Of a stretch of DNA of 64,000 bases, positions 1 to 64,000 are shown in pieces. Within the stretch, counting starts at the first letter, position 1, and each line of letters begins with the position of its first letter. A program made the translations under genes and the position numbers. The DNA comes from Streptomyces sp. TSRI0281 (GTDB lineage: Bacteria; Actinomycetota; Actinomycetes; Streptomycetales; Streptomycetaceae). The notes under the pieces are model-generated. The model did not search any database. It was not told where the DNA came from and saw only the letters and a program-made list of their open reading frames with translations. The stretch spans positions 67,041-131,040 of the forward strand of contig NZ_LWLE01000015.1 of assembly GCF_001905125.1 (NCBI RefSeq). The letters run 5' to 3'.

Positions 1-44
1 CGGCCGGGCGGGTGCGCCGCCCCCGTCCCCACGGTGCGGCGCGG

Positions 45-78
45 GTGGACCGCCTTTCCGCCGGGGCGGACGGTCCAC
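45..78. terminator. Hairpin downstream of the tetR gene
   Basis: GTGGACCG at 45-52 pairs with CGGTCCAC at 71-78, and an inner TCCGCC/GGCGGA stem extends the fold. It lies just past the stop of the leftward TetR gene and fits a Rho-independent-like Streptomyces terminator, although there is no T tract. I see no gene in bases 1-85. Confidence 0.4.
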
Positions 79-85
79 GTCTTGT

Positions 86-715
86 TCAGGACTCCGGAGG
101 CGGTGCCTCAAGTCCCAGTCCGGGGAGGATCGTGGTCACCACGAACCGTGTGAGATACGCCTCGTCCGCGTACCGCCCCTCCAGCAGGGGCCGCGCGCGC
201 ATCACGCCGAGCAGCTGCGCGGCGACGTACTCCGCCGCGGGATGACCGGCCGCGATCTCGCCGCGGTCCATGCCCCGCCGGACCATGGCGTCGATCGCCG
301 CGATCTCCGGCAGGATCAGCGCCTCCCGCAACGCGCACAGCAGCTCGGGGCTCTGGAGCGCGGCGTGGCTGAGCGCGTGCATCAGGGGGGTGTCGCGGCC
401 GGAGCCCTCGCCGATGGCCCGCGCCGCCTCGCGCAGGTCCCCGGCCAGGGTGCCCGTGTCGATGTGCGAGAGCAGCATGCGGCGGGTGCCGTGCAGCGCG
501 GCGACGACCAGTTCGGGCTTGGAACCCCACTGCCGGTAGAGCGTCGACTTCCCGCAGCGGGTGCGCGAGGCCACTCCCTCCATGGTCAGTGACTCGTACC
601 CGCTCTCCCGCAACAGGTCCAGCACGGCCGTGTACAGCTCCTGCGCCCGCTCCGGTGTGATCTTCGACCGGCGTGACGCGAGTGCCGGCTCCTGTGCGGA
701 ATCGTGCGACGTCAT
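86..715 (-). CDS. TetR/AcrR-family transcriptional regulator
   Basis: A 209-aa TetR-type repressor. The N-terminal helix-turn-helix is clear: residues about 17-65 contain the helix LTMEGVASRTRCGKSTLYRQW followed by the S-K-P-E-L-V segment that closes the TetR_N domain. The rest is a helical ligand-binding domain with no recognisable ligand. I chose the ATG at 715 because GGAGGGAAG lies just upstream; longer reading would run through the operator. It is divergent from the PAP2/DMT pair, and the region between holds a large palindrome, so it probably represses both itself and that operon. The inducer is unknown. Confidence 0.88.
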   Translation of the reverse strand: MTSHDSAQEPALASRRSKITPERAQELYTAVLDLLRESGYESLTMEGVASRTRCGKSTLYRQWGSKPELVVAALHGTRRMLLSHIDTGTLAGDLREAARAIGEGSGRDTPLMHALSHAALQSPELLCALREALILPEIAAIDAMVRRGMDRGEIAAGHPAAEYVAAQLLGVMRARPLLEGRYADEAYLTRFVVTTILPGLGLEAPPPES

Positions 716-750
716 GCGCTTCCCTCCTGCGGCTCTGCGGTGAGGTCCCT

Positions 751-816
751 CGATACGCCAGTGTACCGATACGCGCGTGTACCGATACGTTCGCGTATCG
801 GTACACTGGCGTATCG
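751..816. promoter_or_regulatory. Large operator palindrome between tetR and the PAP2/DMT operon
   Basis: A perfect 25-bp inverted repeat: the arm at 751-775 is the exact reverse complement of 792-816. A third partial copy of GTGTACCGATACG (761-773) recurs at 777-789 in the 16-bp centre. The repeated core GTGTACCGATACG and its complement give several overlapping half-sites. The position between divergent genes, with the TetR gene on one side, suggests a TetR operator that can load more than one dimer. Binding by this TetR is inferred. Confidence 0.65.
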
Positions 817-875
817 ATACGGCATGGAGTGGACCATGCCGCCGTAACAGCGCTTCGTCAGCAAAGGGGCATCGG

Positions 876-1772
876 GTGATACACGCCCGCAGCAAGCCTG
901 CAGACCGGGAGCCGGACACTTCTGCCCGACCGCCCCTCGTCCGTGAGTTCCTCCTGGTCGCGGGACTCTTCCTCGTGTACAAGCTCGGCCGGCAGGCCGC
1001 CAACGGACATGTCGAGGAAGCTTTCCGCAACGCCGGACACGTATGGGACTTCGAACGCGCCGTCCATCTCCCCGGCGAGGGCGCCGTGCAGAGCGTGCTG
1101 CTGCACAGCGAGACGCTGATCCATGTGGCGAACACCTACTACGCGACCGTGCACTTCCCGGCCACGGTGCTGTTCCTGGTCTGGCTCTACTGGCGCAGGC
1201 CCCGCCACTACGTCTGGTCGCGCCGCATACTCGCCGTACTCACCGGCGCCGCGCTCGCGCTCCATCTGCTGTTCCCGCTCGCCCCGCCCCGGATGCTGGA
1301 CGCCGCGGCCCTCGTGGACACCGGCCAGGTGTACGGCCCGACGGTGTACGGGAACACCCCCTCGACCGACTCGATGGCGAACCAGTTCGCGGCGATGCCC
1401 TCCCTGCACTTCGGCTGGGCGGTGATGGTCGCCGTCGGGCTGATCGTCGCCACCCGCTCCCGTTGGCGCTGGCTGTGGCTGCTGCACCCGCTCGTGACGC
1501 TGCTCGTCATCGTGGGCACCGCCAACCACTACTGGCTCGACGCGATCGTCGTCTCGGCGTTGCTCGCCGTCGCCTTCGCCGCCCTGCGGCTGTCGCGCCC
1601 CGCTCCGGTCCGGGAGCAGCTGCCGTGGCCGTCCGGCGGGGTGCCCGCCACCGGTGCCGCGTTCGCCGTCGCCCATGTACCGGCGGCCGTCGCCGAGCCC
1701 CGGCCGTACACCGGACCCACCGCCGGTGCCACCGGAGCACGGACGCTCGCCCGGTCCGGAGCCCGGCGGTGA
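876..1772 (+). CDS. PAP2-superfamily membrane phosphatase (AUR1/inositol-phosphorylceramide-synthase-like)
   Basis: A 298-aa polytopic membrane protein with about six hydrophobic segments. The phosphatase signature is visible as MPSLHFGWAV (the PSLH motif) followed by TANHYWLDAI (the HxxxD motif), the arrangement of AUR1-like PAP2 phosphatases that act on lipid phosphates. Start GTG 876 is chosen for AAAGGGG six bases upstream. The last 50 residues are Ala/Pro/Gly-rich and probably disordered. Its stop overlaps the GTG of the next transporter gene, so the two are translationally coupled. The substrate cannot be read from the sequence. Confidence 0.85.
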   Translation: MIHARSKPADREPDTSARPPLVREFLLVAGLFLVYKLGRQAANGHVEEAFRNAGHVWDFERAVHLPGEGAVQSVLLHSETLIHVANTYYATVHFPATVLFLVWLYWRRPRHYVWSRRILAVLTGAALALHLLFPLAPPRMLDAAALVDTGQVYGPTVYGNTPSTDSMANQFAAMPSLHFGWAVMVAVGLIVATRSRWRWLWLLHPLVTLLVIVGTANHYWLDAIVVSALLAVAFAALRLSRPAPVREQLPWPSGGVPATGAAFAVAHVPAAVAEPRPYTGPTAGATGARTLARSGARR

Positions 1773-2806
1773 ACGCCACGCTCATCGCCGTCGCACTGTC
1801 CCTCGTCTCCGCCGCCGCCTACGCGGCGGCCGCCGTGGCGCAGTCCCGGCTCGCCGGACGCACCGAACCCTCCACCGGCATCCTGCGCCTGCTGGGCCGC
1901 GGCGCCTGGTGGTCGGCGGTCGGTCTGAACGCGGGCGGCGCCCTCCTCCATGTCGCCGCGCTGAAGTACGGCCCGCTCACCCTCGTCCAGCCGCTGGGCG
2001 CCCTCACCCTCGTCGCCGCCGTCCCGCTCGGGGCGCGCGCCGCCGGGCGCCGGGTCAGCCGGACCGAATGGCGCGGCACGGTCCTCACCCTCCTCGGCCT
2101 CGGAGCCCTGCTGCTCACCTCGGGCGGCACCGCCCCGCACGAGACCTTGAGCCTCGTCGAGGCGCTCGGCGTCGGCGCGGCCACCATGGCGGTCGTCGCC
2201 GGTCTCAGCCGCCCCGGCACCCGGCCGGGACTGCGGCACGCGGCGGCCTCCGGCGTCACCTCCGGCGTCGCTTCCGCGCTCACCCAGACCCTGACGGTCG
2301 CCGTGACCGACCACACCACGGGACCGCTGTTCAGCTGGCGGCTGCTGACCGTGGCGCTGCTCGTCTCCGCCTTCGCCATGGGTGGCCTGCTGCTCTCCCA
2401 GACCGCCTACCGCGGCGGCCTCGGCGCCCCGCTCGCCGTGGTCACCCTGGCCAATCCGGTCGCCGCCGCCGCGATCGGCCTCGCCCTCCTCGGCGAGCGC
2501 CTTCAGGGCGGAGCGGCCGGTCTGGTCCCGGCGCTCCTCGGCACGGCGGCCGCGGTACGCGGGGTGATCCTGCTCAGCCGCGCTCAGGCCCAGCCCATGG
2601 CCATGGCCGCAGAAGAGGCCGAGACGGCGGCGGGCGGTGCGCCCGTGAGCGGTGCGTCGGCGCGGGTCGTCATCGGCAGCCCGCGGAAACAGGACCGCCA
2701 GGCCCTCGCCACCGAACCGCGCGCACTCGAACCGCGCGCACGTGAACCGCTCGCACTCGAACCGCGCGCACTCGAACCGCTCGCGGTCAGGCCGAGCGCG
2801 TCCTGA
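1769..2806 (+). CDS. DMT (EamA-like) family transporter
   Basis: A 345-aa integral membrane protein with about nine or ten hydrophobic helices. The pattern SAAAYAAAAVAQSRL, then LKYGPLTLVQPLGALTLV, and later PLAVVTLANPVAAAAIGLALLGERL is typical of the drug/metabolite transporter superfamily in actinomycetes. The GTG start overlaps the preceding stop by 4 bp (GTGA), so it is co-expressed with the PAP2 enzyme. The C-terminal 60 residues are not membrane-spanning and end in a five-fold Glu-Pro-Arg/Leu-Ala-Leu repeat encoded by 15-bp units. Substrate unknown. Confidence 0.8.
   Translation: MNATLIAVALSLVSAAAYAAAAVAQSRLAGRTEPSTGILRLLGRGAWWSAVGLNAGGALLHVAALKYGPLTLVQPLGALTLVAAVPLGARAAGRRVSRTEWRGTVLTLLGLGALLLTSGGTAPHETLSLVEALGVGAATMAVVAGLSRPGTRPGLRHAAASGVTSGVASALTQTLTVAVTDHTTGPLFSWRLLTVALLVSAFAMGGLLLSQTAYRGGLGAPLAVVTLANPVAAAAIGLALLGERLQGGAAGLVPALLGTAAAVRGVILLSRAQAQPMAMAAEEAETAAGGAPVSGASARVVIGSPRKQDRQALATEPRALEPRAREPLALEPRALEPLAVRPSAS
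2714..2788 (+). repeat. 15-bp tandem repeat (5 units) in the DMT gene 3' end
   Basis: Five imperfect copies of GAACCGCGCGCACTC (variants with GCTCGC or CACGT) run from 2714 to 2788 and encode an E-P-R/L-A-L/R repeat at the transporter C terminus. Copy number may vary between strains. Confidence 0.75.
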
Positions 2807-2830
2807 GCGGGGTTCGGGTCCTGAGCAGAT

Positions 2831-2875
2831 TCTGAGCAGCCTCAGGATCTGAGCAGCCTCAGGAGGGGGCTGCTC
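2831..2875. terminator. Direct repeat and hairpin between convergent genes
   Basis: The 17-mer TCTGAGCAGCCTCAGGA is directly repeated at 2831-2847 and 2848-2864. GAGCAGCC (2851-2858) then pairs with GGCTGCTC (2868-2875). It lies between the convergent ends of the DMT transporter and PadR genes, so a bidirectional terminator is likely. Confidence 0.45.
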
Positions 2876-2892
2876 GGCCGGCTGCGCCGTCC

Positions 2893-3483
2893 TCAGGGGG
2901 TCTGCGCAGCAGGGTCTCCGGCTGTCTCCGCGGCCGTGTCCGGCGACCGGTCCGGTTCTCCCAGATCGTCGATGGCCCGCGTCAGCCAGCCGATCCAGAA
3001 GCTCTCCAGATCGATGCCGCCCCGCAGCACCAGATGCCGCAGCCGGTCCTCGTCCGCCGTCCGCGCGGGCGTGAAGTCGCGCTCCTCGATCTCCTGATAC
3101 TCGGCCAGCTGCCGCTGATGAAGCCCGAGATGGCGCCCGAGCTCCGCCCCCAGCCCCGGCGCCCCGACCACCGCTGCCGCCCGCATCCGCAGGAGCAGCG
3201 GATCGCGGACCGGGCGCGGGTCCTCGGGCAGGGCCACCCAGGCGGCCAGTTCCTTGCGGCCCGCGGGCAGCACCTCGTACTCCTTCTTCTGCCCACGCGC
3301 CGGCTGCGCCGAGGGCAGCTCCCTGATCCGCCCGGCCTGCTCCAGTTTCCCGAGTTCGCGATAGATCTGCTGGTGCGTGGACGACCAGAAGTAGCCGATC
3401 GAACGGTCGAACCTGCGGGTCAGCTCCAGCCCCGACGACGGCTTCTCCAGCAGGGCGGTGAGGATCGCGTGCGGCAGTGACAT
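2893..3483 (-). CDS. PadR-family transcriptional regulator
   Basis: About 196 aa. The N-terminal winged helix reads MSLPHAILTALLEKPSSGLEL, then FDRSIGYFWSSTHQQIYREL, then KLEQAGRI, which is the PadR domain with its characteristic GYFWSSTHQQIYREL recognition segment. The C-terminal half is the helical Vir_act-like dimerisation domain. The start at 3483 is preferred over the in-frame ATG at 3492 because AGGA lies 12 bases upstream. It begins 34 bp after the flavoenzyme stop on the same strand, so the two probably form one operon. Its effector is unknown, perhaps a phenolic or enoate substrate of that enzyme. Confidence 0.85.
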   Translation of the reverse strand: MSLPHAILTALLEKPSSGLELTRRFDRSIGYFWSSTHQQIYRELGKLEQAGRIRELPSAQPARGQKKEYEVLPAGRKELAAWVALPEDPRPVRDPLLLRMRAAAVVGAPGLGAELGRHLGLHQRQLAEYQEIEERDFTPARTADEDRLRHLVLRGGIDLESFWIGWLTRAIDDLGEPDRSPDTAAETAGDPAAQTP

Positions 3484-3516
3484 GCAGTGCATCCTAAGGA
3501 CGGGCGGAACGGGACC

Positions 3517-6639
<3,123 letters not shown>

Positions 6640-7587
6640 TCAGGCGCGGTTGGTGAGGTAGCCCCCCATGGACGTGAAGTAGTCGGCCGCCGGCAGCTCG
6701 CGGCCGTCCTCGGTACGCACGCGGGTGATGGCGAGGCCGTGGTTGCGGCCGGTCCGCGCGTCGGCGCCCGCGACGATCACCACTCCGTCGCCCTCGCGGT
6801 AGAAGACGCGCCCCGGCGTACCGCCGTAGCGGCCCTCGGACACGACCGCGGCCAGGACCTCCAGGCGCCTGCCCTTGTGGAAGGTGAAGGCGCTGGGGTA
6901 CGGGGCGGACTGGGCGCGGACCAGACGCTCCAGAACATCGGCGGGCCAGTCCCAGTTGATCCGGATGTCTTCCTCGGACCGCTTGTGGAAGAAGCTGGCC
7001 TGCGAATGGTCCTGCTGGGTGAACTCGGTCTGCCCCGAGGCGATCAGCTTCAGTGCGCCGATCGTGACCGGGCCGATGAGGTCGACGGTCTTGTGGAAGA
7101 GGTCGGTGACCGTATCGGCGGGGCCCACCGTCACCGCGCGCTGGTCCACGATGTCACCGGCGTCGAGAACCTCGTCCATCATGTGGGCCGTGACGCCGAC
7201 TTCGCGTTCACCGTTGATCAGGGCCCAGATGAGCGGCGAGAAACCGGCGTACTTCGGCAGCAGCGAGTCGTGGATGTTCAGGGTGCCGTGACGGGGCAGC
7301 GTGTAGACGCGCGGCGGGATCCAGGTCCGCCAGTTGTTGGCCACGATGATGTCCGGGTCGGCTTCCTTGAGCCGCTGGAGCAGTTCCTCGTCGTCGGGCC
7401 GGTTGCGGATGACCACCGGAACGCCGTGCTCCTCGGCCAGGTCGGCGACCGAGTCGCTCCAGATCTTCTCGTAGGCGTGCTCGCTCTTGGGGTGCGTCAC
7501 GACCAGGACGACGTCGTGCTCGGATTCCAGGAGTGCTTGAAGGGTGCGGTGCCCCCAGGTCTGGTAACCGAACATGACGACCCGCAT
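6640..7587 (-). CDS. Hydroxyornithine N5-formyltransferase (CchA-like, methionyl-tRNA formyltransferase family)
   Basis: A 315-aa formyl-THF transferase. The catalytic triad of the family is visible as N104 and H106 in LNIHDSLLPKYAGFSPL and D145 in DAGDI. By analogy with CchA of the coelichelin pathway it transfers formyl from N10-formyl-THF to N5-hydroxyornithine. The C-terminal domain is OB-fold-like. Start 7587 is chosen because AGGAGGAAC precedes it; the longer in-frame ATG at 7686 would cover the iron box at 7626-7644. It is divergent from the ornithine monooxygenase gene, which supplies its substrate, and both share an intergenic region with two iron boxes. Confidence 0.92.
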   Translation of the reverse strand: MRVVMFGYQTWGHRTLQALLESEHDVVLVVTHPKSEHAYEKIWSDSVADLAEEHGVPVVIRNRPDDEELLQRLKEADPDIIVANNWRTWIPPRVYTLPRHGTLNIHDSLLPKYAGFSPLIWALINGEREVGVTAHMMDEVLDAGDIVDQRAVTVGPADTVTDLFHKTVDLIGPVTIGALKLIASGQTEFTQQDHSQASFFHKRSEEDIRINWDWPADVLERLVRAQSAPYPSAFTFHKGRRLEVLAAVVSEGRYGGTPGRVFYREGDGVVIVAGADARTGRNHGLAITRVRTEDGRELPAADYFTSMGGYLTNRA

Positions 7588-7625
7588 GGAGTTCCTCCTC
7601 GGAAGAGCGACTGACCGGTGGCAAG

Positions 7626-7644
7626 TAAAGCAAGCCTTACCTAA
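7626..7644 (-). promoter_or_regulatory. Iron box upstream of the formyltransferase
   Basis: Reading leftward the site is TTAGGTAAGGCTTGCTTTA, close to the DmdR/IdeR consensus TTAGGTTAGGCTAACCTAA in its left half. It sits about 40 bp upstream of the formyltransferase ATG, where Fe-loaded DmdR would block the promoter. Confidence 0.75.
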
Positions 7645-7730
7645 TAGCGCAACGCGCCCGGATTTTGGGCCTGTTCGTCGCCCCACTTCTGCCGCACGTC
7701 CGATTTGCCCTGTCGACAGGTTGATTCAGC

Positions 7731-7749
7731 TCAGGTTAGCTTTACCTAA
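7731..7749 (+). promoter_or_regulatory. Iron box upstream of the ornithine monooxygenase operon
   Basis: TCAGGTTAGCTTTACCTAA closely matches the 19-bp DmdR/IdeR palindrome and lies about 85 bp upstream of the monooxygenase ATG. It probably controls the rightward monooxygenase, lipoprotein, NRPS and MbtH genes. Confidence 0.8.
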
Positions 7750-7834
7750 GTTCGACTGGTCGGTGGCAACGGCGGGCTCGGCCTCTCGTACTTTTCATCC
7801 GCGCCTGGCAGGCGACCCGCACGATGGGAGTGAC

Positions 7835-9187
7835 ATGTCACAGGTTCTTCCTGGCGACACACCTTTGATCCATGACCTCATAGGTATCGGCTTCGGGCCG
7901 TCCAATGTGGCCATGGCGATCGCGCTGAGCGAGCACAACGCGCGTGTCGGCAGGGAGGAGGCGGTCACCGCTCACTTCTTCGAGCGGCAGCCGAACTTCG
8001 GCTGGCACCGTGGCATGCTGATCGACGACGCGACGATGCAGGTGTCCTTCCTCAAGGACCTGGTGACGCTTCGTAACCCGTCCAGCGAGTACACCTTCCT
8101 GCGCTACCTGCAGAGCAAGGGCCGTCTGATCGACTTCGTCAACCACAAGAACCTCTTCCCGCTGCGCGTGGAGTTCCACGACTACTTCGAGTGGGCCGCG
8201 GCGAAGGTCGACGACATGGTCTCGTACGGCCACGAGGTCATCTCCGTCGAGCCCGTCGTACGCGACGGAGTGGTGGAGTACCTCGATGTGACGGCCCGTT
8301 CGGGTTCCGAGACGGTGGTCCACCGCGCCCGCAACCTCGTCATCGGCACGGGGCTGCGGCCCCTCATGCCCGAGGGTGTGGAGCGGACGGACCGCGTCTG
8401 GCACAACTCCGACCTGCTGGCCAAGGTGGACGGCCTGGCGGGCACCGACCCCACCCGCTTCATCGTCGTCGGCGCCGGTCAGAGCGCCGCCGAGAACGTC
8501 GCGTACCTGCACCGCCGTTTCCCCCGGGCGGAGGTCTGCGCCGTCTTCTCCCGCTACGGCTACAGCCCCGCCGACGACAGCAGCTTCGCCAACCGCATCT
8601 TCGACCCGCAGGCGGTCGACGAGTACTACGCCGCCCCCGACGACATCAAGCGCAAGCTGATGGACTACCACGGCAACACCAACTACTCCGTGGTGGACAT
8701 CGACCTGATCGACGACCTGTACCGCCAGGCTTACCAGGAGAAGGTGCTCGGCACCGAGCGGCTGCGCTTCCTCAACATCTCCCGGCTGACCGGCGTCAAG
8801 GAGACCCCGGACACGGTGCGCGCCACCGTCAAGTCCCTCGTCAACGGCGAGGAGAGCACGCTGGAGGCCGATGTGGTGGTCCTCGCCACCGGCTACACCC
8901 CGGCCGAGCCGCTCGCCCTCCTCGGTGACGTGGCGGAACGCTGCCACCGCGACGACCAGGGCCGCGTCCAGGTCGAGCGGGACTACCGGATCGCGACGGA
9001 CGACGGACTGCGCTGCGGCATCTACCTCCAGGGCGGCACCGAGCACACCCACGGCATCACGTCGTCCCTGCTCTCCAACACCGCGATCAGGGTCGGCGAG
9101 ATCCTGGACTCGATTCTCGACCGGGGAGCGGAGACCGCCCCCGGTGGGCCGCGGCCGGTCGCCGACGGCATCGGATCGGTCCGCTAG
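7835..9187 (+). CDS. L-ornithine N5-monooxygenase (CchB-like)
   Basis: A 450-aa flavin-dependent N-hydroxylating monooxygenase, the usual length for siderophore ornithine/lysine hydroxylases. Seen motifs: FAD-binding GIGFGPSN at residues 17-24, NADPH-binding FIVVGAGQSAAENVAYL near 210-225, and the C-terminal LATGYTP motif. It hydroxylates the N5 amine of L-ornithine, the first committed step of hydroxamate formation. ATG 7835 has a GGGAG site upstream, whereas the longer in-frame start at 7574 would overlap both iron boxes and the divergent gene. It heads a probable operon with the receptor lipoprotein and NRPS. Confidence 0.95.
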   Translation: MSQVLPGDTPLIHDLIGIGFGPSNVAMAIALSEHNARVGREEAVTAHFFERQPNFGWHRGMLIDDATMQVSFLKDLVTLRNPSSEYTFLRYLQSKGRLIDFVNHKNLFPLRVEFHDYFEWAAAKVDDMVSYGHEVISVEPVVRDGVVEYLDVTARSGSETVVHRARNLVIGTGLRPLMPEGVERTDRVWHNSDLLAKVDGLAGTDPTRFIVVGAGQSAAENVAYLHRRFPRAEVCAVFSRYGYSPADDSSFANRIFDPQAVDEYYAAPDDIKRKLMDYHGNTNYSVVDIDLIDDLYRQAYQEKVLGTERLRFLNISRLTGVKETPDTVRATVKSLVNGEESTLEADVVVLATGYTPAEPLALLGDVAERCHRDDQGRVQVERDYRIATDDGLRCGIYLQGGTEHTHGITSSLLSNTAIRVGEILDSILDRGAETAPGGPRPVADGIGSVR

Positions 9188-9303
9188 GTCTCTCGCCCCG
9201 ACCCACACATCTTCAGCCAAGTCCCCCCACGCGCGCGGCCGGTTGACGGCGCCGTCGTGGACGGACCTGGTGTGCACAGTGAAACCCCTTGAAAGGAACA
9301 TCC

Positions 9304-10341
9304 GTGTCCATTGGTACACGCCCCGCGCTGACGCGGCTCGTCAGGGACCTTCCCCGTGTCGCCGTCGTGGCCGTCGCCGCGTTCGCTCTGTCCGCCTGCG
9401 GGGGCGGCGCCGACAAGGCCGATTCCAAGCCCTCGGCCGGGGCGAAGTCCGGCGCCTTCCCGGTGACGGTCGAGCACAAGTACGGCAGCACGACGGTCGA
9501 CGCGGAGCCGAAGAGGGTCGTCACCCTGGGCCTCTCGGACCAGGACGCGGTGCTGGCGCTCGGTATCAAGCCCGTCGGATCGGTGGACTGGTTCAAGGAG
9601 CAGCCGTACGGCAAGTGGCCGTGGACCAAGGACAAGTGGGGCTCCACGAAGCCGGAGATCGTGGGTGAGCGCGACGAGTACAACATGGAGAAGATCGCCT
9701 CGCTGAAGCCGGACCTGGTCATCGCCCAGTACTCGGGGATGAAGAAGGAGCAGTACGACACGCTCTCCAAGTTCACCAAGGTCGTCGCCCAGCCCAAGGG
9801 CCTTCCCGACTACGGCGCCTCCTGGCAGGTCATGACCCGGCAGATCGGCAAGTCGCTCGGCAAGGACGCGGAGACCGAGAAGCTGATCGCGGGCATCGAC
9901 GCCCGCTTCAAGGCCGTACGCGACAAGCACCCCGAGTTCGCCACGAAGACGCTCGCCGTCGCCGACAGCTTCGAGGCGGGCAAGTACTCGGCGTTCACCA
10001 AGACCGACCCCAAGTCGATCTTCTTCTCCGAACTGGGCTTCCAGCTGAAGCCCCAGATCGACACACTGGCCAAGCCGGGCTGGAACGCCGCCGAGCTCAG
10101 CGCCGAGAAGCTGAATGTGCTGGATGTCGACCGGCTGGTCTGGGTGACCTCCAGCACCGACGCCGACAACCGGATCAAGGCGGAACCGCTCTACAAGAAC
10201 CTGAAGGTCCATCAGGACAAGCGCGACCTGTTCGTGCCCTACCAGGACCCGGACGTCGGTGCCGCGTTCTCCTTCAACACGGCCCTCTCCATCCCCTACG
10301 CGATCGACGAGATCGAGCCGCTGCTGGCGGCCATCAAGTAA
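9304..10341 (+). CDS. Iron-siderophore ABC transporter substrate-binding lipoprotein
   Basis: About 345 aa. The N terminus has a basic stretch, a hydrophobic core (VAVVAVAAFALSAC) and a lipobox LSAC, so it is an SPase II lipoprotein exposed outside the membrane. The mature part follows the FecB/FepB class III solute-binding fold: the PKRVVTLGLSDQDAVLALGIKPVG segment and the two-lobe layout with a long backbone helix. GTG 9304 is chosen for AAAGGA upstream; a TTG at 9289 is an alternative. It would bind the ferric hydroxamate and deliver it to the FecCD permease pair encoded at 29-31 kb. Confidence 0.92.
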   Translation: MSIGTRPALTRLVRDLPRVAVVAVAAFALSACGGGADKADSKPSAGAKSGAFPVTVEHKYGSTTVDAEPKRVVTLGLSDQDAVLALGIKPVGSVDWFKEQPYGKWPWTKDKWGSTKPEIVGERDEYNMEKIASLKPDLVIAQYSGMKKEQYDTLSKFTKVVAQPKGLPDYGASWQVMTRQIGKSLGKDAETEKLIAGIDARFKAVRDKHPEFATKTLAVADSFEAGKYSAFTKTDPKSIFFSELGFQLKPQIDTLAKPGWNAAELSAEKLNVLDVDRLVWVTSSTDADNRIKAEPLYKNLKVHQDKRDLFVPYQDPDVGAAFSFNTALSIPYAIDEIEPLLAAIK

Positions 10342-10378
10342 CGCCCCACCACTGACGCGGGACCGGGAAGCGGACGGT

Positions 10379-10409
10379 TCGACGGCGTGCCGGCTCGGCA
10401 CGCCGTCGA
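10379..10409 (+). terminator. Hairpin between the lipoprotein and NRPS genes
   Basis: A perfect 14-bp stem, TCGACGGCGTGCCG (10379-10392) with CGGCACGCCGTCGA (10396-10409), closes a 3-nt loop. It lies inside the 155-bp gap of the presumed operon, so it may attenuate transcription into the large NRPS gene or stabilise the upstream mRNA end. Confidence 0.55.
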
Positions 10410-10496
10410 TGACGGACGAGAACGGGGGGACCCCCCGAAGCCGTCGATCAGCGGCGGCTCGCCCCGTTCCACCGGGACGGCACACCCCTCACTGAC

Positions 10497-13400
10497 ATGA
10501 CCAGGGAAAGGCCACTTCGTACGATGTTTGACGTCGAGTCGGACCGGACAACCGCTTCCGGGCTCCCGCTGACCGGCGGGCAGGCCGGCGTCTGGCTTGC
10601 CCAGCAGATCGAGCCGGACAGCTCCGCCTACAACATCGTCTTCACCCTGGACCTGCTCGGCGACATCGACCTCGACCACCTCGCGGGCGCGGTCCGGCAG
10701 ACGGTCGAGGAGGCCGAGTGCCTGCACGTGAACGTGGTTCCCGGAAGGGGGGAAGCGCGCCAGACTCCGCGCGCCGTCTCCTTCGACGTGCCCGTCGTCG
10801 ACCTGCGCGGCGCACCGGACCCCGAGGAGGCCGCCGCCACCTGGACGGCCACCGACCGGGACCGGCCCGTCGACCTCACCCACGGCCCGCTCTTCTCCCA
10901 GGTCCTGCTACGGCTCGCGGACGACCGGGTCCGATGGTCCCAGCGCTACCACCACATCGTTCTCGACGGCATGGGCGTCGCACTCATCACCCGCCGGGCC
11001 GGCGAGCTCTACACCCTGGGCGAGAAGGCCCCGGCCCGCAAGGACCGGCCGCTCGCCCGGCTCGTGGACGCCGATCTGACCTACCGGTCATCCGAGCAGT
11101 ACGGGGCCGACCGCGCCTGGTGGCACGAGCGGATGTCCGGCCGCGCCGAGCCCGCACGTCTGGTCGAGCGCGGCCCGTCCCTCATGGCGCGGCGCCTGCG
11201 GCGCACCGCCGAACTCTCCGCACAGGAGACGGAGCGGCTGTACGCGGCCGCCGAGCGCTCCGGTGTCCGGCCGTCCCGTGTCCTGGTCGCCGCCGTGGCC
11301 GCCTACCTCCACCGGGCCGGCGGCGAGCGGGACCTCGTCCTCGGCCTGCCGATCGCGGCCCGGCAGGACCGTGTGTCGGCCGACACCCCCGGCATGGTCT
11401 CCAACGTCGTCCCGCTGCGCGTGCGGGTCAGCCCCGGGACGACCGGGACGGACCTGGTGGCCGAGGTGCGCGACGCGGTCGCCGGAGCGGTGGCGCACGG
11501 GCGCTACCGCGCCGAGGACCTGGCCAGGGACTTCGGCCTCGTCGACGGCGTACCGGCGCTCGTCGGACCCACCGTCAACATCCTTCCCCGGCCCGGGAAA
11601 CTGGGCTTCCCGGACGGCACGGCCGAACTCCTCCCGGAGTGGCTCGGCCCGGTCAGCGACCTCGCCTTCGCGTTCGCCGGGACCCGGGACGGCTCCGGGC
11701 TGCGCGTCCACCTCGACGCGGACGCGGACATCTGCGACGAGGAGACGCTCCGCGACCATGAGCGCCGCTTCCGCACCCTGCTGAAGGCCCTCACCGAGGA
11801 CCTGGACCGCCCCGTCGGCCACATCGAACTCACCTCCGCCGACGAACGCGACCGCCTCCTCGGCGAGTTCGGGGCGGCACCGCACCCGGTGTCCGAACAG
11901 TCCTGGCCCGCGGCCTTCGAAGCGCAGGTGCGCCGCACGCCCGACGCCGTCGCGCTCGTGTGCGAGGACGACGAGCTGACGTACGCCGCTCTCAACACCG
12001 CGGCCAACCGGCTCGCCCGCCTCCTCCTGGCCCGCGGCGTGGGCGCCGAGGACGTCGTCGCCGTGGCCCTGCCGCGCACCCCGGACCTCGTCGTGTCCCT
12101 GCTCGCGGTGATGAAGACCGGTGCCGCCTATCTGCCGCTGGACGCCGACCACCCCCAGGACCGCATCGCCTACATGCTGTCCGACGCCGGGGCCCGCACC
12201 GTGATCACCGTGCGGGGACTCGCGGACGAACTCCCCCCGGCACAGGACGGCGTGGCGCACGTACTGCTGGACGACCCGGCCACCGCGGACACCCGCGCCG
12301 CCCTCGACGGCTCCGACCCCGCTCTGCCGGTCGCACTGGACCAGGCCGCGTACGTCATCTACACCTCCGGCTCCACGGGCCGCCCCAAGGGCGTCGTCGT
12401 TCCCCACGACGGCATCGGCAGTCTCATCGCCACCGCCACCGAACGGATCGGCGTGGACGCCGACAGCCGCGTCGTGCAGTTCGCCTCCGTCGGTTTCGAC
12501 GTGACGGTCTGGGACCTGGTCATGGCCCTGTGCGTCGGAGGCCGGATCATCCTCGTCCCCACCGAGCGCCGCGTCGCGGGACCCGCCCTGACCGAGTACA
12601 TAGCGCGGCACGACGCCACGCACATGATCCTGCCGCCGTCGATCGTCTCGGCGCTGCCGCCGGAGTGCGAACTGCCCGAAGGCGCCGTCCTCGTCGTCGG
12701 CACCGAAGCCGTGCCGGGCGAGCTCATCGCCCGCTGGTCCGGGCGGCTCCAGGTCGTCGTCGCCTACGGTCTCACCGAGGCGAGCGTCAACTCCACCCTC
12801 TGGACCGCCCGTCCGGACCGGCCGGGCCCCACGCCCATCGGCCGCCCCGACCCGAACACCCGCACCTACGTCCTCGACACCGCGCTCCGCCCCGTGCCGG
12901 TGGGCGTCGAGGGCGAGCTGTACGTCGCCGGGCGCGGCCTGGCCCGCGGCTATCTGGGCCGTCCGGGGCTGACGTCGGAGCGGTTCGTCGCCGATCCGTA
13001 CGGCGGGCCGGGCACCCGGATGTACCGCACCGGCGACCGGGTCCGCTGGGGTGCCGACGGCAACCTGGAGTTCCTGGGCCGGGCGGACGGCCAGGTCAAG
13101 ATCCGTGGTCATCGCATCGAGCCGGGTGAGATCGAGAGCGCGTTCATGGGCTGCCCGGGAATCGCCCAGGCCGCCGTCCTCGTCCGTGAGGACCACCGGG
13201 GCGTCAAGCGCCTCGTCGCCTACCTGGCCGCCGACACCGCCACGGACTCCGGCGCCGCCGTGACCGCCGCACGGGCCCGGATCGCCGGCACCCTGCCGGA
13301 CCATATGGTGCCGTCCGCCGTCGTCGTCCTCGACGGCTCGCTCCCGCTGACGCCCAACGGCAAGCTCGACCGGCGCGCACTGCCCGAGCCCCGCTGGACG

Positions 13401-16400
13401 GCCATGAGCGGCGCCGACGCCCCCACCACCCCGGCCGAGACCGTGCTCGCCGCCCTCTTCGCGGACGTCCTCGGGCAGCCGTCGGTCGGCGTCCACGACA
13501 GCTTCTTCGAGCTGGGCGGGGACAGCATCGTCGCCATCCAGCTGGTGAACAGGGCCCGTGAGGCCGGGCTCACGATCAGGCCGCGCGAGGTGTTCCGGCT
13601 CCGGACGGTGGCGGCCCTCGCCCGGTCCGCGGCCGAGGCCGGGACGGGGACCGAGACCGGTTCCGGGTCCGGGACGGCTGACGGGATCGCGGCCCGCCCC
13701 GCCCCGACCGTCCCGGCCGCGCTGGACGAGGACGCGTTGCCCGTCTCCCCGCTCCAGGAGGGCTTCTTCTTCCACGCCGCGTTCGACGCTCGGGAAGCGG
13801 ACCTCTACCTGGTCCAGGAACTCCTCGACCTGGACGGCCCCGTCGACCCGGCCCGGCTGCGACGCACCCTGCAACTGCTCCTGGACCGGCACCCCTTGCT
13901 GCGTGCCGCGTTCCGCCAGCTTCCCGGCGGCGAGGTGGTCCAGCGCCTCGCCGCGCAGGTCATCCTTCCGTGGCGGGAGGCCGACACCGCCGAGACCGGC
14001 CTCGACGACCTGCTGAGTGCCGACCGGGCCGAGCGTTTCGACCTGGCCCGGCCTCCGCTGCTGCGCGCCACCCTCATCCGGGACGGCCACCGCCACCGGC
14101 TCCTGCTCACCCTGCACCACATCGTCGCCGACGGCTGGTCGGTCGCGGTCCTGCTGCGCGAACTGACCGCCGCCCACCGGGGCGAGGAGCTTGCGGAGCC
14201 GGTGGCCCCGCGCCCGTACCTGTCGTGGCTGGCGGGCCGGGACCGGGACGCCGCCCGCGACGCGTGGCGGCAGGCGCTGTCCGGGCTCGAAGGGCCGACC
14301 CGGCTGCCCGCACTCGCCGCCGGGACGGATCACGGGCGGACGGCGCCCAGGACCGAGCACGTCGACACACGGCTGCCCGAACGGTTCACCGCCGACCTCA
14401 TCGCCCGCGCACGGACCCACGGCCTCACCCTGAGCACCGTCGTCCACGGCGTCTGGGGCCTGCTCCTCACCTCGCTCACCGGCAGTCAGGACGTCGTCTT
14501 CGGCACGACCGTGTCCGGCCGGACGACCGAGGTCACGGACCTGGACACCGCCGTGGGCCTGTTCATCAACACCGTCCCCGCGCGGGTCGCGCCGCGCGCC
14601 GACGAATCGCTCGCCGAGCTGCTGCGACGGGTCCAGGACGAGCACGCGGCGCTCCTGGACCACCAGCACCTGGCTCTCGCCGACATCCAGCGGATCGCGG
14701 GCGGCGGGGAACTCTTCGACACACTCGTGGTGTTCGAGAACCACCCGGCCGGCGACCTCTCCGCCGCGCAGGCGCCCGGCGAGCTTCGCATCACCGGCGC
14801 CGAGGTGTTCGACTCCGTGCACTACCCCCTCGCGCTCGTCGTCGAGCCGGGCGAGCACGGACTCCTGCTGCGGTTCAAGCACGACGCGGCCCGCCTCGAC
14901 CAGGTGACCGTGGCGGTGCTCGCCAACAGGTTCACGGCGCTGCTGCGCGCGTTCGTGTCCGACCCCGGCCGCACCGTCGCCCGGACCGGCGTGCTCTCCG
15001 ACCGGGAGCACGAGCACCTCGCCGCGCTGAACGCCACCGGGCGGCCCGTTCCCGAGGCCACTCTCGCCTCGCTGTTCGCGGCGACTGTGGCCCGTACACC
15101 CGACGCCACCGCCGTCGTCTTCGAGGACACGACCCTGACGTACGCGGAGCTGGACCGGCGTGCCGAGGCGCTGGCCCGGCGGCTGCGGTCACGCGGCGCC
15201 GGCCCGGAGACGTATGTCGCGGTCGCGGTACCCCGCTCCGCCGAGCTGATGATCGCGCTCCTCGCCGTCCTCAAGGCGGGCGCCGCCTATCTGCCCGTCG
15301 ACCTCGACTACCCCGCCGACCGGGTCGCGTTCATGCTCGGCGACTCCGGCGCGCGCACCGTGGTGACCACCGCCGAAGCGGCCGGGCGGCTGCCCGTCGT
15401 GCCCGGCCTCGACCACCTCCTCGTCGGCCGGGACGACCGGGCCGAGGACGTCCCCGGCGCATCCAGCACACCCGGCACATCCGGCACACCTGGCACTCCC
15501 GCCCGCCCGGCCGGCCCCGACCACCCCGCCTACCTCATCTACACCTCCGGCTCCACCGGGCGCCCCAAGGGCGTCGCCGTCACCCACCGGGCCATCGTCA
15601 ACCGGCTCGCCTGGATGCAGGGCGCGTACGGGCTGACCCCCGACGACCGGGTGTTGCAGAAGACGCCCGCCAGTTTCGACGTGTCCGTGTGGGAGTTCTT
15701 CTGGCCCCTGGTGGAGGGCGCGACCGTCGTCCTCGCCCGCCCCGACGGCCACCGCGACCCGGCCTACCTGGCCGAGCTGATCCACACCCGGCGGATCACG
15801 ACCACCCACTTCGTCCCGTCGATGCTCGCCGCGTTCACCCAGGTCATGGAGACCGCAACGGGCCTCCCGGACTGGGCGGCGAGCCTGCGCCGGGTGTTCT
15901 GCAGCGGTGAGGCGCTCACCGGTGCCGGGGCCCGGCGCTGGTGGGAGCTGACGTCCCGCTCCGGCCGCGGACCCGTTCCCCTGCACAACCTCTACGGGCC
16001 CACCGAGGCTGCCGTGGACGTGACCTCCTTCGCGTACGAGGGTGGCGGCGAACTCGCCGTCCCCATCGGCCGGCCCGTCTGGAACACCCGCCTGTACGTC
16101 CTCGACGCCTTCCTGCGACCGGTGCCCGACGGGGTCCCCGGCGAGCTGTACCTCGCGGGCGTACAACTGGCGCGGGCCTACCACGACCGCCCGGGGCTGA
16201 CCGCCGAACGGTTCGTCGCCGATCCCTTCGGCGAGCCCGGTGAGCGCATGTACCGCACCGGCGACCTTGTGCGCCGCCGCGCGGACGGCGCCGTCGAGTA
16301 CCTCGGCCGCACCGACCGCCAGGTCAAGATCCGCGGAAACCGTGTGGAGCCGGGCGAGATCGAGGCCGCACTCGCGGACCTGCCGGGCGTCGCCCTCGCC

Positions 16401-19400
16401 GCCGTGACCGTCCGCGACGACGTCCTCGTCGGCTACGTGGCCCCCGCTCCGGGCGCCCCCCGCCCGGACACCGAACGGCTGCGTGCCGCGCTCGCCGAAG
16501 CGCTGCCCGCGACCATGGTGCCCGGCGCCCTCGTGGCCCTGGACGAACTGCCGCTGACACCCAGCGGAAAGCTCGACCAGAACGCGCTTCCGGCCCCCGG
16601 GGTCACGCCCCGCGCGGGCGGACGGCCGCCCCGCGACACGCGCGAACGCGCTCTGTGCGAGATCTTCACCGACGTTCTCGGTGTACCGGGGATCGGCGTG
16701 GAGGACGACTTCTTCGTCCTCGGCGGCGACAGCCTGTCCTCGATCACCGTCGTCACCCGCGCCCGTGAGAGAGGGATGGCGTTGAGCCCCCGTGACGTGT
16801 TCGAACACCGCACCCCCGCCGCACTCGCCGCCGGGGCGGCTGCCGCGGCCCCGGCTCCGGAGGCGGGCACTCCCGCTCCCGCGACGCCCGCGCCCGCCGA
16901 AGCGGTGACCGTCTCCGCCGCCGACGCCGGGCAGGCGGCGGCAGCCCTCCGGGCCGTGCTGGCCCAGCAGGCCGGGTCCGGTGCGGCCGTCGATCCCGCA
17001 CTGCGGGCACTGCTCGACCAGCTCACCTCCGCCTCGGCCACCCCCCAGGAGCCCCCGGCCCCCGCCCCGCTCGGCGGCTACGCGCTCACGCCCGAGGAGA
17101 CCGCGCGCGTCGAGACCGTCGCCGGGCTGCCCGTCGCGGACATCTGGCCGCTCTCCCCGCTCCAGGAGGGCATGTACTTCCACGCCACCTTCGACGCGGG
17201 CGAGGCGCTCGACGTCTACCTGTCCCAGGAGAGCATCGACTTCGGGCACCGGGTCGACGCCGACCGGCTGCGGGCCGCCTGCCGGGCGCTGCTGGAACGC
17301 AACAGCAGCCTGCGGGCCGGATTCGCCGACGGCGGTCTGTCCCGCCCCGTCCAGTTCATCGTGGACGGGGCCGAGATCCCGCTCGTCGAGGCGGACCTCT
17401 CCGGTCTCTCCCGCGACGAACGGCGCACCCGCACCGAGGAGTTGCTGGCTGCCGACCGGCGCCGGCGCTTCGATCTCACCTCCGCCCCGCTGTGCAGGCT
17501 GCTGCTGATCCGGCTCGGCGACGGCCGGGACCGCCTCGTCGTCACCCACCACCTGATCCTGTGGGACGGCTGGTCCGCGTGGCTGTTCCTGGAGGAGCTG
17601 TTCACGCTGTATGAGCGGGGCGGCGACGCCACCGGTCTGCCGGCCCCCGGCTCGTACCGCGACTACCTGGCCTGGCTGGACGAGCAGGACACCGGGGCCG
17701 CCGTCGACGCCTGGCGCCGGGCGCTCTCCGGCTTCGACGAGCCGACCCTGCTCGCCCCCTCCGGGCGCGACGCGGGACCCGTGATCCCGGTGGACTTCGA
17801 CACCGTACTGACGCCGGAGAGCAGCGAGCGGCTGCGCACCCTCGTCCGACGGCACGGGCTCACCCTGAACACCGTGCTGAACGCGGCGTGGGGCATGGTG
17901 CTCTCGGCGATGACGGGCCGCGACGACGTGACCTTCGGCATCGCGGTCGCCGGGCGGCCCGCCGACGTACCCCACGCGGCCGGCATCATCGGCATGTTCC
18001 TCAACACCATTCCGGCGCGCGTCGCCTTCACCCCGGACGAGCCGGTGCTCCGCCTGCTGCGACGGATCCAGTCCGAGCGGGCCGCCGTCATGCCGTACGA
18101 GTACGTCGGCCTCGGCACCATCCAGCAGGAGACGGGCCACCGCCGCCTCTTCGACACCCTGTTCGTCCTCCGCTCGGCCGACGGCGAGGACCGGGCCGCC
18201 GAGCTGCGGCGGCGGCACGGCATCACCGACGTGTCCAACGTGGACGGCACGCACTTCCCGCTCACCCTGATCGTCACCCCCGGCAACCGGCTGCGGGTCA
18301 CCCTCGCGGCCAGGCCCGACCTCTTCGACCCCGAGGACGCGACCACGATCCTCGCCCGGTTCACGGCCGTCCTGGACCGGCTGGCCGCAGCCCTGGAGCA
18401 CGGCGACGGGGCATCCGCCCGGACCGCCGGTGTCGACCCGCTGCTGCCGGCCGAGCGCACCGCACTGCTCGCCGGCCGGGAGAGCAGCCGCGGGCCGGTG
18501 CCGGACGAGACCGTCGCCGACATGCTCGCGGCCCAGGTCGCCCGCACCCCGGACGCGGTGGCGCTGGTCTTCGGCGAGCGCGCCCTCACGTACGCCGAAC
18601 TGGACGCCCACATCAACCGGCTCGCCCGGCTGCTGCTCGCCCGGGGCGCCGGGCCGGAGAAGGCCGTCGCCCTCGCGCTGCCGCGCTCCATCGACATGGT
18701 GGCCGCGCTGTTCGCCGTACTGCGGACCGGCGCCGCCTATCTGCCGCTCGACCTCGACCACCCCGCCGACCGGCTCCGCCTGATGGTGCGCGACACCGGC
18801 CCCCTGTGCCTGGTGTCCACCGCCGCGGTCGCCCCGACGCTGCGCGGGGAGGAAGGACCCGTCGCGCCCGAACTCCTCCTGGACGACGAGGCCGTGGCCG
18901 CCGAGCTGGCCGCGCTCCCGGGCGGTGAGATCGCCGACGCCGAGCGCCCCGCGTTCGCGCACGACGTGCCGGACCGCCTGGAGTACCCCGCGTACGTCAT
19001 CTACACCTCCGGTTCCACCGGCCGGCCCAAGGGCGTCGTCACCCCGTACCGCGGGCTGACGAACATGCAGCTCAACCACCAGAAGGAGATCTTCGACCCG
19101 GCCATCGCCTCGGCGGGCGGACGGCGGCTGCGCATCGCGCACACCGTGTCCTTCGCCTTCGACATGTCCTGGGAGGAACTGCTCTGGCTCGTCGAGGGCC
19201 ATGAGGTGCACGTCTGCGACGAGGAGCTGCGCCGCGACGCCGAGGCCCTGGTGGCCTACTGCGACCGGCACCGCGTCGACGTGGTCAACGTCACCCCCAC
19301 GTATGCCCAGTTGCTCATCGAGGAAGGGCTGCTCGACCAGGACGAGGAGACCGGGAAGCACCGGCCCGCGCTGGTCCTGCTCGGTGGGGAGTCCGTCTCC

Positions 19401-22400
19401 GACACGGTGTGGACGCGGCTGCGGAACACCGAGGGCACCTACGGCTACAACCTGTACGGACCGACCGAGTACACCATCAACACGCTCGGCGGCTCCACCG
19501 CCGACAGCGCGACCTCCACGGTCGGCGTGCCCATCCGCAACACCCGCGCCCATGTGCTGGACACGATGCTGCGGCCCGTCCCGCCGGGCTGCCCCGGTGA
19601 GCTGTACATCGCCGGCACGGGTCTGGCGCGCGGCTATCACGACCGGCCCGGTCTGACGGCCGAGCGGTTCGTCGCCGACCCGTTCGGCGAGCCCGGTGAG
19701 CGCATGTACCGCACCGGCGATCTCGTACGGCAACGCGCCGACGGTCTCCTCGACTTCCTCGGCCGCACCGACGACCAGGTCAAGATCCGCGGCTACCGCG
19801 TCGAACTGGGCGAGATCTCGACCGCGCTGTCCACGCACCCGGAGGTCGCCCACGCGGCGGTCGTCGTGGCGGAGAACGCGGGCACCAAGCGCCTGGTCGG
19901 CTATGTCGTACCGGAGGAGGGCGCCGGACAGGGAGAGGCACTGACGCGGCGGCTGCGCGACCATGTGAAGGCCGCGCTGCCGGACTACATGGTCCCCTCC
20001 GTACTCGTCACCGTCGGGGCACTGCCCCTGACCGTCAACGGCAAGCTGGACGTCCGCGCCCTGCCCGCACCGGACTTCGCCGGTACCGGCACGAGCCGCC
20101 CGCCCCGCACCCCGGGGGAGGAGACGCTGTGCGCGCTCTACGCCGAGGTGCTCGGGCTGCCCGCGGGCAGCGTCGGCATCGACAGCGACTTCTTCGAGCT
20201 GGGGGGCCATTCCCTGCTGGCCACCCGGCTCGTCAGCAGGGCCCGTACCGCGCTGGACACGGAGCTGGCGATCCGGGACCTGTTCGAGGCACCCACCGTG
20301 GCCGAACTGGTGGAACGCGTCGCACGGGCCGGCGGCGCCGCCCGTCCGGCACTGACGGCCGGTGAGCGGCACGGGCGCACCGAACTGCCGCTGTCCCACG
20401 CCCAGCAACGGCTGTGGGTCATCCAGCAGATCGAGTGCACCTCGGCCGCGTACAACTTCCCGCTGGTCATGCGGGTGCGCGGCCCCCTCGACACCGACGT
20501 GTGGCGCACCGCCCTCGCCGATGTGACGGACCGGCACGAGGCGCTGCGGACGGTCTTCCGCACGGCGCCCGACGGCCGGACCTCCCAGCGCGTCCTGCCC
20601 GCCGAACAGGCGCACCCCGTGGTGGAGTGCCTCCGGGCCACCGAGGACGCGCTGCCCGGCATCATCGACGCGGCCGTCAACCGCCCCTTCGACCTCGCCG
20701 CCGAACTGCCGCTGCGGGCCACGGTCGTGGAGCTGGCGCCCGACGACCACGCCGTCGTCCTGCTGCTGCACCACATCACCACCGACGAATGGTCGGACCG
20801 GCCCTTCCTCCGCGACCTGGCCACCGCCTACACGGCCCGCCTCGACGGCACGGCCCCCGGCTGGGAGCCGCTGCCCGTCCAGTACGCCGACTACGCGCTG
20901 TGGCAGCAGCGGCTGCTCGGCGACCCCGCCGACGGGAGTGGCCTGGCCGCCCGTCAGCTGGATTACTGGCGCACCACGCTGGCCGGGGCCCCCGAGGAAC
21001 TGGAACTGCCCTCCGACCGCCCCAGGCCCGCCCGCCCGGCGTTCTCCGGAGCCGAACTCGACGTCCCGTTCGACGCCCAGGTCCACGAGGGTCTGAAGCG
21101 GCTCGCCCGGGAGACCGGCGCCAGCATGTTCATGGTGGTGCACGCGGCCGTGGCCGCCCTGCTCCACCGCATGGGCGCGGGGACGGACATCCCCCTCGGC
21201 GCACCCATCGCCGGGCGGAGCGACGAGGCGCTGGACGATCTGGTCGGCTTCTTCGTCAACACGCTGGTCCTGCGCACCGATGTGAGCGGCGACCCCAGCT
21301 TCACCGAGCTGCTGGCACGGGTCCGCGAGAGCGACCTGGCGGCGTTCTCGCACGCCGATGTGCCCTTCGAGTCCGTCGTCGAGGCCCTCAACCCGACGCG
21401 TTCCCTCTCCCGCAACCCGCTCTTCCAGGTGATGGTCGGCTACCACGCCCGCACCGGCGACGAGCTGGAACTGCCCGGACTCCGGCTGGAGTACGTGCCG
21501 TTCGCGATCAGCTCCGCCAAGTTCGACCTCGTGTTCAGCTTCTCCGAGCGGCTCGCCGCCGACGGCGGCACCGGCGCGCTGAACTGCCGCCTGGAGTTCG
21601 CCACCGAGCTGTTCGACCGGGAGACCGCCGAGCGCCTCGGCGAGCGGCTCGGCCGGCTGGTCGCCGCACTCGTCGCGGCACCCGGGCAGCCCCTGTCACA
21701 GGCCGGGATCCTCACCGCCGACGAGCGGCGGCTGGTCCTGGAGGAGTTCAACGGCGCCCCGCGCGAGGTCGAGGAGGCATCCCTGCCCGCGCTGTTCGCC
21801 CGGCGGCTCGCCGAACGGCCCGACGCGGTCGCCGTCGTGGAACGCTCCCGCCCGGTGACGTACGCGCAGCTCGACGCCCGCGCCAACCGCATCGCGCGGC
21901 TCCTCGCGGCCCACGGCGTGGGCACCGAGAGCGTCGTCGGCGTGGCCGTCCCCCGCTCGGTGGACATGGTCGCCACCGTGGTCGCCGTACTGAAGCTGGG
22001 CGCCGCGTTCCTGCCGCTGGACCTGGTCCACCCCGGGGACCGTCTCACGTATCTGATCGAGGACTCGGGGGCCGCCCTCGTGGTCGGCACCGAACCCGTC
22101 GCGGGGAAGATCCCCGATGTCACCGGCGTACCCGTGGTGCTGCTCGACGCGCCCGGGACGGCCGGGGAGCTGGACGCACTGTCCGAGGCGCCCGTGGGCG
22201 GCGGACCGGTCGGCCCGGACCAGGCCGCGTACGTCATCTACACCTCCGGATCGACCGGTCGCCCCAAGGGCGTGGTGGTGCCCCACGAGGGCATCTCCAG
22301 CCTGGTCGCGACCGCGGTCGACCGCATGGGCCTGCGACCCGACAGCCGGGTGCTCCAGTTCGCGTCGATCGGCTTCGACGTCTTCGCCTTCGAGCTGTCG

Positions 22401-24869
22401 ATGGCCCTGTGTCACGGCGGCCGGCTCGTCCTCATCAGCGACGAGGCACGGGTAGCGGGACCGGCGCTCACCGACTTCCTCGCGGACCAGCGGATCACCC
22501 ACATGATCCTGCCGCCGTCGCTGGTGTCCGCGCTGCCGCCGGGCTGCGAGCTCCCCGAGGGCTCGACCGTCCTGGTCGGCACCGAGACCGTACCGCCGGA
22601 CCTGTTCGAGCGGTTCGGCGCCACGGCCGACCTGATCTGCGCCTACGGGCTCACCGAGGCGACGGTCAACTCCACGCTGTGGCACGCCCGTGAGCACGGC
22701 TGCAGCCCCTCCGGCCGGGTGCCGATCGGCCGGCCCGACCCCAACACCCGCTGCTACGTCCTCGACGAGACCCTGCGACCCGTCCCGCCGGGCGTGATCG
22801 GCGAGCTGTACGTCGCCGGGCGCGGCCTGGCCCGCGGCTATCTGGGCCGTCCGGGGCTGACGTCGGAGCGGTTCGTCGCCGATCCGTACGGTGGGCCCGG
22901 CAGCCGGATGTACCGCACCGGCGACCGTGCCCGCTGGCGCCCGGACGGCAACCTCGATTTCCTCGGCCGGGTCGACAGCCAGGTGAAGGTGCGGGGCTTC
23001 CGCATCGAGCTGGGCGAGGTCGAGGCGGCCCTCACCGCGCATCCGTCGGTCGCCCAGGCGGCCGTGGTGCCCGACCGCGACGGCGACATCGTGCGCCTGG
23101 TCGGCTACGCGGTGCCCGAATCGGGGACACTCGACCCGCGGGAGCTGCTGTCCCACGCGGCCGGGCTGCTGCCCGAGTACATGGTCCCCGCGCTCGTCGT
23201 CCCGCTGGACGGGCCGCTCCCGCTCACGCCCAACGGCAAGCTGGACCGCAAGGCGCTGCCCGTACCGGACTGGTCCGCGATGACCGGCGACGACCGGCCG
23301 GCCACCGGGACGCAGGCCCGGCTCGCCGATCTGTTCTGCGAGATCCTGAAGCTGGACAGCGTCGGCGTGCACGACAACTTCTTCGCACTCGGCGGACACT
23401 CCATGGCGTCGATGCGGCTCCTGGGCCGCATCCGCGCCGAGTTCGGGGTGGAGCTGAGCATCCGGGACGTCTTCGACGCGCTGTCGGTCGCCGCTCTCGC
23501 CGCCAAACTGGAGGGCGCGGCGGCCACCCGTCCCGCGCTGGTCGCCGGGCACCGCGACGAACCGCGGGTGCTCGCACCGGTCCAGCGCGTGCAGTGGGAG
23601 TCGTCGCGCCGCAGTCCCGGCTTCGACCACGCTCTCGTCCTGCGCTCCACGGGTGGGCTCGACGCACAGGCGCTCACCGCCGCGCTCGCCGATGTGGTGG
23701 CGCGCCACGAGCCGCTGCGCACGGCGTTCACCGAGCGGGACGGCGTGCTGTACCAGCGGCCGGCCGGGGCTCCGGTGCTGGCCGTGGAGTCGAGCGCGGA
23801 CCTGGAGGCCCGGCTCGCCGAACTCGCCACGCGGTCACCGGACCCGGAGGCGGAGGCACCCGTGAACGTGCGGCTGCTGACCGGCCCGGACGGCGGGCAG
23901 GCGCTGCTGGTCACCGCGCACTACCTCGCGGTGGACGAGTGGTCGGTGGTCCCCCTGTTCCGTGACCTCACCACCGCCTACGCGGCCCGCACACAGGGCC
24001 TGGCACCCTCCTGGGAGCCGCTGCCGGTCACGTACGGCGACTACACGCGGTGGGCGCACGAGGTCCTGGGCGACCTCACCGACCCGGACAGCCGGGGCGG
24101 ACAGCAACTCGCCTACTGGCGGCGGACGCTCAGGGAGGTCCCGGGGCGGCTGGCGCTTCCGGCGGACGGGCCGCGCGAGGCCGCGCCGGACGCGTCCGGA
24201 CGGCCCGCGGACCAGGTCGGGTTCGTCCTCGACGCCGATCTCCACGAGGCCGTGGACCGGCTCGCCCGCGCCACCGGCACCAGCATGTTCATGGTGCTGC
24301 ACGCGGCCCTGGCGACCCTCCTCACCGCACACGGAGCGGGCACCGATCTGCCCATCGGCACGATGGTCGCGGGCCGGAGCGAGGACCGGCTCGCCGAACT
24401 GGTCGGCTGCTTCCTCAACACGGTCGTGCTGCGCACCGACACGGCGGGCGACCCGGCCTTCACGGAGCTGCTCACCCGGGTGCGGGAGACCACACTGAGC
24501 GCCCTGGACCGTCAGGACGTCCCGTTCGACGAAGTCGTCGGGGCGACCGGACTGCCCGCGGAGGGACCGCAGGTCATGGTGATCCACCATGAACAGGCCG
24601 ATCTGGAGCGGCTGGAAGGCGGCCTGGGCTCGCTGGAGGCCCTGCCCACCGGCTCGTCCCGCGCGGAGCTGACCCTGAGCTTCCACGAACCACGCGGTGA
24701 GGGCCCCGTGCACTGCGCCCTCATCCACGCGACCGACCTGCTGGGCACCGCGAAGGCGCGGCGTCTGGCCGACGAACTGCAGAAGCTGCTGCGCATCGTG
24801 GTGGCCCACCCGGAACAGCCGCTCTCCGAGCTGTTCACCGCAACGTCCAAAAGGAGCGACAACGCATGA
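10497..24869 (+). CDS. Four-module siderophore NRPS with terminal C domain (foroxymithine/erythrochelin type)
   Basis: 4790 aa, read as C1-A1-T1-C2-A2-T2-C3-A3-T3-C4-A4-T4-C5, with no TE or separate E domain. Carrier serines are at about 1010, 2079, 3239 and 4302. Adenylation codes read by eye are A1 DVWIVGAVNK, A2 DVWHFSLVDK (Ser), A3 DMENLGLINK (known for formyl-hydroxyornithine in coelichelin) and A4 DVFILGAVNK. C1 has HHIVLDG (152-158), consistent with a starter C acylating residue 1. C2 has HHIVADG (1207), C3 has an HHLILWDG variant (2351) and C4 has HHITTDE (3425). C5 has HYLAVDE (4475), without the catalytic His. The expected chain is acyl-(f)hOrn-Ser-hOrn-(f)hOrn released as a diketopiperazine. 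ATG 10497 or ATG 10524 may be the real start. The stop overlaps mbtH. Confidence 0.93.
12912..13003 (+). repeat. 92-bp tract identical between adenylation domains A1 and A4
   Basis: Bases 12912-13003 in A1 are identical to 22800-22891 in A4, covering the [20 protein letters not shown] region around motif A7/A8. Likewise 16227-16264 (A2) equals 19683-19720 (A3) over 38 bp. Such tracts point to gene conversion or recent duplication between module pairs. Confidence 0.85.
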
Positions 24870-25075
24870 CGACCAACCCGTTCGAGGACCCGCAGGGCAC
24901 CTTCCAGGTCCTGGCCAACGACGAGAACCAGCACTCCCTGTGGCCGTCCTTCGCCGAGGTGCCGGCCGGGTGGCGGACCGTCTTCGGCCCGGACACCCGC
25001 GAGGCGTGCCTCGCCCATGTGGAGTCCCACTGGACCGACATGCGTCCCGCGAGCCTGGTGGCCCTGCAGGGCTGA
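24866..25075 (+). CDS. MbtH-family NRPS chaperone
   Basis: A 69-aa MbtH-like protein with the family signature: [26 protein letters not shown], then PAGW and the final [11 protein letters not shown]. MbtH proteins bind adenylation domains and are often needed for their folding and activity. The ATG overlaps the NRPS stop by 4 bp (ATGA), giving translational coupling with its client. A strong hairpin follows at 25082-25136, so this is the last gene of the biosynthetic operon. Confidence 0.97.
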
Positions 25076-25081
25076 GGGCGC

Positions 25082-25136
25082 AGAACGCCGCCGCCCCGGA
25101 GCGAGGAATCACCTCACTCCGGGGCGGCGGCGTTCT
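25082..25136. terminator. Strong 20-bp stem terminator after mbtH
   Basis: AGAACGCCGCCGCCCCGGAG (25082-25101) pairs perfectly with its complement at 25117-25136 around a 15-nt loop. It lies between convergent genes (mbtH and the ABC exporter) and probably stops transcription from both sides. Confidence 0.8.
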
Positions 25137-25171
25137 CCTGCCCGGACCGTGCGCGGAGCAGGTCGGCGCGC

Positions 25172-25250
25172 GACGCGGCCCGCGCGCCGACGCGGCCCGC
25201 GCGCCGACGCGGCCCGCGCGCCGACGCGGCCCGCGCGCCGACGCGGTCGG
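25172..25250. repeat. 17-bp tandem repeat, four perfect copies plus a partial fifth
   Basis: GACGCGGCCCGCGCGCC is repeated at 25172, 25189, 25206 and 25223, and a degenerate fifth copy begins at 25240. It sits in the gap between the mbtH terminator and the 3' end of the exporter gene. No open frame of interest uses it. Confidence 0.9.
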
Positions 25251-25263
25251 CCCGCCGGTGCGC

Positions 25264-27168
25264 TCAGCCCGCCGGTGCGACGGAACGCGCGTCGGTGTCC
25301 CCGAGCGGTGCGTCGTCCAGCGGCCCCCGGCGGCTGTCGGACCACGCGGCCCAGAGCGCGGCGTACGGGCCGCCCGCGGCGACGAGTTCGTCGTGTGTGC
25401 CGGTCTCCACGACCCGCCCCTCGTCGAGGACGACGATGCGGTCGGCGGTGGCGGCCTGCGGGAGCCGGTGGGCGACCATCAGGCCCGTCCGCCCCTCCAG
25501 AGCCTTGAGCGCGGCCTCCTCCAGGACCCTGGCTCCCGCGCTTCCGGCGTCGGCGGTCGCCTCGTCGAGAATGGCGATCGGCGGATCGGCGAGAACCAGG
25601 CGGGCCAGGGCGAGATGCTGGGCCTGGGTCACCGTCAGCCGGTGCCCGCCCTCGCCCACGACGGTGGCCAGACCGTCGGGCAGGGCCTCGGCCCACCGCA
25701 GGGCACCGACGTGGTCCAGGGCAGCGCGCAGTTCGTCGTCCGTGGCCTCGGGGCGGGCGAGCCGCAGATCCTCCGCCAGCGGACCGGCGAACACATGCAC
25801 TTCCTGGCTGATCAGCGTCACCGCGCTCCGTACGCCCGCCGGGCCCAGCTCACGGACATCGACCCCACCCAGGGCGATCGACCCGCTCAGCGGCTCATGG
25901 ACACCCGCGATGACCTTGGCCAGCGTGGTCTTCCCGGCGCCGCTCGCCCCCACCAGCGCCACCCGTTCCCCGCTGTGCACCTCCAGAGCGACATCGCACA
26001 GCACGGGACGCCCGGCGGCGTACGCGTGGTGGAGGGCGGTCACCTTGACCGAGCCGTCCACCGGAGCGCCGCGCCCCGGTGCGGTGCGCTCGGCCGGCAG
26101 CTTCGACACCCCGATCAGGCGGGCGAAGCTCGCGCCCGCGGACTGGGCGTCGTCGATGAGGAACAGCGTGGCGTTGATCGGGTTGAACAGGCTGTGGAAG
26201 TAGAGCGCTGCGGCGGTGGCCGTACCGATGGTCACCGAGCCGTTGTCGACCAGCAGGAAGCCGGTGCCGAGCATCGCGGCCAGACCGATGAACTCGCCGA
26301 GGTTCAGCCGCGAGAAGAAGCCGGTGACGATGTGGAGGCCACGCAGCGCCAGATCACGGGCGGACGCGGAGCGGCCCTCCAGCAGCGCGGCGTGCGTGTC
26401 GCCCAGACGGAAGGCGCGCACGGTGCGTACGCCGCCGACACTGTCGAGGAGCTGGTGCTGGAGCGCGCCGGTGGCGACCCGGTGTTCGGCGTACACGGGC
26501 GCGGCCCGGCGCAGGTACCAGCGTACGGACAGCACCTGAACGGGCATGGCCAGAAGCGCCGCCAGCAGGAACCGCCAGTCGAGCACGGTCAGTCCGACCA
26601 GGGTCAGCACGATGGTGAGGGCGGAGCGGATGAACTCCGGCAGCGCCTGGCGCACCGATTTCGCGATCATGGAGACATCGCTGGTGACCCGGGAGACCAG
26701 GTCTCCCGAGCCGGCCGCCTCGACGCGTTCGAGCGGCAGCCGCAGCGCCCGCTCGATGAACTGCTCGCGCACGGCCGCGAGTACGGTCTCGCCGAGCCGG
26801 GCCACCAGGGAGCTGCCGATCGCCGCGGCGGCGCCGCGTGCCAGTGCCACCACGATGAGCAGGACCAGCGGCAGCGTCAGGGCGTGGGAGCCCCGCTGTT
26901 CCACCACCAGGTCGACGATGTGCCCGAGCAGGGGAGCGGTCAGCAGCCCGATCGCCGTTCCGATGACCAGCACGGTGAACGCGCCCACGGTCAGGGGCCG
27001 GTGGCCGCGCAGCATCGTGCGGAGCGCCGCGAGGCACTCGGCGCCGGTGGCGGTCGGCAGGAGAGCGCGGTCCGGCCGGTCCGCAGGGGTGCCGCTCATG
27101 GACTCTGCCGCCTCTTCCGACTCGGGGGTGGTGGCCGCTCCGGCGTGCTCTTCGTACGTGGACGTCAT
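25264..27168 (-). CDS. ABC exporter half-transporter, catalytic-site subunit (siderophore export)
   Basis: 634 aa: a six-helix type I exporter transmembrane domain (about 45-330) followed by a nucleotide-binding domain. Walker A is canonical (GASGAGKTT, near residue 410) and Walker B has the catalytic Glu (IAILDEAT), but the signature is LTVTQAQ rather than LSGGQ. Its partner, encoded immediately upstream, has the opposite defects, so the pair would form a heterodimer with one functional and one degenerate ATP site. ATG 27168 overlaps the partner's stop by 4 bp. The location suggests export of the apo-siderophore, as proposed for the CchG/CchI-type exporters of the coelichelin cluster. Confidence 0.88.
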   Translation of the reverse strand: MTSTYEEHAGAATTPESEEAAESMSGTPADRPDRALLPTATGAECLAALRTMLRGHRPLTVGAFTVLVIGTAIGLLTAPLLGHIVDLVVEQRGSHALTLPLVLLIVVALARGAAAAIGSSLVARLGETVLAAVREQFIERALRLPLERVEAAGSGDLVSRVTSDVSMIAKSVRQALPEFIRSALTIVLTLVGLTVLDWRFLLAALLAMPVQVLSVRWYLRRAAPVYAEHRVATGALQHQLLDSVGGVRTVRAFRLGDTHAALLEGRSASARDLALRGLHIVTGFFSRLNLGEFIGLAAMLGTGFLLVDNGSVTIGTATAAALYFHSLFNPINATLFLIDDAQSAGASFARLIGVSKLPAERTAPGRGAPVDGSVKVTALHHAYAAGRPVLCDVALEVHSGERVALVGASGAGKTTLAKVIAGVHEPLSGSIALGGVDVRELGPAGVRSAVTLISQEVHVFAGPLAEDLRLARPEATDDELRAALDHVGALRWAEALPDGLATVVGEGGHRLTVTQAQHLALARLVLADPPIAILDEATADAGSAGARVLEEAALKALEGRTGLMVAHRLPQAATADRIVVLDEGRVVETGTHDELVAAGGPYAALWAAWSDSRRGPLDDAPLGDTDARSVAPAG

Positions 27169-28937
27169 GCCAGCACCGTCGCTCGGTAGGTCTCGTCGGC
27201 GACGAGTTCGGCGTGGTGGCCCGTGGTGGTCACGGTGCCCTCTTCGAGGACGACCACCCGGTCGGTCACGGCGAGGAGAGCCGGACTGGTCGTGACCAGG
27301 ACGGTGGTACGGCCCCGGCGGACCGTGCGCAGCCGCGCGGCGATCCGGGACTCGGTGACGGTGTCCACGGCGGTCGTCGGGTCGTGCAGGACCAGCACGG
27401 GCCGGTCGGCGGCGAGTGCGCGGGCGAGCGCGACGCGCTGGCGCTGTCCGCCGGACAGGGACCGGCCGCGTTCGGCGAGCAGCGTGTCCGCCCCGTCGGG
27501 AAGCAGCCGTGCCACCTCGTCCGCGGTGGAGGCGGCGAGGGCGTCGTCCACGGCGGTGGGGGCCCTGTCCACGGCGGGGGAGGTGCCGTCCGTGGAGCGG
27601 GAGGTGCCGTCCGTGGCGGCGGAGGTGCCGACCACCGCGGACGAACCGGCCCCGGCCTTCACATTGTCCAGCAGGCTGCTCTCGAACAGGTCGGCGTCGT
27701 GGTGGGCCACCAGGACGGAGCGGCGCAGCCCATCGGGGTCGAGCTCGGTCAGCGGTACGCCGTCGAGTTCGATCACGCCCTCGGCCGGGTCCGCCTCCCT
27801 GGCGAGGCAGCGCAGGAGGTCGTTCGCGGCGGCCGGGTCCCTGGTGACGACACCGGTCAGGCTGCCGGCCCCGATGTCGAGGTCGACTCCCCGCAGCGCG
27901 CCCAGGGACACCCCGCGCAGCCGGACGTGGACGGCGGTCCGGCCGGACGGTTCCGCGTGTCCGCCCTCCACGGCCGCGGGCGAGGCCAGGACCTCGGCGA
28001 TCCGGCGTGCGGAGGCGCGTCCCTGGGCGAACTCCGCGTTGACGTAGGTGAGCAGCTGGAACGGGCCGAGGAGGAACTGCGCGAGACCCACCGCCGCCAC
28101 CAGCTCACCGACGCTGATGGTGCCGCGCATCGCGAGGTAGGCGCCCACGATGCCGATGACCGCGATGAAGACGCCGGTCAGGGCGAGGACGGCGCCCTCG
28201 TGTCCGGCCCGGCTGCGGGCCGCCCGCAGTGCCGCGGCGAGCGAGTCCTGGCTGGTCGTGCGGTAGCGGGACACGGCGGCCGACTCGGCGCCCATGCCCT
28301 TGAGGACCCGCAGCCCGGCGACCAGGTCGGCGGCGACTCCGGAGGCGTGTGCGGCACGCTCCTGCTCGGTCTCGCTGCGGCGTTCGAGGGGTCGGCTGAT
28401 GCGGTGCCCGAGCCAGAGCAGCGGGGGGATGCCGAGCAGGACGAGCAGCCCGAGCGGCACGGAGATCCGCAGCAGCGCCACCGCGCTGACCGTCAGGGCG
28501 GCCACCGCCGCCAGGCCGTACGCCAGGACGGTCGCGACCGAGCCCACCCGTCGGGCGTCGTTGGTGGCGATGCTGGTCAGCGCGCCCGGCAGCCGGTTCG
28601 TGTCGGCGCCGCCGCGCGGGTCGAGCACCCGGGCGCCGAGTTCCAGCCGGAGCCGGTGCGCGGCGTGTTCGCCCGCGCCCTCGGCGATCCGGGCGCTGGT
28701 CCGGTAACACGTGGACAGCACGAGGAAGAGGGCCGCGAGCACCAGCAGCCACCGCAGCAGCGCCTCGGAGGAACCGGTCGCCACCGCCGTGTCGATGGCT
28801 GCCCCGATGACCACCGGCACCAGAGCCTCACAGCCCTGGTGCGTCATGCCGAGCAGCGATGCCGAGACCACGCGGCGGCGTTGGCCTCTGATCGCTTCGC
28901 GGAGGACATGGCCCCCGGTCGGTCCTCCCACTGGCAT
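27165..28937 (-). CDS. ABC exporter half-transporter, degenerate-site partner
   Basis: 590 aa with an N-terminal six-helix exporter domain and a C-terminal ATPase domain. The signature LSGGQRQRVALARAL is intact, but Walker A has decayed (LTGVVTRDPAAANDLL, no GxxGxGK) and Walker B reads VLVLHDPTTAVD, with Pro in place of the catalytic Glu. A Thr/Ser/Ala-rich insertion of about 35 residues (GTSAATDGTSRSTDGTS) lies before the signature. It is the first gene of the two-gene exporter operon; the ATG at 28937 follows GGAGGG, and an iron box lies 28 bp upstream. Confidence 0.88.
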   Translation of the reverse strand: MPVGGPTGGHVLREAIRGQRRRVVSASLLGMTHQGCEALVPVVIGAAIDTAVATGSSEALLRWLLVLAALFLVLSTCYRTSARIAEGAGEHAAHRLRLELGARVLDPRGGADTNRLPGALTSIATNDARRVGSVATVLAYGLAAVAALTVSAVALLRISVPLGLLVLLGIPPLLWLGHRISRPLERRSETEQERAAHASGVAADLVAGLRVLKGMGAESAAVSRYRTTSQDSLAAALRAARSRAGHEGAVLALTGVFIAVIGIVGAYLAMRGTISVGELVAAVGLAQFLLGPFQLLTYVNAEFAQGRASARRIAEVLASPAAVEGGHAEPSGRTAVHVRLRGVSLGALRGVDLDIGAGSLTGVVTRDPAAANDLLRCLAREADPAEGVIELDGVPLTELDPDGLRRSVLVAHHDADLFESSLLDNVKAGAGSSAVVGTSAATDGTSRSTDGTSPAVDRAPTAVDDALAASTADEVARLLPDGADTLLAERGRSLSGGQRQRVALARALAADRPVLVLHDPTTAVDTVTESRIAARLRTVRRGRTTVLVTTSPALLAVTDRVVVLEEGTVTTTGHHAELVADETYRATVLA

Positions 28938-28964
28938 GCGGCCCTCCGCGAAGATGTCAGACAG

Positions 28965-28983
28965 TTAGGTAAGGCTACTCTAA
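28965..28983 (-). promoter_or_regulatory. Iron box upstream of the ABC exporter operon
   Basis: TTAGGTAAGGCTACTCTAA matches the DmdR/IdeR 19-bp consensus well and sits directly upstream of the leftward exporter pair. Confidence 0.82.
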
Positions 28984-29127
28984 TTTCATGGCAGGAAGGT
29001 GCCTCCTGATGGTAGGGGGGGGTAGCTCCGTCGCGACGCCCCGTTCGCGACTCCGCGCCTCTGTTGCCGGTCGCGGCCGCGTTCCTCTACTCGCAGTCAG
29101 GGACAGCGCGTTGACCGCCCACGTGTG

Positions 29128-29146
29128 TTCGGTTAGCCTCACCTAA
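29128..29146 (+). promoter_or_regulatory. Iron box upstream of the siderophore importer operon
   Basis: TTCGGTTAGCCTCACCTAA matches the iron-box palindrome and lies about 70 bp upstream of the first permease gene. The exporter and importer promoters are divergent and each has its own box in the 277-bp gap. Confidence 0.82.
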
Positions 29147-29213
29147 GTCTTGATCTGTGTCCCTGCATGACGTTGCTTGCGGTGGAACTGACTGCCGTCA
29201 GGGGGAGTTGTCG

Positions 29214-30281
29214 TTGCCGGTCGTAGCCCGCGCGGTGCCCGGGAACCAGGCCGCCGCTCCGGCCGCTGCCCGGCCCGGCCGGGGAGTGACGGCGCTGCGG
29301 GGCGTGGGCCTGCTCGCGGCGCTCGGCGCCCTGGTCCTGGTCGGACTTCTCAGCGTGTGGGTGGGGACGCGGGGCATCCCGTTCACCTCCACCTGGAACG
29401 TGCTGTGGAATCCCGACGACTCCGAGACCTCGATCATCATCCATGACTACCGCATCCCCAGAACCCTTCTCGGCCTTCTGGTCGGAATGGCACTCGGTCT
29501 GTCCGGGGCGCTGATGCAGGCCCTGACCCGCAACCCGCTCGCCGACCCGGGACTGCTCGGCATCAGTCTGGGCGCCTCCGCCGGAGTGGTCGTGGCCATC
29601 GCCTTCCTCGGCATGGGCTCGGTCCTCGGCTATGTGTGGTTCGCCTTCATCGGAGCGGCCGTCGCGTCGGTGGTGGTGTATCTGCTGGGTGCCTCGGGCC
29701 GCAAGGTGGCCACGCCCGACCGGCTGGTCGTCGCCGGAGCGGCGTTGACCGCGGTGCTCTACGCCTTCAACTCGGCCGTGCTCCTGCTCAACCCGCGCGC
29801 ATTCGACCAGTTCCGGTTCTGGACGGTGGGCTCCCTCGCGGGCCGGTACTACGACGTCATCCAGGTCATCCTGCCGTTCGTCGCCGTCGGCGTCCTGATC
29901 GCCCTCGGCCTCGCCCCGTCGCTCAACGCCCTGGGGCTCGGCGACGAGGTGAGCCGTGCCCTGGGTCTGAACGTCGGCCGGACCCGGGCGCTGGGCGCGG
30001 TCGCGGTCATGCTGCTGTGCGGCGCCGCCACCGCCGCGGCGGGGCCGATCGGCTTCGTCGGGCTCGCCGTTCCGCATGTCGCCCGGTTCGTCGTCGGACC
30101 CGACCAACGGTGGGTGCTGGCGTACTCGATGCTGCTCGCGCCGATCCTGCTCATCGGAGCGGATGTCCTCGGGCGGGTGCTGGGCTCGCCGGGCGAGGTC
30201 CAGGTCGGCATCATCACCGCGTTTCTCGGTGCGCCGCTGTTCATCGCGCTGTGCCGCCGTCGAAAGCTGGTCATGCTGTGA
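29214..30281 (+). CDS. FecCD-type siderophore permease, subunit 1
   Basis: About 355 aa with roughly nine or ten transmembrane helices. It has the FecCD motifs: DYRIPRTLLGLLVGMALGLSGALMQALTRNPLADPGLLGISLGASAGVV near the N terminus, GLNVGRTR, and AGPIGFVGLAVPHVARFVVGPD, the cytoplasmic loop that contacts the ATPase. TTG 29214 is preferred because GGGGGAG lies six bases upstream; an in-frame GTG at 29157 would start almost on the iron box. It overlaps the next permease by 4 bp. With its partner it would form the inner-membrane channel for ferric hydroxamate import. Confidence 0.9.
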   Translation: MPVVARAVPGNQAAAPAAARPGRGVTALRGVGLLAALGALVLVGLLSVWVGTRGIPFTSTWNVLWNPDDSETSIIIHDYRIPRTLLGLLVGMALGLSGALMQALTRNPLADPGLLGISLGASAGVVVAIAFLGMGSVLGYVWFAFIGAAVASVVVYLLGASGRKVATPDRLVVAGAALTAVLYAFNSAVLLLNPRAFDQFRFWTVGSLAGRYYDVIQVILPFVAVGVLIALGLAPSLNALGLGDEVSRALGLNVGRTRALGAVAVMLLCGAATAAAGPIGFVGLAVPHVARFVVGPDQRWVLAYSMLLAPILLIGADVLGRVLGSPGEVQVGIITAFLGAPLFIALCRRRKLVML

Positions 30282-31396
30282 GCGCTGTACGGGAGAAGAT
30301 CTCCGCCGCCGGGAAGTCCCCGGACCGGGCCGGGAGACTCACCGAACGGCCGCGGGTCGTCAGCGGGATGGTCCTGCGCTCCCGGTCCGGGGGAATGTCC
30401 GTACGGCTCCAGGGGCGCACCCTGGCCGTGACGGGTGTGGTGCTCGTCGCGCTCCTCGTGGTCATGCTCGTCACGCTCACCACCGGCGACTTCGAACTGT
30501 CCGTCGGCGAAGTCCTCCGGGCCGTGGTGGGCAACGGATCGGGCGGCGCCGACTTCATCGTCAACACCCTGCGTATGCCCCGCCTGCTCACCGCGCTGTG
30601 CGTGGGCGCCGCCCTCGCGGTCAGCGGCGCCATCCTGCAGAGCCTGACCGGCAACTCCCTCGGCAGCCCCGACATCATCGGCTTCACCAACGGCTCGGCG
30701 GTCGGGGCGCTCGTCGTCATCATCGTGCTGCACGGCAGCATGACGCAGATCGCGGTGGGCGCGCTGATCGGCGGCCTCGCCACCGCCGCCGCCATCTATC
30801 TCCTCATGCTGGGCAGGGGGTTGCAGGGCTTCCGGCTGGTTGTCGTGGGCATCGGCGTGAGCGCCCTGCTGCTCTCCGTCAACTCGTACCTGATCACCCG
30901 GGCCACCTGGCAGGAGGCGCTGGAGGCGCAGGCGTGGCTGATCGGAAGCCTGAGCAACCGGGGCTGGCCGCACGCGAACGCCATCCTGGCCGCCGTCGCC
31001 GTACTGCTCCCGCTCGCCCTCTTCTTCTCCCGCCGGCTCTCCATGGTGGAGATGGGGGATGTCACCGCGATGGCGCTCGGGGTCAACGTGGCGCGCACGC
31101 GCGCGGTGCTGCTCCTCATCAGTGTCGCGCTCGCCGCGTTCGCCACGGCCGTGACCGGCCCCATCTGGTTCGTGGCGCTGGCGGCGCCCCAACTGGCCCG
31201 CCGGCTCACCCGGTCCTCAGGTCCGGGGCTGATGTCCGCCGCGCTCATGGGAGCGCTGCTGCTGGCCGCGAGCGACCTGGTGGCCCAGCGTGTCTTCGCC
31301 CCCGCGCTCCTTCCGGTGGGCACGGCGACCGGGACCCTCGGCGGGCTGTACCTCATCTGGCTGCTGATCAACGAGTCGCGAAAGAGCCGCGCATGA
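30278..31396 (+). CDS. FecCD-type siderophore permease, subunit 2
   Basis: 372 aa and about nine or ten transmembrane helices. FecCD signatures: RMPRLLTALCVGAALAVSGAILQSLTGNSLGSPDIIGFTNGSAVG, then ALGVNVARTR and TGPIWFVALAAPQLARRLTRSSGPG. The first 50 residues are a hydrophilic basic extension. The GTG start overlaps the first permease stop (GTGA), and its own stop overlaps the ATPase ATG (ATGA), so all three importer proteins are translationally coupled. It pairs with subunit 1 to make the heterodimeric permease. Confidence 0.92.
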   Translation: MSAVREKISAAGKSPDRAGRLTERPRVVSGMVLRSRSGGMSVRLQGRTLAVTGVVLVALLVVMLVTLTTGDFELSVGEVLRAVVGNGSGGADFIVNTLRMPRLLTALCVGAALAVSGAILQSLTGNSLGSPDIIGFTNGSAVGALVVIIVLHGSMTQIAVGALIGGLATAAAIYLLMLGRGLQGFRLVVVGIGVSALLLSVNSYLITRATWQEALEAQAWLIGSLSNRGWPHANAILAAVAVLLPLALFFSRRLSMVEMGDVTAMALGVNVARTRAVLLLISVALAAFATAVTGPIWFVALAAPQLARRLTRSSGPGLMSAALMGALLLAASDLVAQRVFAPALLPVGTATGTLGGLYLIWLLINESRKSRA

Positions 31397-32439
31397 CCGA
31401 GAAGACCGCATCACACGCAACGACCGCATCACACGCAACGACCGCATCACACGTCTCGACCGCATCGGCCACGCCGGCCGCTGCGGCCACGAAGTCCGCA
31501 TCGGGCACGTCCGTCGCAGCGGCCACGACGACCGACAGGTCCGGGACGAAACAACCCGGTCCCCGCCTGCGCGCCGAGGACCTGACACTGTCCTACGACC
31601 AGCGGACCGTGGCCACCCACCTCGGTGTGGACATTCCCGACAACTCCTTCACCGTGATCATCGGGCCGAACGCCTGCGGGAAGTCCACCCTTCTCAAGGC
31701 GCTCGCCCGGATGCTCAAACCCCGGGCCGGGCAGGTCCAGCTGGACGGAGCGCCCATCGGCTCCTACCGGTCGCGCGAGGTCGCCCGCCGACTGGGGCTG
31801 CTGCCGCAGTCCTCGACAGCGCCCGGCGGCATCACGGTCGGTGACCTCGTGGCCCGGGGCCGCTATCCGCACCAGGGGATGCTGAAGCAGTGGTCCGCGG
31901 AGGACGAGGCAGCCGTCGTCGGGGCGATGGAGCAGACCGGCGTGCTGGACCTGGCCGACCGCTCCGTCGACGATCTCTCCGGTGGGCAACGCCAGCGCGT
32001 CTGGCTCTCGATGGTGCTCGCACAGCAGACCTCCATCCTGCTCCTGGACGAACCCACCACGTTCCTCGACATCGCCCACCAGGTCGAGGTGCTCGACCTC
32101 TGCGCCGACCTGCACGCCCGTAAGGGGCACACCGTCGTCGCGGTCCTCCACGACCTCAACCAGGCGTGCCGCTACGCCACTCACCTCATCGTGATGCGCC
32201 CCGGCGGCACGGTGGCGGCCGAGGGCGACCCGGCCACCGTCATGACCGCCGAGCTGGTCGAGGACGTCTTCGGGCTGCCGTGCCGGATCATCGACGATCC
32301 CGAGACCGGCTCCCCGCTGATGGTGCCCGCGGCGCCGCGACGGTACGTGCCCCAGGACAGTGCGACCGAGCACGGCGCGCCCGAGGACCCTACGGGCGGG
32401 ACCTCCATCACCGACACCGTGATGGCCGAGACCAGCTAG
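31393..32439 (+). CDS. Siderophore importer ATP-binding protein (FepC/FhuC-like)
   Basis: 348 aa. After an unusual 55-residue Ala/Thr/Ser-rich N-terminal extension, partly made of an 18-bp repeat, comes a standard iron-chelate ABC ATPase: Walker A GPNACGKSTLLKAL, LGLLPQSSTAP Q-loop, signature LSGGQRQRVWLSMVLAQ, Walker B ILLLDEPTTFLD, H-loop VLHDLNQA. All catalytic residues are present. It energises ferric-siderophore import with the two preceding permeases and the lipoprotein at 9.3 kb. The extension may simply be a late start; the next good start inside it is not obvious. Confidence 0.93.
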   Translation: MTEKTASHATTASHATTASHVSTASATPAAAATKSASGTSVAAATTTDRSGTKQPGPRLRAEDLTLSYDQRTVATHLGVDIPDNSFTVIIGPNACGKSTLLKALARMLKPRAGQVQLDGAPIGSYRSREVARRLGLLPQSSTAPGGITVGDLVARGRYPHQGMLKQWSAEDEAAVVGAMEQTGVLDLADRSVDDLSGGQRQRVWLSMVLAQQTSILLLDEPTTFLDIAHQVEVLDLCADLHARKGHTVVAVLHDLNQACRYATHLIVMRPGGTVAAEGDPATVMTAELVEDVFGLPCRIIDDPETGSPLMVPAAPRRYVPQDSATEHGAPEDPTGGTSITDTVMAETS

Positions 32440-32457
32440 GACGGAGAACCGCGCACG

Positions 32458-34035
32458 ATGCTCTGCACACGGCTGACGAACGCCAACATCCTCACCATGG
32501 ACCCCGACCGCCCCGTCGCCCACGACCTGGGCATGTGGCGGGGCCGGATCGTCGGCCTGGACGAGGAGGTGACCGCGCTTCCCACGCGTGAGGTCATCGA
32601 CCTCCAAGGTGCCACCGTGCTCCCCGGGTTCATCGACAGCCATGTCCACCTCGCGTGGACCGGTCTGAAGGCGCGCACCCCGAGCGTCGCCCCCTGCGAG
32701 CGGATCGAGGACGTGCTCGCGGCGGTGGCGGACGCCGTCTCCCGGAAGGCTCCCGGCGCCTGGGTGGACCTGGCGGGTTACGACCAAAGGGCCCTGGGGC
32801 GGCATCTGACCGCCGCCGAGCTGGACCGGGTCAGTGACGGCCGCCGGGTGTTCCTGATGCACGACTCCGGACACGCCTGCGTGGTCAGCAGTGCTGTGCT
32901 CGGCCAGTTGCCGGCCGACGTACCGCGCCAGGACGGGTTCCTGGTGGAGGGCGCCATGACGGCCGCCCGGCGGCTGCGTCCGGCGTACTCCCAGGCCGAA
33001 CTCGCCGACGCGATCGAGCACGCGGGCCGCGCCTGCCTCGCCGAAGGGGTGACCGCCTGCGCCGAGGCGGGCATCGGCGGCGGACTGCTGGGCCACAGCC
33101 CGGTCGAGCTCGGCGCCTACCAACTGCTCAGGGACCAGGGCCGGTTGCCTCTCCGGGTCCAGCTCATGGCGGCCGGTGACACCCTGCGGCCGCTCACCAC
33201 GCACCCGGACGACGGCATCCCGCGCGCCCTGGACCTCGGAATGCGCACCGGCTTCGGCGACGACTGGCTCTCGCTGGGCGCGCTCAAGATCTACACCGAC
33301 GGCGGCATGATGGCGCGTACGGCGGCGCTCACCTCCCCGTACGAGGGCACGACCCTGGCCGGGCAGCTCCAGGACGACCCCGCCCGCCTCGCGGACCTCA
33401 TCGTGGACGGGCACCTCGCCGGGTGGCAGCTCGCCGTCCACGCCATCGGCGACCGCGCCGCAGACCTCGCGCTGGACGCCCTGGAGCGGGCGCAGAGGCT
33501 ACGGCCGCGCCCGGACGCGCGGCACCGCATCGAGCACGCCGGGCTGATCCGCCCCGACCAGCTCCCACGTTTCGCGCGGCTCGGCGTCAGCGCGGTGATC
33601 CAGCCGAACTTCCTGCGCTACTTCGGCGACGACTACGCGACGGTCATGGGGGAGCGGCGGGCCCCGTGGATGTACCGGGGCCGTGGGTTCCTCGACCACG
33701 GTGTCACGGTCGTGGGCAGCTCCGACCGGCCCGTCACGGACGGATCGCCGCTGCGCGCGGTCCAGTTCATGGTCGAGCGCGCCTCCGTCTCGGGCCGGCT
33801 GATCGGCCCGGACGAGAGCGTCACCGTCGACGAGGCCCTGCGCGCCTACACGGTCGCCGGTGCGTACGCCTGCCGCTGGGACGGCAGCGCCGGCAGTCTC
33901 ACGCCGGGGAAGCGGGCCGACCTCGTGGTGCTGGGCGATGATCCGACACATGTCGACACCTCCCGGATCGGTGACATCGAGGTCCTGTCGACCTTCGTGG
34001 ACGGCCGCGACACGAGGCGGGTGACGCGGTCGTGA
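32458..34035 (+). CDS. Amidohydrolase family protein (YtcJ-like)
   Basis: 525 aa. Metal-site motifs of the amidohydrolase-3 group are visible: PGFIDSHVHL (HxH), DSGHACVV, KIYTDGGMM, LAVHAIGDRAADLALDALE, RHRIEHAGLI and the late SSDRPVTDGSPL. These enzymes hydrolyse C-N bonds, including N-formyl and N-acyl groups, but the substrate is unknown. The gene starts 18 bp after the ATPase stop and overlaps the next small gene by 4 bp, so it belongs to the importer operon. In this context it may deacylate or hydrolyse the siderophore or its ornithine building blocks; that is inference. I do not recall it in the coelichelin or erythrochelin clusters. Confidence 0.85.
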   Translation: MLCTRLTNANILTMDPDRPVAHDLGMWRGRIVGLDEEVTALPTREVIDLQGATVLPGFIDSHVHLAWTGLKARTPSVAPCERIEDVLAAVADAVSRKAPGAWVDLAGYDQRALGRHLTAAELDRVSDGRRVFLMHDSGHACVVSSAVLGQLPADVPRQDGFLVEGAMTAARRLRPAYSQAELADAIEHAGRACLAEGVTACAEAGIGGGLLGHSPVELGAYQLLRDQGRLPLRVQLMAAGDTLRPLTTHPDDGIPRALDLGMRTGFGDDWLSLGALKIYTDGGMMARTAALTSPYEGTTLAGQLQDDPARLADLIVDGHLAGWQLAVHAIGDRAADLALDALERAQRLRPRPDARHRIEHAGLIRPDQLPRFARLGVSAVIQPNFLRYFGDDYATVMGERRAPWMYRGRGFLDHGVTVVGSSDRPVTDGSPLRAVQFMVERASVSGRLIGPDESVTVDEALRAYTVAGAYACRWDGSAGSLTPGKRADLVVLGDDPTHVDTSRIGDIEVLSTFVDGRDTRRVTRS

Positions 34036-34259
34036 GCGCGCGGGCGGACGGCCTCGAATCCTGGGCGTCCCTGTGGCAGCCGCGGACGTCCCCGCCCCGG
34101 TGGGTCATCTGGAACGCGGACGGGGACACCATGGCCTTCGACCGGGAGCTCAACGTTCCGGCCCCCGTGGAGGACGAGTTCCTGCCCGAGGTCCTGCACC
34201 GGATGCGCCGCGCCGGGGTGCCGGAGAGCGACGACTACCCGGGACGCCCGTGCGCCTGA
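34032..34259 (+). CDS. Unknown 75-aa protein coupled to amidohydrolase and PPTase genes
   Basis: I do not recognise this family. The 75-residue protein is soluble and acidic in its second half, with the recognisable core PPRWVIWNADGDTMAFDREL and then VEDEFLPEVLHRMRRAGVP. There is no Cys, signal peptide or membrane segment. Its GTG overlaps the amidohydrolase stop (GTGA) and its TGA overlaps the PPTase ATG (ATGA), so it is tightly coupled to both. It is too short for, and unlike, an MbtH protein. A partner or carrier-related role in siderophore assembly is conceivable but unsupported. Confidence 0.65.
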   Translation: MSARADGLESWASLWQPRTSPPRWVIWNADGDTMAFDRELNVPAPVEDEFLPEVLHRMRRAGVPESDDYPGRPCA

Positions 34260-34966
34260 TGACGCCCCCGGCGGTCATGGGCAGGGACCCGCTGCCGGAG
34301 CCCTGGGTGCCCGGCGCGGGCCCGAGGCTGTGGTCCCTGCGCGTGGGCGAGTACCGGGACCGGGCCGTCGCACGGCAAGCGGTGCTGGACGGTACGGAGC
34401 TGGCGCGCTGCCGGGCCTTCCTGCGCGACAGCGACCGCGACCGCTACCGGGTCGCGCATGTGGCGCTGCGACAACTGCTCGGCGCCTACCTCGACCGGGA
34501 TCCGGCGGACGTACGGCTGACGCGCGAGCCCTGTCCCGGCTGCGGTGAACCGCACGGCCGCCCGGCGGTGGCCGCAGGCGCACCGCACTTCTCCCTCTCC
34601 CACTCACGCGACGCCGTCCTGATGGCCTTCGCCGACACTCCGGTCGGCGTCGACGTCGAGGCGACGCCCGATGCCGTGACGGCGGCGGAGATGGGAGCGC
34701 TGTTCCACCCGGCCGAGCGCGCGGAGCTGGCGGCACTGCCGTACGCGGCCCGGCCGGCCGCGGTGGTTCGCTGCTGGGCCCGCAAGGAGGCCTATCTCAA
34801 GGGCGTCGGCATCGGCCTGGGCGAGGACCTCTCCGTCACACACGTGGGGGCGGGGCCCGCACCGGCGGCCGTCCCCGGCTGGACGCTCACCGATGTGCCC
34901 GCCCGGCCGGGCTACGCGGCCGCCTGTGCGATCCGTACGGCGGACTCCCGTACGAACCGCGGCTGA
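34259..34966 (+). CDS. Sfp-type 4'-phosphopantetheinyl transferase
   Basis: 235 aa. It has the Sfp signatures FSLSHSRD, then TPVGVDVEAT (the Mg-binding GVDVE) and RCWARKEAYLKGVGIGL (WxxKEAYLK). It converts apo- to holo-carrier domains using CoA, here presumably the four T domains of the NRPS. ATG 34259 overlaps the stop of the 75-aa gene; an in-frame GTG lies at 34250. It is the last gene of the importer/amidohydrolase operon and so probably iron-regulated too. Confidence 0.92.
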   Translation: MTPPAVMGRDPLPEPWVPGAGPRLWSLRVGEYRDRAVARQAVLDGTELARCRAFLRDSDRDRYRVAHVALRQLLGAYLDRDPADVRLTREPCPGCGEPHGRPAVAAGAPHFSLSHSRDAVLMAFADTPVGVDVEATPDAVTAAEMGALFHPAERAELAALPYAARPAAVVRCWARKEAYLKGVGIGLGEDLSVTHVGAGPAPAAVPGWTLTDVPARPGYAAACAIRTADSRTNRG

Positions 34967-35053
34967 ATGCGGCGGGGTTCGCCCGGCCGGGCCGCGGGCG
35001 GCGGCCGGGCGCGCCTCGACCGGGCGGCGCACATCCGGACTTGGTCGATTAGA

Positions 35054-35072
35054 TTAGGTGAGGCTAACCTTA
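35054..35072 (+). promoter_or_regulatory. Iron box upstream of the NAG-synthase-like gene
   Basis: TTAGGTGAGGCTAACCTTA is the best iron box in the window, differing from the consensus at two positions. It lies about 75 bp upstream of the GNAT gene start. Confidence 0.88.
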
Positions 35073-35146
35073 GTTCCGCTGTCGCGTCGGAGCCCCGAAG
35101 CGCTCCAACTGCCCTTCGCGCACGGTGGAACCGAGGAAGGAACGCC

Positions 35147-35668
35147 TTGACCACGGCTACGCCCCGCCCCGTCATGCCGCTGCCGCGCCCGCCCGGTCCG
35201 CTCCCGCTCCTGGTGCGCACCGCGGAGCCCGGGGACGCCGCCGCGCTCTCCGCGCTCTCCGAGCCGTTCGTCCGCTCGGGCGCGCTGCGCGAGCGCCCTT
35301 CGGCGGTGTACGCCGCCCGTGCCGCCGACTTCTTCGTCGCCGAGGCGTCCGACGGAACCCTTGAGGGCTGCCTGGCGTTGGGCGTGCACGCCGACGCGGT
35401 GCGCGAGGGCAGCGCCTCCGGCGTCCTCTACAACTTCTGTGTCGCCCGGCACCGGCAGGGAAGCGGTCTGGGCGCACGGCTGCTGGGCGCCGCGCTGACC
35501 GGCGCGCGGGCCCGGTCGCTCGTGGCGTTGTTCACGGCGACGACCGGCAGCGGCCGCCTCTTCCTCCGGTACGGCTTCGCTCCGGCCCCCGCGAGCGCCG
35601 CCCCCGCGTCCTGGGCGCGAACCCTCGACTCCGGGCGAGGCGCACGGATACTCGCCCGCGCGCTCTGA
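35147..35668 (+). CDS. GNAT acetyltransferase, short-form N-acetylglutamate synthase-like (ornithine supply)
   Basis: 173 aa, single GNAT domain. The order VRTAEPGDAAALSAL, then DFFVAEASDGTLEGCLALGV, then FCVARHRQGSGLGARLLGAAL (the acetyl-CoA Q/RxxGxG/A loop), and FLRYGF resembles the short actinobacterial N-acetylglutamate synthases. The neighbouring NAG kinase supports this: the two enzymes would start a dedicated ornithine pathway for the siderophore. TTG 35147 follows GAGGAAGG. The alternative is a siderophore acetyltransferase for the N terminus of residue 1. The iron box upstream ties it to the locus in either case. Confidence 0.75.
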   Translation: MTTATPRPVMPLPRPPGPLPLLVRTAEPGDAAALSALSEPFVRSGALRERPSAVYAARAADFFVAEASDGTLEGCLALGVHADAVREGSASGVLYNFCVARHRQGSGLGARLLGAALTGARARSLVALFTATTGSGRLFLRYGFAPAPASAAPASWARTLDSGRGARILARAL

Positions 35669-35674
35669 CGGCCC

Positions 35675-36604
35675 TTAGGCGGGCGCGCCGGAGCGGTCGG
35701 GTGCCCGGTCCGGGACGACCGTGGTGCCGGGGCTCCGCTCCAACAGGACGCCGTCCAGCACCGCGTGCGGCACCCGGCCGTCGAGGACCTGCGCACGGCC
35801 GACCCCGGACCGGACCGCCCGCAGGCAGCCCTCCATCTTCGGGAGCATCCCGCTGGCGAGCCGTGGAAGCAGTTCGCCCAACTCCGCGGCCGTCAGCCGG
35901 TCGATGACCTCGGTGCTGTGCGGCCAGTCCGCGTACAGCCCCTCGACGTCGGTGAGCATCACGAGCCGGTCGGCGCCGAGGGCGACGGCCAGCGCCGACG
36001 CCGCGAGATCGGCGTTGACGTTGTAGATCTGTCCGTCCGTGCCGCGTGCGACGGGGGAGACGACCGGGATGCGGCCCTGGTCGAGCAGTGCCCGTACGGT
36101 CTGCGGGTTCACGGTCACGATGTCGCCGACGAGACCGATGTCCACCGGGCGTCCGTCCACCCGCGCGGTGCGGCGCACGGCGATCATGGTGTGCGCGTCC
36201 TCGCCCGACATGCCCACGCCGAAGGGCCCATGCGCGTTGATCGCGCCGACGATATCGCGCTGGACCCGCCCCGTGAGCACCATCCGGACCACGTCCATGG
36301 TCTCCGGGGTGGTCACCCGCAGACCGGCCTCGAAACGGACCTCCAGCCCGAGCCGGTCGAGCATCGAGCTGATCTGCGGTCCGCCGCCGTGCACCACGAC
36401 CGGGAGCACGCCGGCGCGCCGCAGCTCCACGACATCCCGCGCGAACGTCTGCTGGAGGGTGTCGTCCACCATGGCGTTGCCACCGAACTTGATGACCACC
36501 GTCCGGTCCCGTAGTGCCTCCGCGGCAGGATGCCCGGACGGAAGTTCCGCTGCCATGACTCGCTGTCCGACGGTGCTGCTCATCTCTGCCGCCACCCCGC
36601 TCAT
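35675..36604 (-). CDS. argB: Acetylglutamate kinase (second-copy type, siderophore-linked)
   Basis: 309 aa amino-acid kinase. Family motifs: [76 protein letters not shown], and [13 protein letters not shown]. It phosphorylates N-acetylglutamate, the second step of ornithine/arginine synthesis. The usual arg operon partners (argC, argJ, argD) are absent, so this is probably an extra copy serving siderophore ornithine demand. It starts 36 bp after the isochorismatase-like gene on the same strand, and an iron box precedes that gene. It is convergent with the NAG-synthase-like gene. Confidence 0.92.
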
Positions 36605-36640
36605 GTTCGTCCGTCTCTTTTCCGTGGTGCGGGGAAGCCG

Positions 36641-37297
36641 TCAGCCGGTACGCGGGTCCGCGCCGGGCCGCAGATCACGCAGCAGGCCGTCCGTCGTGCA
36701 GACGACGCCGCTGCGTGCGGCCCAGCGAAGGGCCGTGGAGTGCTCCTCGGCGGAGAGATCGGCCACGGCGTCGGCGACGACGAAGGGCTGGATGTCGTTC
36801 ATGAAGGCGTCCGACGCGGTCAGCAGGACACCGAGCTGCGCGTACACGCCGCAGAGGATCAGCTGGTCGCGGCCCTTCGACCGCAGCAGTCGGCCGAGGT
36901 GGCTGTGGAGGAAGGCGTTGGGGCGGACGTGGGGCAGTACGTACTCGCCGGGGCGGGGTGTGAGGGGCTCGATGATCGCGGAGTCCTCGGGCTCGTCGCC
37001 GATGCCCGGCCCCCACACATCGGCGACGAGCCCGCGCCGGCCGGGGGACTGGGCGGCCGGCTCGGTGCCGAAGACGACCGGAATGCCGAGCCGCCCGGCG
37101 AGTTCCCGTAGCGCGGCGATGTTCTCGACGAGTTCCACGACCGGCGACCGTCGCGCGGGGAAGGCGCGTACGAAGTGGTTCTGCATGTCGTGGACCAGCA
37201 GCGCGGCGCGTCCGCTGTCGATGGCCCAGGGGGCGTACGAGCGGGGGAGGGCCGAGCGGTTGGGCATGGAGTAGGACGCGATGACCGGCAAGCCCAT
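36641..37297 (-). CDS. Isochorismatase-family hydrolase (PhzD/EntB-like) with altered active site
   Basis: 218 aa and close to PhzD/EntB-type isochorismatases: LLVHDMQNHFVRAF with the catalytic Asp, then GRDQLILCGVYAQLGVLLTASDAF and DIQPFVVADAVADLSAEEH. The usual Lys (KWRYSAF in PhzD/EntB) is replaced: the segment reads LPHVRPNAF, with His at the Lys position. The Cys of amidase members is also absent, as in PhzD. Start 37297 follows GGAGGGG. It heads an iron-box operon with argB. No catechol synthesis genes are nearby, so isochorismate is an unlikely substrate; the reaction is unknown. Confidence 0.82.
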   Translation of the reverse strand: MGLPVIASYSMPNRSALPRSYAPWAIDSGRAALLVHDMQNHFVRAFPARRSPVVELVENIAALRELAGRLGIPVVFGTEPAAQSPGRRGLVADVWGPGIGDEPEDSAIIEPLTPRPGEYVLPHVRPNAFLHSHLGRLLRSKGRDQLILCGVYAQLGVLLTASDAFMNDIQPFVVADAVADLSAEEHSTALRWAARSGVVCTTDGLLRDLRPGADPRTG

Positions 37298-37349
37298 GGC
37301 TGGCCCCTCCCGGATGACCGGGCCCGTGGACCGAGCCCTCAAACGATGA

Positions 37350-37368
37350 TTAGCTTAGCCTAACCTAA
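37350..37368 (-). promoter_or_regulatory. Iron box upstream of the isochorismatase-like/argB operon
   Basis: TTAGCTTAGCCTAACCTAA differs from the consensus at two positions and lies about 55 bp upstream of the leftward start. It marks the right end of the siderophore locus. Confidence 0.87.
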
Positions 37369-37379
37369 TCAATTGCGAT

Positions 37380-38012
37380 CTATGTTTCCGCGGGGCGCCC
37401 GGAGGTGACCGCGCCCGCCGCAACCCTCCCCGCGCCCGAGCGAGTTGACATATCCGGCGACCGGGCCGGGCCTCGTGGGAGCAACTGTCGTACGAGTGCG
37501 TCCGCGGCCCACTTCTCCCAGCGCGACGGAAGCCAGCCGCGGCCGGTGACCAGCAGGCCGTAGGTCTCCGGGCCGAGAACCATGAGCGCGATGTCGGCGG
37601 CCGACGCGGCGTCGTGACCGTCCCGCAGCGATCCGCCGGTCTTCTCCGTCAGTGCCCGGGCGAAGCGGAGCTGGACGGTGTGCCGCTGCTCCTGGTTGAT
37701 CCGCCACAGCTCGGCCAGCTCCGGATCCGAGGCCGCCGCGCCGCGTACGACGTCCAGGACCGGTGCGGCGCGTTCCAGGATCAGGCGGGCTCCGGTGGCC
37801 TGGAGGGTGAGCTGGAGGGCCGGGTCCGGTTCGCCGATGACCCTGCGGGCCCAGGGGCGGTCCAGGGTCGCCACCTGGTCCGAGTCGCCGGCGATCGTGT
37901 TGTCCAGGACTTCCTTGAGCAGGACGCGTTTGTTGCGGAAGGTGAAGTAGACGGTCTGCGTGCCGACTTCGGCGGCGCGGGCGATGTCCTCCACGGTCGC
38001 GCCGGCCCAGCC
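37380..38012 (-). pseudogene. 5'-truncated TetR-family regulator
   Basis: The readable product begins at GWAGATVEDIARAAEVGTQTVYFTFRNKRVLLKEVL, which is helix 2, recognition helix and helix 4 of a TetR domain, followed by a full ligand-binding domain (RPWARRVIGEPDP, then LADIAL-type end). Helix 1 and any start codon with a ribosome site are missing. The frame stays open upstream to 38282, but that sequence is antisense to a saccharopine-dehydrogenase-like fragment. Both genes are cut at about 38005-38030, so one deletion probably removed both 5' ends. Confidence 0.75.
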
Positions 38013-38909
38013 GCGCGTGCTGTGCGTCGAACCCCCGGACGCGGGCGTCGCCCGGACATGTCTGGAGCGCGGCATCCATCTGGTCGCCATCGGGGCCACC
38101 CGCCGACAGCTCGACGCGATGGCGGAGCTGCACGATCCGGGGGTCCGCGCGGGCGCCACCGCGCTGCTCGGCGTCGGCGTCGCCCCCGGGCTGACGAACC
38201 TGCTCGCCCGACGCGCCCACGAAGCCGTCGGCGGCGCGGAGAGCCTTCGCCTGACGGTGCTGCTCGGCTCCGGAAACGGCATGGAGCCGACGCGTTGCGC
38301 TGGACCGTCCAGGGGCTGGCCGAGCCCGCCACCGCGGGCCCGGAGCGGACCGTTCTACCGGGCTTCGGAGCCCGGACCGCCCATCCGTTCCCCTGCTCCG
38401 ACCAGCACACCCTTCGGCGCACCCTCGGGGTGCCGGACGTGACCACCCGGCTCTGCCTCGATTCACGGCCGCTGACCGGGACGCTGTTCGCGCTGCGGCG
38501 CGCCGGACTGCTGCGCGTCGCGCGCCGGCCGGCCGCTCAACGGCTGCTGACCGGAGTCTTCCGCCGCGTCCACACCGGCGGTGACGCCTTCGCCGTACGC
38601 GCCGACGCCCGGCATGGTGACCGGCACGCCGCGTACGGCCTCACGGGCCGCGCACAGAGCCGCGTCACCGATCTGGTCGCGGCCTTCGCCGCCCGCGAAC
38701 TGATGACGGGTTCGCTGCCCGCCGGGGGCCATCACATCGAGCAACTACCGTTTCTGGACGGAGTTCTGGGATGGCTGGGGTCGCACGGAGTCACGACGCG
38801 GCGCCTGGACGGAGCGGTGAACGGAACCGGGCCCGCCGGAGCCCTCGTGCGCCGGTACAGCGATCACCGGTCGTCGAAGCGAACAGAAGATGCTCCGTGG
38901 ATTCGGTGA
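38013..38909 (+). pseudogene. Truncated, frameshifted saccharopine-dehydrogenase-like oxidoreductase
   Basis: The first recognisable part, VARTCLERGIHLVAIGA then LLGVGVAPGLTNLLARRAHEAVGGAE, matches the middle of saccharopine-dehydrogenase-type NAD(P) enzymes; the N-terminal Rossmann GxGxxG is gone. Near 38270-38280 the frame shifts by one, and the next frame continues RHGADALRWTVQGLAEP to the normal C terminus, ending at 38909. It carries two lesions (5' deletion and frameshift), so it is non-functional. The 5' break is shared with the divergent TetR remnant. Confidence 0.75.
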
Positions 38910-38974
38910 CATCCGGCGCTTCCCGCGACTGATTACCGTTGACCGGTTGATCACACACCAGCGGGAGAGAACCG

Positions 38975-39652
38975 ATGCCCGAAGAGATGCACGGCGGTGG
39001 CCGTTCAGCATCCCCGAATCCACCGTCCGCTGAAGGGCAGCTCAGCACACGCGAGGGGAAGCCGTCGCGCGGAACCGGGGGCGAGCTCTCGCCCCGGGCC
39101 CGGGAACAGCTGGTCCGCGCGATGGAGCAGAAGGAGCTCCACCGCGGTCGCATGGCGAAGAAGGCCGGCCGGGACCTCGCCGACGACATGTGGGCGAACA
39201 TCATGGTGAGCCTGCACGTACGGCTGGGCAACCACGGCCCCGTCGAGCACCTTGACCCGTATCTGAGCAGCTGCGTCAGCAACCAGCTCAGGAAGCTGCG
39301 TGCCACGGTCGAGATCCTGGTCGGCGACGAGAGCCTGGCACTTCTCAAGGGCGACCCCGACTTCGGGGAAGCGCTCGAACTCAACCACGAGCTGATCGAA
39401 CTCGTCAGGAACATCCGTGCCTCGGGCGTCCTCAAGCCCGCCGAGGCGGACGTCTTCGTCCTGTCCCAGGTGGTGGGCCAGGATCTCGACACGATCGGGC
39501 AGTGGCTCGACCCGCCGACGACGTCCCGGGCCGTGGCCCGGATCCGCCGCAGGGCCGTCAAGAAGGTCAACCGCGCGTATCACGAGGGCAAGTTCGCCGA
39601 TCTCGGGTACGGGCCGACGCGTGAGCGCACGCGGGACACGGCGCGCGACTAG
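38975..39652 (+). CDS. ECF-like RNA polymerase sigma factor (divergent)
   Basis: 225 aa. Residues about 60-110 (AGRDLADDMWANIMVSL, then LDPYLSSCVSNQLRKLRATVE) resemble sigma region 2, and 140-205 (LIELVRNIRASGVLKPAEADVFVLSQVVGQDLDTIGQWL, then SRAVARIRRRAVKKV) resemble the region 4 helix-turn-helix. The match is by pattern only and the -10-recognition residues are not canonical. ATG 38975 follows GGGAGA. It is followed by a 59-aa peptide gene and, beyond two terminators, a single-helix basic membrane protein. No anti-sigma factor is evident next to it. Confidence 0.6.
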   Translation: MPEEMHGGGRSASPNPPSAEGQLSTREGKPSRGTGGELSPRAREQLVRAMEQKELHRGRMAKKAGRDLADDMWANIMVSLHVRLGNHGPVEHLDPYLSSCVSNQLRKLRATVEILVGDESLALLKGDPDFGEALELNHELIELVRNIRASGVLKPAEADVFVLSQVVGQDLDTIGQWLDPPTTSRAVARIRRRAVKKVNRAYHEGKFADLGYGPTRERTRDTARD

Positions 39653-39756
39653 AGGCCCGAGGCTGGAGCGCCCCGCTGCCGGGCGGCCCGGAGGACCCGG
39701 TCCGCGCGGACGGCGGGGAGGTCTATCACCTCTCACCGGTCGACGAAGGAGTTCTT

Positions 39757-39936
39757 GTGTTCGCACCTCTCACCGCGTTGGTGGCACCACTGGCTGCCAT
39801 CTGGAATGGAGTCGTCACCTGGTTCATCAGGCTCATCACGCCCGAATCGGCTCTGACTCTGCCGCGTGCTGTCGTCGCGCCTCCGGCGGGCGCACCCGTG
39901 CGCATCGACCTTCCGGGCCAGGTGGCACGGCTGTGA
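39757..39936 (+). CDS. Small 59-aa amphipathic peptide downstream of the sigma-like gene
   Basis: Starts at GTG 39757 with an excellent GAAGGAG site and ends at 39936. The N-terminal half, FAPLTALVAPLAAIWNGVVTW then FIRLI, is hydrophobic and could insert in a membrane; the C-terminal half is Pro/Ala-rich. No family is recognised. It is followed at once by a perfect 15-bp stem terminator, which supports a real transcription unit with the sigma-like gene 104 bp upstream. Confidence 0.55.
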   Translation: MFAPLTALVAPLAAIWNGVVTWFIRLITPESALTLPRAVVAPPAGAPVRIDLPGQVARL

Positions 39937-39951
39937 CCGGCACACCCCGCA

Positions 39952-39991
39952 CGACGAGCTGACCGCATATGGGGGAGCGGTCAGCTCGTCG
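39952..39991 (+). terminator. 15-bp perfect stem terminator
   Basis: CGACGAGCTGACCGC (39952-39966) and GCGGTCAGCTCGTCG (39977-39991) pair perfectly around a 10-nt loop, just after the 59-aa peptide gene. Confidence 0.8.
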
Positions 39992-40067
39992 AACGGGTGG
40001 TCACCGGCGTCATGGACGGGCCGTGAGTGACCCGCGGCGTGAGGAGAGATAAGAACTCACGCCGATG

Positions 40068-40100
40068 GAGAAGGGCTCCCGGAGGCCGGGAGCCCTTCTC
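40068..40100. terminator. 15-bp perfect hairpin
   Basis: GAGAAGGGCTCCCGG (40068-40082), a 3-nt AGG loop, then CCGGGAGCCCTTCTC (40086-40100). It is a classic strong terminator shape about 80 bp upstream of the next gene. Nothing codes in 39992-40180 as far as I can see. Confidence 0.75.
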
Positions 40101-40180
40101 ACGTCCGCAGACAGATATCGCGGCCCGGTCAGGCGGCCGCCGAACCCTCAAGCCCACTCCCGACGCCCGAGGACGGCACC

Positions 40181-40579
40181 ATGAACGGCTTGATCCAGGA
40201 ACTTCTCGCCCTGGGGGTACCGCTGTGGCTCGTGTACCCGCTCCTCCTGACCGTGGCCCTGGTGCTGGTCATCCGCACCGCGGCTTCCGGTATCGCCGAG
40301 GTCGTGAGAGCGACGCACCCGGGCGAGTCCGCCGACGCGGTCACCATGCAGGCCAACCGCATCCGGCACCGGCAGTGGAAGGCCCGACGACGCGACGGGA
40401 ACCGCCGGGCCCGCCGCGCACGACGCGTCCGCGTCCGAGCGGGCGTCCGGGACCGGTTCACGGGCCGCCGCACCGGTCGATACGCCGACAGCCTGATCGT
40501 CCTGCCCAGGCTCGTTCTGCCGCCGGACACGGGCGCCGGTGGGGCGGCAGCCGTATACCGGCGGGGGATGGGCGCGTAA
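40181..40579 (+). CDS. Single-helix, Arg-rich membrane-anchored protein of unknown function
   Basis: 132 aa. One N-terminal transmembrane segment (LGVPLWLVYPLLLTVALVLVI) is followed by a strongly basic region (about 25 Arg in residues 60-105), as in proteins that bind nucleic acids or anionic lipids near the membrane. ATG 40181 has GAGGA upstream. No family recognised. Confidence 0.6.
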   Translation: MNGLIQELLALGVPLWLVYPLLLTVALVLVIRTAASGIAEVVRATHPGESADAVTMQANRIRHRQWKARRRDGNRRARRARRVRVRAGVRDRFTGRRTGRYADSLIVLPRLVLPPDTGAGGAAAVYRRGMGA

Positions 40580-40704
40580 ATATGCCCAACCCGAGTGCTT
40601 TCAGGTCCCGTTCGTCACCGCCGCTGTGGGGCGCGGCGGCCGGGCCCCGAGCCGCCGGGGCCGTCCACGACGGACGTGCTCCCTCGACCCGCCCCGGTGA
40701 CAGG

Positions 40705-41052
40705 TCAGTTCAGCGGTACGGGAGGCGGCGTGCCGTAGAAGGTGATCGGCGGCCAGCCCTTCGCCTCGGCGAGCGCGGACAGCGCCTCGGCGATCTCCAT
40801 CGGCGTGATCTCCTGCGCCGACGGAACGCCGTTGGGCCGGTCCACTCGTACGCTGAACGTCAAATCCATCAGCAGGTCGGAGCCGGAGGCATTGGCCTGG
40901 GCCGTGAACTCCGTCCCCGGATCGAACTCCACCGAGGCCGGCCCCGATTCCTCCGCACCGGCGGCCGTGGCCGTCCCGGCGGACGCGAACGCGGCGCCCG
41001 CCACCGCCGATCCCGAATACCCCAGCAGTGACCGCCTGGACATGCTCGACAT
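40705..41052 (-). CDS. Small Tat-exported protein of unknown function
   Basis: 115 aa with a twin-arginine signal: SRRSLLGYSG, a hydrophobic Ala-rich core, and an AxA-type site near residue 35-38 (TATAAGAEE). The mature part (about 78 aa) is acidic, with FDPGTEFTAQANASGSDLLMDLTFSVRVDRPNG suggesting a beta-rich fold. ATG 41052 is preceded by GGAGGAGGGG. No family is recognised. Confidence 0.68.
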   Translation of the reverse strand: MSSMSRRSLLGYSGSAVAGAAFASAGTATAAGAEESGPASVEFDPGTEFTAQANASGSDLLMDLTFSVRVDRPNGVPSAQEITPMEIAEALSALAEAKGWPPITFYGTPPPVPLN

Positions 41053-41227
41053 GGTCCCCTCCTCCTGTCGCCGCTCCCGTCCCACCTGCGGGAGCCGAGG
41101 TCGATCATATGAGCGATATTTCTGCGACGGGGTGCCTTCTCGTCCTTTCTTCCAACGAGAACTGACACACCGCCATATCCCGTGCCCAGCAGCCTCTGCG
41201 GGGGCCGCCGAAAGCAGTTCGGCCGGA

Positions 41228-42133
41228 TCAACGCCCTCTCAGGACCCGGTCGAGCGCCGCCCGCCCCGCCGGACCCCACGCCGGCTTGCCGCCGGGCAGG
41301 CCGCGGTCCCCGTTCTGGCCCATCAGCATCAGGAAGAGGCTCTTCAGCGCGGCCAGTCCGCGGGCACGCCGGACCGTCGCCTCGTCAGCCTCCGCGTACG
41401 CGGCGAAGAAGCGTTCTGCCGCACCGGCCGGCAGCAGCACCCAGGCAGCCGCCAGGTCCGATGCCGGGTCACCGGCGGACAGGTCGCCGAAGTCGACAAC
41501 GCCCGCCAGCGTCCCGTCCGCGACGACGACGTTCGCGGGATGCAGGTCGCCGTGCACCCACACCGGCGGACCCTCCCACGCGGGGGCCGCGAGGGCGTCG
41601 TCCCAGACGGCCCGGACATCGGCGGCGTCGGAGCCGATCGTGCCGGCGTCGACGGAGTCGAAGAACTGGTCGAAGCTGTCCTTGTATTCCGTGGGGTGCA
41701 CCCCACGGCCGGCATCAACCGCCGCGTCGGCGGGCGCAGCCACATGCAGCGCCCGGAGGAACGCCGCCAGGGTTTCGGCCGCGTGCTCGCCGCGGGTGAT
41801 CGTCCCGTGGTCCAACGGCAGGCCCGGCACCCACGTCATGACCGTCCAGATCTTGGGGAACCGCTCGGATGGCGCACCACTCCGCACCGGGACGGGGATG
41901 GGCAACGGCAGGCGTGGGGCGAGCAGCGGCAGCCACCGGCGCTCCTTGAGCTGGTGATCGGGCTCGGTGTCCATACGCTGGATCCGCACGGCCAGCTCGT
42001 CCCCGAGGCGCCACATCTGGTTGCCCCAGCCGCCCTCCACCTCGCGGAGAGGCAACTCGGCCAGGTCCGGATGCTGGTCCCGCAGCAGGTGGCGGACAAG
42101 ACCCGCGGTGATCTCGGTCTCGGTCTCAGTCAT
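41228..42133 (-). CDS. Aminoglycoside/macrolide phosphotransferase (APH) family kinase
   Basis: 301 aa kinase-fold protein. The catalytic loop is VWVHGDLHPANVVV and the metal loop VVDFGDLSAGDPASDLAAAW, both canonical for APH enzymes. The N-terminal lobe contains GGWGNQMWRLGDELAVRI, with EPDHQLKERRWLPLLAPRLPLPIP downstream. It would phosphorylate a small molecule with ATP or GTP, possibly conferring antibiotic resistance, but many family members have other substrates. ATG 42133 is used; the frame is open to 42214 without a better site. It has no clear operon partners. Confidence 0.85.
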   Translation of the reverse strand: MTETETEITAGLVRHLLRDQHPDLAELPLREVEGGWGNQMWRLGDELAVRIQRMDTEPDHQLKERRWLPLLAPRLPLPIPVPVRSGAPSERFPKIWTVMTWVPGLPLDHGTITRGEHAAETLAAFLRALHVAAPADAAVDAGRGVHPTEYKDSFDQFFDSVDAGTIGSDAADVRAVWDDALAAPAWEGPPVWVHGDLHPANVVVADGTLAGVVDFGDLSAGDPASDLAAAWVLLPAGAAERFFAAYAEADEATVRRARGLAALKSLFLMLMGQNGDRGLPGGKPAWGPAGRAALDRVLRGR

Positions 42134-42245
42134 TGATCGTTGGAGGCGCGGTACTCCTTGCGGGCCCGTTCCCTCCGTCCCCTTTCCATCCGTGCGTGCA
42201 CCTTTCCCGCACACGACTTACCGATCATCTTCTACGACGCCGGCC

Positions 42246-43260
42246 TCATCGAGGGCCGGATTCGGCCCCCTGCACGGGTTCCTGTTCCCCGGAGCGTCCG
42301 TCGACGGCACGGGCGAGGCGCTCGACGGTCCGGTGCGCGAAAACTTCTCGCACCTTCAGCGGCAGCCCGGCCTTGCGAGCGGCGTTGACCAGCCGGATCG
42401 CAGCGAGGCTGTTTCCGCCGAGGTCGAAGAACGCGACGTCGGCGCCGACGTCGGTAAGGCCGAGCTCCTGCGCGAACAGCCGGCACAGGAGTCCTTGGCC
42501 CCGGAAGCGGGAGACCGCCGGGAAGCCCCATCCGGTAGCTCCGGGGCGGGCAACGCCCCGCGGTGCAGTTTGCCGTTGGGGGTCAGCGGAAGCGCATCCA
42601 GCACAACGATCGATCCGGGCACCATAGAGCCGGGGAGCGCCTCTCCCGCGAAAGCCCGCAGGTCCACCGTGTCGAGAGGTGCGCGGCCGGTCCGTCCGGG
42701 ACGGTGGGAACCACGTAGCCGACCAGCTGCTTGTCCCCTGGGCGGTCCTCGCGGATCACCACGGCGGCCTGCGCAGCACTCTCGTGAGCGGCCAGAGTGT
42801 TCTCCCCTTCGCCGAGTTCGATACGGAAACCCCGGAGCTTCACCTGCTGGTCGACCCGGCCGATGTGGTCGAGGGTGCCGCCGTCCCTGAGTACCCGCGC
42901 GATCTCCGGCATGGCGCGCTGCGGGTCCATCCAGTGCCAGGCCATGGAGACCAGCAGCGCGTCGGCCCCGCCGTCGGGCAGGGGCATCCGCTCGCCGGTC
43001 CCGGTCACCAGAAGCGCCCGCGGACAGTTGCGGGCCAGAGCCCCGCCCATGCGCAGGTCTGGTTCGACGGCGACGACGTTCGGCACGCGGTCCATCAGGG
43101 ACCGGGTCAGCTTGCCGGTGCCGGCAGCGAGGTCAACCACCGTCTCGCAGCCGTTCGGGAGGAGCCAGTCCAGGACTGCTGTCGGCACGCCGGGCCGAAA
43201 GCGGTCGTAACGATCGGCGATCTCACCGAAAGACAATGCCTGCGTTCCACTCTCGCTCAT
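42246..43260 (-). pseudogene. Chimeric remnant: SAM methyltransferase fused to NRPS A-domain tail and T domain
   Basis: From an intact start at 43260 (GGAG upstream) the product begins as a class I methyltransferase ([46 protein letters not shown]). At about 42870-42886 it switches in frame to the end of an adenylation domain ([22 protein letters not shown]). A frameshift near 42690 moves to [15 protein letters not shown] (motif A10), and another near 42500 to an intact-looking carrier domain (FFDLGGNSLAAIRLVNAARKAG) ending at 42246. The fusion plus two frameshifts make it a decayed NRPS terminus. The fusion point lies in similar [15 protein letters not shown] coding sequence, suggesting illegitimate recombination. 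Confidence 0.78.
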
Positions 43261-43286
43261 GCCTGTTGCTCCTCAGCACCCATATC

Positions 43287-43433
43287 TCAGTCGGGACACG
43301 CAGCGTTCCTGGCGACCTTCCCCTCGACCTCGTCCGGCAGATCGAGTCCGGCCATCTCGGCGATGCTCGCCGCATGGAGCACGACGTCGGCAAGTTCCGC
43401 GGCTACCGACGTGGCTAGTGGCCCTTTGACCAT
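43287..43433 (-). pseudogene. C-terminal fragment of a MazG-like nucleotide pyrophosphohydrolase
   Basis: The 48-residue segment SVAAELADVVLHAASIAEMAGLDLPDEVEGKVARNAACP resembles the C-terminal helices of MazG-like enzymes (ELADVxxY...LGxDLxxAVxxKxxRN). The N-terminal part with most metal ligands is missing. It lies 27 bp upstream of the methyltransferase chimera. The fragment is short, so the identification is tentative. Confidence 0.4.
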
Positions 43434-43820
43434 GGAGCATCGGCCAAATCGCCTGAATCGACGGTGGAGCGGCGTCAGACCTTGTGCGCGAGATGCCAAC
43501 GAGCTCGCTTGGATGTCCGGTTCCTTGCGAGCGAGCACGGCACCGGGCTGCTGATCTGCGTCGCCGGCGACTTCACCCGTTCTGACGTGCACGCGGCAGT
43601 GAGCGATCGAGCTCCCTCGGGCCGGGAATTCAGTTATCAGGGAGTGCCCGCCACGGAGCATCGCGAGCTGTCGCAGTGACGGTCGTCATGAAGAGTCGGC
43701 GAGGGGCGTTACGTAGGCTTGCACGGGGAACGCTGCCCCGACATGCGACTCGTTGTAGGGTGGAAAACGCCCTTGACCTGCAAAAACGCAGGCAGGGAGC
43801 ATGACCCTGGGAGTTTCTCG
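43434..43820. other. Intergenic region upstream of panD
   Basis: About 390 bp without a gene I can support. A 71-codon rightward frame (43464-43679) exists but has no recognisable motif or good ribosome site. The region presumably carries the panD promoter. Confidence 0.4.
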
Positions 43821-44246
43821 ATGATGCGTACGATGTTCAAGTCCAAGATTCACCGGGCCACCGTGACCCAGGCCGACCTGCACTATGTCGGATCCGTGAC
43901 CATCGACGGCGAGCTGATGGAAGCCGCCGATCTGCTGCCCGGTGAACTCGTGCACATCGTCGACATCGACAACGGCGCACGCCTGGAGACGTACGTCATC
44001 GAGGGTGAGCGCGGTTCGGGTGTCATCGGCATCAACGGGGCGGCCGCCCACCTCGTGCACCCCGGCGACCTGGTCATCCTGATCAGCTACGCGCAGGTCG
44101 ACGACGCCGAGGCCCGCGCCCTGACCCCGACAGTGGTCCACGTCGACGCGGACAACCGGATCGTCGCGCTCGGCGACGACACCTCCGCGCCGGTTCCGGG
44201 GACCCGCACGGAACGCAGCCCGCACGCGGTGCCCGCGGCCGGCTGA
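43821..44246 (+). CDS. panD: Aspartate 1-decarboxylase, pyruvoyl-dependent
   Basis: 141 aa. The family sequence [20 protein letters not shown] is followed by YVGSVTID, whose Gly24-Ser25 bond is the self-cleavage site that creates the pyruvoyl group. The conserved [20 protein letters not shown] and [24 protein letters not shown] segments follow. It makes beta-alanine from aspartate for pantothenate, hence CoA and phosphopantetheine. ATG 43821 is used, with GGGAG upstream; numbering then matches E. coli PanD. The C-terminal 20 residues are an extra tail. Confidence 0.97.
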
Positions 44247-44286
44247 CCCGCCCCATCCACGCCCGCACACAGCAGGGAGCCCCGCC

Positions 44287-44640
44287 ATGGCAGAGAACTC
44301 CGCAGTAGAGATCCGGGACGACCGGGCCCACGGCAATCTCGTGGCCTACGAGGACGGCAAGGCGGCCGGAGTCATCGCGTACTTCGTGATGGACCCGGCG
44401 CCCGGCGCCCTCGTCGCCGTGCACACCGTCGTCGAACCGGGCCACGAGGGCAAGGGCATCGCGGGCGCCCTCGTCCAGGAGTTCTACGTCATGGCGGCCC
44501 GTGAGGGAGTCCCCGTCGTTCCGCTCTGCCCGTACGCGGCGAAATGGGCGCAGCGCCACCCCGAGCAGGCACCCGTTGCCCCCGCCGAACTGGTCCAGGA
44601 GGCGGAGCGGCAGCTCACATCCCACCCCGAGCTGTTCTGA
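44287..44640 (+). CDS. Small GNAT-type N-acetyltransferase (YidJ/COG2388-like)
   Basis: 117 aa. The compact GNAT fold is visible: GKAAGVIAYFVM, VAVHTVVEPGHEGKGIAGALVQEFYVMAAREGVPVVPLCPYAAKWAQRHPE. This matches the short uncharacterised acetyltransferases with a C-terminal CPYAxxWxxRHPE motif. Substrate unknown. It follows panD by 40 bp and could be co-transcribed. Confidence 0.88.
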   Translation: MAENSAVEIRDDRAHGNLVAYEDGKAAGVIAYFVMDPAPGALVAVHTVVEPGHEGKGIAGALVQEFYVMAAREGVPVVPLCPYAAKWAQRHPEQAPVAPAELVQEAERQLTSHPELF

Positions 44641-44792
44641 CCTGTGAGGACGCCCCACGCGGGCGGCCGGACAGGCGCGGGCGGAGGGATCTGCGGCGCA
44701 CACGTGTGGACTCGACGGGCGCGGGCAGCCGCACCGGGAGACGGTGGAGATGAGCTCCACCCGTACGTTGCCCGATGCTCTGGAGGTCCGAG

Positions 44793-45002
44793 ATGACCCA
44801 CCCGTACCCCGATCCCGTACCGCCGTCGCCGACCCCCGCACCCGTGCCCGGTCCGCCCGCGCCCCTGCCCGGTCCGCCGCCCGTACCGCCGGGCCCCGGC
44901 CCCATGCCTCCGGGGCCGTCGCCGGACCCGATTCCGCAGCCGCCGCAGCCCGACCCCGATCCCGTACCGGAGCCGGAGCCCTCGCCCCAGCCGGCCGGGT
45001 GA
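44793..45002 (+). CDS. Proline-rich small protein
   Basis: 69 aa, more than half Pro, built of PxPxPG-type repeats after MTHPYPDPVPP. No signal peptide or folded domain is visible. ATG 44793 has GGAGG upstream, which is the main support for translation. It could be a spacer-type or surface peptide, or a spurious frame. Confidence 0.4.
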   Translation: MTHPYPDPVPPSPTPAPVPGPPAPLPGPPPVPPGPGPMPPGPSPDPIPQPPQPDPDPVPEPEPSPQPAG

Positions 45003-45046
45003 GGCCTTGAGCCCCTGAGCCGTCACGAGGGCTGTTGTCCGGTCCG

Positions 45047-46423
45047 TCACGAGGGCAGGGAGGTCGCGCCACCGGGCTCGATCAGCGCGTTCGCGTGGGC
45101 GAGACCGCTCTCCGCCGCGATCGAGTCCAGCGACTGGGCGTCCCGCACCGGGGCGAACAGCACATCGGCGCAACCGTCGGCCGCCGCGGCCCGGAAGCCG
45201 TACACGGCGGGCCGCGGCAGGCTGTTGTACGCCCAGGGGGTGGAGAAGTAGTAGGCCCCCGTGTCGTACAGCACGACGAAGTCGCCCTCGCGCAGCTCCG
45301 GCAGCTCCCGGCCGTGCGCCACCACGTCCCCGGCGAAGCAGCACGGGCCCGCGATGTCCTGAGCCAGCGCCGGCCCTTCCTTCGGGCGCCCGTCCGCGCC
45401 GAACGCTCCGACCCGCAACGGCCAGGCGTCGGGCATGAGGACGGTACGGGTGGCGGTCTGCGCACCCGCATGGGTGAGCGCGATACGGCGGCCGCCCGCG
45501 TCCTTCGTGTACTCCACCAGAGCGCCGATGAAGCCGTTCTTCGCGAGCAGGGACCGGCCGAACTCGGTGACGAGCGCGTAGCGGCCGTCGAAGAGGCCGG
45601 GCACCGCGTCCGTGAGGGCGGCCACGTAGTCGGCGCAGGTGGGGCGGACCGTGTCGTCGTCGAAGTTGACCGGGAGCCCGCCGCCGATGTCGAGGCTGGT
45701 GATCCGCCGGGTTCCCAGCCGCTCGTTGATCTCCTCGGCCAGCCGGTACGTCTCGGCGATCCCGGCCGCGATGAGTTCCAACGGGCAGCCCTGGGAGCCG
45801 ACATGGGCATGCAGCCGGGTCAGCCACGGCCGGTCCGCGAACGCCTGGACGACGGCCTCGCGGGCCCCCGCGTCACGCAGCGCCACCCCGAACTTGGACG
45901 TGGCCGTCGCCGTGCTCATCGCCCCGATGGAACCACCGCCCACCTGTGGATTGACCCGCAGTCCGAGGACGGACACGGTGTCACGGGAGCGCAGTTCGTC
46001 GATCCGCCGCAGCTCCTGGAGGCTGTCGGCGTTGACGGCCACGCCCAGCGCGAGCGCCAGCCGGAGCTCCTCACGCGTCTTGGCGGGGGAGTCCAGGACG
46101 ATGACCGAGGGCGCGAACCCGGCGTCCAGGGCGAGCCGCAGCTCACCGGGGCCGGCCACCTCGCACCCCATCCCGCAGTCGGCCAGCAGTCGCAGTACCG
46201 GAATCAGGGAGGCGGCCTTCGCCGCGAACGTGTGGAGCACATCGGGCGTCGCGGCGAACGCGTCCCGCAGCGCGGCGACACTCTCGCGTACGCCATCGAT
46301 GTCGATGAAGCCCACGACGGCGCCGCGCTCGCCCAGCAGCCCCTGCTCGACGGCCGCGCGGACGGCGTCGTCGAACCTGGCGGCCGGGCGCGTACCGGTG
46401 TCCTGGAAGGAAGTCTGTGTCAT
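45047..46423 (-). CDS. Fold type III PLP-dependent decarboxylase (diaminopimelate/ornithine decarboxylase family)
   Basis: 458 aa, alanine-racemase-type barrel plus C-terminal beta domain. The PLP Lys is K69 in LHTFAAKAASLIPVL. Other motifs: GCEVAGPGEL, GLRVNPQVGGGSIGAMST, HAHVGSQG, LDIGGGLPVNF, VTEFGRSLLAKNG, GPCCFAGDV and DTGAYYFSTPWAYN. This group includes diaminopimelate, ornithine and lysine decarboxylases and secondary-metabolism relatives. The residue set does not decide the substrate; the genome's housekeeping lysA is presumably elsewhere. A PucR regulator lies directly upstream on the same strand. Confidence 0.85.
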   Translation of the reverse strand: MTQTSFQDTGTRPAARFDDAVRAAVEQGLLGERGAVVGFIDIDGVRESVAALRDAFAATPDVLHTFAAKAASLIPVLRLLADCGMGCEVAGPGELRLALDAGFAPSVIVLDSPAKTREELRLALALGVAVNADSLQELRRIDELRSRDTVSVLGLRVNPQVGGGSIGAMSTATATSKFGVALRDAGAREAVVQAFADRPWLTRLHAHVGSQGCPLELIAAGIAETYRLAEEINERLGTRRITSLDIGGGLPVNFDDDTVRPTCADYVAALTDAVPGLFDGRYALVTEFGRSLLAKNGFIGALVEYTKDAGGRRIALTHAGAQTATRTVLMPDAWPLRVGAFGADGRPKEGPALAQDIAGPCCFAGDVVAHGRELPELREGDFVVLYDTGAYYFSTPWAYNSLPRPAVYGFRAAAADGCADVLFAPVRDAQSLDSIAAESGLAHANALIEPGGATSLPS

Positions 46424-46532
46424 ACGGCGAGAGTCGGTGATGACGGCCCCACAGGTCTTTGTCGAGAAGGACAAGACTGGCGGCAATCCCTGGCCGCACG
46501 GGCAACCGCCGTACGGAAACGTACCGAACCGC

Positions 46533-48179
46533 TCAAACGTCACCCGTCAGGCGCACGGCCAGCGAGAGGAGCAGCCGGGTGTCCGGGTCGTCCACATCGA
46601 CACCGAAGCGCTCCCGTACGCGCCGCAGCCGGTACCGCAGGGTGTTGGGATGCACCATGAGCCGGTGCGCCGCCCTCGTCACATCGCCCGAGGCGTCGAG
46701 GTGGGCGGCGATCGAGCGGACCAGTTCGCCGCCGGTCGCGAGATCGGCGCGCACGAGATCGTGCACCGGCCCGCCGCCCGCGTCCCACAGGGGCCGTACG
46801 GCGTCCAGCATGCGCAGGACATCGAGGGCCGTGCCCACCCCCGACGCTCCGGCGTACCGGAGCGGAACCGCGTCGGCGCCGCGCCGCTCCCGTTCGCGCA
46901 GCACCCGTACGACGAGCACGGCCTCCTCGCACGAGCCGGCGGCGCCCGTGGCGGACGCGGCCACGGACCCGGCCCCGACCCGGACGGGAACCCCGCCGGG
47001 CAACGACGTCGCGACCCGGTCCAGCTCCCGGGCCAGCGCGAGCGCTTCCCGGTCCTGCCCGCGGTCGGCGGGCAGCAGGACCAGCAGCCGGGCCCGTTCG
47101 CGCAGGACCAGCACCGTGCGACGGTACGAGGCGGCCTGGAGGGCCAGTACGTCCAGGGCGCGGTCGGCCCGCGACGGTGAACCGGCGCCGGGGTCGGGCA
47201 CCACGGCCAGCACCGCACACGGCTCGTCCGGTGCCAGGCCCAGCGACCAGGCATGGGTACGGCGGTCCCCCCGGCCGTACAGAAGTCCGCGCAGGGCGTG
47301 GTCCCGGCGGCGTAGGGCACCGCTCTCGCGCAGCCGGTGCCGTACCAGGTGGGGCGCGGCGGCCCCGGCGGCGCGGCGCAGCGCCTCCCCGGCCCGGGGG
47401 GACAGCGGGCGGCCGTCCGCGGCCGCCCAGATCGAACCGAGCACTTCGGTGCCGTTGCGCACGGCGATGATCAGGCGCTCCGGGCTGTCGCCGTCGGCCG
47501 GGCGGTGGATGACGTCCCGCGAGGTCCACAGGTTCCGCAGAATCCCGCTGCGGCGCAGCTCGGCCACGCGCCACTCGGGAACCCGGCCGCCCAGGATCGT
47601 GGACCGGCGTACGCCGTCGGCCTCGGGCCGGGTGGCGGAGTGGGCCAGCACCCGGAACCGGGTGTCCTCGATGGTGATCGAGCCGCCGGTGGACTCGGCG
47701 ATGGAGGCGGCGAGCGCGCTCAGCCCGCCCGCCGGACCGTCGTCAGCCACCGCGCCGTCGTTCCGGCCGGCCCGGCCGTACGCGAGCGCGGAGCGCAGCA
47801 GCGTCGCCGTGTCGGTCCAGTCCGTCCACACCGCGCGGGCCAGCAGCGCGATCCCCGACTCCTCGGCCGCGGCGAGCACTTCCGGTGCCGTGGCCGCACC
47901 CTCCGCCTCGCGCAGCACCACGGCACAGGCGCCCTGCCGGGCCGCCCGGCGCACCGGCTCCGCCGCCTCGGCCAGGGCCGCCGATGCCCCGACCGCCAGG
48001 ACGATGTGCGCCTCGGCGGACCGGTCCGCCTCCTCGTCGCCGAACGCGACGCCCCGGACCTCGATGTCCTGCCCGGAGGGTGCCAGCAGCAGCCGCAGCG
48101 TCCCGCTGTCGTCGAACGCCAGGATCTCCCGGAGCGTGCCGCCGGACGCCGGGACGCCGTGGGGCGGTCCGCTGTTCAT
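46533..48179 (-). CDS. PucR-family transcriptional regulator
   Basis: 548 aa. The C terminus carries the PucR helix-turn-helix: LVRSIAAHLDASGDVTRAAHRLMVHPNTLRYRLRRVRERFG, with the VHPNTLRYRLRR recognition helix. The central part is a GGDEF-like/GAF-like sensor typical of the family. ATG 48179 is used with a weak GGTG site; 48191 is also possible. Family members control purine, amino-acid and polyamine catabolism. The gene ends 110 bp before the decarboxylase, which may be its target. Confidence 0.88.
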   Translation of the reverse strand: MNSGPPHGVPASGGTLREILAFDDSGTLRLLLAPSGQDIEVRGVAFGDEEADRSAEAHIVLAVGASAALAEAAEPVRRAARQGACAVVLREAEGAATAPEVLAAAEESGIALLARAVWTDWTDTATLLRSALAYGRAGRNDGAVADDGPAGGLSALAASIAESTGGSITIEDTRFRVLAHSATRPEADGVRRSTILGGRVPEWRVAELRRSGILRNLWTSRDVIHRPADGDSPERLIIAVRNGTEVLGSIWAAADGRPLSPRAGEALRRAAGAAAPHLVRHRLRESGALRRRDHALRGLLYGRGDRRTHAWSLGLAPDEPCAVLAVVPDPGAGSPSRADRALDVLALQAASYRRTVLVLRERARLLVLLPADRGQDREALALARELDRVATSLPGGVPVRVGAGSVAASATGAAGSCEEAVLVVRVLRERERRGADAVPLRYAGASGVGTALDVLRMLDAVRPLWDAGGGPVHDLVRADLATGGELVRSIAAHLDASGDVTRAAHRLMVHPNTLRYRLRRVRERFGVDVDDPDTRLLLSLAVRLTGDV

Positions 48180-48315
48180 GGCACCGAGCATACGAGCGGG
48201 GCGGGCGGGGCGGACAGGAGTCGGCGGGGCCGTCGGCGTCGGCCGGACGTGGCCGCGAAGGTGGTGCTCGGCGACCGGGACACCGCCCCGGCCGGCGGGC
48301 CGGCCGGACGTGCCG

Positions 48316-49725
48316 TCAGCCGGTCTCCGGTGCCGCCCCGCCCGGGGCAGGCCGCGGCACCACCGGCGCCGGGCCGAGCGTGGTGCTGCCGGGGGACGCC
48401 CGGTGGCCCAGCCCCGTGCGGTACGCGTCCATCGCCGCCTCCGTACGGCCCGCCCCGCGCAGCAGATCGCCCAGCAGACGGCAGATGTCCGCCAGGTCTC
48501 CCGCCGCGCCCGCCCGCTCCAGCAGGGCGAGCGCGGTGACGTAGTGCTCCTCGGCCGCTTCCCGCTCCCCGTTCGCCTCGCGGATCAGCCCGAGCAGCCG
48601 GTGCGCGCCGCCCGCGTGGACCGAGCCCCGGTCCGGGTGCAGTTCGCCGAGCAGCCGGCGCAGCAGCTCCTCGGCCTCGCGTGATCTGCCCTGCCTGCGC
48701 AGCACATCGGCCAGCTCCACCTCGACCTGCGCGGTGTACAGGGCGGCCCGTTTGGACGCCAGCATGTCGCGGGCGGCGCGCAGTTCGCTCTCGGCGCCGG
48801 ACAGGTCGCCGTCCTGGGCACGCACATAGCCGCGCATCCAGTGGCAGTGCGCCATCTCGGTGCGGATCTGGAGCTGCTGATAGATCTCGGCGGCCTTGGC
48901 GAGCGAGGCGTCGGCCTCCGCCGTACGGCCCGCGGCGATCAGGGTGCGGGCGACCTGACGGTGCAGCCCGGCGACCAGCTCCGGGTCGGAGACGCGAGGG
49001 GCCAGGGCCAGGGCCAGTTCACCGGCCTGCGCGGCTCGGGCGTGCGCGCCCATGTCCATGTAGGGCGCGATCGACGCCGTGTAGAGGAGAAGGAGGGCGT
49101 TCGGGTCCTGGAGCCCGGAGGCGTTGAGCTCGTCGACGGCGCTCTCCAGCAGGTAGCAGGCGTAGCGCAGTTCGCCCGCCAGCAGATGGGCGACCGCTCG
49201 GCCGCGGACGGCCGGGGCGCGCTGGGGGAGCGGTGCGTCGGCGAGCAGCTTCTCGGCCGCCTCGAAGTGCCGCAGGGCGGCGGGCAGATCCCCGGTCTCC
49301 AGGGCGCACTGGCCCAGGCCCAGCAGCGCGGTGGCGCGTTCGCCGTCGAGACCCAGCCGCCCGGCCTCGGCGAGCAGCGCCCGGTAGGACGCGGCGGCGT
49401 CCTCGGCCGCGCCGGTGGCCAGGGTGCGCTGGGCCTCGACGAGCCGCTCGCGCAGTCCGGTGGCCAGGGCGGCGGGGCGTCCCGTGGCCAGCTCCTCGTA
49501 ACTGACTCCGAGCCGCTCGGCGAGATGGCGTACGGCCGCCTCCGAGGGCCGGACCCGGCCCGCCTCCAGGGTGGAGATGTACGCGGGGGTGTAGGACGGC
49601 TCGGCCAGCTGCCGCTGGGTGAGACCGCGCTCCGCGCGCAGGCGCTGGACGCGTCGGCCGACGGCTCCGGGATCGTCGGACGGACCGCGCCCGGACCCCC
49701 GCCCCGGCGTGTGCTGTTCGGCCAC
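48316..49725 (-). CDS. XRE-type regulator with tetratricopeptide repeats
   Basis: 469 aa. Residues about 22-80 form a Cro/XRE helix-turn-helix (VQRLRAERGLTQRQLAEPSYTPAYISTLEAGRVRPSEAAVRHLAERLGVSYEEL). The rest is a superhelical TPR array with repeats such as ALLGLGQCALETGDLPAALRHFEAAE. This architecture is common in actinomycete pathway regulators that sense peptides or partner proteins. GTG 49725 is the only plausible start. It is divergent from the metallopeptidase gene, with a notably AT-rich intergenic region. Confidence 0.87.
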   Translation of the reverse strand: MAEQHTPGRGSGRGPSDDPGAVGRRVQRLRAERGLTQRQLAEPSYTPAYISTLEAGRVRPSEAAVRHLAERLGVSYEELATGRPAALATGLRERLVEAQRTLATGAAEDAAASYRALLAEAGRLGLDGERATALLGLGQCALETGDLPAALRHFEAAEKLLADAPLPQRAPAVRGRAVAHLLAGELRYACYLLESAVDELNASGLQDPNALLLLYTASIAPYMDMGAHARAAQAGELALALAPRVSDPELVAGLHRQVARTLIAAGRTAEADASLAKAAEIYQQLQIRTEMAHCHWMRGYVRAQDGDLSGAESELRAARDMLASKRAALYTAQVEVELADVLRRQGRSREAEELLRRLLGELHPDRGSVHAGGAHRLLGLIREANGEREAAEEHYVTALALLERAGAAGDLADICRLLGDLLRGAGRTEAAMDAYRTGLGHRASPGSTTLGPAPVVPRPAPGGAAPETG

Positions 49726-49939
49726 TGCGTCACCCTCTTCGCGTCGTCCTGCGCCCCGGACACGGTCATCGGCCCGGTCATGAGTATCAACCCGCAGGCC
49801 CGGGGACCTTGTTGCGCGGCGCTTCCGCCCTTAGGTTAAACCGAACATTAATTCTACTTAACATCCGAGTTATGTCACGGGTGTGCCCACTCGCCCTGCG
49901 CGCCTGCCCGAAGGCCGCACGGATTCGAAGGAGTTGTCC

Positions 49940-51376
49940 ATGCACATACGCCTCGCCAGGCGTCGCACCGCGGGCGCCGTGGCCGGTCTGGCACTCGCCG
50001 GTCTGCTGGCCGCCGCCGTGTCCCCGGCCTCCGCCACCATCTCCTCCGGGGATTCGTCCGTGGCCGCTCCGGACTCCGGAGGCGGACCGGGCGGCCTCAC
50101 GGTCGAGTACTTCCCCCAGGCCGGCGGCAGCGGACACACCACGCAGGTTCCGTCCGACGGGCCCGCCCGGAGCGCGAAGGCCCGCCGCGGCGCGACGCCG
50201 TTCACCGCCGCCGAGGCGCGCGCGGACGGCACGCTCGGACGGCAGGCGGTGACCGGGCCCAGCGAGGACCGCCTCGACGTCGTCATCGTCGGCGACGGCT
50301 ACACGGCCGGCCAGCAGGGCGACTTCCACGCGGACGCCACCGCCAAGTGGGCCGACATCACGGCCATCGAGCCGTACAAGAGCTATCAGGGCCTGTTCAA
50401 CGTCTGGACCGTCGACGCCGTCTCCAAGGAGTCCGGCATCAGCGGCGACCCGACCGCGGACGTGGTCCGGGACACGGCCCTCGGCAGCGGCTTCTGGTGC
50501 GACGGCATCGAGCGGCTGATCTGCGCCGACATCGACAAGGTGGCGTCGTACGCGGCCAAGGCCCCCGCCGCCGACCTCGTGGTCGTCCTCTCCAACGCCA
50601 CCAAGTACGGCGGCGCCGGCTACTCCGGACTCACCGCCGAGGGCTACCCGTTCAACGGGGTCTCCACCCTCTCCTCCGACAACGCCTCCTCCAGCCTCAT
50701 CGCCGCCCACGAGATTGGCCACTCCGTCGGACTCCTGGCCGACGAGTACACCTACGACTCCTACGGCACCTGGACCGGTGGTGAGCCCGCCGACCTCAAC
50801 TCCACCACCTACACCCCCGCGCAGCTCACCGAGAAGCGCGCCAAGTGGTACCGCTGGCTGGGACAGACCGACCCGGCGGGCGGCACGGTCGGCACCTTCG
50901 AGGGCAGTTCGTACTATCCGCTGGGCATCTACCGGCCCACCGCCGGCTCCCTGATGCGCGAGCTGAGCAACACCGAGTTCAACCTGCCCGGCCGCGAGGC
51001 GATGATCGCGGGCTTCTACCGCGCGGGCAGCGCGCTGAGCAGCACCCGCGCGGCGGGCAGCACCCTCGCGCCGGGCCACCGGATCACGGTGAGCACCGCG
51101 GGCCTCGGCGGCACGGACCGGCACGGCCGGCCCGGGGCGGGCAAGGCCCTGGCCGTGCCCGACCTGCGCTGGTACGTCGACGGCAAGGAGAAGGTCTCCG
51201 CCCGGGGACGTACGACCGTCACCCCCCTCGCGCTCGGCGTACGCCACGACGGCCGCCGCCACACGGTGACCGTCACCTTCGTGGACCGTACGGACGCGAT
51301 CCGCGACCCCGCCGTACGGGCCCTGAGCGGCGACGAGATCGGCTGGACGGTCAAGGCCACCGGCCCCCGCCGCTGA
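49940..51376 (+). CDS. Secreted M64-family (IgA-peptidase-like) zinc metallopeptidase
   Basis: 478 aa. Sec signal peptide: basic RLARRR, hydrophobic core, cleavage near SPASA. The catalytic zinc motif is AAHEIGHSVGLLADEYTYD, i.e. HExxHxxGxxxDE with the first His near residue 257. The preceding LDVVIVGDGYTAGQQGDFHADA is the M64 hallmark. The C-terminal 120 residues form a beta-rich accessory domain. It is secreted and would cleave extracellular protein. ATG 49940 has GAAGGAG upstream. Confidence 0.92.
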   Translation: MHIRLARRRTAGAVAGLALAGLLAAAVSPASATISSGDSSVAAPDSGGGPGGLTVEYFPQAGGSGHTTQVPSDGPARSAKARRGATPFTAAEARADGTLGRQAVTGPSEDRLDVVIVGDGYTAGQQGDFHADATAKWADITAIEPYKSYQGLFNVWTVDAVSKESGISGDPTADVVRDTALGSGFWCDGIERLICADIDKVASYAAKAPAADLVVVLSNATKYGGAGYSGLTAEGYPFNGVSTLSSDNASSSLIAAHEIGHSVGLLADEYTYDSYGTWTGGEPADLNSTTYTPAQLTEKRAKWYRWLGQTDPAGGTVGTFEGSSYYPLGIYRPTAGSLMRELSNTEFNLPGREAMIAGFYRAGSALSSTRAAGSTLAPGHRITVSTAGLGGTDRHGRPGAGKALAVPDLRWYVDGKEKVSARGRTTVTPLALGVRHDGRRHTVTVTFVDRTDAIRDPAVRALSGDEIGWTVKATGPRR

Positions 51377-51400
51377 TCCGGCCCGTGGGCCGCGGACCGC

Positions 51401-52198
51401 TCAGGCGATGAGCGGGACCGCGGCCTCCGGCGTCAGCATCCGGAAGGTGAACGCCTGATGGAAGTAGAGCCGGATGCTGGTGGTGTCGTGGTCCTGGTAA
51501 CCGATCGACAGGTCCTGGCCCAGCCGCAGTTCGAAGTCGCCACCACGCGTGGAGAGCAGTACCCCGCCCGTGACGGCGGGCGCCCACAGGATCTGGTCGT
51601 CCAGCAGGCGTCCCAGATGGGTGGCGACCGGATAGCCGTGGTCGGAGGTCTCGGTGGCCTCGGTGAACGCGTCGGCGCCGAGCAGCAGCCGGTACGGTCC
51701 GTCGACCCCCGCGAGCCGCAGCCGCGTCAGCGCCTGGCTGACCGCCGCCGGGTAGTCCCGCGCATCGGCGGGCAGCGCCAGCGGGGCGTGCGAGGAGCCG
51801 TCCCGCAGGCCGGTGATCCCGGCCGCCGGGTAGCCGTCGATGATGGCCATGTCCTCGGCGAACGCACAGGTGCGGGCCGCGTCCTTGACAGGCTGCCAGT
51901 CACTGTCGTCGGAGCCCCGCTCGACATCGTCCACCGCCGCCCGGGTCACCGTGAACGGCACCTTCCACTCGATGACCGGCATCGAGGTGCGGGCCCGTGC
52001 CAGTACGTCGGGGGTGGGCGGGTCGATGTCACGGAGGTGGCCGTCGCCGATCGCGGCCAGCGCGGGCCCGTCCGGGTCGGTGACATCGACCACCCGGCGG
52101 CCCGCGAGATGACGGCTGAAGGTGCGCCGGGCCTCCTCTTCGATCTGGTCCCAGGCGGCTTCCGTGACGGGCGCGAGTTCGCGGTGGAGGTTGTTCAT
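51401..52198 (-). CDS. Family 1 encapsulin nanocompartment shell protein
   Basis: 265 aa, typical for T=1 encapsulins. The start NNLHRELAPVTEAAWDQIEEEARRTFSRHLAGRRVVDV, followed by the P-domain and the E-loop region, and the end LGQDLSIGYQDHDTTSIRLYFHQAFTFRMLTPEAAVPL are characteristic of the HK97-like shell. Sixty subunits would build a cage that encloses the DyP peroxidase encoded just upstream. The ATG at 52198 overlaps the peroxidase stop (TGATG), with an alternative GTG at 52201. It is convergent with the M64 gene. Confidence 0.96.
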   Translation of the reverse strand: MNNLHRELAPVTEAAWDQIEEEARRTFSRHLAGRRVVDVTDPDGPALAAIGDGHLRDIDPPTPDVLARARTSMPVIEWKVPFTVTRAAVDDVERGSDDSDWQPVKDAARTCAFAEDMAIIDGYPAAGITGLRDGSSHAPLALPADARDYPAAVSQALTRLRLAGVDGPYRLLLGADAFTEATETSDHGYPVATHLGRLLDDQILWAPAVTGGVLLSTRGGDFELRLGQDLSIGYQDHDTTSIRLYFHQAFTFRMLTPEAAVPLIA

Positions 52199-53268
52199 CA
52201 CTGGGCGCTTTCTTGCAGGCTGCCGATGCGCAGCGAACCGTTGTCCGGGACCGCCGGGGCCGGGGCCCGCCGTACCGGCGCGGTCGCCGGCTCCGGCTGG
52301 GCCGCGGTCCCGGCAAGCGCGGGCGAGGGCGGCGGGGCGTCGAGGAAATCGGCGCCGGGGGCGTAGAAGAGCGTGCCGGTGACCGCGGTGGAGAAGTCGA
52401 GAATGCGGTCGTGGGTACCGGGCGGATCGCCGAGGAACATATTGCGGAGCATGCGCTCGGTCACGTCGGGGTCGGCCGCGTAACCGATGAAGTACGTGCC
52501 GAACTGGCCCTGCCCGAAGCTGCCGAAGGGCATGTTCGCGCGCAGGATGTCGCGCTCCGTGCCGTCCGGGTCGGTGATCGTGTTGAGGGCGACATGGGAG
52601 TCGGCGGGCTTCACGTCGTCGGACAGTTCGACGTCGTCGAACTTGGTGCGGCCGATGACCCGTTCCTGCTCCTGGACGGGCAGCGCGTTCCAGGCCGTCA
52701 GGTCGTGCAGATACTTCTGCACGATGACGTAACTGCCGCCCGCGAAACCGGGATCGTCGTCGCCGACCAGGGCGGCCGACCGCGCGTCGTCACCCACCGG
52801 GTTCTCGGTGCCGTCCACGAAGCCGAGCAGGTCCCGGTGGTCGAGATAGCGGAAGCCCTGGGTCTCGTCGACGATCCGCACCGCTCCGTCGAGCCGTTCG
52901 AGCAGCTGTCGCGCCCACTCGTAGCAGATGTCCATCCGCTCGGCCCGGACGTGGAAGAGCACATCGCCCGGGGTCGCCGGGGCGTGGTGGCGCGGGCCCC
53001 GCAGTTCCTGGAACGGGTGCAGCCGCGCCGGACGCGGCCCCGCGAACAGCCGGTCCCAGGCCGCGGAGCCGAAAGCCGTCACACAGGCCAGCTCCGCCTG
53101 CGGGTAGCGGAAGCCGATCGAGCGGGAGACCGCCGCGACGTCCGGCAGCACCCCGCGTACGGCGGCCTCGCCCCCCGGTTCGATCGTGCCGACCAGAATC
53201 AGCGCGGCGCTCGTGAGCGGGGCGACTACGGGCTGGACCGCGACCGGGTCCGGGACGGCGTCGGGCAT
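52198..53268 (-). CDS. DyP-type heme peroxidase, encapsulin cargo
   Basis: 356 aa, B-class dye-decolourising peroxidase. The GFVDGTENP motif gives distal Asp152; the proximal heme His is H225 (DSHVALNT) and the distal Arg is R243 (ILRANMPFG), numbering one less than the well-studied Rhodococcus DypB. After an Ala/Pro-rich linker the protein ends in NGSLRIGSLQESAQ, the consensus cargo-loading peptide (GSLxIGSLxx) that docks inside encapsulin shells. It oxidises bulky substrates with H2O2. Start 53268 follows TGGAG. Operon with encapsulin. Confidence 0.96.
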   Translation of the reverse strand: MPDAVPDPVAVQPVVAPLTSAALILVGTIEPGGEAAVRGVLPDVAAVSRSIGFRYPQAELACVTAFGSAAWDRLFAGPRPARLHPFQELRGPRHHAPATPGDVLFHVRAERMDICYEWARQLLERLDGAVRIVDETQGFRYLDHRDLLGFVDGTENPVGDDARSAALVGDDDPGFAGGSYVIVQKYLHDLTAWNALPVQEQERVIGRTKFDDVELSDDVKPADSHVALNTITDPDGTERDILRANMPFGSFGQGQFGTYFIGYAADPDVTERMLRNMFLGDPPGTHDRILDFSTAVTGTLFYAPGADFLDAPPPSPALAGTAAQPEPATAPVRRAPAPAVPDNGSLRIGSLQESAQ

Positions 53269-53278
53269 GCGCGCACTC

Positions 53279-53336
53279 CAGGGTGGGTGAGGGCGTCGGC
53301 GGTACGTCAGGGTGGGTGAGGGCGTCTGCGGTACGT
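53279..53336. repeat. 29-bp tandem repeat in the DyP 5' region
   Basis: Two adjacent 29-bp copies (53279-53307 and 53308-53336) differ at one base; core GGTGGGTGAGGGCGT. They start 11 bp upstream of the peroxidase start and cover its ribosome site or leader, so they may influence expression. Confidence 0.8.
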
Positions 53337-53557
53337 GGGGACTGCGGGGCTCGCTGCCACTTACCCACACCCACGGCCCGCCCGCACGCCCGGTGACCCG
53401 GCCGGGTCACGCGCCGGGACAGCTTGGGGCGGGACGGCCCGTCGCGGTTGCGCGTGGGCCCCGCCCCGCACCGCGGCGCCGCACCCACGGCACCGATCCG
53501 CCACATCCACGATTGTTCCGTTCGTCCCCACCACAGTTTTGCCCGGTAGGTGGAGTG

Positions 53558-54069
53558 ATGCTTGTGGAGCATCTTCTTCGAGGCCGTGAATCAGTCGATC
53601 CACTTGCGTGGGCTGTCCGGTTCCTATTCGGCTTCGGCGATCAGCACCTGCTTGCGGAGGGGGCAGAGCCCCTGCTGCCGGACCGTCGGCACGCGCCCCT
53701 CGACATGCTCACGGACTACATCGACCGTCTCGAAACCCACACAATCCGCCGGATCGTCATCAGCTCGCCCACGTTCACCCAGTACCGCCACCGCGGCGAA
53801 CTGCTCGACCACATCAGCGCCTACGCCCACCGCGCCGCCGCCATAGGGGAGACGGTCACCACGATCATCGGGTCCATTCGGGCCGGCTCGCCCTCGCCGA
53901 CTGCGCGCGCGACGTCCTGGATCGGCCCACTCTGTCTCACGATCTTGACCTTTTACGGCTGCCCTCACCGGCTGAACCCGTCTACCAGAGTATCGAGTTG
54001 GGTCATGTGTGGCTTGAATGGCCGTCGACGGAGCGGGAGGTGAATGGCAAAACTCGCTGCCTTGTGTGA
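53558..54069 (+). pseudogene. Unknown protein gene with a probable frameshift
   Basis: ATG 53558 has a good GGTGGAG site. The product (YIDRLETHTIRRIVISSPTF then GELLDHISAYAHRAAAIGE and TIIGSIRAG) looks real up to about 53885. After that the same frame becomes Ser/Thr/Pro/Arg-poor-quality sequence, while the neighbouring frame gives RLALADCARDVLDRPTLSHD then LPSPAEPVYQSIELGHVWLEW, ending at 54069. I therefore infer one frameshift. The family is not recognised. It lies next to the kinase remnant in a decayed stretch. Confidence 0.4.
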
Positions 54070-54119
54070 CCGATCGGGGGGCAGAGCGTTGGAACGTCCG
54101 GGCGCGGGGGTCCGGAGCG

Positions 54120-54790
54120 GGTCGGGTCATATGTGTTGCTTGGCAGCCTCGGGAGGGACGGGGGGCGGGTTCGGTGTACGTAGGGCGGTCGCCGGCGGGG
54201 GCGACCGTCGCGGTCGAGGTGGTGCACGCGGACCTGGCCGGTGATCCCGGCTTCCGGGCTCGGTTCGGGCCGCGGTAATGGCCGCGCGCGCATGGTGGCA
54301 GGGAGTCATGTCGCCCAAGTGGTGGACGCTGACCCGGAGGGGTCCGCGCCATGGGCGGCCACCTCGCTACCCGCTGGACTGACACGCAGCCAGGCCGCGG
54401 CGTCGCACGGCCTCTTGCCTGAGGAGACCCTACGGGTGCTGGCTGCGGGGATCGCGGAAGCACTGGCTGCCGTTCACGCTGTGGGTCTGGCGCACGGCGC
54501 CCTCCGGCCGGACAACGTGCTTTTGGCGCAGGAGAGGCCGTGCATGACTGCCTGGGTGATTCCCAGCAGGGAACCCCGGCCGACGACGTTTCCTCCCTCG
54601 GTGCGGCACTGGTGTTCGCGGCGTCGGGGCGGGAGTCATCTGGTCCGAATGCCGCCGATGACGGGGTCTCGGCCGTGCCGGCGTCGCTTCGGACCATTGT
54701 TGGCCTCTGTCTGGCCGTCGATCCTCAAGCCCGACCGCAGGTCGCAGAGTTGATTGATCAACTGGCCCGCGCCGGAGCTCCGCTGCCTGC
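54120..54790 (+). pseudogene. Decayed Ser/Thr protein kinase (PknB-like)
   Basis: Pieces of a Hanks-type kinase in three frames. Frame 1 (to a stop at 54276) has GAGSVYVGRSPAGATVAVEVVHADLAGDPGFRARF, the P-loop and beta3 strand, with Glu in place of the catalytic VAVK Lys. Frame 2 has VAQVVDADPEG then EALAAVHAVGLAHGALRPDNVLLA, the catalytic loop with HRD changed to HGA. Frame 3 (from about 54560) has TPADDVSSLGAALVFAASGR and LAVDPQARPQVAELIDQL, the C lobe. The DFG-to-APE segment is missing. Two frameshifts, lost catalytic residues and an internal deletion make it dead. Confidence 0.75.
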
Positions 54791-54794
54791 CGGC

Positions 54795-54883
54795 GGACTA
54801 CCCCCGCCTGCGCGGGAAGAACGCGACGTGCCGCGGGCGGGGGAGACCCTCCACCGGACCACCCCCGCCTGCGCGGGAAGAAC
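54795..54883. CRISPR. Minimal CRISPR-like array: two type I-E-like repeats, one spacer
   Basis: A 28-bp repeat at 54795-54822 recurs at 54856-54883 with one mismatch. Both contain ACCCCCGCCTGCGCGGG followed by AAGAAC, with the partially palindromic CCCCGC/GCGGG core typical of actinobacterial type I-E repeats. The 33-bp spacer (54823-54855) gives the expected 61-bp period. No third copy is found at the next period on either side, and no cas gene lies in the window. It is probably a relic or orphan array located right after the kinase remnant. Confidence 0.6.
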
Positions 54884-54887
54884 TCGT

Positions 54888-54928
54888 CCCCGCGTTGCGG
54901 GGATCAGTAGAACCCGCCCTTCGGGCGG
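54888..54928. terminator. Two adjacent hairpins after the CRISPR-like repeats
   Basis: CCCCGC-GTT-GCGGGG at 54888-54902, and CCGCCC-TTC-GGGCGG at 54914-54928. Together they look like a terminator for the leftward small gene that ends at 54954 or for rightward reading of the remnant. Confidence 0.5.
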
Positions 54929-54953
54929 AGGGGGCTGTTTCGTGCGTCTGGGG

Positions 54954-55160
54954 TCAGGCGTCGGCTGGGGGCTCCGGATGCCGGACCACGCGCTTCAGCG
55001 CCTGCTCGACCTTGTATCTGTCCTGCCCGGTGGCTTGTGCGTGGTAGGTGATGGCCTGCCGTACGGCTGCCGCGGTGGCCACGGTGAGGTGGCCTTCCTG
55101 CTGCTCGGCCCAGGCCGCGCTCCAGCTCGATCGTTCGTCGTTCAGTTCGATATGCGCCAC
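54954..55160 (-). CDS. Small 68-aa helical protein, unknown
   Basis: GTG 55160 to 54954. Sequence AHIELNDERSSWSAAWAEQQ then TVATAAAVRQAITYHAQATGQDRYKVEQALKRVVRHPEP, predominantly alpha-helical and hydrophilic. No family is recognised. It starts 22 bp after the pterin dehydratase stop and may be the third gene of an XRE/dehydratase operon. The ribosome site is weak. Confidence 0.5.
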   Translation of the reverse strand: MAHIELNDERSSWSAAWAEQQEGHLTVATAAAVRQAITYHAQATGQDRYKVEQALKRVVRHPEPPADA

Positions 55161-55182
55161 GGGCCGGATCGTACGCCGCTGA

Positions 55183-55497
55183 TCAGGCGTTGATTGGCTG
55201 CGCCTCGTGTGCGGCGGCGATCTGATCGATCCGGGCCGCCAGGTCGAAGTCGGCCTCGGTGAGACGGTGCCCGGCGTCATGCGTCGTGATACCGAACCGG
55301 ACATGATCCCACCGCAGATCGATGTCCGCGTGGTGGCCGATCAGGCGCTCAACGTCGGCAACATGCACGATCATCGCGATGCCGCCGTGGTAGCGGATTC
55401 CGAACCGGCGCGTGATCTCGTCCCCGTCGCGCACCCACCCTGGCAGTCCGGCCAGCCGCGCGGCGATTTCCTCATCCGTGAGCGGGTCCTTGGCCAC
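55183..55497 (-). CDS. 4a-hydroxytetrahydrobiopterin dehydratase (PhhB/PCD-like)
   Basis: 104 aa. The family pattern is clear: LTDEEIAARLAGLPGWVRDGDEITRRF, then HVADVERLIGHHADIDLRWDHVRFGITTHDAGHRLTEADFDLAARID, which carries the catalytic His pair (HH) and the third His in THDAGH. It dehydrates pterin-4a-carbinolamine to recycle tetrahydropterin, although many bacterial homologues lack a paired hydroxylase. It starts 2 nt after the XRE/TPR gene stop, so they are co-transcribed. Confidence 0.93.
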   Translation of the reverse strand: MAKDPLTDEEIAARLAGLPGWVRDGDEITRRFGIRYHGGIAMIVHVADVERLIGHHADIDLRWDHVRFGITTHDAGHRLTEADFDLAARIDQIAAAHEAQPINA

Positions 55498-55499
55498 GA

Positions 55500-56744
55500 T
55501 CAGCTCCTATCAGTCACGGGTGCCAAAACCTCCGTCAGGTCCCGGCCGACCGGTGCATCCTGCCACGGCCGCATCGCCCGCTCCAGGGTGACCAACTCCC
55601 TGCGCATCCGCGCCGATCGCGTCTCAACGGCGATCGTCACCGCCGTCCGGGCGATCTCCACCGCCTGGTCCGGCTCCTGCGCGGCAGCCGCTGCTGTCGC
55701 CTGCCGGGCCAAGTACACCCCACGGTCCCGACGGGCCGTTTCCGGCACCCCGTCCAGCACCTGCGCCCAAAGTGAACCGGCCTCCACGCCGAGACCGAGG
55801 CGCCCGTAGCAGGTGGCCCGTTGCACCTCCAGGTATCCGGGAGTCCGCCGGCAGGCGTTGCCCCATGGCAGGTCGTCATCGACGCGGGGCAGGAGCCGGT
55901 CGGCCTGGTCGAGCAGCTGGTCGACGGCCCGCCGCTCCCCGACGAGGCTTGCCCCGTGGGCCTGCTGCTGCATCGCCATGATCCGCACCTTCGGCATCAG
56001 CCGGTCGGCGTCGTCAAGGGCGGCCTCGCACAGGTCGACGACCGCTTGTCCGTCGCCCAGGTCGGTGCGGACCTGCGCCTGGTTCACCAGCGAATATCCG
56101 ATGAGGTGCGGGTCCCTGGACCGTATGGCGATCTCCTGTGTGATCCCGCGCCAGAAGCTCGCACCATCCATATCGCCGGCGTCTTGGTACAGCCAACCGA
56201 CGAGCGCCGCATAGGCGGCACCCGCGCGCAGCAGGTTTCGGCGCGTCTCTCCCTTCGCGGACCGCACCAGCTTGTCGATCAGCTGGTACTGGGCGGACAC
56301 CGTACCGATCAGGTCATGGGGACCGAGGAACATGTCGGCCCGGTAGTGCCCTTCCAGTTGCTGCTGGAAGTAGTCGACCAGAGCAGGGTCGACATGCTGC
56401 GGTGCGACCGGCCCGGCAACGAGTGCGGCGGCGGTCACGGAGGCAAAGGTGCGGCGATTCACCTGTTCCTCTTCGTGGTGCTCGGGCCGGATCCAGCCCG
56501 GCGGGGTAGTGAAGCCCAGGTCCTCGGGCCAGCGGCCAAGGGCGTCGTGCAGCACGATCGCTGTCTCTTCCGCCGGCCACCCGGGGCGGTCGCCTTCCCA
56601 CCGGCGCCACGTCCGCGCGGACACGGTGAACTGGCGGTCGTCCAGGAACTGCTGCCCGTGCTCGGTGACCGCGGTTGCGGCGGCCTCGACAGTCCGCCAG
56701 CCGCGGCGGAGGCGGGCGGCGCGCAGCGCGTCGTTGCGGCCCAT
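55500..56744 (-). CDS. XRE-like DNA-binding regulator with C-terminal helical repeats
   Basis: 414 aa. The N-terminal 90 residues (LRAARLRRGWRTVEAAATAV then FTVSARTWRRWEGDRPGWPAEETAIVLHDALG) form a helix-turn-helix common in Streptomyces. A NRRTFASVTAAALVAGP segment follows, then TPR-like helices (AAYAALVGWLYQDAGDMDGASFW). Such proteins often sit beside strings of small Cys-rich ORFs, as here. ATG 56744 is used. It is divergent from the microprotein operon starting at 56919. Confidence 0.82.
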   Translation of the reverse strand: MGRNDALRAARLRRGWRTVEAAATAVTEHGQQFLDDRQFTVSARTWRRWEGDRPGWPAEETAIVLHDALGRWPEDLGFTTPPGWIRPEHHEEEQVNRRTFASVTAAALVAGPVAPQHVDPALVDYFQQQLEGHYRADMFLGPHDLIGTVSAQYQLIDKLVRSAKGETRRNLLRAGAAYAALVGWLYQDAGDMDGASFWRGITQEIAIRSRDPHLIGYSLVNQAQVRTDLGDGQAVVDLCEAALDDADRLMPKVRIMAMQQQAHGASLVGERRAVDQLLDQADRLLPRVDDDLPWGNACRRTPGYLEVQRATCYGRLGLGVEAGSLWAQVLDGVPETARRDRGVYLARQATAAAAAQEPDQAVEIARTAVTIAVETRSARMRRELVTLERAMRPWQDAPVGRDLTEVLAPVTDRS

Positions 56745-56918
56745 GAGTCCAGTGTGGGGTGTCATCGTTCGCGCTCCCAGCCATGGCCGCCACGTGGCCA
56801 CGCGTGGCCATCCGACGACCTATTACCTACTTGGCGTGCACACCCATCATCGAGGTGTGACAGCGGGCTGTGCAGCGAAATGGCTGGAAGCCCCCCTCTA
56901 GCAACACAGGGAGCTTTC

Positions 56919-57140
56919 GTGCCTGCACCCGTAGAGATGCCGCTGCCCAGCCCTGAACCTCTCTCCGATGCTCAGCAGCGCGGCGCGGCGTGCGTATGGT
57001 GCGCGGCGCTGCTCGGCACGGACCTGGGTGTCGACCTCGGCGAGCAGCGCGTCACCCCTGCCACCGGTGCCGCGTACGCGTGGTTCCCCCGTGAGTGTGT
57101 GGACGCCCTGGCGTGCTCGGGGCGGAGGGCGGCCCGGTGA
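56919..57140 (+). CDS. Small Cys-containing protein (73 aa), first of a coupled string
   Basis: GTG 56919 with GGGAG upstream. The sequence contains GAACVWCAALLGTDLGVDLGEQ and ends AWFPRECVDALACSGRRAAR, so a CxxC pair plus later Cys residues could bind a metal. No family is recognised with certainty. Its stop overlaps the next GTG start, beginning a run of four translationally coupled microproteins divergent from an XRE/TPR gene. Confidence 0.65.
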   Translation: MPAPVEMPLPSPEPLSDAQQRGAACVWCAALLGTDLGVDLGEQRVTPATGAAYAWFPRECVDALACSGRRAAR

Positions 57141-57295
57141 CGGCATCGACGCGGCAGCGGACCGCGCACCAGCCCCCTGAGCGGGCGTATCAGGCGTACC
57201 TCGGGCACACCCTGATGTGCGATGCCTGCCGGGCGGGGGCGCCGTGCGCGACCGTCATACTGCTCGGGCGCACCTGGAAGAAGGTGCGCCGGTGA
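57137..57295 (+). CDS. 52-aa CxxC microprotein
   Basis: GTG 57137 overlaps the preceding stop (GTGA). Sequence QPPERAYQAYLGHTLMCDACRAGAPCATVILLGRTWKKVRR has CDAC plus a third Cys, suggestive of a metal or disulfide site. Unknown function. Its stop overlaps the next GTG. Confidence 0.62.
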   Translation: MTASTRQRTAHQPPERAYQAYLGHTLMCDACRAGAPCATVILLGRTWKKVRR

Positions 57296-57471
57296 GCGCG
57301 CCGATCGGGTATGGGTACTGCTGGGCGGAGCGCCCCGGCACATACGCCCGGTGTACCCAGCCCCCTGGCCACCTCGGTCCCCACTATGACTGGCGTGCCC
57401 CCAGCGACCAACGGGAATGGCCGAACACCGAGGCCGCTACCCCGGACCGCACGGGGAGGGGATCCGAGTGA
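57292..57471 (+). CDS. 59-aa microprotein with Cys/His residues
   Basis: GTG 57292 overlaps the preceding stop (GTGA). The sequence APIGYGYCWAERPGTYARC and QPPGHLGPHYDW has paired Cys and His residues that could form a small zinc site. Unknown function, third of the coupled string. Confidence 0.6.
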   Translation: MSAPIGYGYCWAERPGTYARCTQPPGHLGPHYDWRAPSDQREWPNTEAATPDRTGRGSE

Positions 57472-57761
57472 AGTGCCACCACTCCGACGGCGCCCACGGC
57501 TTCCCCATCGAGACCGATGACATGGCCCGGTGCCCCGAACACGGGGTCACACTCCTGTGGCACGGCGAGCCGATCACGGACGCCGAGTTGGCCGAGGCAG
57601 CAGCCGCAGGGGCCCGGCTCGATGAGGTGCTGGCCCTGACCGAGGAGATCCGCGGCGACACACACAGCACCCACTGCCGCGCAGCTCAGCAACCGCACCT
57701 GGCCGACGGGCACGACCACTGCCGGCGCGCCGACTGTGCCTGCTTCTGCCACACCACCTGA
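57468..57761 (+). CDS. 97-aa Cys/His-rich microprotein
   Basis: GTG 57468 overlaps the preceding stop (GTGA). It begins KCHHSDGAHGFPIETDDMARCPEHGVTLLWHG and ends HDHCRRADCACFCHTT, with two Cys/His clusters flanking a helical acidic middle. The layout suggests one or two zinc ribbons. Unknown function, fourth of the coupled string. Confidence 0.62.
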   Translation: MKCHHSDGAHGFPIETDDMARCPEHGVTLLWHGEPITDAELAEAAAAGARLDEVLALTEEIRGDTHSTHCRAAQQPHLADGHDHCRRADCACFCHTT

Positions 57762-58545
57762 ACGGAACCACCATGCACAGCACATCGATTCCCACCCCGC
57801 CCGCGAACGACGAAGGCGGGCAGGGTTGTTCCGGATGCGGCACCACGAAAGGCGTCTGCCGCGACCCAAACCGGCACGGACTCCGGTGACCGGCCGGGCT
57901 ACTCAGGGACCAGGTCAGCGAGGGAGCATTCGAGGATGCGGGCGATTCGCCAGAGGTGGCTGATTCGCGCGTCGTTCTGACCGCCTTCGATGCGCTGCAC
58001 CGTGTCGCGGCTGATTCCTGCCCGGTGGGCCAGCTGTTCCTGGGTGAGATTGCACCAGATTCGGCGGTCGCGGATGCGGTCGCCAAGGGTGCGGCGGTGG
58101 TCAAGGATCCAGGGCGGCAGGTCGGCAGACACTCGACTCTGGCCGCCATCTCTGCACTGCCCAGGCTGGACATAGCCGAGCTGAGTGCCATTGCAGAAGT
58201 TCCTGTTTCGAGATCAGCAAGGAGCGCGACGCGGCTGACGGCCATCGCCACAGCAGTGGACCGCACATCCAGCTCTTCGAGATACCGCGCCTCTACGGAT
58301 CCACCCGCATGGTTAGACGGGGTAGATGCGGGGCCCGGGGCTGCGAGAAAGTCCCTCATCTTGCGCACCGCCAGCAACATCTTCAGGAAAGCTTCCTGTT
58401 GATGGTCCCGCAGCCAGAGGACATGTGCGCTGTCACCCTGGATCTTTGCCTGCCGAAGCATGGCGAAACTGGTTCCGAAGGCGGCGAGGGCCGCGCCCCC
58501 GGCTCCTGCTGCTCCCGCGATCACTGCGGCAAGTCCTGCGTCCAT
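57574..58545 (-). CDS. Membrane-anchored hypothetical protein, 3' end uncertain
   Basis: From ATG 58545 the first 140 residues look real: a transmembrane helix (AVIAGAAGAGGAALAAFGTSFAMLR) then a charged helix with HVLWLRDHQQEAFLKMLLAVRKMRDFL and ELDVRSTAVAMAVSRVALLADL. Beyond about 58140 the frame stays open to 57574 but becomes low-complexity and overlaps the small XRE gene in another frame, so the true end or a frameshift lies near 58140. Its architecture (one helix plus cytoplasmic helices) mirrors the divergent gene at 58604. Confidence 0.35.
   Translation of the reverse strand: MDAGLAAVIAGAAGAGGAALAAFGTSFAMLRQAKIQGDSAHVLWLRDHQQEAFLKMLLAVRKMRDFLAAPGPASTPSNHAGGSVEARYLEELDVRSTAVAMAVSRVALLADLETGTSAMALSSAMSSLGSAEMAARVECLPTCRPGSLTTAAPLATASATAESGAISPRNSWPTGQESAATRCSASKAVRTTRESATSGESPASSNAPSLTWSLSSPAGHRSPCRFGSRQTPFVVPHPEQPCPPSSFAGGVGIDVLCMVVPFRWCGRSRHSRRAGSGRARRPGAVAELRGSGCCVCRRGSPRSGPAPHRAGPLRLLPRPTRRP
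57773..57889 (+). CDS. 38-aa Cys-rich peptide (possible fifth member)
   Basis: ATG 57773 lies 11 bp after the preceding stop. It encodes a short peptide containing GGQGCSGCGTTKGVC, with three closely spaced Cys, and stops at 57889. The ribosome site is weak, so expression is uncertain, but the operon position and Cys pattern fit the string. Confidence 0.4.
   Translation: MHSTSIPTPPANDEGGQGCSGCGTTKGVCRDPNRHGLR
57899..58132 (-). CDS. Small XRE-family helix-turn-helix protein
   Basis: 77 aa, a single Cro/C1-type domain: LGDRIRDRRIWCNLTQEQLAHRAGISRDTVQRIEGGQNDARISHLWRIARILECSLADL. It has the full five-helix pattern with the TQEQLAHRAGIS recognition helix pair. GTG 58132 is used. It overlaps, in another frame of the same strand, the continuation of the frame starting at 58545, and is convergent with the microprotein string. 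A target cannot be predicted. Confidence 0.82.
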   Translation of the reverse strand: MSADLPPWILDHRRTLGDRIRDRRIWCNLTQEQLAHRAGISRDTVQRIEGGQNDARISHLWRIARILECSLADLVPE

Positions 58546-58603
58546 GGCCCTGAGTCTCCGGTACAGGCGGTGCCAGCGTGGCGAGAATGGATAACCTCCG
58601 CGC

Positions 58604-59083
58604 ATGGACTTGGGAGACGCGGCCGGGTGGGCTGCCTTCGCGATATCAGCTGGCGCGCTGGTGGTCAGCTACCGAGCGCAACGAGACGGCCGGAAGTCAG
58701 CAGAGGAGGCCAGGTTGTCTCGCATCGCGTCCGAGCGATCGGCAACTGTGGCTGAGGAACAACTGGTCGATCAGCGTCGCGAGGCGGCCGAACGACGGGC
58801 GGCGGAGGTGGAGGCTAGCCGGCCTCGGCCCGACTTCGTCATCGAGCAGCAGTCCGCCCATATCTTCTACCTGCGTAACACGGGGACGGGTCCAGCGACT
58901 GGTGTCAGTCTGAGCGCCAGGGAGGCACCCTACGTGTTTGAGCCCCCCTCGGACGAAGACTTGGGGCCCCATGACGCCGTGCGGTTCCGTATGGCCGGCG
59001 CAGCGGGCAGACCCATCCCGGGAACGTTGTATCTGACGTGGGACGGTCAGAGCGATGAGATCGCTGTGGCCGTCCCAAGGTGA
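58604..59083 (+). CDS. Membrane-anchored coiled-coil protein of unknown function
   Basis: 159 aa. An N-terminal transmembrane helix (AAGWAAFAISAGALVVSYRA) is followed by a charged coiled coil (SAEEARLSRIASERSATVAEEQLVDQRREAAERRAAEVEA) and a C-terminal beta-rich domain (RPDFVIEQQSAHIFYLRNTGTGPATGVSLS then DLGPHDAVRFR). The start lies 59 bp from the divergent membrane protein at 58545. No specific family is recognised. Confidence 0.6.
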   Translation: MDLGDAAGWAAFAISAGALVVSYRAQRDGRKSAEEARLSRIASERSATVAEEQLVDQRREAAERRAAEVEASRPRPDFVIEQQSAHIFYLRNTGTGPATGVSLSAREAPYVFEPPSDEDLGPHDAVRFRMAGAAGRPIPGTLYLTWDGQSDEIAVAVPR

Positions 59084-59179
59084 ACCGTCAGCCCAGCGCA
59101 TGACTCCAGGTGCGGCCGCAGTTGGCGCCCCGTACGGCCGGGTTCACCCCTGAGCCACTGTGTACGCCGATCGGCCCTG

Positions 59180-59640
59180 CGCAAGCGGGGCAGAGCCCGA
59201 CGAGGCATCCCTGCCCGTTGGCCAGGGAGAGGGCTGCGCCGACTGGCGTTCGCCTTGCGGCTGCTGATCGACCAGGGCCTGGACGTCCACGACATCGCCG
59301 CCGAGCTGACCGCCTGGTGGATCGACTGGCGGCCGGTCCGCCCTGCCGCACTCATCACGGCCCGCCTGCGCGCCCGCCTCCCCACGGCGCGGCGGAGCAT
59401 CCCGGAGAAGCCGCGCACGACTGTGCGGCCGGACCTGCGGGAAATGCGGCGTGGCAGGCGTGCTTGCATCGGCGCGAGCACGCGTCGGCGGCCGCCCCTC
59501 CGCGCGCCGACGGCGACCGGGAGTTCGCACGGCTCTACGGATGGGACCAGTGGGAGGGAGTCGCCCTTCACTACGACGAGGATCCCGACGACGCGCTCGA
59601 CCTACGGCAGCCGTCTCTGCTGCTACGCCGTGAAGAAGTC
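59180..59640 (+). pseudogene. Fragmented gene, possible helix-turn-helix/replication-type protein remnant
   Basis: Codon-like sequence scattered over frames: ALRLLIDQGLDVHDIAAELTAWW and WRPVRPAALITARLRARL in one, EFARLYGWDQWEGVALHYDEDPDDALDL in another, then SRLCCYAVKK back in the first. This resembles the C-terminal half of a streptomycete HTH protein broken by at least two frameshifts. The family assignment is weak. I see nothing coding in 59641-59915. Confidence 0.35.
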
Positions 59641-59915
59641 GGCTTGGGTGACCTGGTGAGGCCCGGACGATGGTTCTGGAGTCGAGGTTCTCCCGGAGCA
59701 GCGCACACCAACTCGACCGCCGGGGCGGCTCCACGTCTCTGGAGTTTCGGCCTGGGGCTGCCCCGGGGTCGCGCTCCCGCGACGCGGGTGGCGAGGCTGC
59801 TCGGGCCGAATCGCCTGGGTCTGCGGTATCTGACCCGGACGACCGAACGGGGCGTCCGCCGTGGATCCGCTCACGGCGTGCCCGGCTGCGGGACGGGGCG
59901 GGCACGCTCGTGGGG

Positions 59916-61292
59916 TCAGCGTCGGTCGCGGAGGAAGTCGCGGGCGCGTTCGTCGAGTTCGGCTGCGCAGCGCAGTCCGCGGGTGCGGAAGCGGGACAGG
60001 TCGCGGCGCATGTTGCCCACGGCCTTGCGGGTCCGTCCGGACTGGACTCCGTCCATGTGGTCGATGGCCCGGCCCCAGGTGGCGCACGCCTGCTCAATGC
60101 TGCCCTCGGCGGCCTGCATCTCGGCCTGTGCGACCAGGTCCAGGGCGATGATCCGTGCGTAGGTGCCCGGTGGCCGGCTGGCCGCTGCTGCCCCGTACAT
60201 CGCTGCGGCCCGGCGCCGGTCGCCGAGTGTCTCGAAGACTTTCGCCGTCCGGCTGTGAACCGTGGCCGCCGGTGGGCCCCACGACAGCGCCCAGAACGGC
60301 ACGTCGTCGCCCTTCGCCGAGCTCAGGGCGGTGCGGGCACGCTCCACCTCCAGAACCGCCTCGGGGCGTTGTCGAGCCTTGGCGAGGGCGTGCGCGTGAG
60401 TGACGGCGAACAGCGCCTCGGTCTGCGTGTCGACCCGCCCGTGGACCTTGTCGACAGCGCTCGCGGCCAGGGCCAGGCAATGCTCCGGGCGGCGCAGCCT
60501 CATGCCCTGCTGGGCCATGGTCCTCATGATCCACGCGTCATGCCCGGTGATCCCGGACTCGTGGGCCAGGGCATACGACTGGAGGTAGTACCGCTGTGCG
60601 AGCCCTTGTTCCCCGCCGTCGTACGCACGCCAGCCGGCCTGGTGAACACCGACGGCGGCGGCGGACAGCATGTGCCGGTGGTCGTCCTCGGAGCTGAACC
60701 GGCCGCGGCACAGGGCCGCAACGTCCGACATCAGGTACTGCACCAGCGCGGAGCGGCCGTGCTGTCCGCCGTGGCGTTCGTCCATCAGCGCGAACATCGC
60801 AACCATGTCGCGTACTGCGGCGACGTCCGCGTGGCCGACCAGGGCGCCGGTGCGGGCCTTGGCCGCGCGGGAGGCGATATCGGTGACGTATTCCAGCGGC
60901 AGCACGGCGGCCGCGACCGAGTACGCGGCGCCGGACAGGAATCTCCGTCGGTCCAAGTCACCCCTCCAGATCGGCACCAGGGTCTCCAGCGGGTCGTCGC
61001 CGATGGACAGTCCGATGCTGTCATTCTCCCAGCCGGCCGGAAGGGGGAGGCCCAGGTCCTGGGGGGTCAGGGCCCGTCCCAGGCGGCGGGAGAGGGCGAT
61101 CGTCAGGTAGCGGCCGGTCTGTCCCGAGGGCATCGCCCCGGCGATCCAGTGGTCCACCGCCGACTTGTTCGTCCGCAGGGCCTCGCCGTTCTCGGCGGCG
61201 ACCTGGCGGACCGCGTGGGCGAGCGCCGCGTACGTCCACCCCGATTCCCGGACGGCGTCCCGCAGTCTGACGTTCGGTAAGCGCTGGGTCAT
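59916..61292 (-). CDS. XRE-like regulator with TPR-type repeats, next to the lasso cluster
   Basis: 458 aa. N-terminal helix-turn-helix (LRDAVRESGWTYAALAHAVRQVA then NKSAVDHWIAGAMPSGQTGRYLTIALSRRLGRALTPQDLGL), a hydrophobic LSGAAYSVAAAVLPLEYV segment, and C-terminal helical repeats (ALAHESGITGHDAWIMRTMAQQGMRL). It resembles the regulator at 55500 in layout. ATG 61292 is used, with an in-frame alternative upstream. It is divergent from the lasso precursor gene, with GTATAC repeats between, so it may regulate it. Confidence 0.82.
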   Translation of the reverse strand: MTQRLPNVRLRDAVRESGWTYAALAHAVRQVAAENGEALRTNKSAVDHWIAGAMPSGQTGRYLTIALSRRLGRALTPQDLGLPLPAGWENDSIGLSIGDDPLETLVPIWRGDLDRRRFLSGAAYSVAAAVLPLEYVTDIASRAAKARTGALVGHADVAAVRDMVAMFALMDERHGGQHGRSALVQYLMSDVAALCRGRFSSEDDHRHMLSAAAVGVHQAGWRAYDGGEQGLAQRYYLQSYALAHESGITGHDAWIMRTMAQQGMRLRRPEHCLALAASAVDKVHGRVDTQTEALFAVTHAHALAKARQRPEAVLEVERARTALSSAKGDDVPFWALSWGPPAATVHSRTAKVFETLGDRRRAAAMYGAAAASRPPGTYARIIALDLVAQAEMQAAEGSIEQACATWGRAIDHMDGVQSGRTRKAVGNMRRDLSRFRTRGLRCAAELDERARDFLRDRR

Positions 61293-61302
61293 GACCGCTC
61301 CC

Positions 61303-61317
61303 GTATACCTCGTATAC
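61303..61317. promoter_or_regulatory. GTATAC repeat upstream of the XRE/TPR regulator
   Basis: GTATACCTCGTATAC contains two GTATAC hexamers with a 3-bp gap, 11 bp upstream of the regulator start. Because GTATAC is itself palindromic the element reads as both direct and inverted repeat. It may be an operator or overlap a -10 element. Confidence 0.4.
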
Positions 61318-61489
61318 CCATCCGTCCGTCCCAACCGTACCGACGAAGGGTGACCGGCGGTTGACTGTTGGTCATGCCCGGCAGCACGGCGGAGCAGATT
61401 TCGCGGCCCGCTGAACTGCCGGTGTGGCACGGCCGTTCACTGCGCGTCCGCTTCCGGACGGCAGGGACGGAACACGGAGGAGGTTCGTC

Positions 61490-61618
61490 ATGGAGCACAC
61501 CACGCAGACCCCTGCCTACCAGGCGCCCATCGTGCTGGACGTCGGCGACGTCGTCGAGGTGACGCTGGGCACCCAGACCTTCGACACCGCCGACGACACG
61601 CAGTACAAGAACGCCTGA
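61490..61618 (+). CDS. Class II lasso peptide precursor
   Basis: 42 aa. The leader holds the RRE-binding pattern as Y10-x-x-P13-x-V15-x-x-x-G19 and ends with T25 at position -2 and L26 at -1. The predicted core is 16 residues, GTQTFDTADDTQYKNA, with Gly1 and Asp9 placed for a nine-membered macrolactam ring and a seven-residue tail. There is no Cys, so class II. ATG 61490 has a perfect GGAGGAGG site. The cyclase, RRE and peptidase genes follow. I do not recognise the core as a known lasso peptide. Confidence 0.9.
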   Translation: MEHTTQTPAYQAPIVLDVGDVVEVTLGTQTFDTADDTQYKNA

Positions 61619-61777
61619 CCCTCGGGTCTGCCGGGCCGGACGGGGCGCACGCCGCTCCGTCCGGCATGGCCCAGGGGCGCCGGGCCCGCCATACCTGTGC
61701 TGGGGCACAGACGGGTGGGCCCGGCGCTCCATTCGGTTCGTGTCCGGGTACGGCGACGGGTGAGGGAGACGGCGGCG

Positions 61778-63613
61778 ATGCGGTGGAGCGCGGGACGGTA
61801 CGGAACGACGGAAGAGGCCAGACGGCCCCGGGGCGGATACCCGGTGCCCGGCGTCGAGGCGGCGTGGACGGTGGGCTGGCCCACCGCACGGGTGCGGTCG
61901 GTGAGCGACGGCCCGGTGTCGCTGACCGTGATCGGGGACTGCGGGGCCGATGACGAGCACCTTGCCGCGCGGCTCCCATCGGTGCGGGCCGGGCGGTGGC
62001 GGGAGCTGACCCGGTGGCCCGGCTCGTACCTCGCCGTCGCCCGCAGCGGAGCGACGCTGGCCGTGGTCGGCGATCTGGCCGGACAGCACCCGGTGTACTG
62101 GCGGAGCCACGGCGGGGCGGTGTGGTGGGCAACGTCCATGCTGGCGCTGGCCGCGCTCGACGGGGCGCCGGCCGACCCGACCGCGCTGGCCGCGCATCTC
62201 GCGCTGGCGCAGCCGGATGTCCTGGGGCAGCGCAGTCTGATGCGGTGCGTGAGCCGGGTGCCGGGCGGGCACCTGCTGCTGCTCGACGCCGAGGGTGCCC
62301 GTGCGGTGCGGTTCGAGCCGGCCGAGTACGGGAGCGTGGACCTGCACGACGCCGCGGCGACCGTGCGGGCGGCGCTCGGCGAAGCCGTCGCCACCCGCCT
62401 CGACGGACGTCCGGTCAGTGCCGACCTTGCCGGACTCGACTCCACCACGCTGGCCTGCCTCGCCGCACAGCGCGGGCCGGTCACCGCGGTGACGTTCGCC
62501 GACGAACGCCTGCGCGACGACGACCTCCCGTGCGCGACCCGAACCGCCGCGGCGGTGCCGGGCCTGACCCACCACGCGGTACCCGGCACAGCGAACACGG
62601 TCTACTACGACGGCCTGGACGACCTGAGCCGACTGCCGGTGACCGACGCGCCCAACGCCTACGCGGTCACCGCCTCGATCAAGCGGGCCGTGCTGGACAC
62701 GGTGGCCGCCCACCACCCCGTTCCCGGCCTGCACCTGACCGGGTCGGCCGGGGACGCCGTACTGTCCGCCCCTTCCTCCTACCTCGCCGACCTGCTGCGC
62801 GAGCGACACCACCGCCGGGCCTGGCGGCACGCACTCGGTCATGCCCGACTGCGGCACACCTCCGCATGGTCGGTTCTCGGGCGGGCGCGCCCCGCCTCCC
62901 GTACCGATCTGGCCGGCGCCTGGCGCCAGACGGCCGCCGAACTGAACGACCCCGTACGGAAGTGGATGCCGCAGGCGTCCCGACCGGTCGCGTGGACACC
63001 GCTCCTGGCCACCGCCGACTGGATGAGCCCCGACGTCCGCCACCAGCTCGCCGCCGCCCTCGACACCGCCGCCGCCCAGTCGGACGACACGCCTGTTCGC
63101 CTGGCCGCCTGGTCCGACCGGCAGGACCTGGCCCGTCTCGGCACCGACACCACCGGCTGGCGCGAGATCGCGGCGGCCGAGTACGGCATCGACCTGGTCG
63201 CCCCGTACCTCGACAACGAGGTCATCCGGGCCTGCCTTGCCGTTCCCGCCGACCAGCGCGGCACCCCGGACCGCTACAAACCGCTGCTCCACACGGCGTT
63301 TGCCGGGACCGGGGTGCTGCCCGACTCCGTGCTCGCCCGTACGACGAAGGGCGGCTTCAGCGCCGTCGCGTACGCGGGCCTGCGGGAGAACGCGCCCGTC
63401 CTGCTCGATCTCCTCGGGCCGTCCTCACGGCTGGCTGCCACCGGGCTGGTCACCGAGCAGCCGGTCGCGCGGATGCTCGCACAGGCCGCTGCCGGACAGC
63501 CCACCGCCCAGGGCGCCCTGCATCTCGCGATCGCCGCCGAGGTCTGGCTCCGGCAGGTCGACACCACCGCCCCTGCCTGGTGGGAGGTGACCTCCCGTGT
63601 GGCAACTGGCTGA
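61778..63613 (+). CDS. Lasso peptide cyclase (asparagine-synthase-like)
   Basis: 611 aa. It has an N-terminal glutamine-amidotransferase-like domain without the nucleophile Cys, then an asparagine-synthase domain that adenylates the Asp side chain and closes the ring. Visible landmarks: WPGSYLAVARSGATLAVVGDLAGQHPVYW, HLTGSAGDAVLSAPSSYLADLLRER, and the end DRYKPLLHTAFAG, TTKGGFSAVAYAGLRE. The ATP loop reads VSADLAGLDSTT, one residue shorter than the usual SGGxDS. ATG 61778 is chosen for GGGAG upstream; GTG 61760 is possible. It overlaps the next gene by 17 bp. Confidence 0.92.
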   Translation: MRWSAGRYGTTEEARRPRGGYPVPGVEAAWTVGWPTARVRSVSDGPVSLTVIGDCGADDEHLAARLPSVRAGRWRELTRWPGSYLAVARSGATLAVVGDLAGQHPVYWRSHGGAVWWATSMLALAALDGAPADPTALAAHLALAQPDVLGQRSLMRCVSRVPGGHLLLLDAEGARAVRFEPAEYGSVDLHDAAATVRAALGEAVATRLDGRPVSADLAGLDSTTLACLAAQRGPVTAVTFADERLRDDDLPCATRTAAAVPGLTHHAVPGTANTVYYDGLDDLSRLPVTDAPNAYAVTASIKRAVLDTVAAHHPVPGLHLTGSAGDAVLSAPSSYLADLLRERHHRRAWRHALGHARLRHTSAWSVLGRARPASRTDLAGAWRQTAAELNDPVRKWMPQASRPVAWTPLLATADWMSPDVRHQLAAALDTAAAQSDDTPVRLAAWSDRQDLARLGTDTTGWREIAAAEYGIDLVAPYLDNEVIRACLAVPADQRGTPDRYKPLLHTAFAGTGVLPDSVLARTTKGGFSAVAYAGLRENAPVLLDLLGPSSRLAATGLVTEQPVARMLAQAAAGQPTAQGALHLAIAAEVWLRQVDTTAPAWWEVTSRVATG

Positions 63614-63890
63614 GAACGCCCACCTGGTGCTCACCGACGAGGGCGGCGCGATCCTGGATGAGCGAATCGGCCGCTGGACGCACCTGACCCCGACCGCGTC
63701 CGCCGCCGTGATGCTTCTGCTCGCCGGCACCACCCGGGAGGAGGCCGCCGGGCAGTATGCGGAGCGCTACGGCATCCCTGCCGGTCAGGCCGGTGCTGAC
63801 GTCCGTGCGGTCGCCGACGCGCTGACCGCGCAGGGTCTCGCGGCCACGGAACCGGCGTCCCGTCGCCGTAGGCGGGGGTGGTGGCGGTGA
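63597..63890 (+). CDS. PqqD-like RiPP recognition element protein (lasso B1)
   Basis: 97 aa. The PqqD-like winged helix is visible: LVLTDEGGAILDERIGRWTHLTPTASAAVMLLLAGTTREEAAGQYAERYGIPAGQAGADVRAVADALTAQGL. It binds the leader peptide and delivers the precursor to the peptidase. GTG 63597 overlaps the cyclase stop by 17 bp, and its stop overlaps the next GTG by 4 bp. Confidence 0.92.
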   Translation: MWQLAENAHLVLTDEGGAILDERIGRWTHLTPTASAAVMLLLAGTTREEAAGQYAERYGIPAGQAGADVRAVADALTAQGLAATEPASRRRRRGWWR

Positions 63891-64000
63891 CGAGCCTGGA
63901 GGCGTACTCCACCGTCCGCACCGGGACCGTCCCCGAACGGATCGCCGCGGCCGCCGGTCTCGCCCTGGCCCTGGTCCTGCTGCGGCTGCCGTTCCGGCAC
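63887..64000 (+). CDS. Lasso peptide leader peptidase (lasso B2), N-terminal part only
   Basis: GTG 63887 overlaps the RRE stop (GTGA). The 38 readable residues include the hydrophobic helix PERIAAAAGLALALVLLRLPFRH, a usual start of lasso B2 transglutaminase-like proteases. The Cys-His-Asp domain lies beyond the window edge. Assignment rests mainly on gene order (precursor-C-B1-B2). Confidence 0.75.
   Translation, partial: MTSLEAYSTVRTGTVPERIAAAAGLALALVLLRLPFRH

Follow-up and report, generated by a model that had tools for sequence, protein, structure and literature searches.

A candidate lassimiditide gene cluster, with a PIMT homologue next to the lasso peptide genes, in Streptomyces sp. 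TSRI0281

The genes A, C, B1, B2 and M of Streptomyces sp. TSRI0281 most probably (we put this at about 0.87) constitute a five-gene lassimiditide cluster, accompanied by a divergent NsdA-family regulator, R, that would make a lasso peptide with an aspartimide in its ring at Asp6. The window (the whole stretch of 64,000 nucleotides that was analysed) covers bases 67041-131040 of a 136 kb contig, C15, within a 9.6 Mb genome of 38 contigs; the cluster lies at its right edge and was followed past it on L005, a stretch of C15 that reaches the contig end 4.0 kb after M. Judged by its reading frames the set A-C-B1-B2-M is apparently intact (Table 1), making the cluster a short lassimiditide candidate with an exact mass test. 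With this locus a rare lasso family, already described, gains one more member; a first sighting is not claimed.

Table 1. Features of the locus, numbered by window position; M is given by extrapolation past the window edge.
Feature	Position	Strand	Evidence
R, divergent NsdA-family TPR-like regulator, 458 aa	59916..61292	-	NF053720, 377.6 bits vs cut-off 75
A, lasso precursor, 42 aa	61490..61618	+	ORF reading MEHTTQTPAYQAPIVLDVGDVVEVTL / GTQTFDTADDTQYKNA; profile match
Leader of A, 26 aa: Y10, P13, G19, T25	61490..61567	+	sequence reading
Core of A, GTQTFDTADDTQYKNA: predicted G1-D9 ring, predicted aspartimide D6-T7	61568..61615	+	
RNA hairpins between A and C	61619..61775	+	folding energy vs shuffles
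C, macrolactam-forming cyclase, 610 aa	61781..63613	+	PF00733 1.9e-27; NF033561
B1, PqqD-like leader-binding protein, 97 aa	63597..63890	+	PF05402 1.7e-8; NF033530
B2, leader peptidase, only its start in the window	63884..64000, stop at 64309	+	NF033537, PF13471
M, PIMT homologue, 336 aa, past the window edge	64398-65408, extrapolated (L005:7439-8449)	+	PF01135

In a 2026 review (PMC13001092) only two aspartimide lasso peptides ("lassimiditides") are given as characterised, cellulonodin-2 and lihuanodin; both have DTAD at core positions 6-9 and a ring closed by Asp9, a protein-isoaspartyl-methyltransferase (PIMT) homologue methylates Asp6, the enzymes carry the motif WXXXGXP, Thr7 directs hydrolysis back to Asp in lihuanodin, and Thr and Ser are named for core position 7. 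The surveys cited there list 58 further predicted members, and 67 clusters in two groups, group 2 being predicted to be loop-modified. Two other papers describe a C-terminal extension of more than 100 residues in lassimiditide PIMT homologues (PMC10787088) and recognition by both lassimiditide enzymes of the threaded lasso only (PMC9266682). The group 1 lassimiditides (cellulonodin-2 of Thermobifida cellulosilytica and lihuanodin of Lihuaxuella thermophila) likewise combine lasso genes with a PIMT homologue, DTAD and WXXXGXP, whereas the present locus has its own core and host.

The sequence-only reading of this DNA had proposed a lasso precursor with Y10, P13, G19, T(-2), Gly1 and Asp9, and all of these were found as described in the reading frame of A. 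The precursor scored 26.7 with the NCBIfam model lasso_leader_L3 (cut-off 19); Y10, P13, G19, T25 and L26 of the leader were invariant among seven aligned precursors, and the RRE-binding leader, the T(-2) and an acidic residue at positions 7-9 place A in a lasso cluster. We accept the cleavage site and the predicted nine-residue ring from Gly1 to Asp9 as originally drawn. Closure of the ring via D10 was considered and is unlikely, D9 being present in all 40 cores tabulated and position 10 variable; a second, M-linked aspartimide at D10-T11 was also set aside, since D10-T11 occurs in all nine precursors of an M-less sister group. Asp6, already noted as a ring residue, is where the modification is predicted, and DTAD stands at positions 6-9 of GTQTFDTADDTQYKNA, matching the D(T/S)AD pattern of group 1. 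Among the chains of at least 20 residues in solved structures the precursor had no match. The strings DTADDTQY, DTADDTEY, NADDTQY and GTQTFDTAD were not found in the literature text that was searched (main text, as distinct from figures and supplements), and DTADDT occurred in five papers on unrelated subjects.

Profile matches to all four genes bore out the proposed order A-C-B1-B2. C scored 354.8 with NF033561, the albusnodin/ikarugamycin macrolactam cyclase family (cut-off 300), and B2, which is complete on L005, scored 60.3 with NF033537 (cut-off 33) and 46.5 bits with PF13471, disposing of the concern that its peptidase domain might be missing beyond the edge. B1 completes the lasso set of PqqD protein, peptidase and cyclase by its Pfam PqqD score of 35.1 (cut-off 23.4), its score of 54 with NCBIfam lasso_PqqD_Strm (NF033530) being under the cut-off of 70. 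The B2 start codon is at 63878 or 63884, and in 27 B2 homologues the Cys and His columns were kept throughout, the next acid column being mostly Glu (21 of 27). Although C fits the same NCBIfam model as the albusnodin cyclase, A gave 13.6 bits with the albusnodin precursor model NF033525 (cut-off 30) and is not of albusnodin type. Albusnodin is acetylated by an acetyltransferase of its own cluster, according to PMC9266682; a general scan of five downstream ORFs gave no acetyltransferase match. The suggestion to look past position 64000 for an ABC transporter was followed with a crude pattern (Walker A and an LSGGQ-like motif in one ORF), which found none in L005 up to the contig end; by the same pattern 18 of the 20 related loci described below, the window's included, had none in their stretches, and such ORFs were seen in L009 (downstream, on the opposite strand) and L011 (same strand, just upstream of the precursor).

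The lasso cluster reading was thus sound by profiles and incomplete in one respect: the next gene, outside the window, encodes the PIMT homologue M, whose presence in the cluster is a further group 1 feature. M begins 88 bases past the B2 stop, behind an AAGGAG that by eye resembles a ribosome-binding site. It matched PF01135 at 1.3e-22 and TIGR04188 at 1.2e-29, the latter under the cut-off. Its motif WEEAGRP conforms to WXXXGXP as in group 1, and the region matched by Pfam stops at residue 171 in a 349-aa reading, about 178 residues short of the C-terminus, in keeping with the extension of more than 100 residues given in PMC10787088. M is likened to TceM and LihM by motif and family. M could instead be an unrelated neighbour, e.g. 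a housekeeping repair PIMT, and the product a plain lasso peptide of 1756.754; M does fit general PIMT families, all under their curated cut-offs, and its solved relatives are solely general PIMTs (best, 2yxe), but its long C-terminal part and WXXXGXP speak against this, and we regard it as very improbable. Because the core has DTAD at 6-9 and M has WXXXGXP, the likely product is the aspartimide and not the plain lasso.

What the analysis established is gene content, motifs, conservation and the co-occurrence of M with D6-[T/S/H]7; every chemical step, and the order of lasso first and M last, we infer from the work on cellulonodin-2 and lihuanodin. By that analogy B1 would hold the leader via Y10, P13 and G19, B2 would cut it between L(-1) and G1, and C would close the ring about the threaded tail by linking the amine of G1 to the side chain of D9; M would then methylate Asp6 of the finished lasso using S-adenosylmethionine, whereupon the Thr7 backbone nitrogen would displace methanol to give the ring aspartimide, a net change of -18 Da, and Thr7 would steer hydrolysis back to Asp, allowing M to act again. 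The computed mass of the aspartimide form is 1738.743 ([M+2H]2+ 870.379) and that of the plain cyclised core 1756.754 ([M+2H]2+ 879.384). The mass first assigned, 1756.754 (m/z 879.38), is correct for the plain cyclised core, but the PIMT homologue next in line should lower the mass of the end product by 18 Da, and looking solely at m/z 879.38 would mean looking for the intermediate. Another possibility is that M is active, yet the product that accumulates is the hydrolysed peptide, with Asp or isoAsp. PMC13001092 states that lanthipeptide and graspetide aspartimides largely become isoAsp, and that those of lassimiditides hydrolyse in Tris at pH 6-9 and completely in base over 21 h; it also states, however, that lassimiditide aspartimides are stable in water and that Thr7 of lihuanodin returns hydrolysis to Asp. 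With Thr7 present in the core here, we consider accumulation of the hydrolysed form very unlikely.

We examined if this gene set recurs elsewhere. A profile of seven precursors was searched against a genus sample (392 genomes) and a phylum sample (396 genomes) and matched 28 and 4 genomes, respectively, the window's own genome being counted in both. Loci were taken from 20 wider stretches (of 36 listed places), five named genome contigs and five plasmid records, and L050 was dropped as a duplicate of L008. A, C, B2 and M occurred together in 20 loci, the window's among them, and B1 was matched in 19 of these; in the remaining locus, L060, an unnamed ORF occupies that place in the public record. 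Selection had been by a match to the precursor or the cyclase and not by M, although the grouping itself uses M. The C match was in two pieces in L052 and L012. Since 19 further loci carry relatives of A, C, B2 and M, 18 of them also with B1, the cluster is not a chance arrangement. A 21st locus, L059, lies on a contig that ends before M. The 20 loci held 16 distinct cores, and the closest, that of a Streptomyces halstedii plasmid, is one residue off the window's (T4 here, N4 there); the core, once described as apparently unfamiliar, is therefore typical of this set and no sign of novelty. Outside the 20 stand the distant matches L062-L067 and three precursors without the set's enzymes: L058:5860-5958, with Ile at position 6; L046:7001-7120, next to another kind of lasso cluster that includes an ABC transporter gene; and L061:6019-6163, which is frameshifted. 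On a plasmid of Streptomyces sp. WZ-12 (L045:7001-7120) the core is GTNNFDHADDTEYKNA, with His7 after the predicted modified Asp6, and M is kept. Natural variants in the related loci (His7, Asp8, Val8, Glu10, DSxD and the M-less Asn6-Asn7) offer material for probing the purpose of the aspartimide.

The association of M with Asp6 was followed through the cyclase family NF033561, which was matched in 174 of the 392 genus genomes (E at most 1e-40), 36 of them over the cut-off. Thirty cyclase loci were examined, plus 20 regions chosen by score and 11 more (ten being longer cuts of places already seen); six minus-strand loci were re-read for precursors, which were found in five and not in L034 (genome of L131). 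In a cyclase tree of 53 chosen rows, made by a quick method, the 21 main-group loci (L059 included) fell on one side of a branch with support 99, and eight M-less loci formed another group with support 100. M-less here means no M-profile match in a stretch reaching at least 2.4 kb past C; L067 (332 bases after C) and L131 (precursor not read) were left out of the M-less table. Asp6 was present in all 20 main-group loci, the window's included, and was followed there by Thr, Ser or His; the same held for all six loci of a second group (L123-L128) with a more distant PIMT homologue, having cores such as GKYAEDSSDQGRYFE with D6-S/T7-x-D9, and four of these six M proteins had the strict WXXXGXP. 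Altogether D6-[T/S/H]7 was seen in 26 of 27 precursors beside any PIMT homologue and in none of the 12 tabulated precursors without M (11 loci), of which the sister group supplied seven with N6-N7 and two with D6-K7, the other three, from elsewhere, having G6. This distribution argues further against M as an unrelated neighbour of a plain lasso peptide, as does the finding that all 20 loci in the cyclase clade with a stretch extending far enough have a following M homologue. Among more distant, untabulated M-less cores (L064, L068, L106, L110, L112 and L114-L119) none had Asp6 by eye.

Asp6 is not universal beside PIMT homologues, because L129, with core GDVSVGQSDDSDAGQYYAP, has Gly6; its PIMT homologue (L129:4005-5306), beside the cyclase, scored 86.8 bits with the M profile and 173 bits, sub-cut-off, with TIGR04188, and one guess is that the product is a loop-modified group 2 lassimiditide. 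Of the 20 M proteins in the clusters 18 had WXXXGXP; it was absent from L048 and from L060, the latter counted from its cluster copy and not from its stand-alone copy. On account of L129 and these two M proteins, our confidence in the group 1 reading was slightly lowered and that in a decaying remnant raised. When independent pairs were counted in the tree (with L067 taken as M-less and L129 excluded), there were three, two of them on well-supported branches; every pair pointed the expected way, but the number is too small for significance (sign test, p 0.5), and the association of M with D6 is suggestive by count and not proven by independent events.

Cores of the M-less clade (L062, L063, L065, L066, L104, L107-L109) keep ADDT(Q/E)Y or PDDTEY, and its nine precursors have Asn6-Asn7 (7) or Asp6-Lys7 (2). 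Spontaneous deamidation can turn Asn into the same succinimide as would arise at Asp6 through M. It is conceivable, though we think it quite improbable, that two related lasso lineages reach the same ring electrophile differently, the one enzymatically by M at Asp6-Thr/Ser/His7 and the M-less one at Asn6-Asn7 via spontaneous deamidation.

The S. halstedii NBC 00641 plasmid (NZ_CP109045.1) carries the same six genes at 90% DNA identity over 5.56 kb, in a predicted cluster whose core differs only at position 4. The similarity extends from the R stop to 58 bases past the M stop (L005 2952-8507) and ceases at these borders; because it is limited to that block, R to M appears to travel as a single unit. 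Pairwise dN/dS against this copy was R 0.12, A 0.45, C 0.21, B1 0.33, B2 0.22 and M 0.20. A silent or decaying mobile remnant might be imagined here, as the precursors without the set's enzymes (L046, L058, L061) and the M genes that stand alone or are broken (L098, L099, L100) show that such sets decay, but with the five genes and R all open and these ratios between 0.12 and 0.45 against a 90% identical copy, we hold it to be extremely unlikely. These M homologues, none with its own cluster, are on three Streptomyces plasmids: that on pSGZL stands alone, that of S. albus is in pieces, and that on S. violaceusniger pSTRVI01 is a second copy close to a full cluster.

A collection of 72,556 plasmid records had a precursor relative on five and an M relative on seven. 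Five of the 20 loci are on plasmids (four plasmid records, and L060, matched to pSTRVI01), a share that is biased by the deliberate search of the plasmid collection; the contigs of L010, L049, L052 and L053 (5.9-9.6 Mb) are presumably chromosomes. A phage origin was considered and rejected, one scan of viral contigs having given no relative. A genome of the same species (G061) had no precursor-profile match and no cyclase-family match at the limits used; match coordinates on its contig C2 were the same as those on the 1.6-Mb plasmid of Streptomyces sp. NBC_01237, and window positions 1-20000 and 43.7-53.4 kb were 97% identical to this C2 / NBC_01237 plasmid sequence. From such similarity the window's contig likely belongs to an NBC_01237-like plasmid replicon. 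Elsewhere in the window, two regions resemble annotated genes of Streptomyces plasmids: 11933-23248 is similar to those labelled non-ribosomal peptide synthetases, and 41222-42115 to those labelled aminoglycoside phosphotransferase family, the latter on several plasmids. On C15 past the window, in L005:10437-10652, a 33-nt direct repeat occurs four times at an exact spacing of 61 nt, with copies at 82-100% to the reference one; we take this to resemble a type I-E CRISPR array.

R, which lies inside the block common to the S. halstedii plasmid, had homologues at 63-94% identity in 10 of the 19 other loci (in two pieces in L049) and weak matches (26-30%) in six, one of which, L055, also fits NF053720; no match was seen in L011, L052 and L057. 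The A-C intergenic region folded at -105.7 kcal/mol (z -4.33; 1 of 200 shuffles equally low), and across the 19 of 20 loci measured (L052 lay outside the measurement) z ranged from -1.67 to -6.71, the weakest hairpins being those of L057 (z -1.67; 5 of 100 shuffles equally low). The hairpins may represent a processing or attenuation site, and our guess would be that they affect the ratio of A to C transcript.
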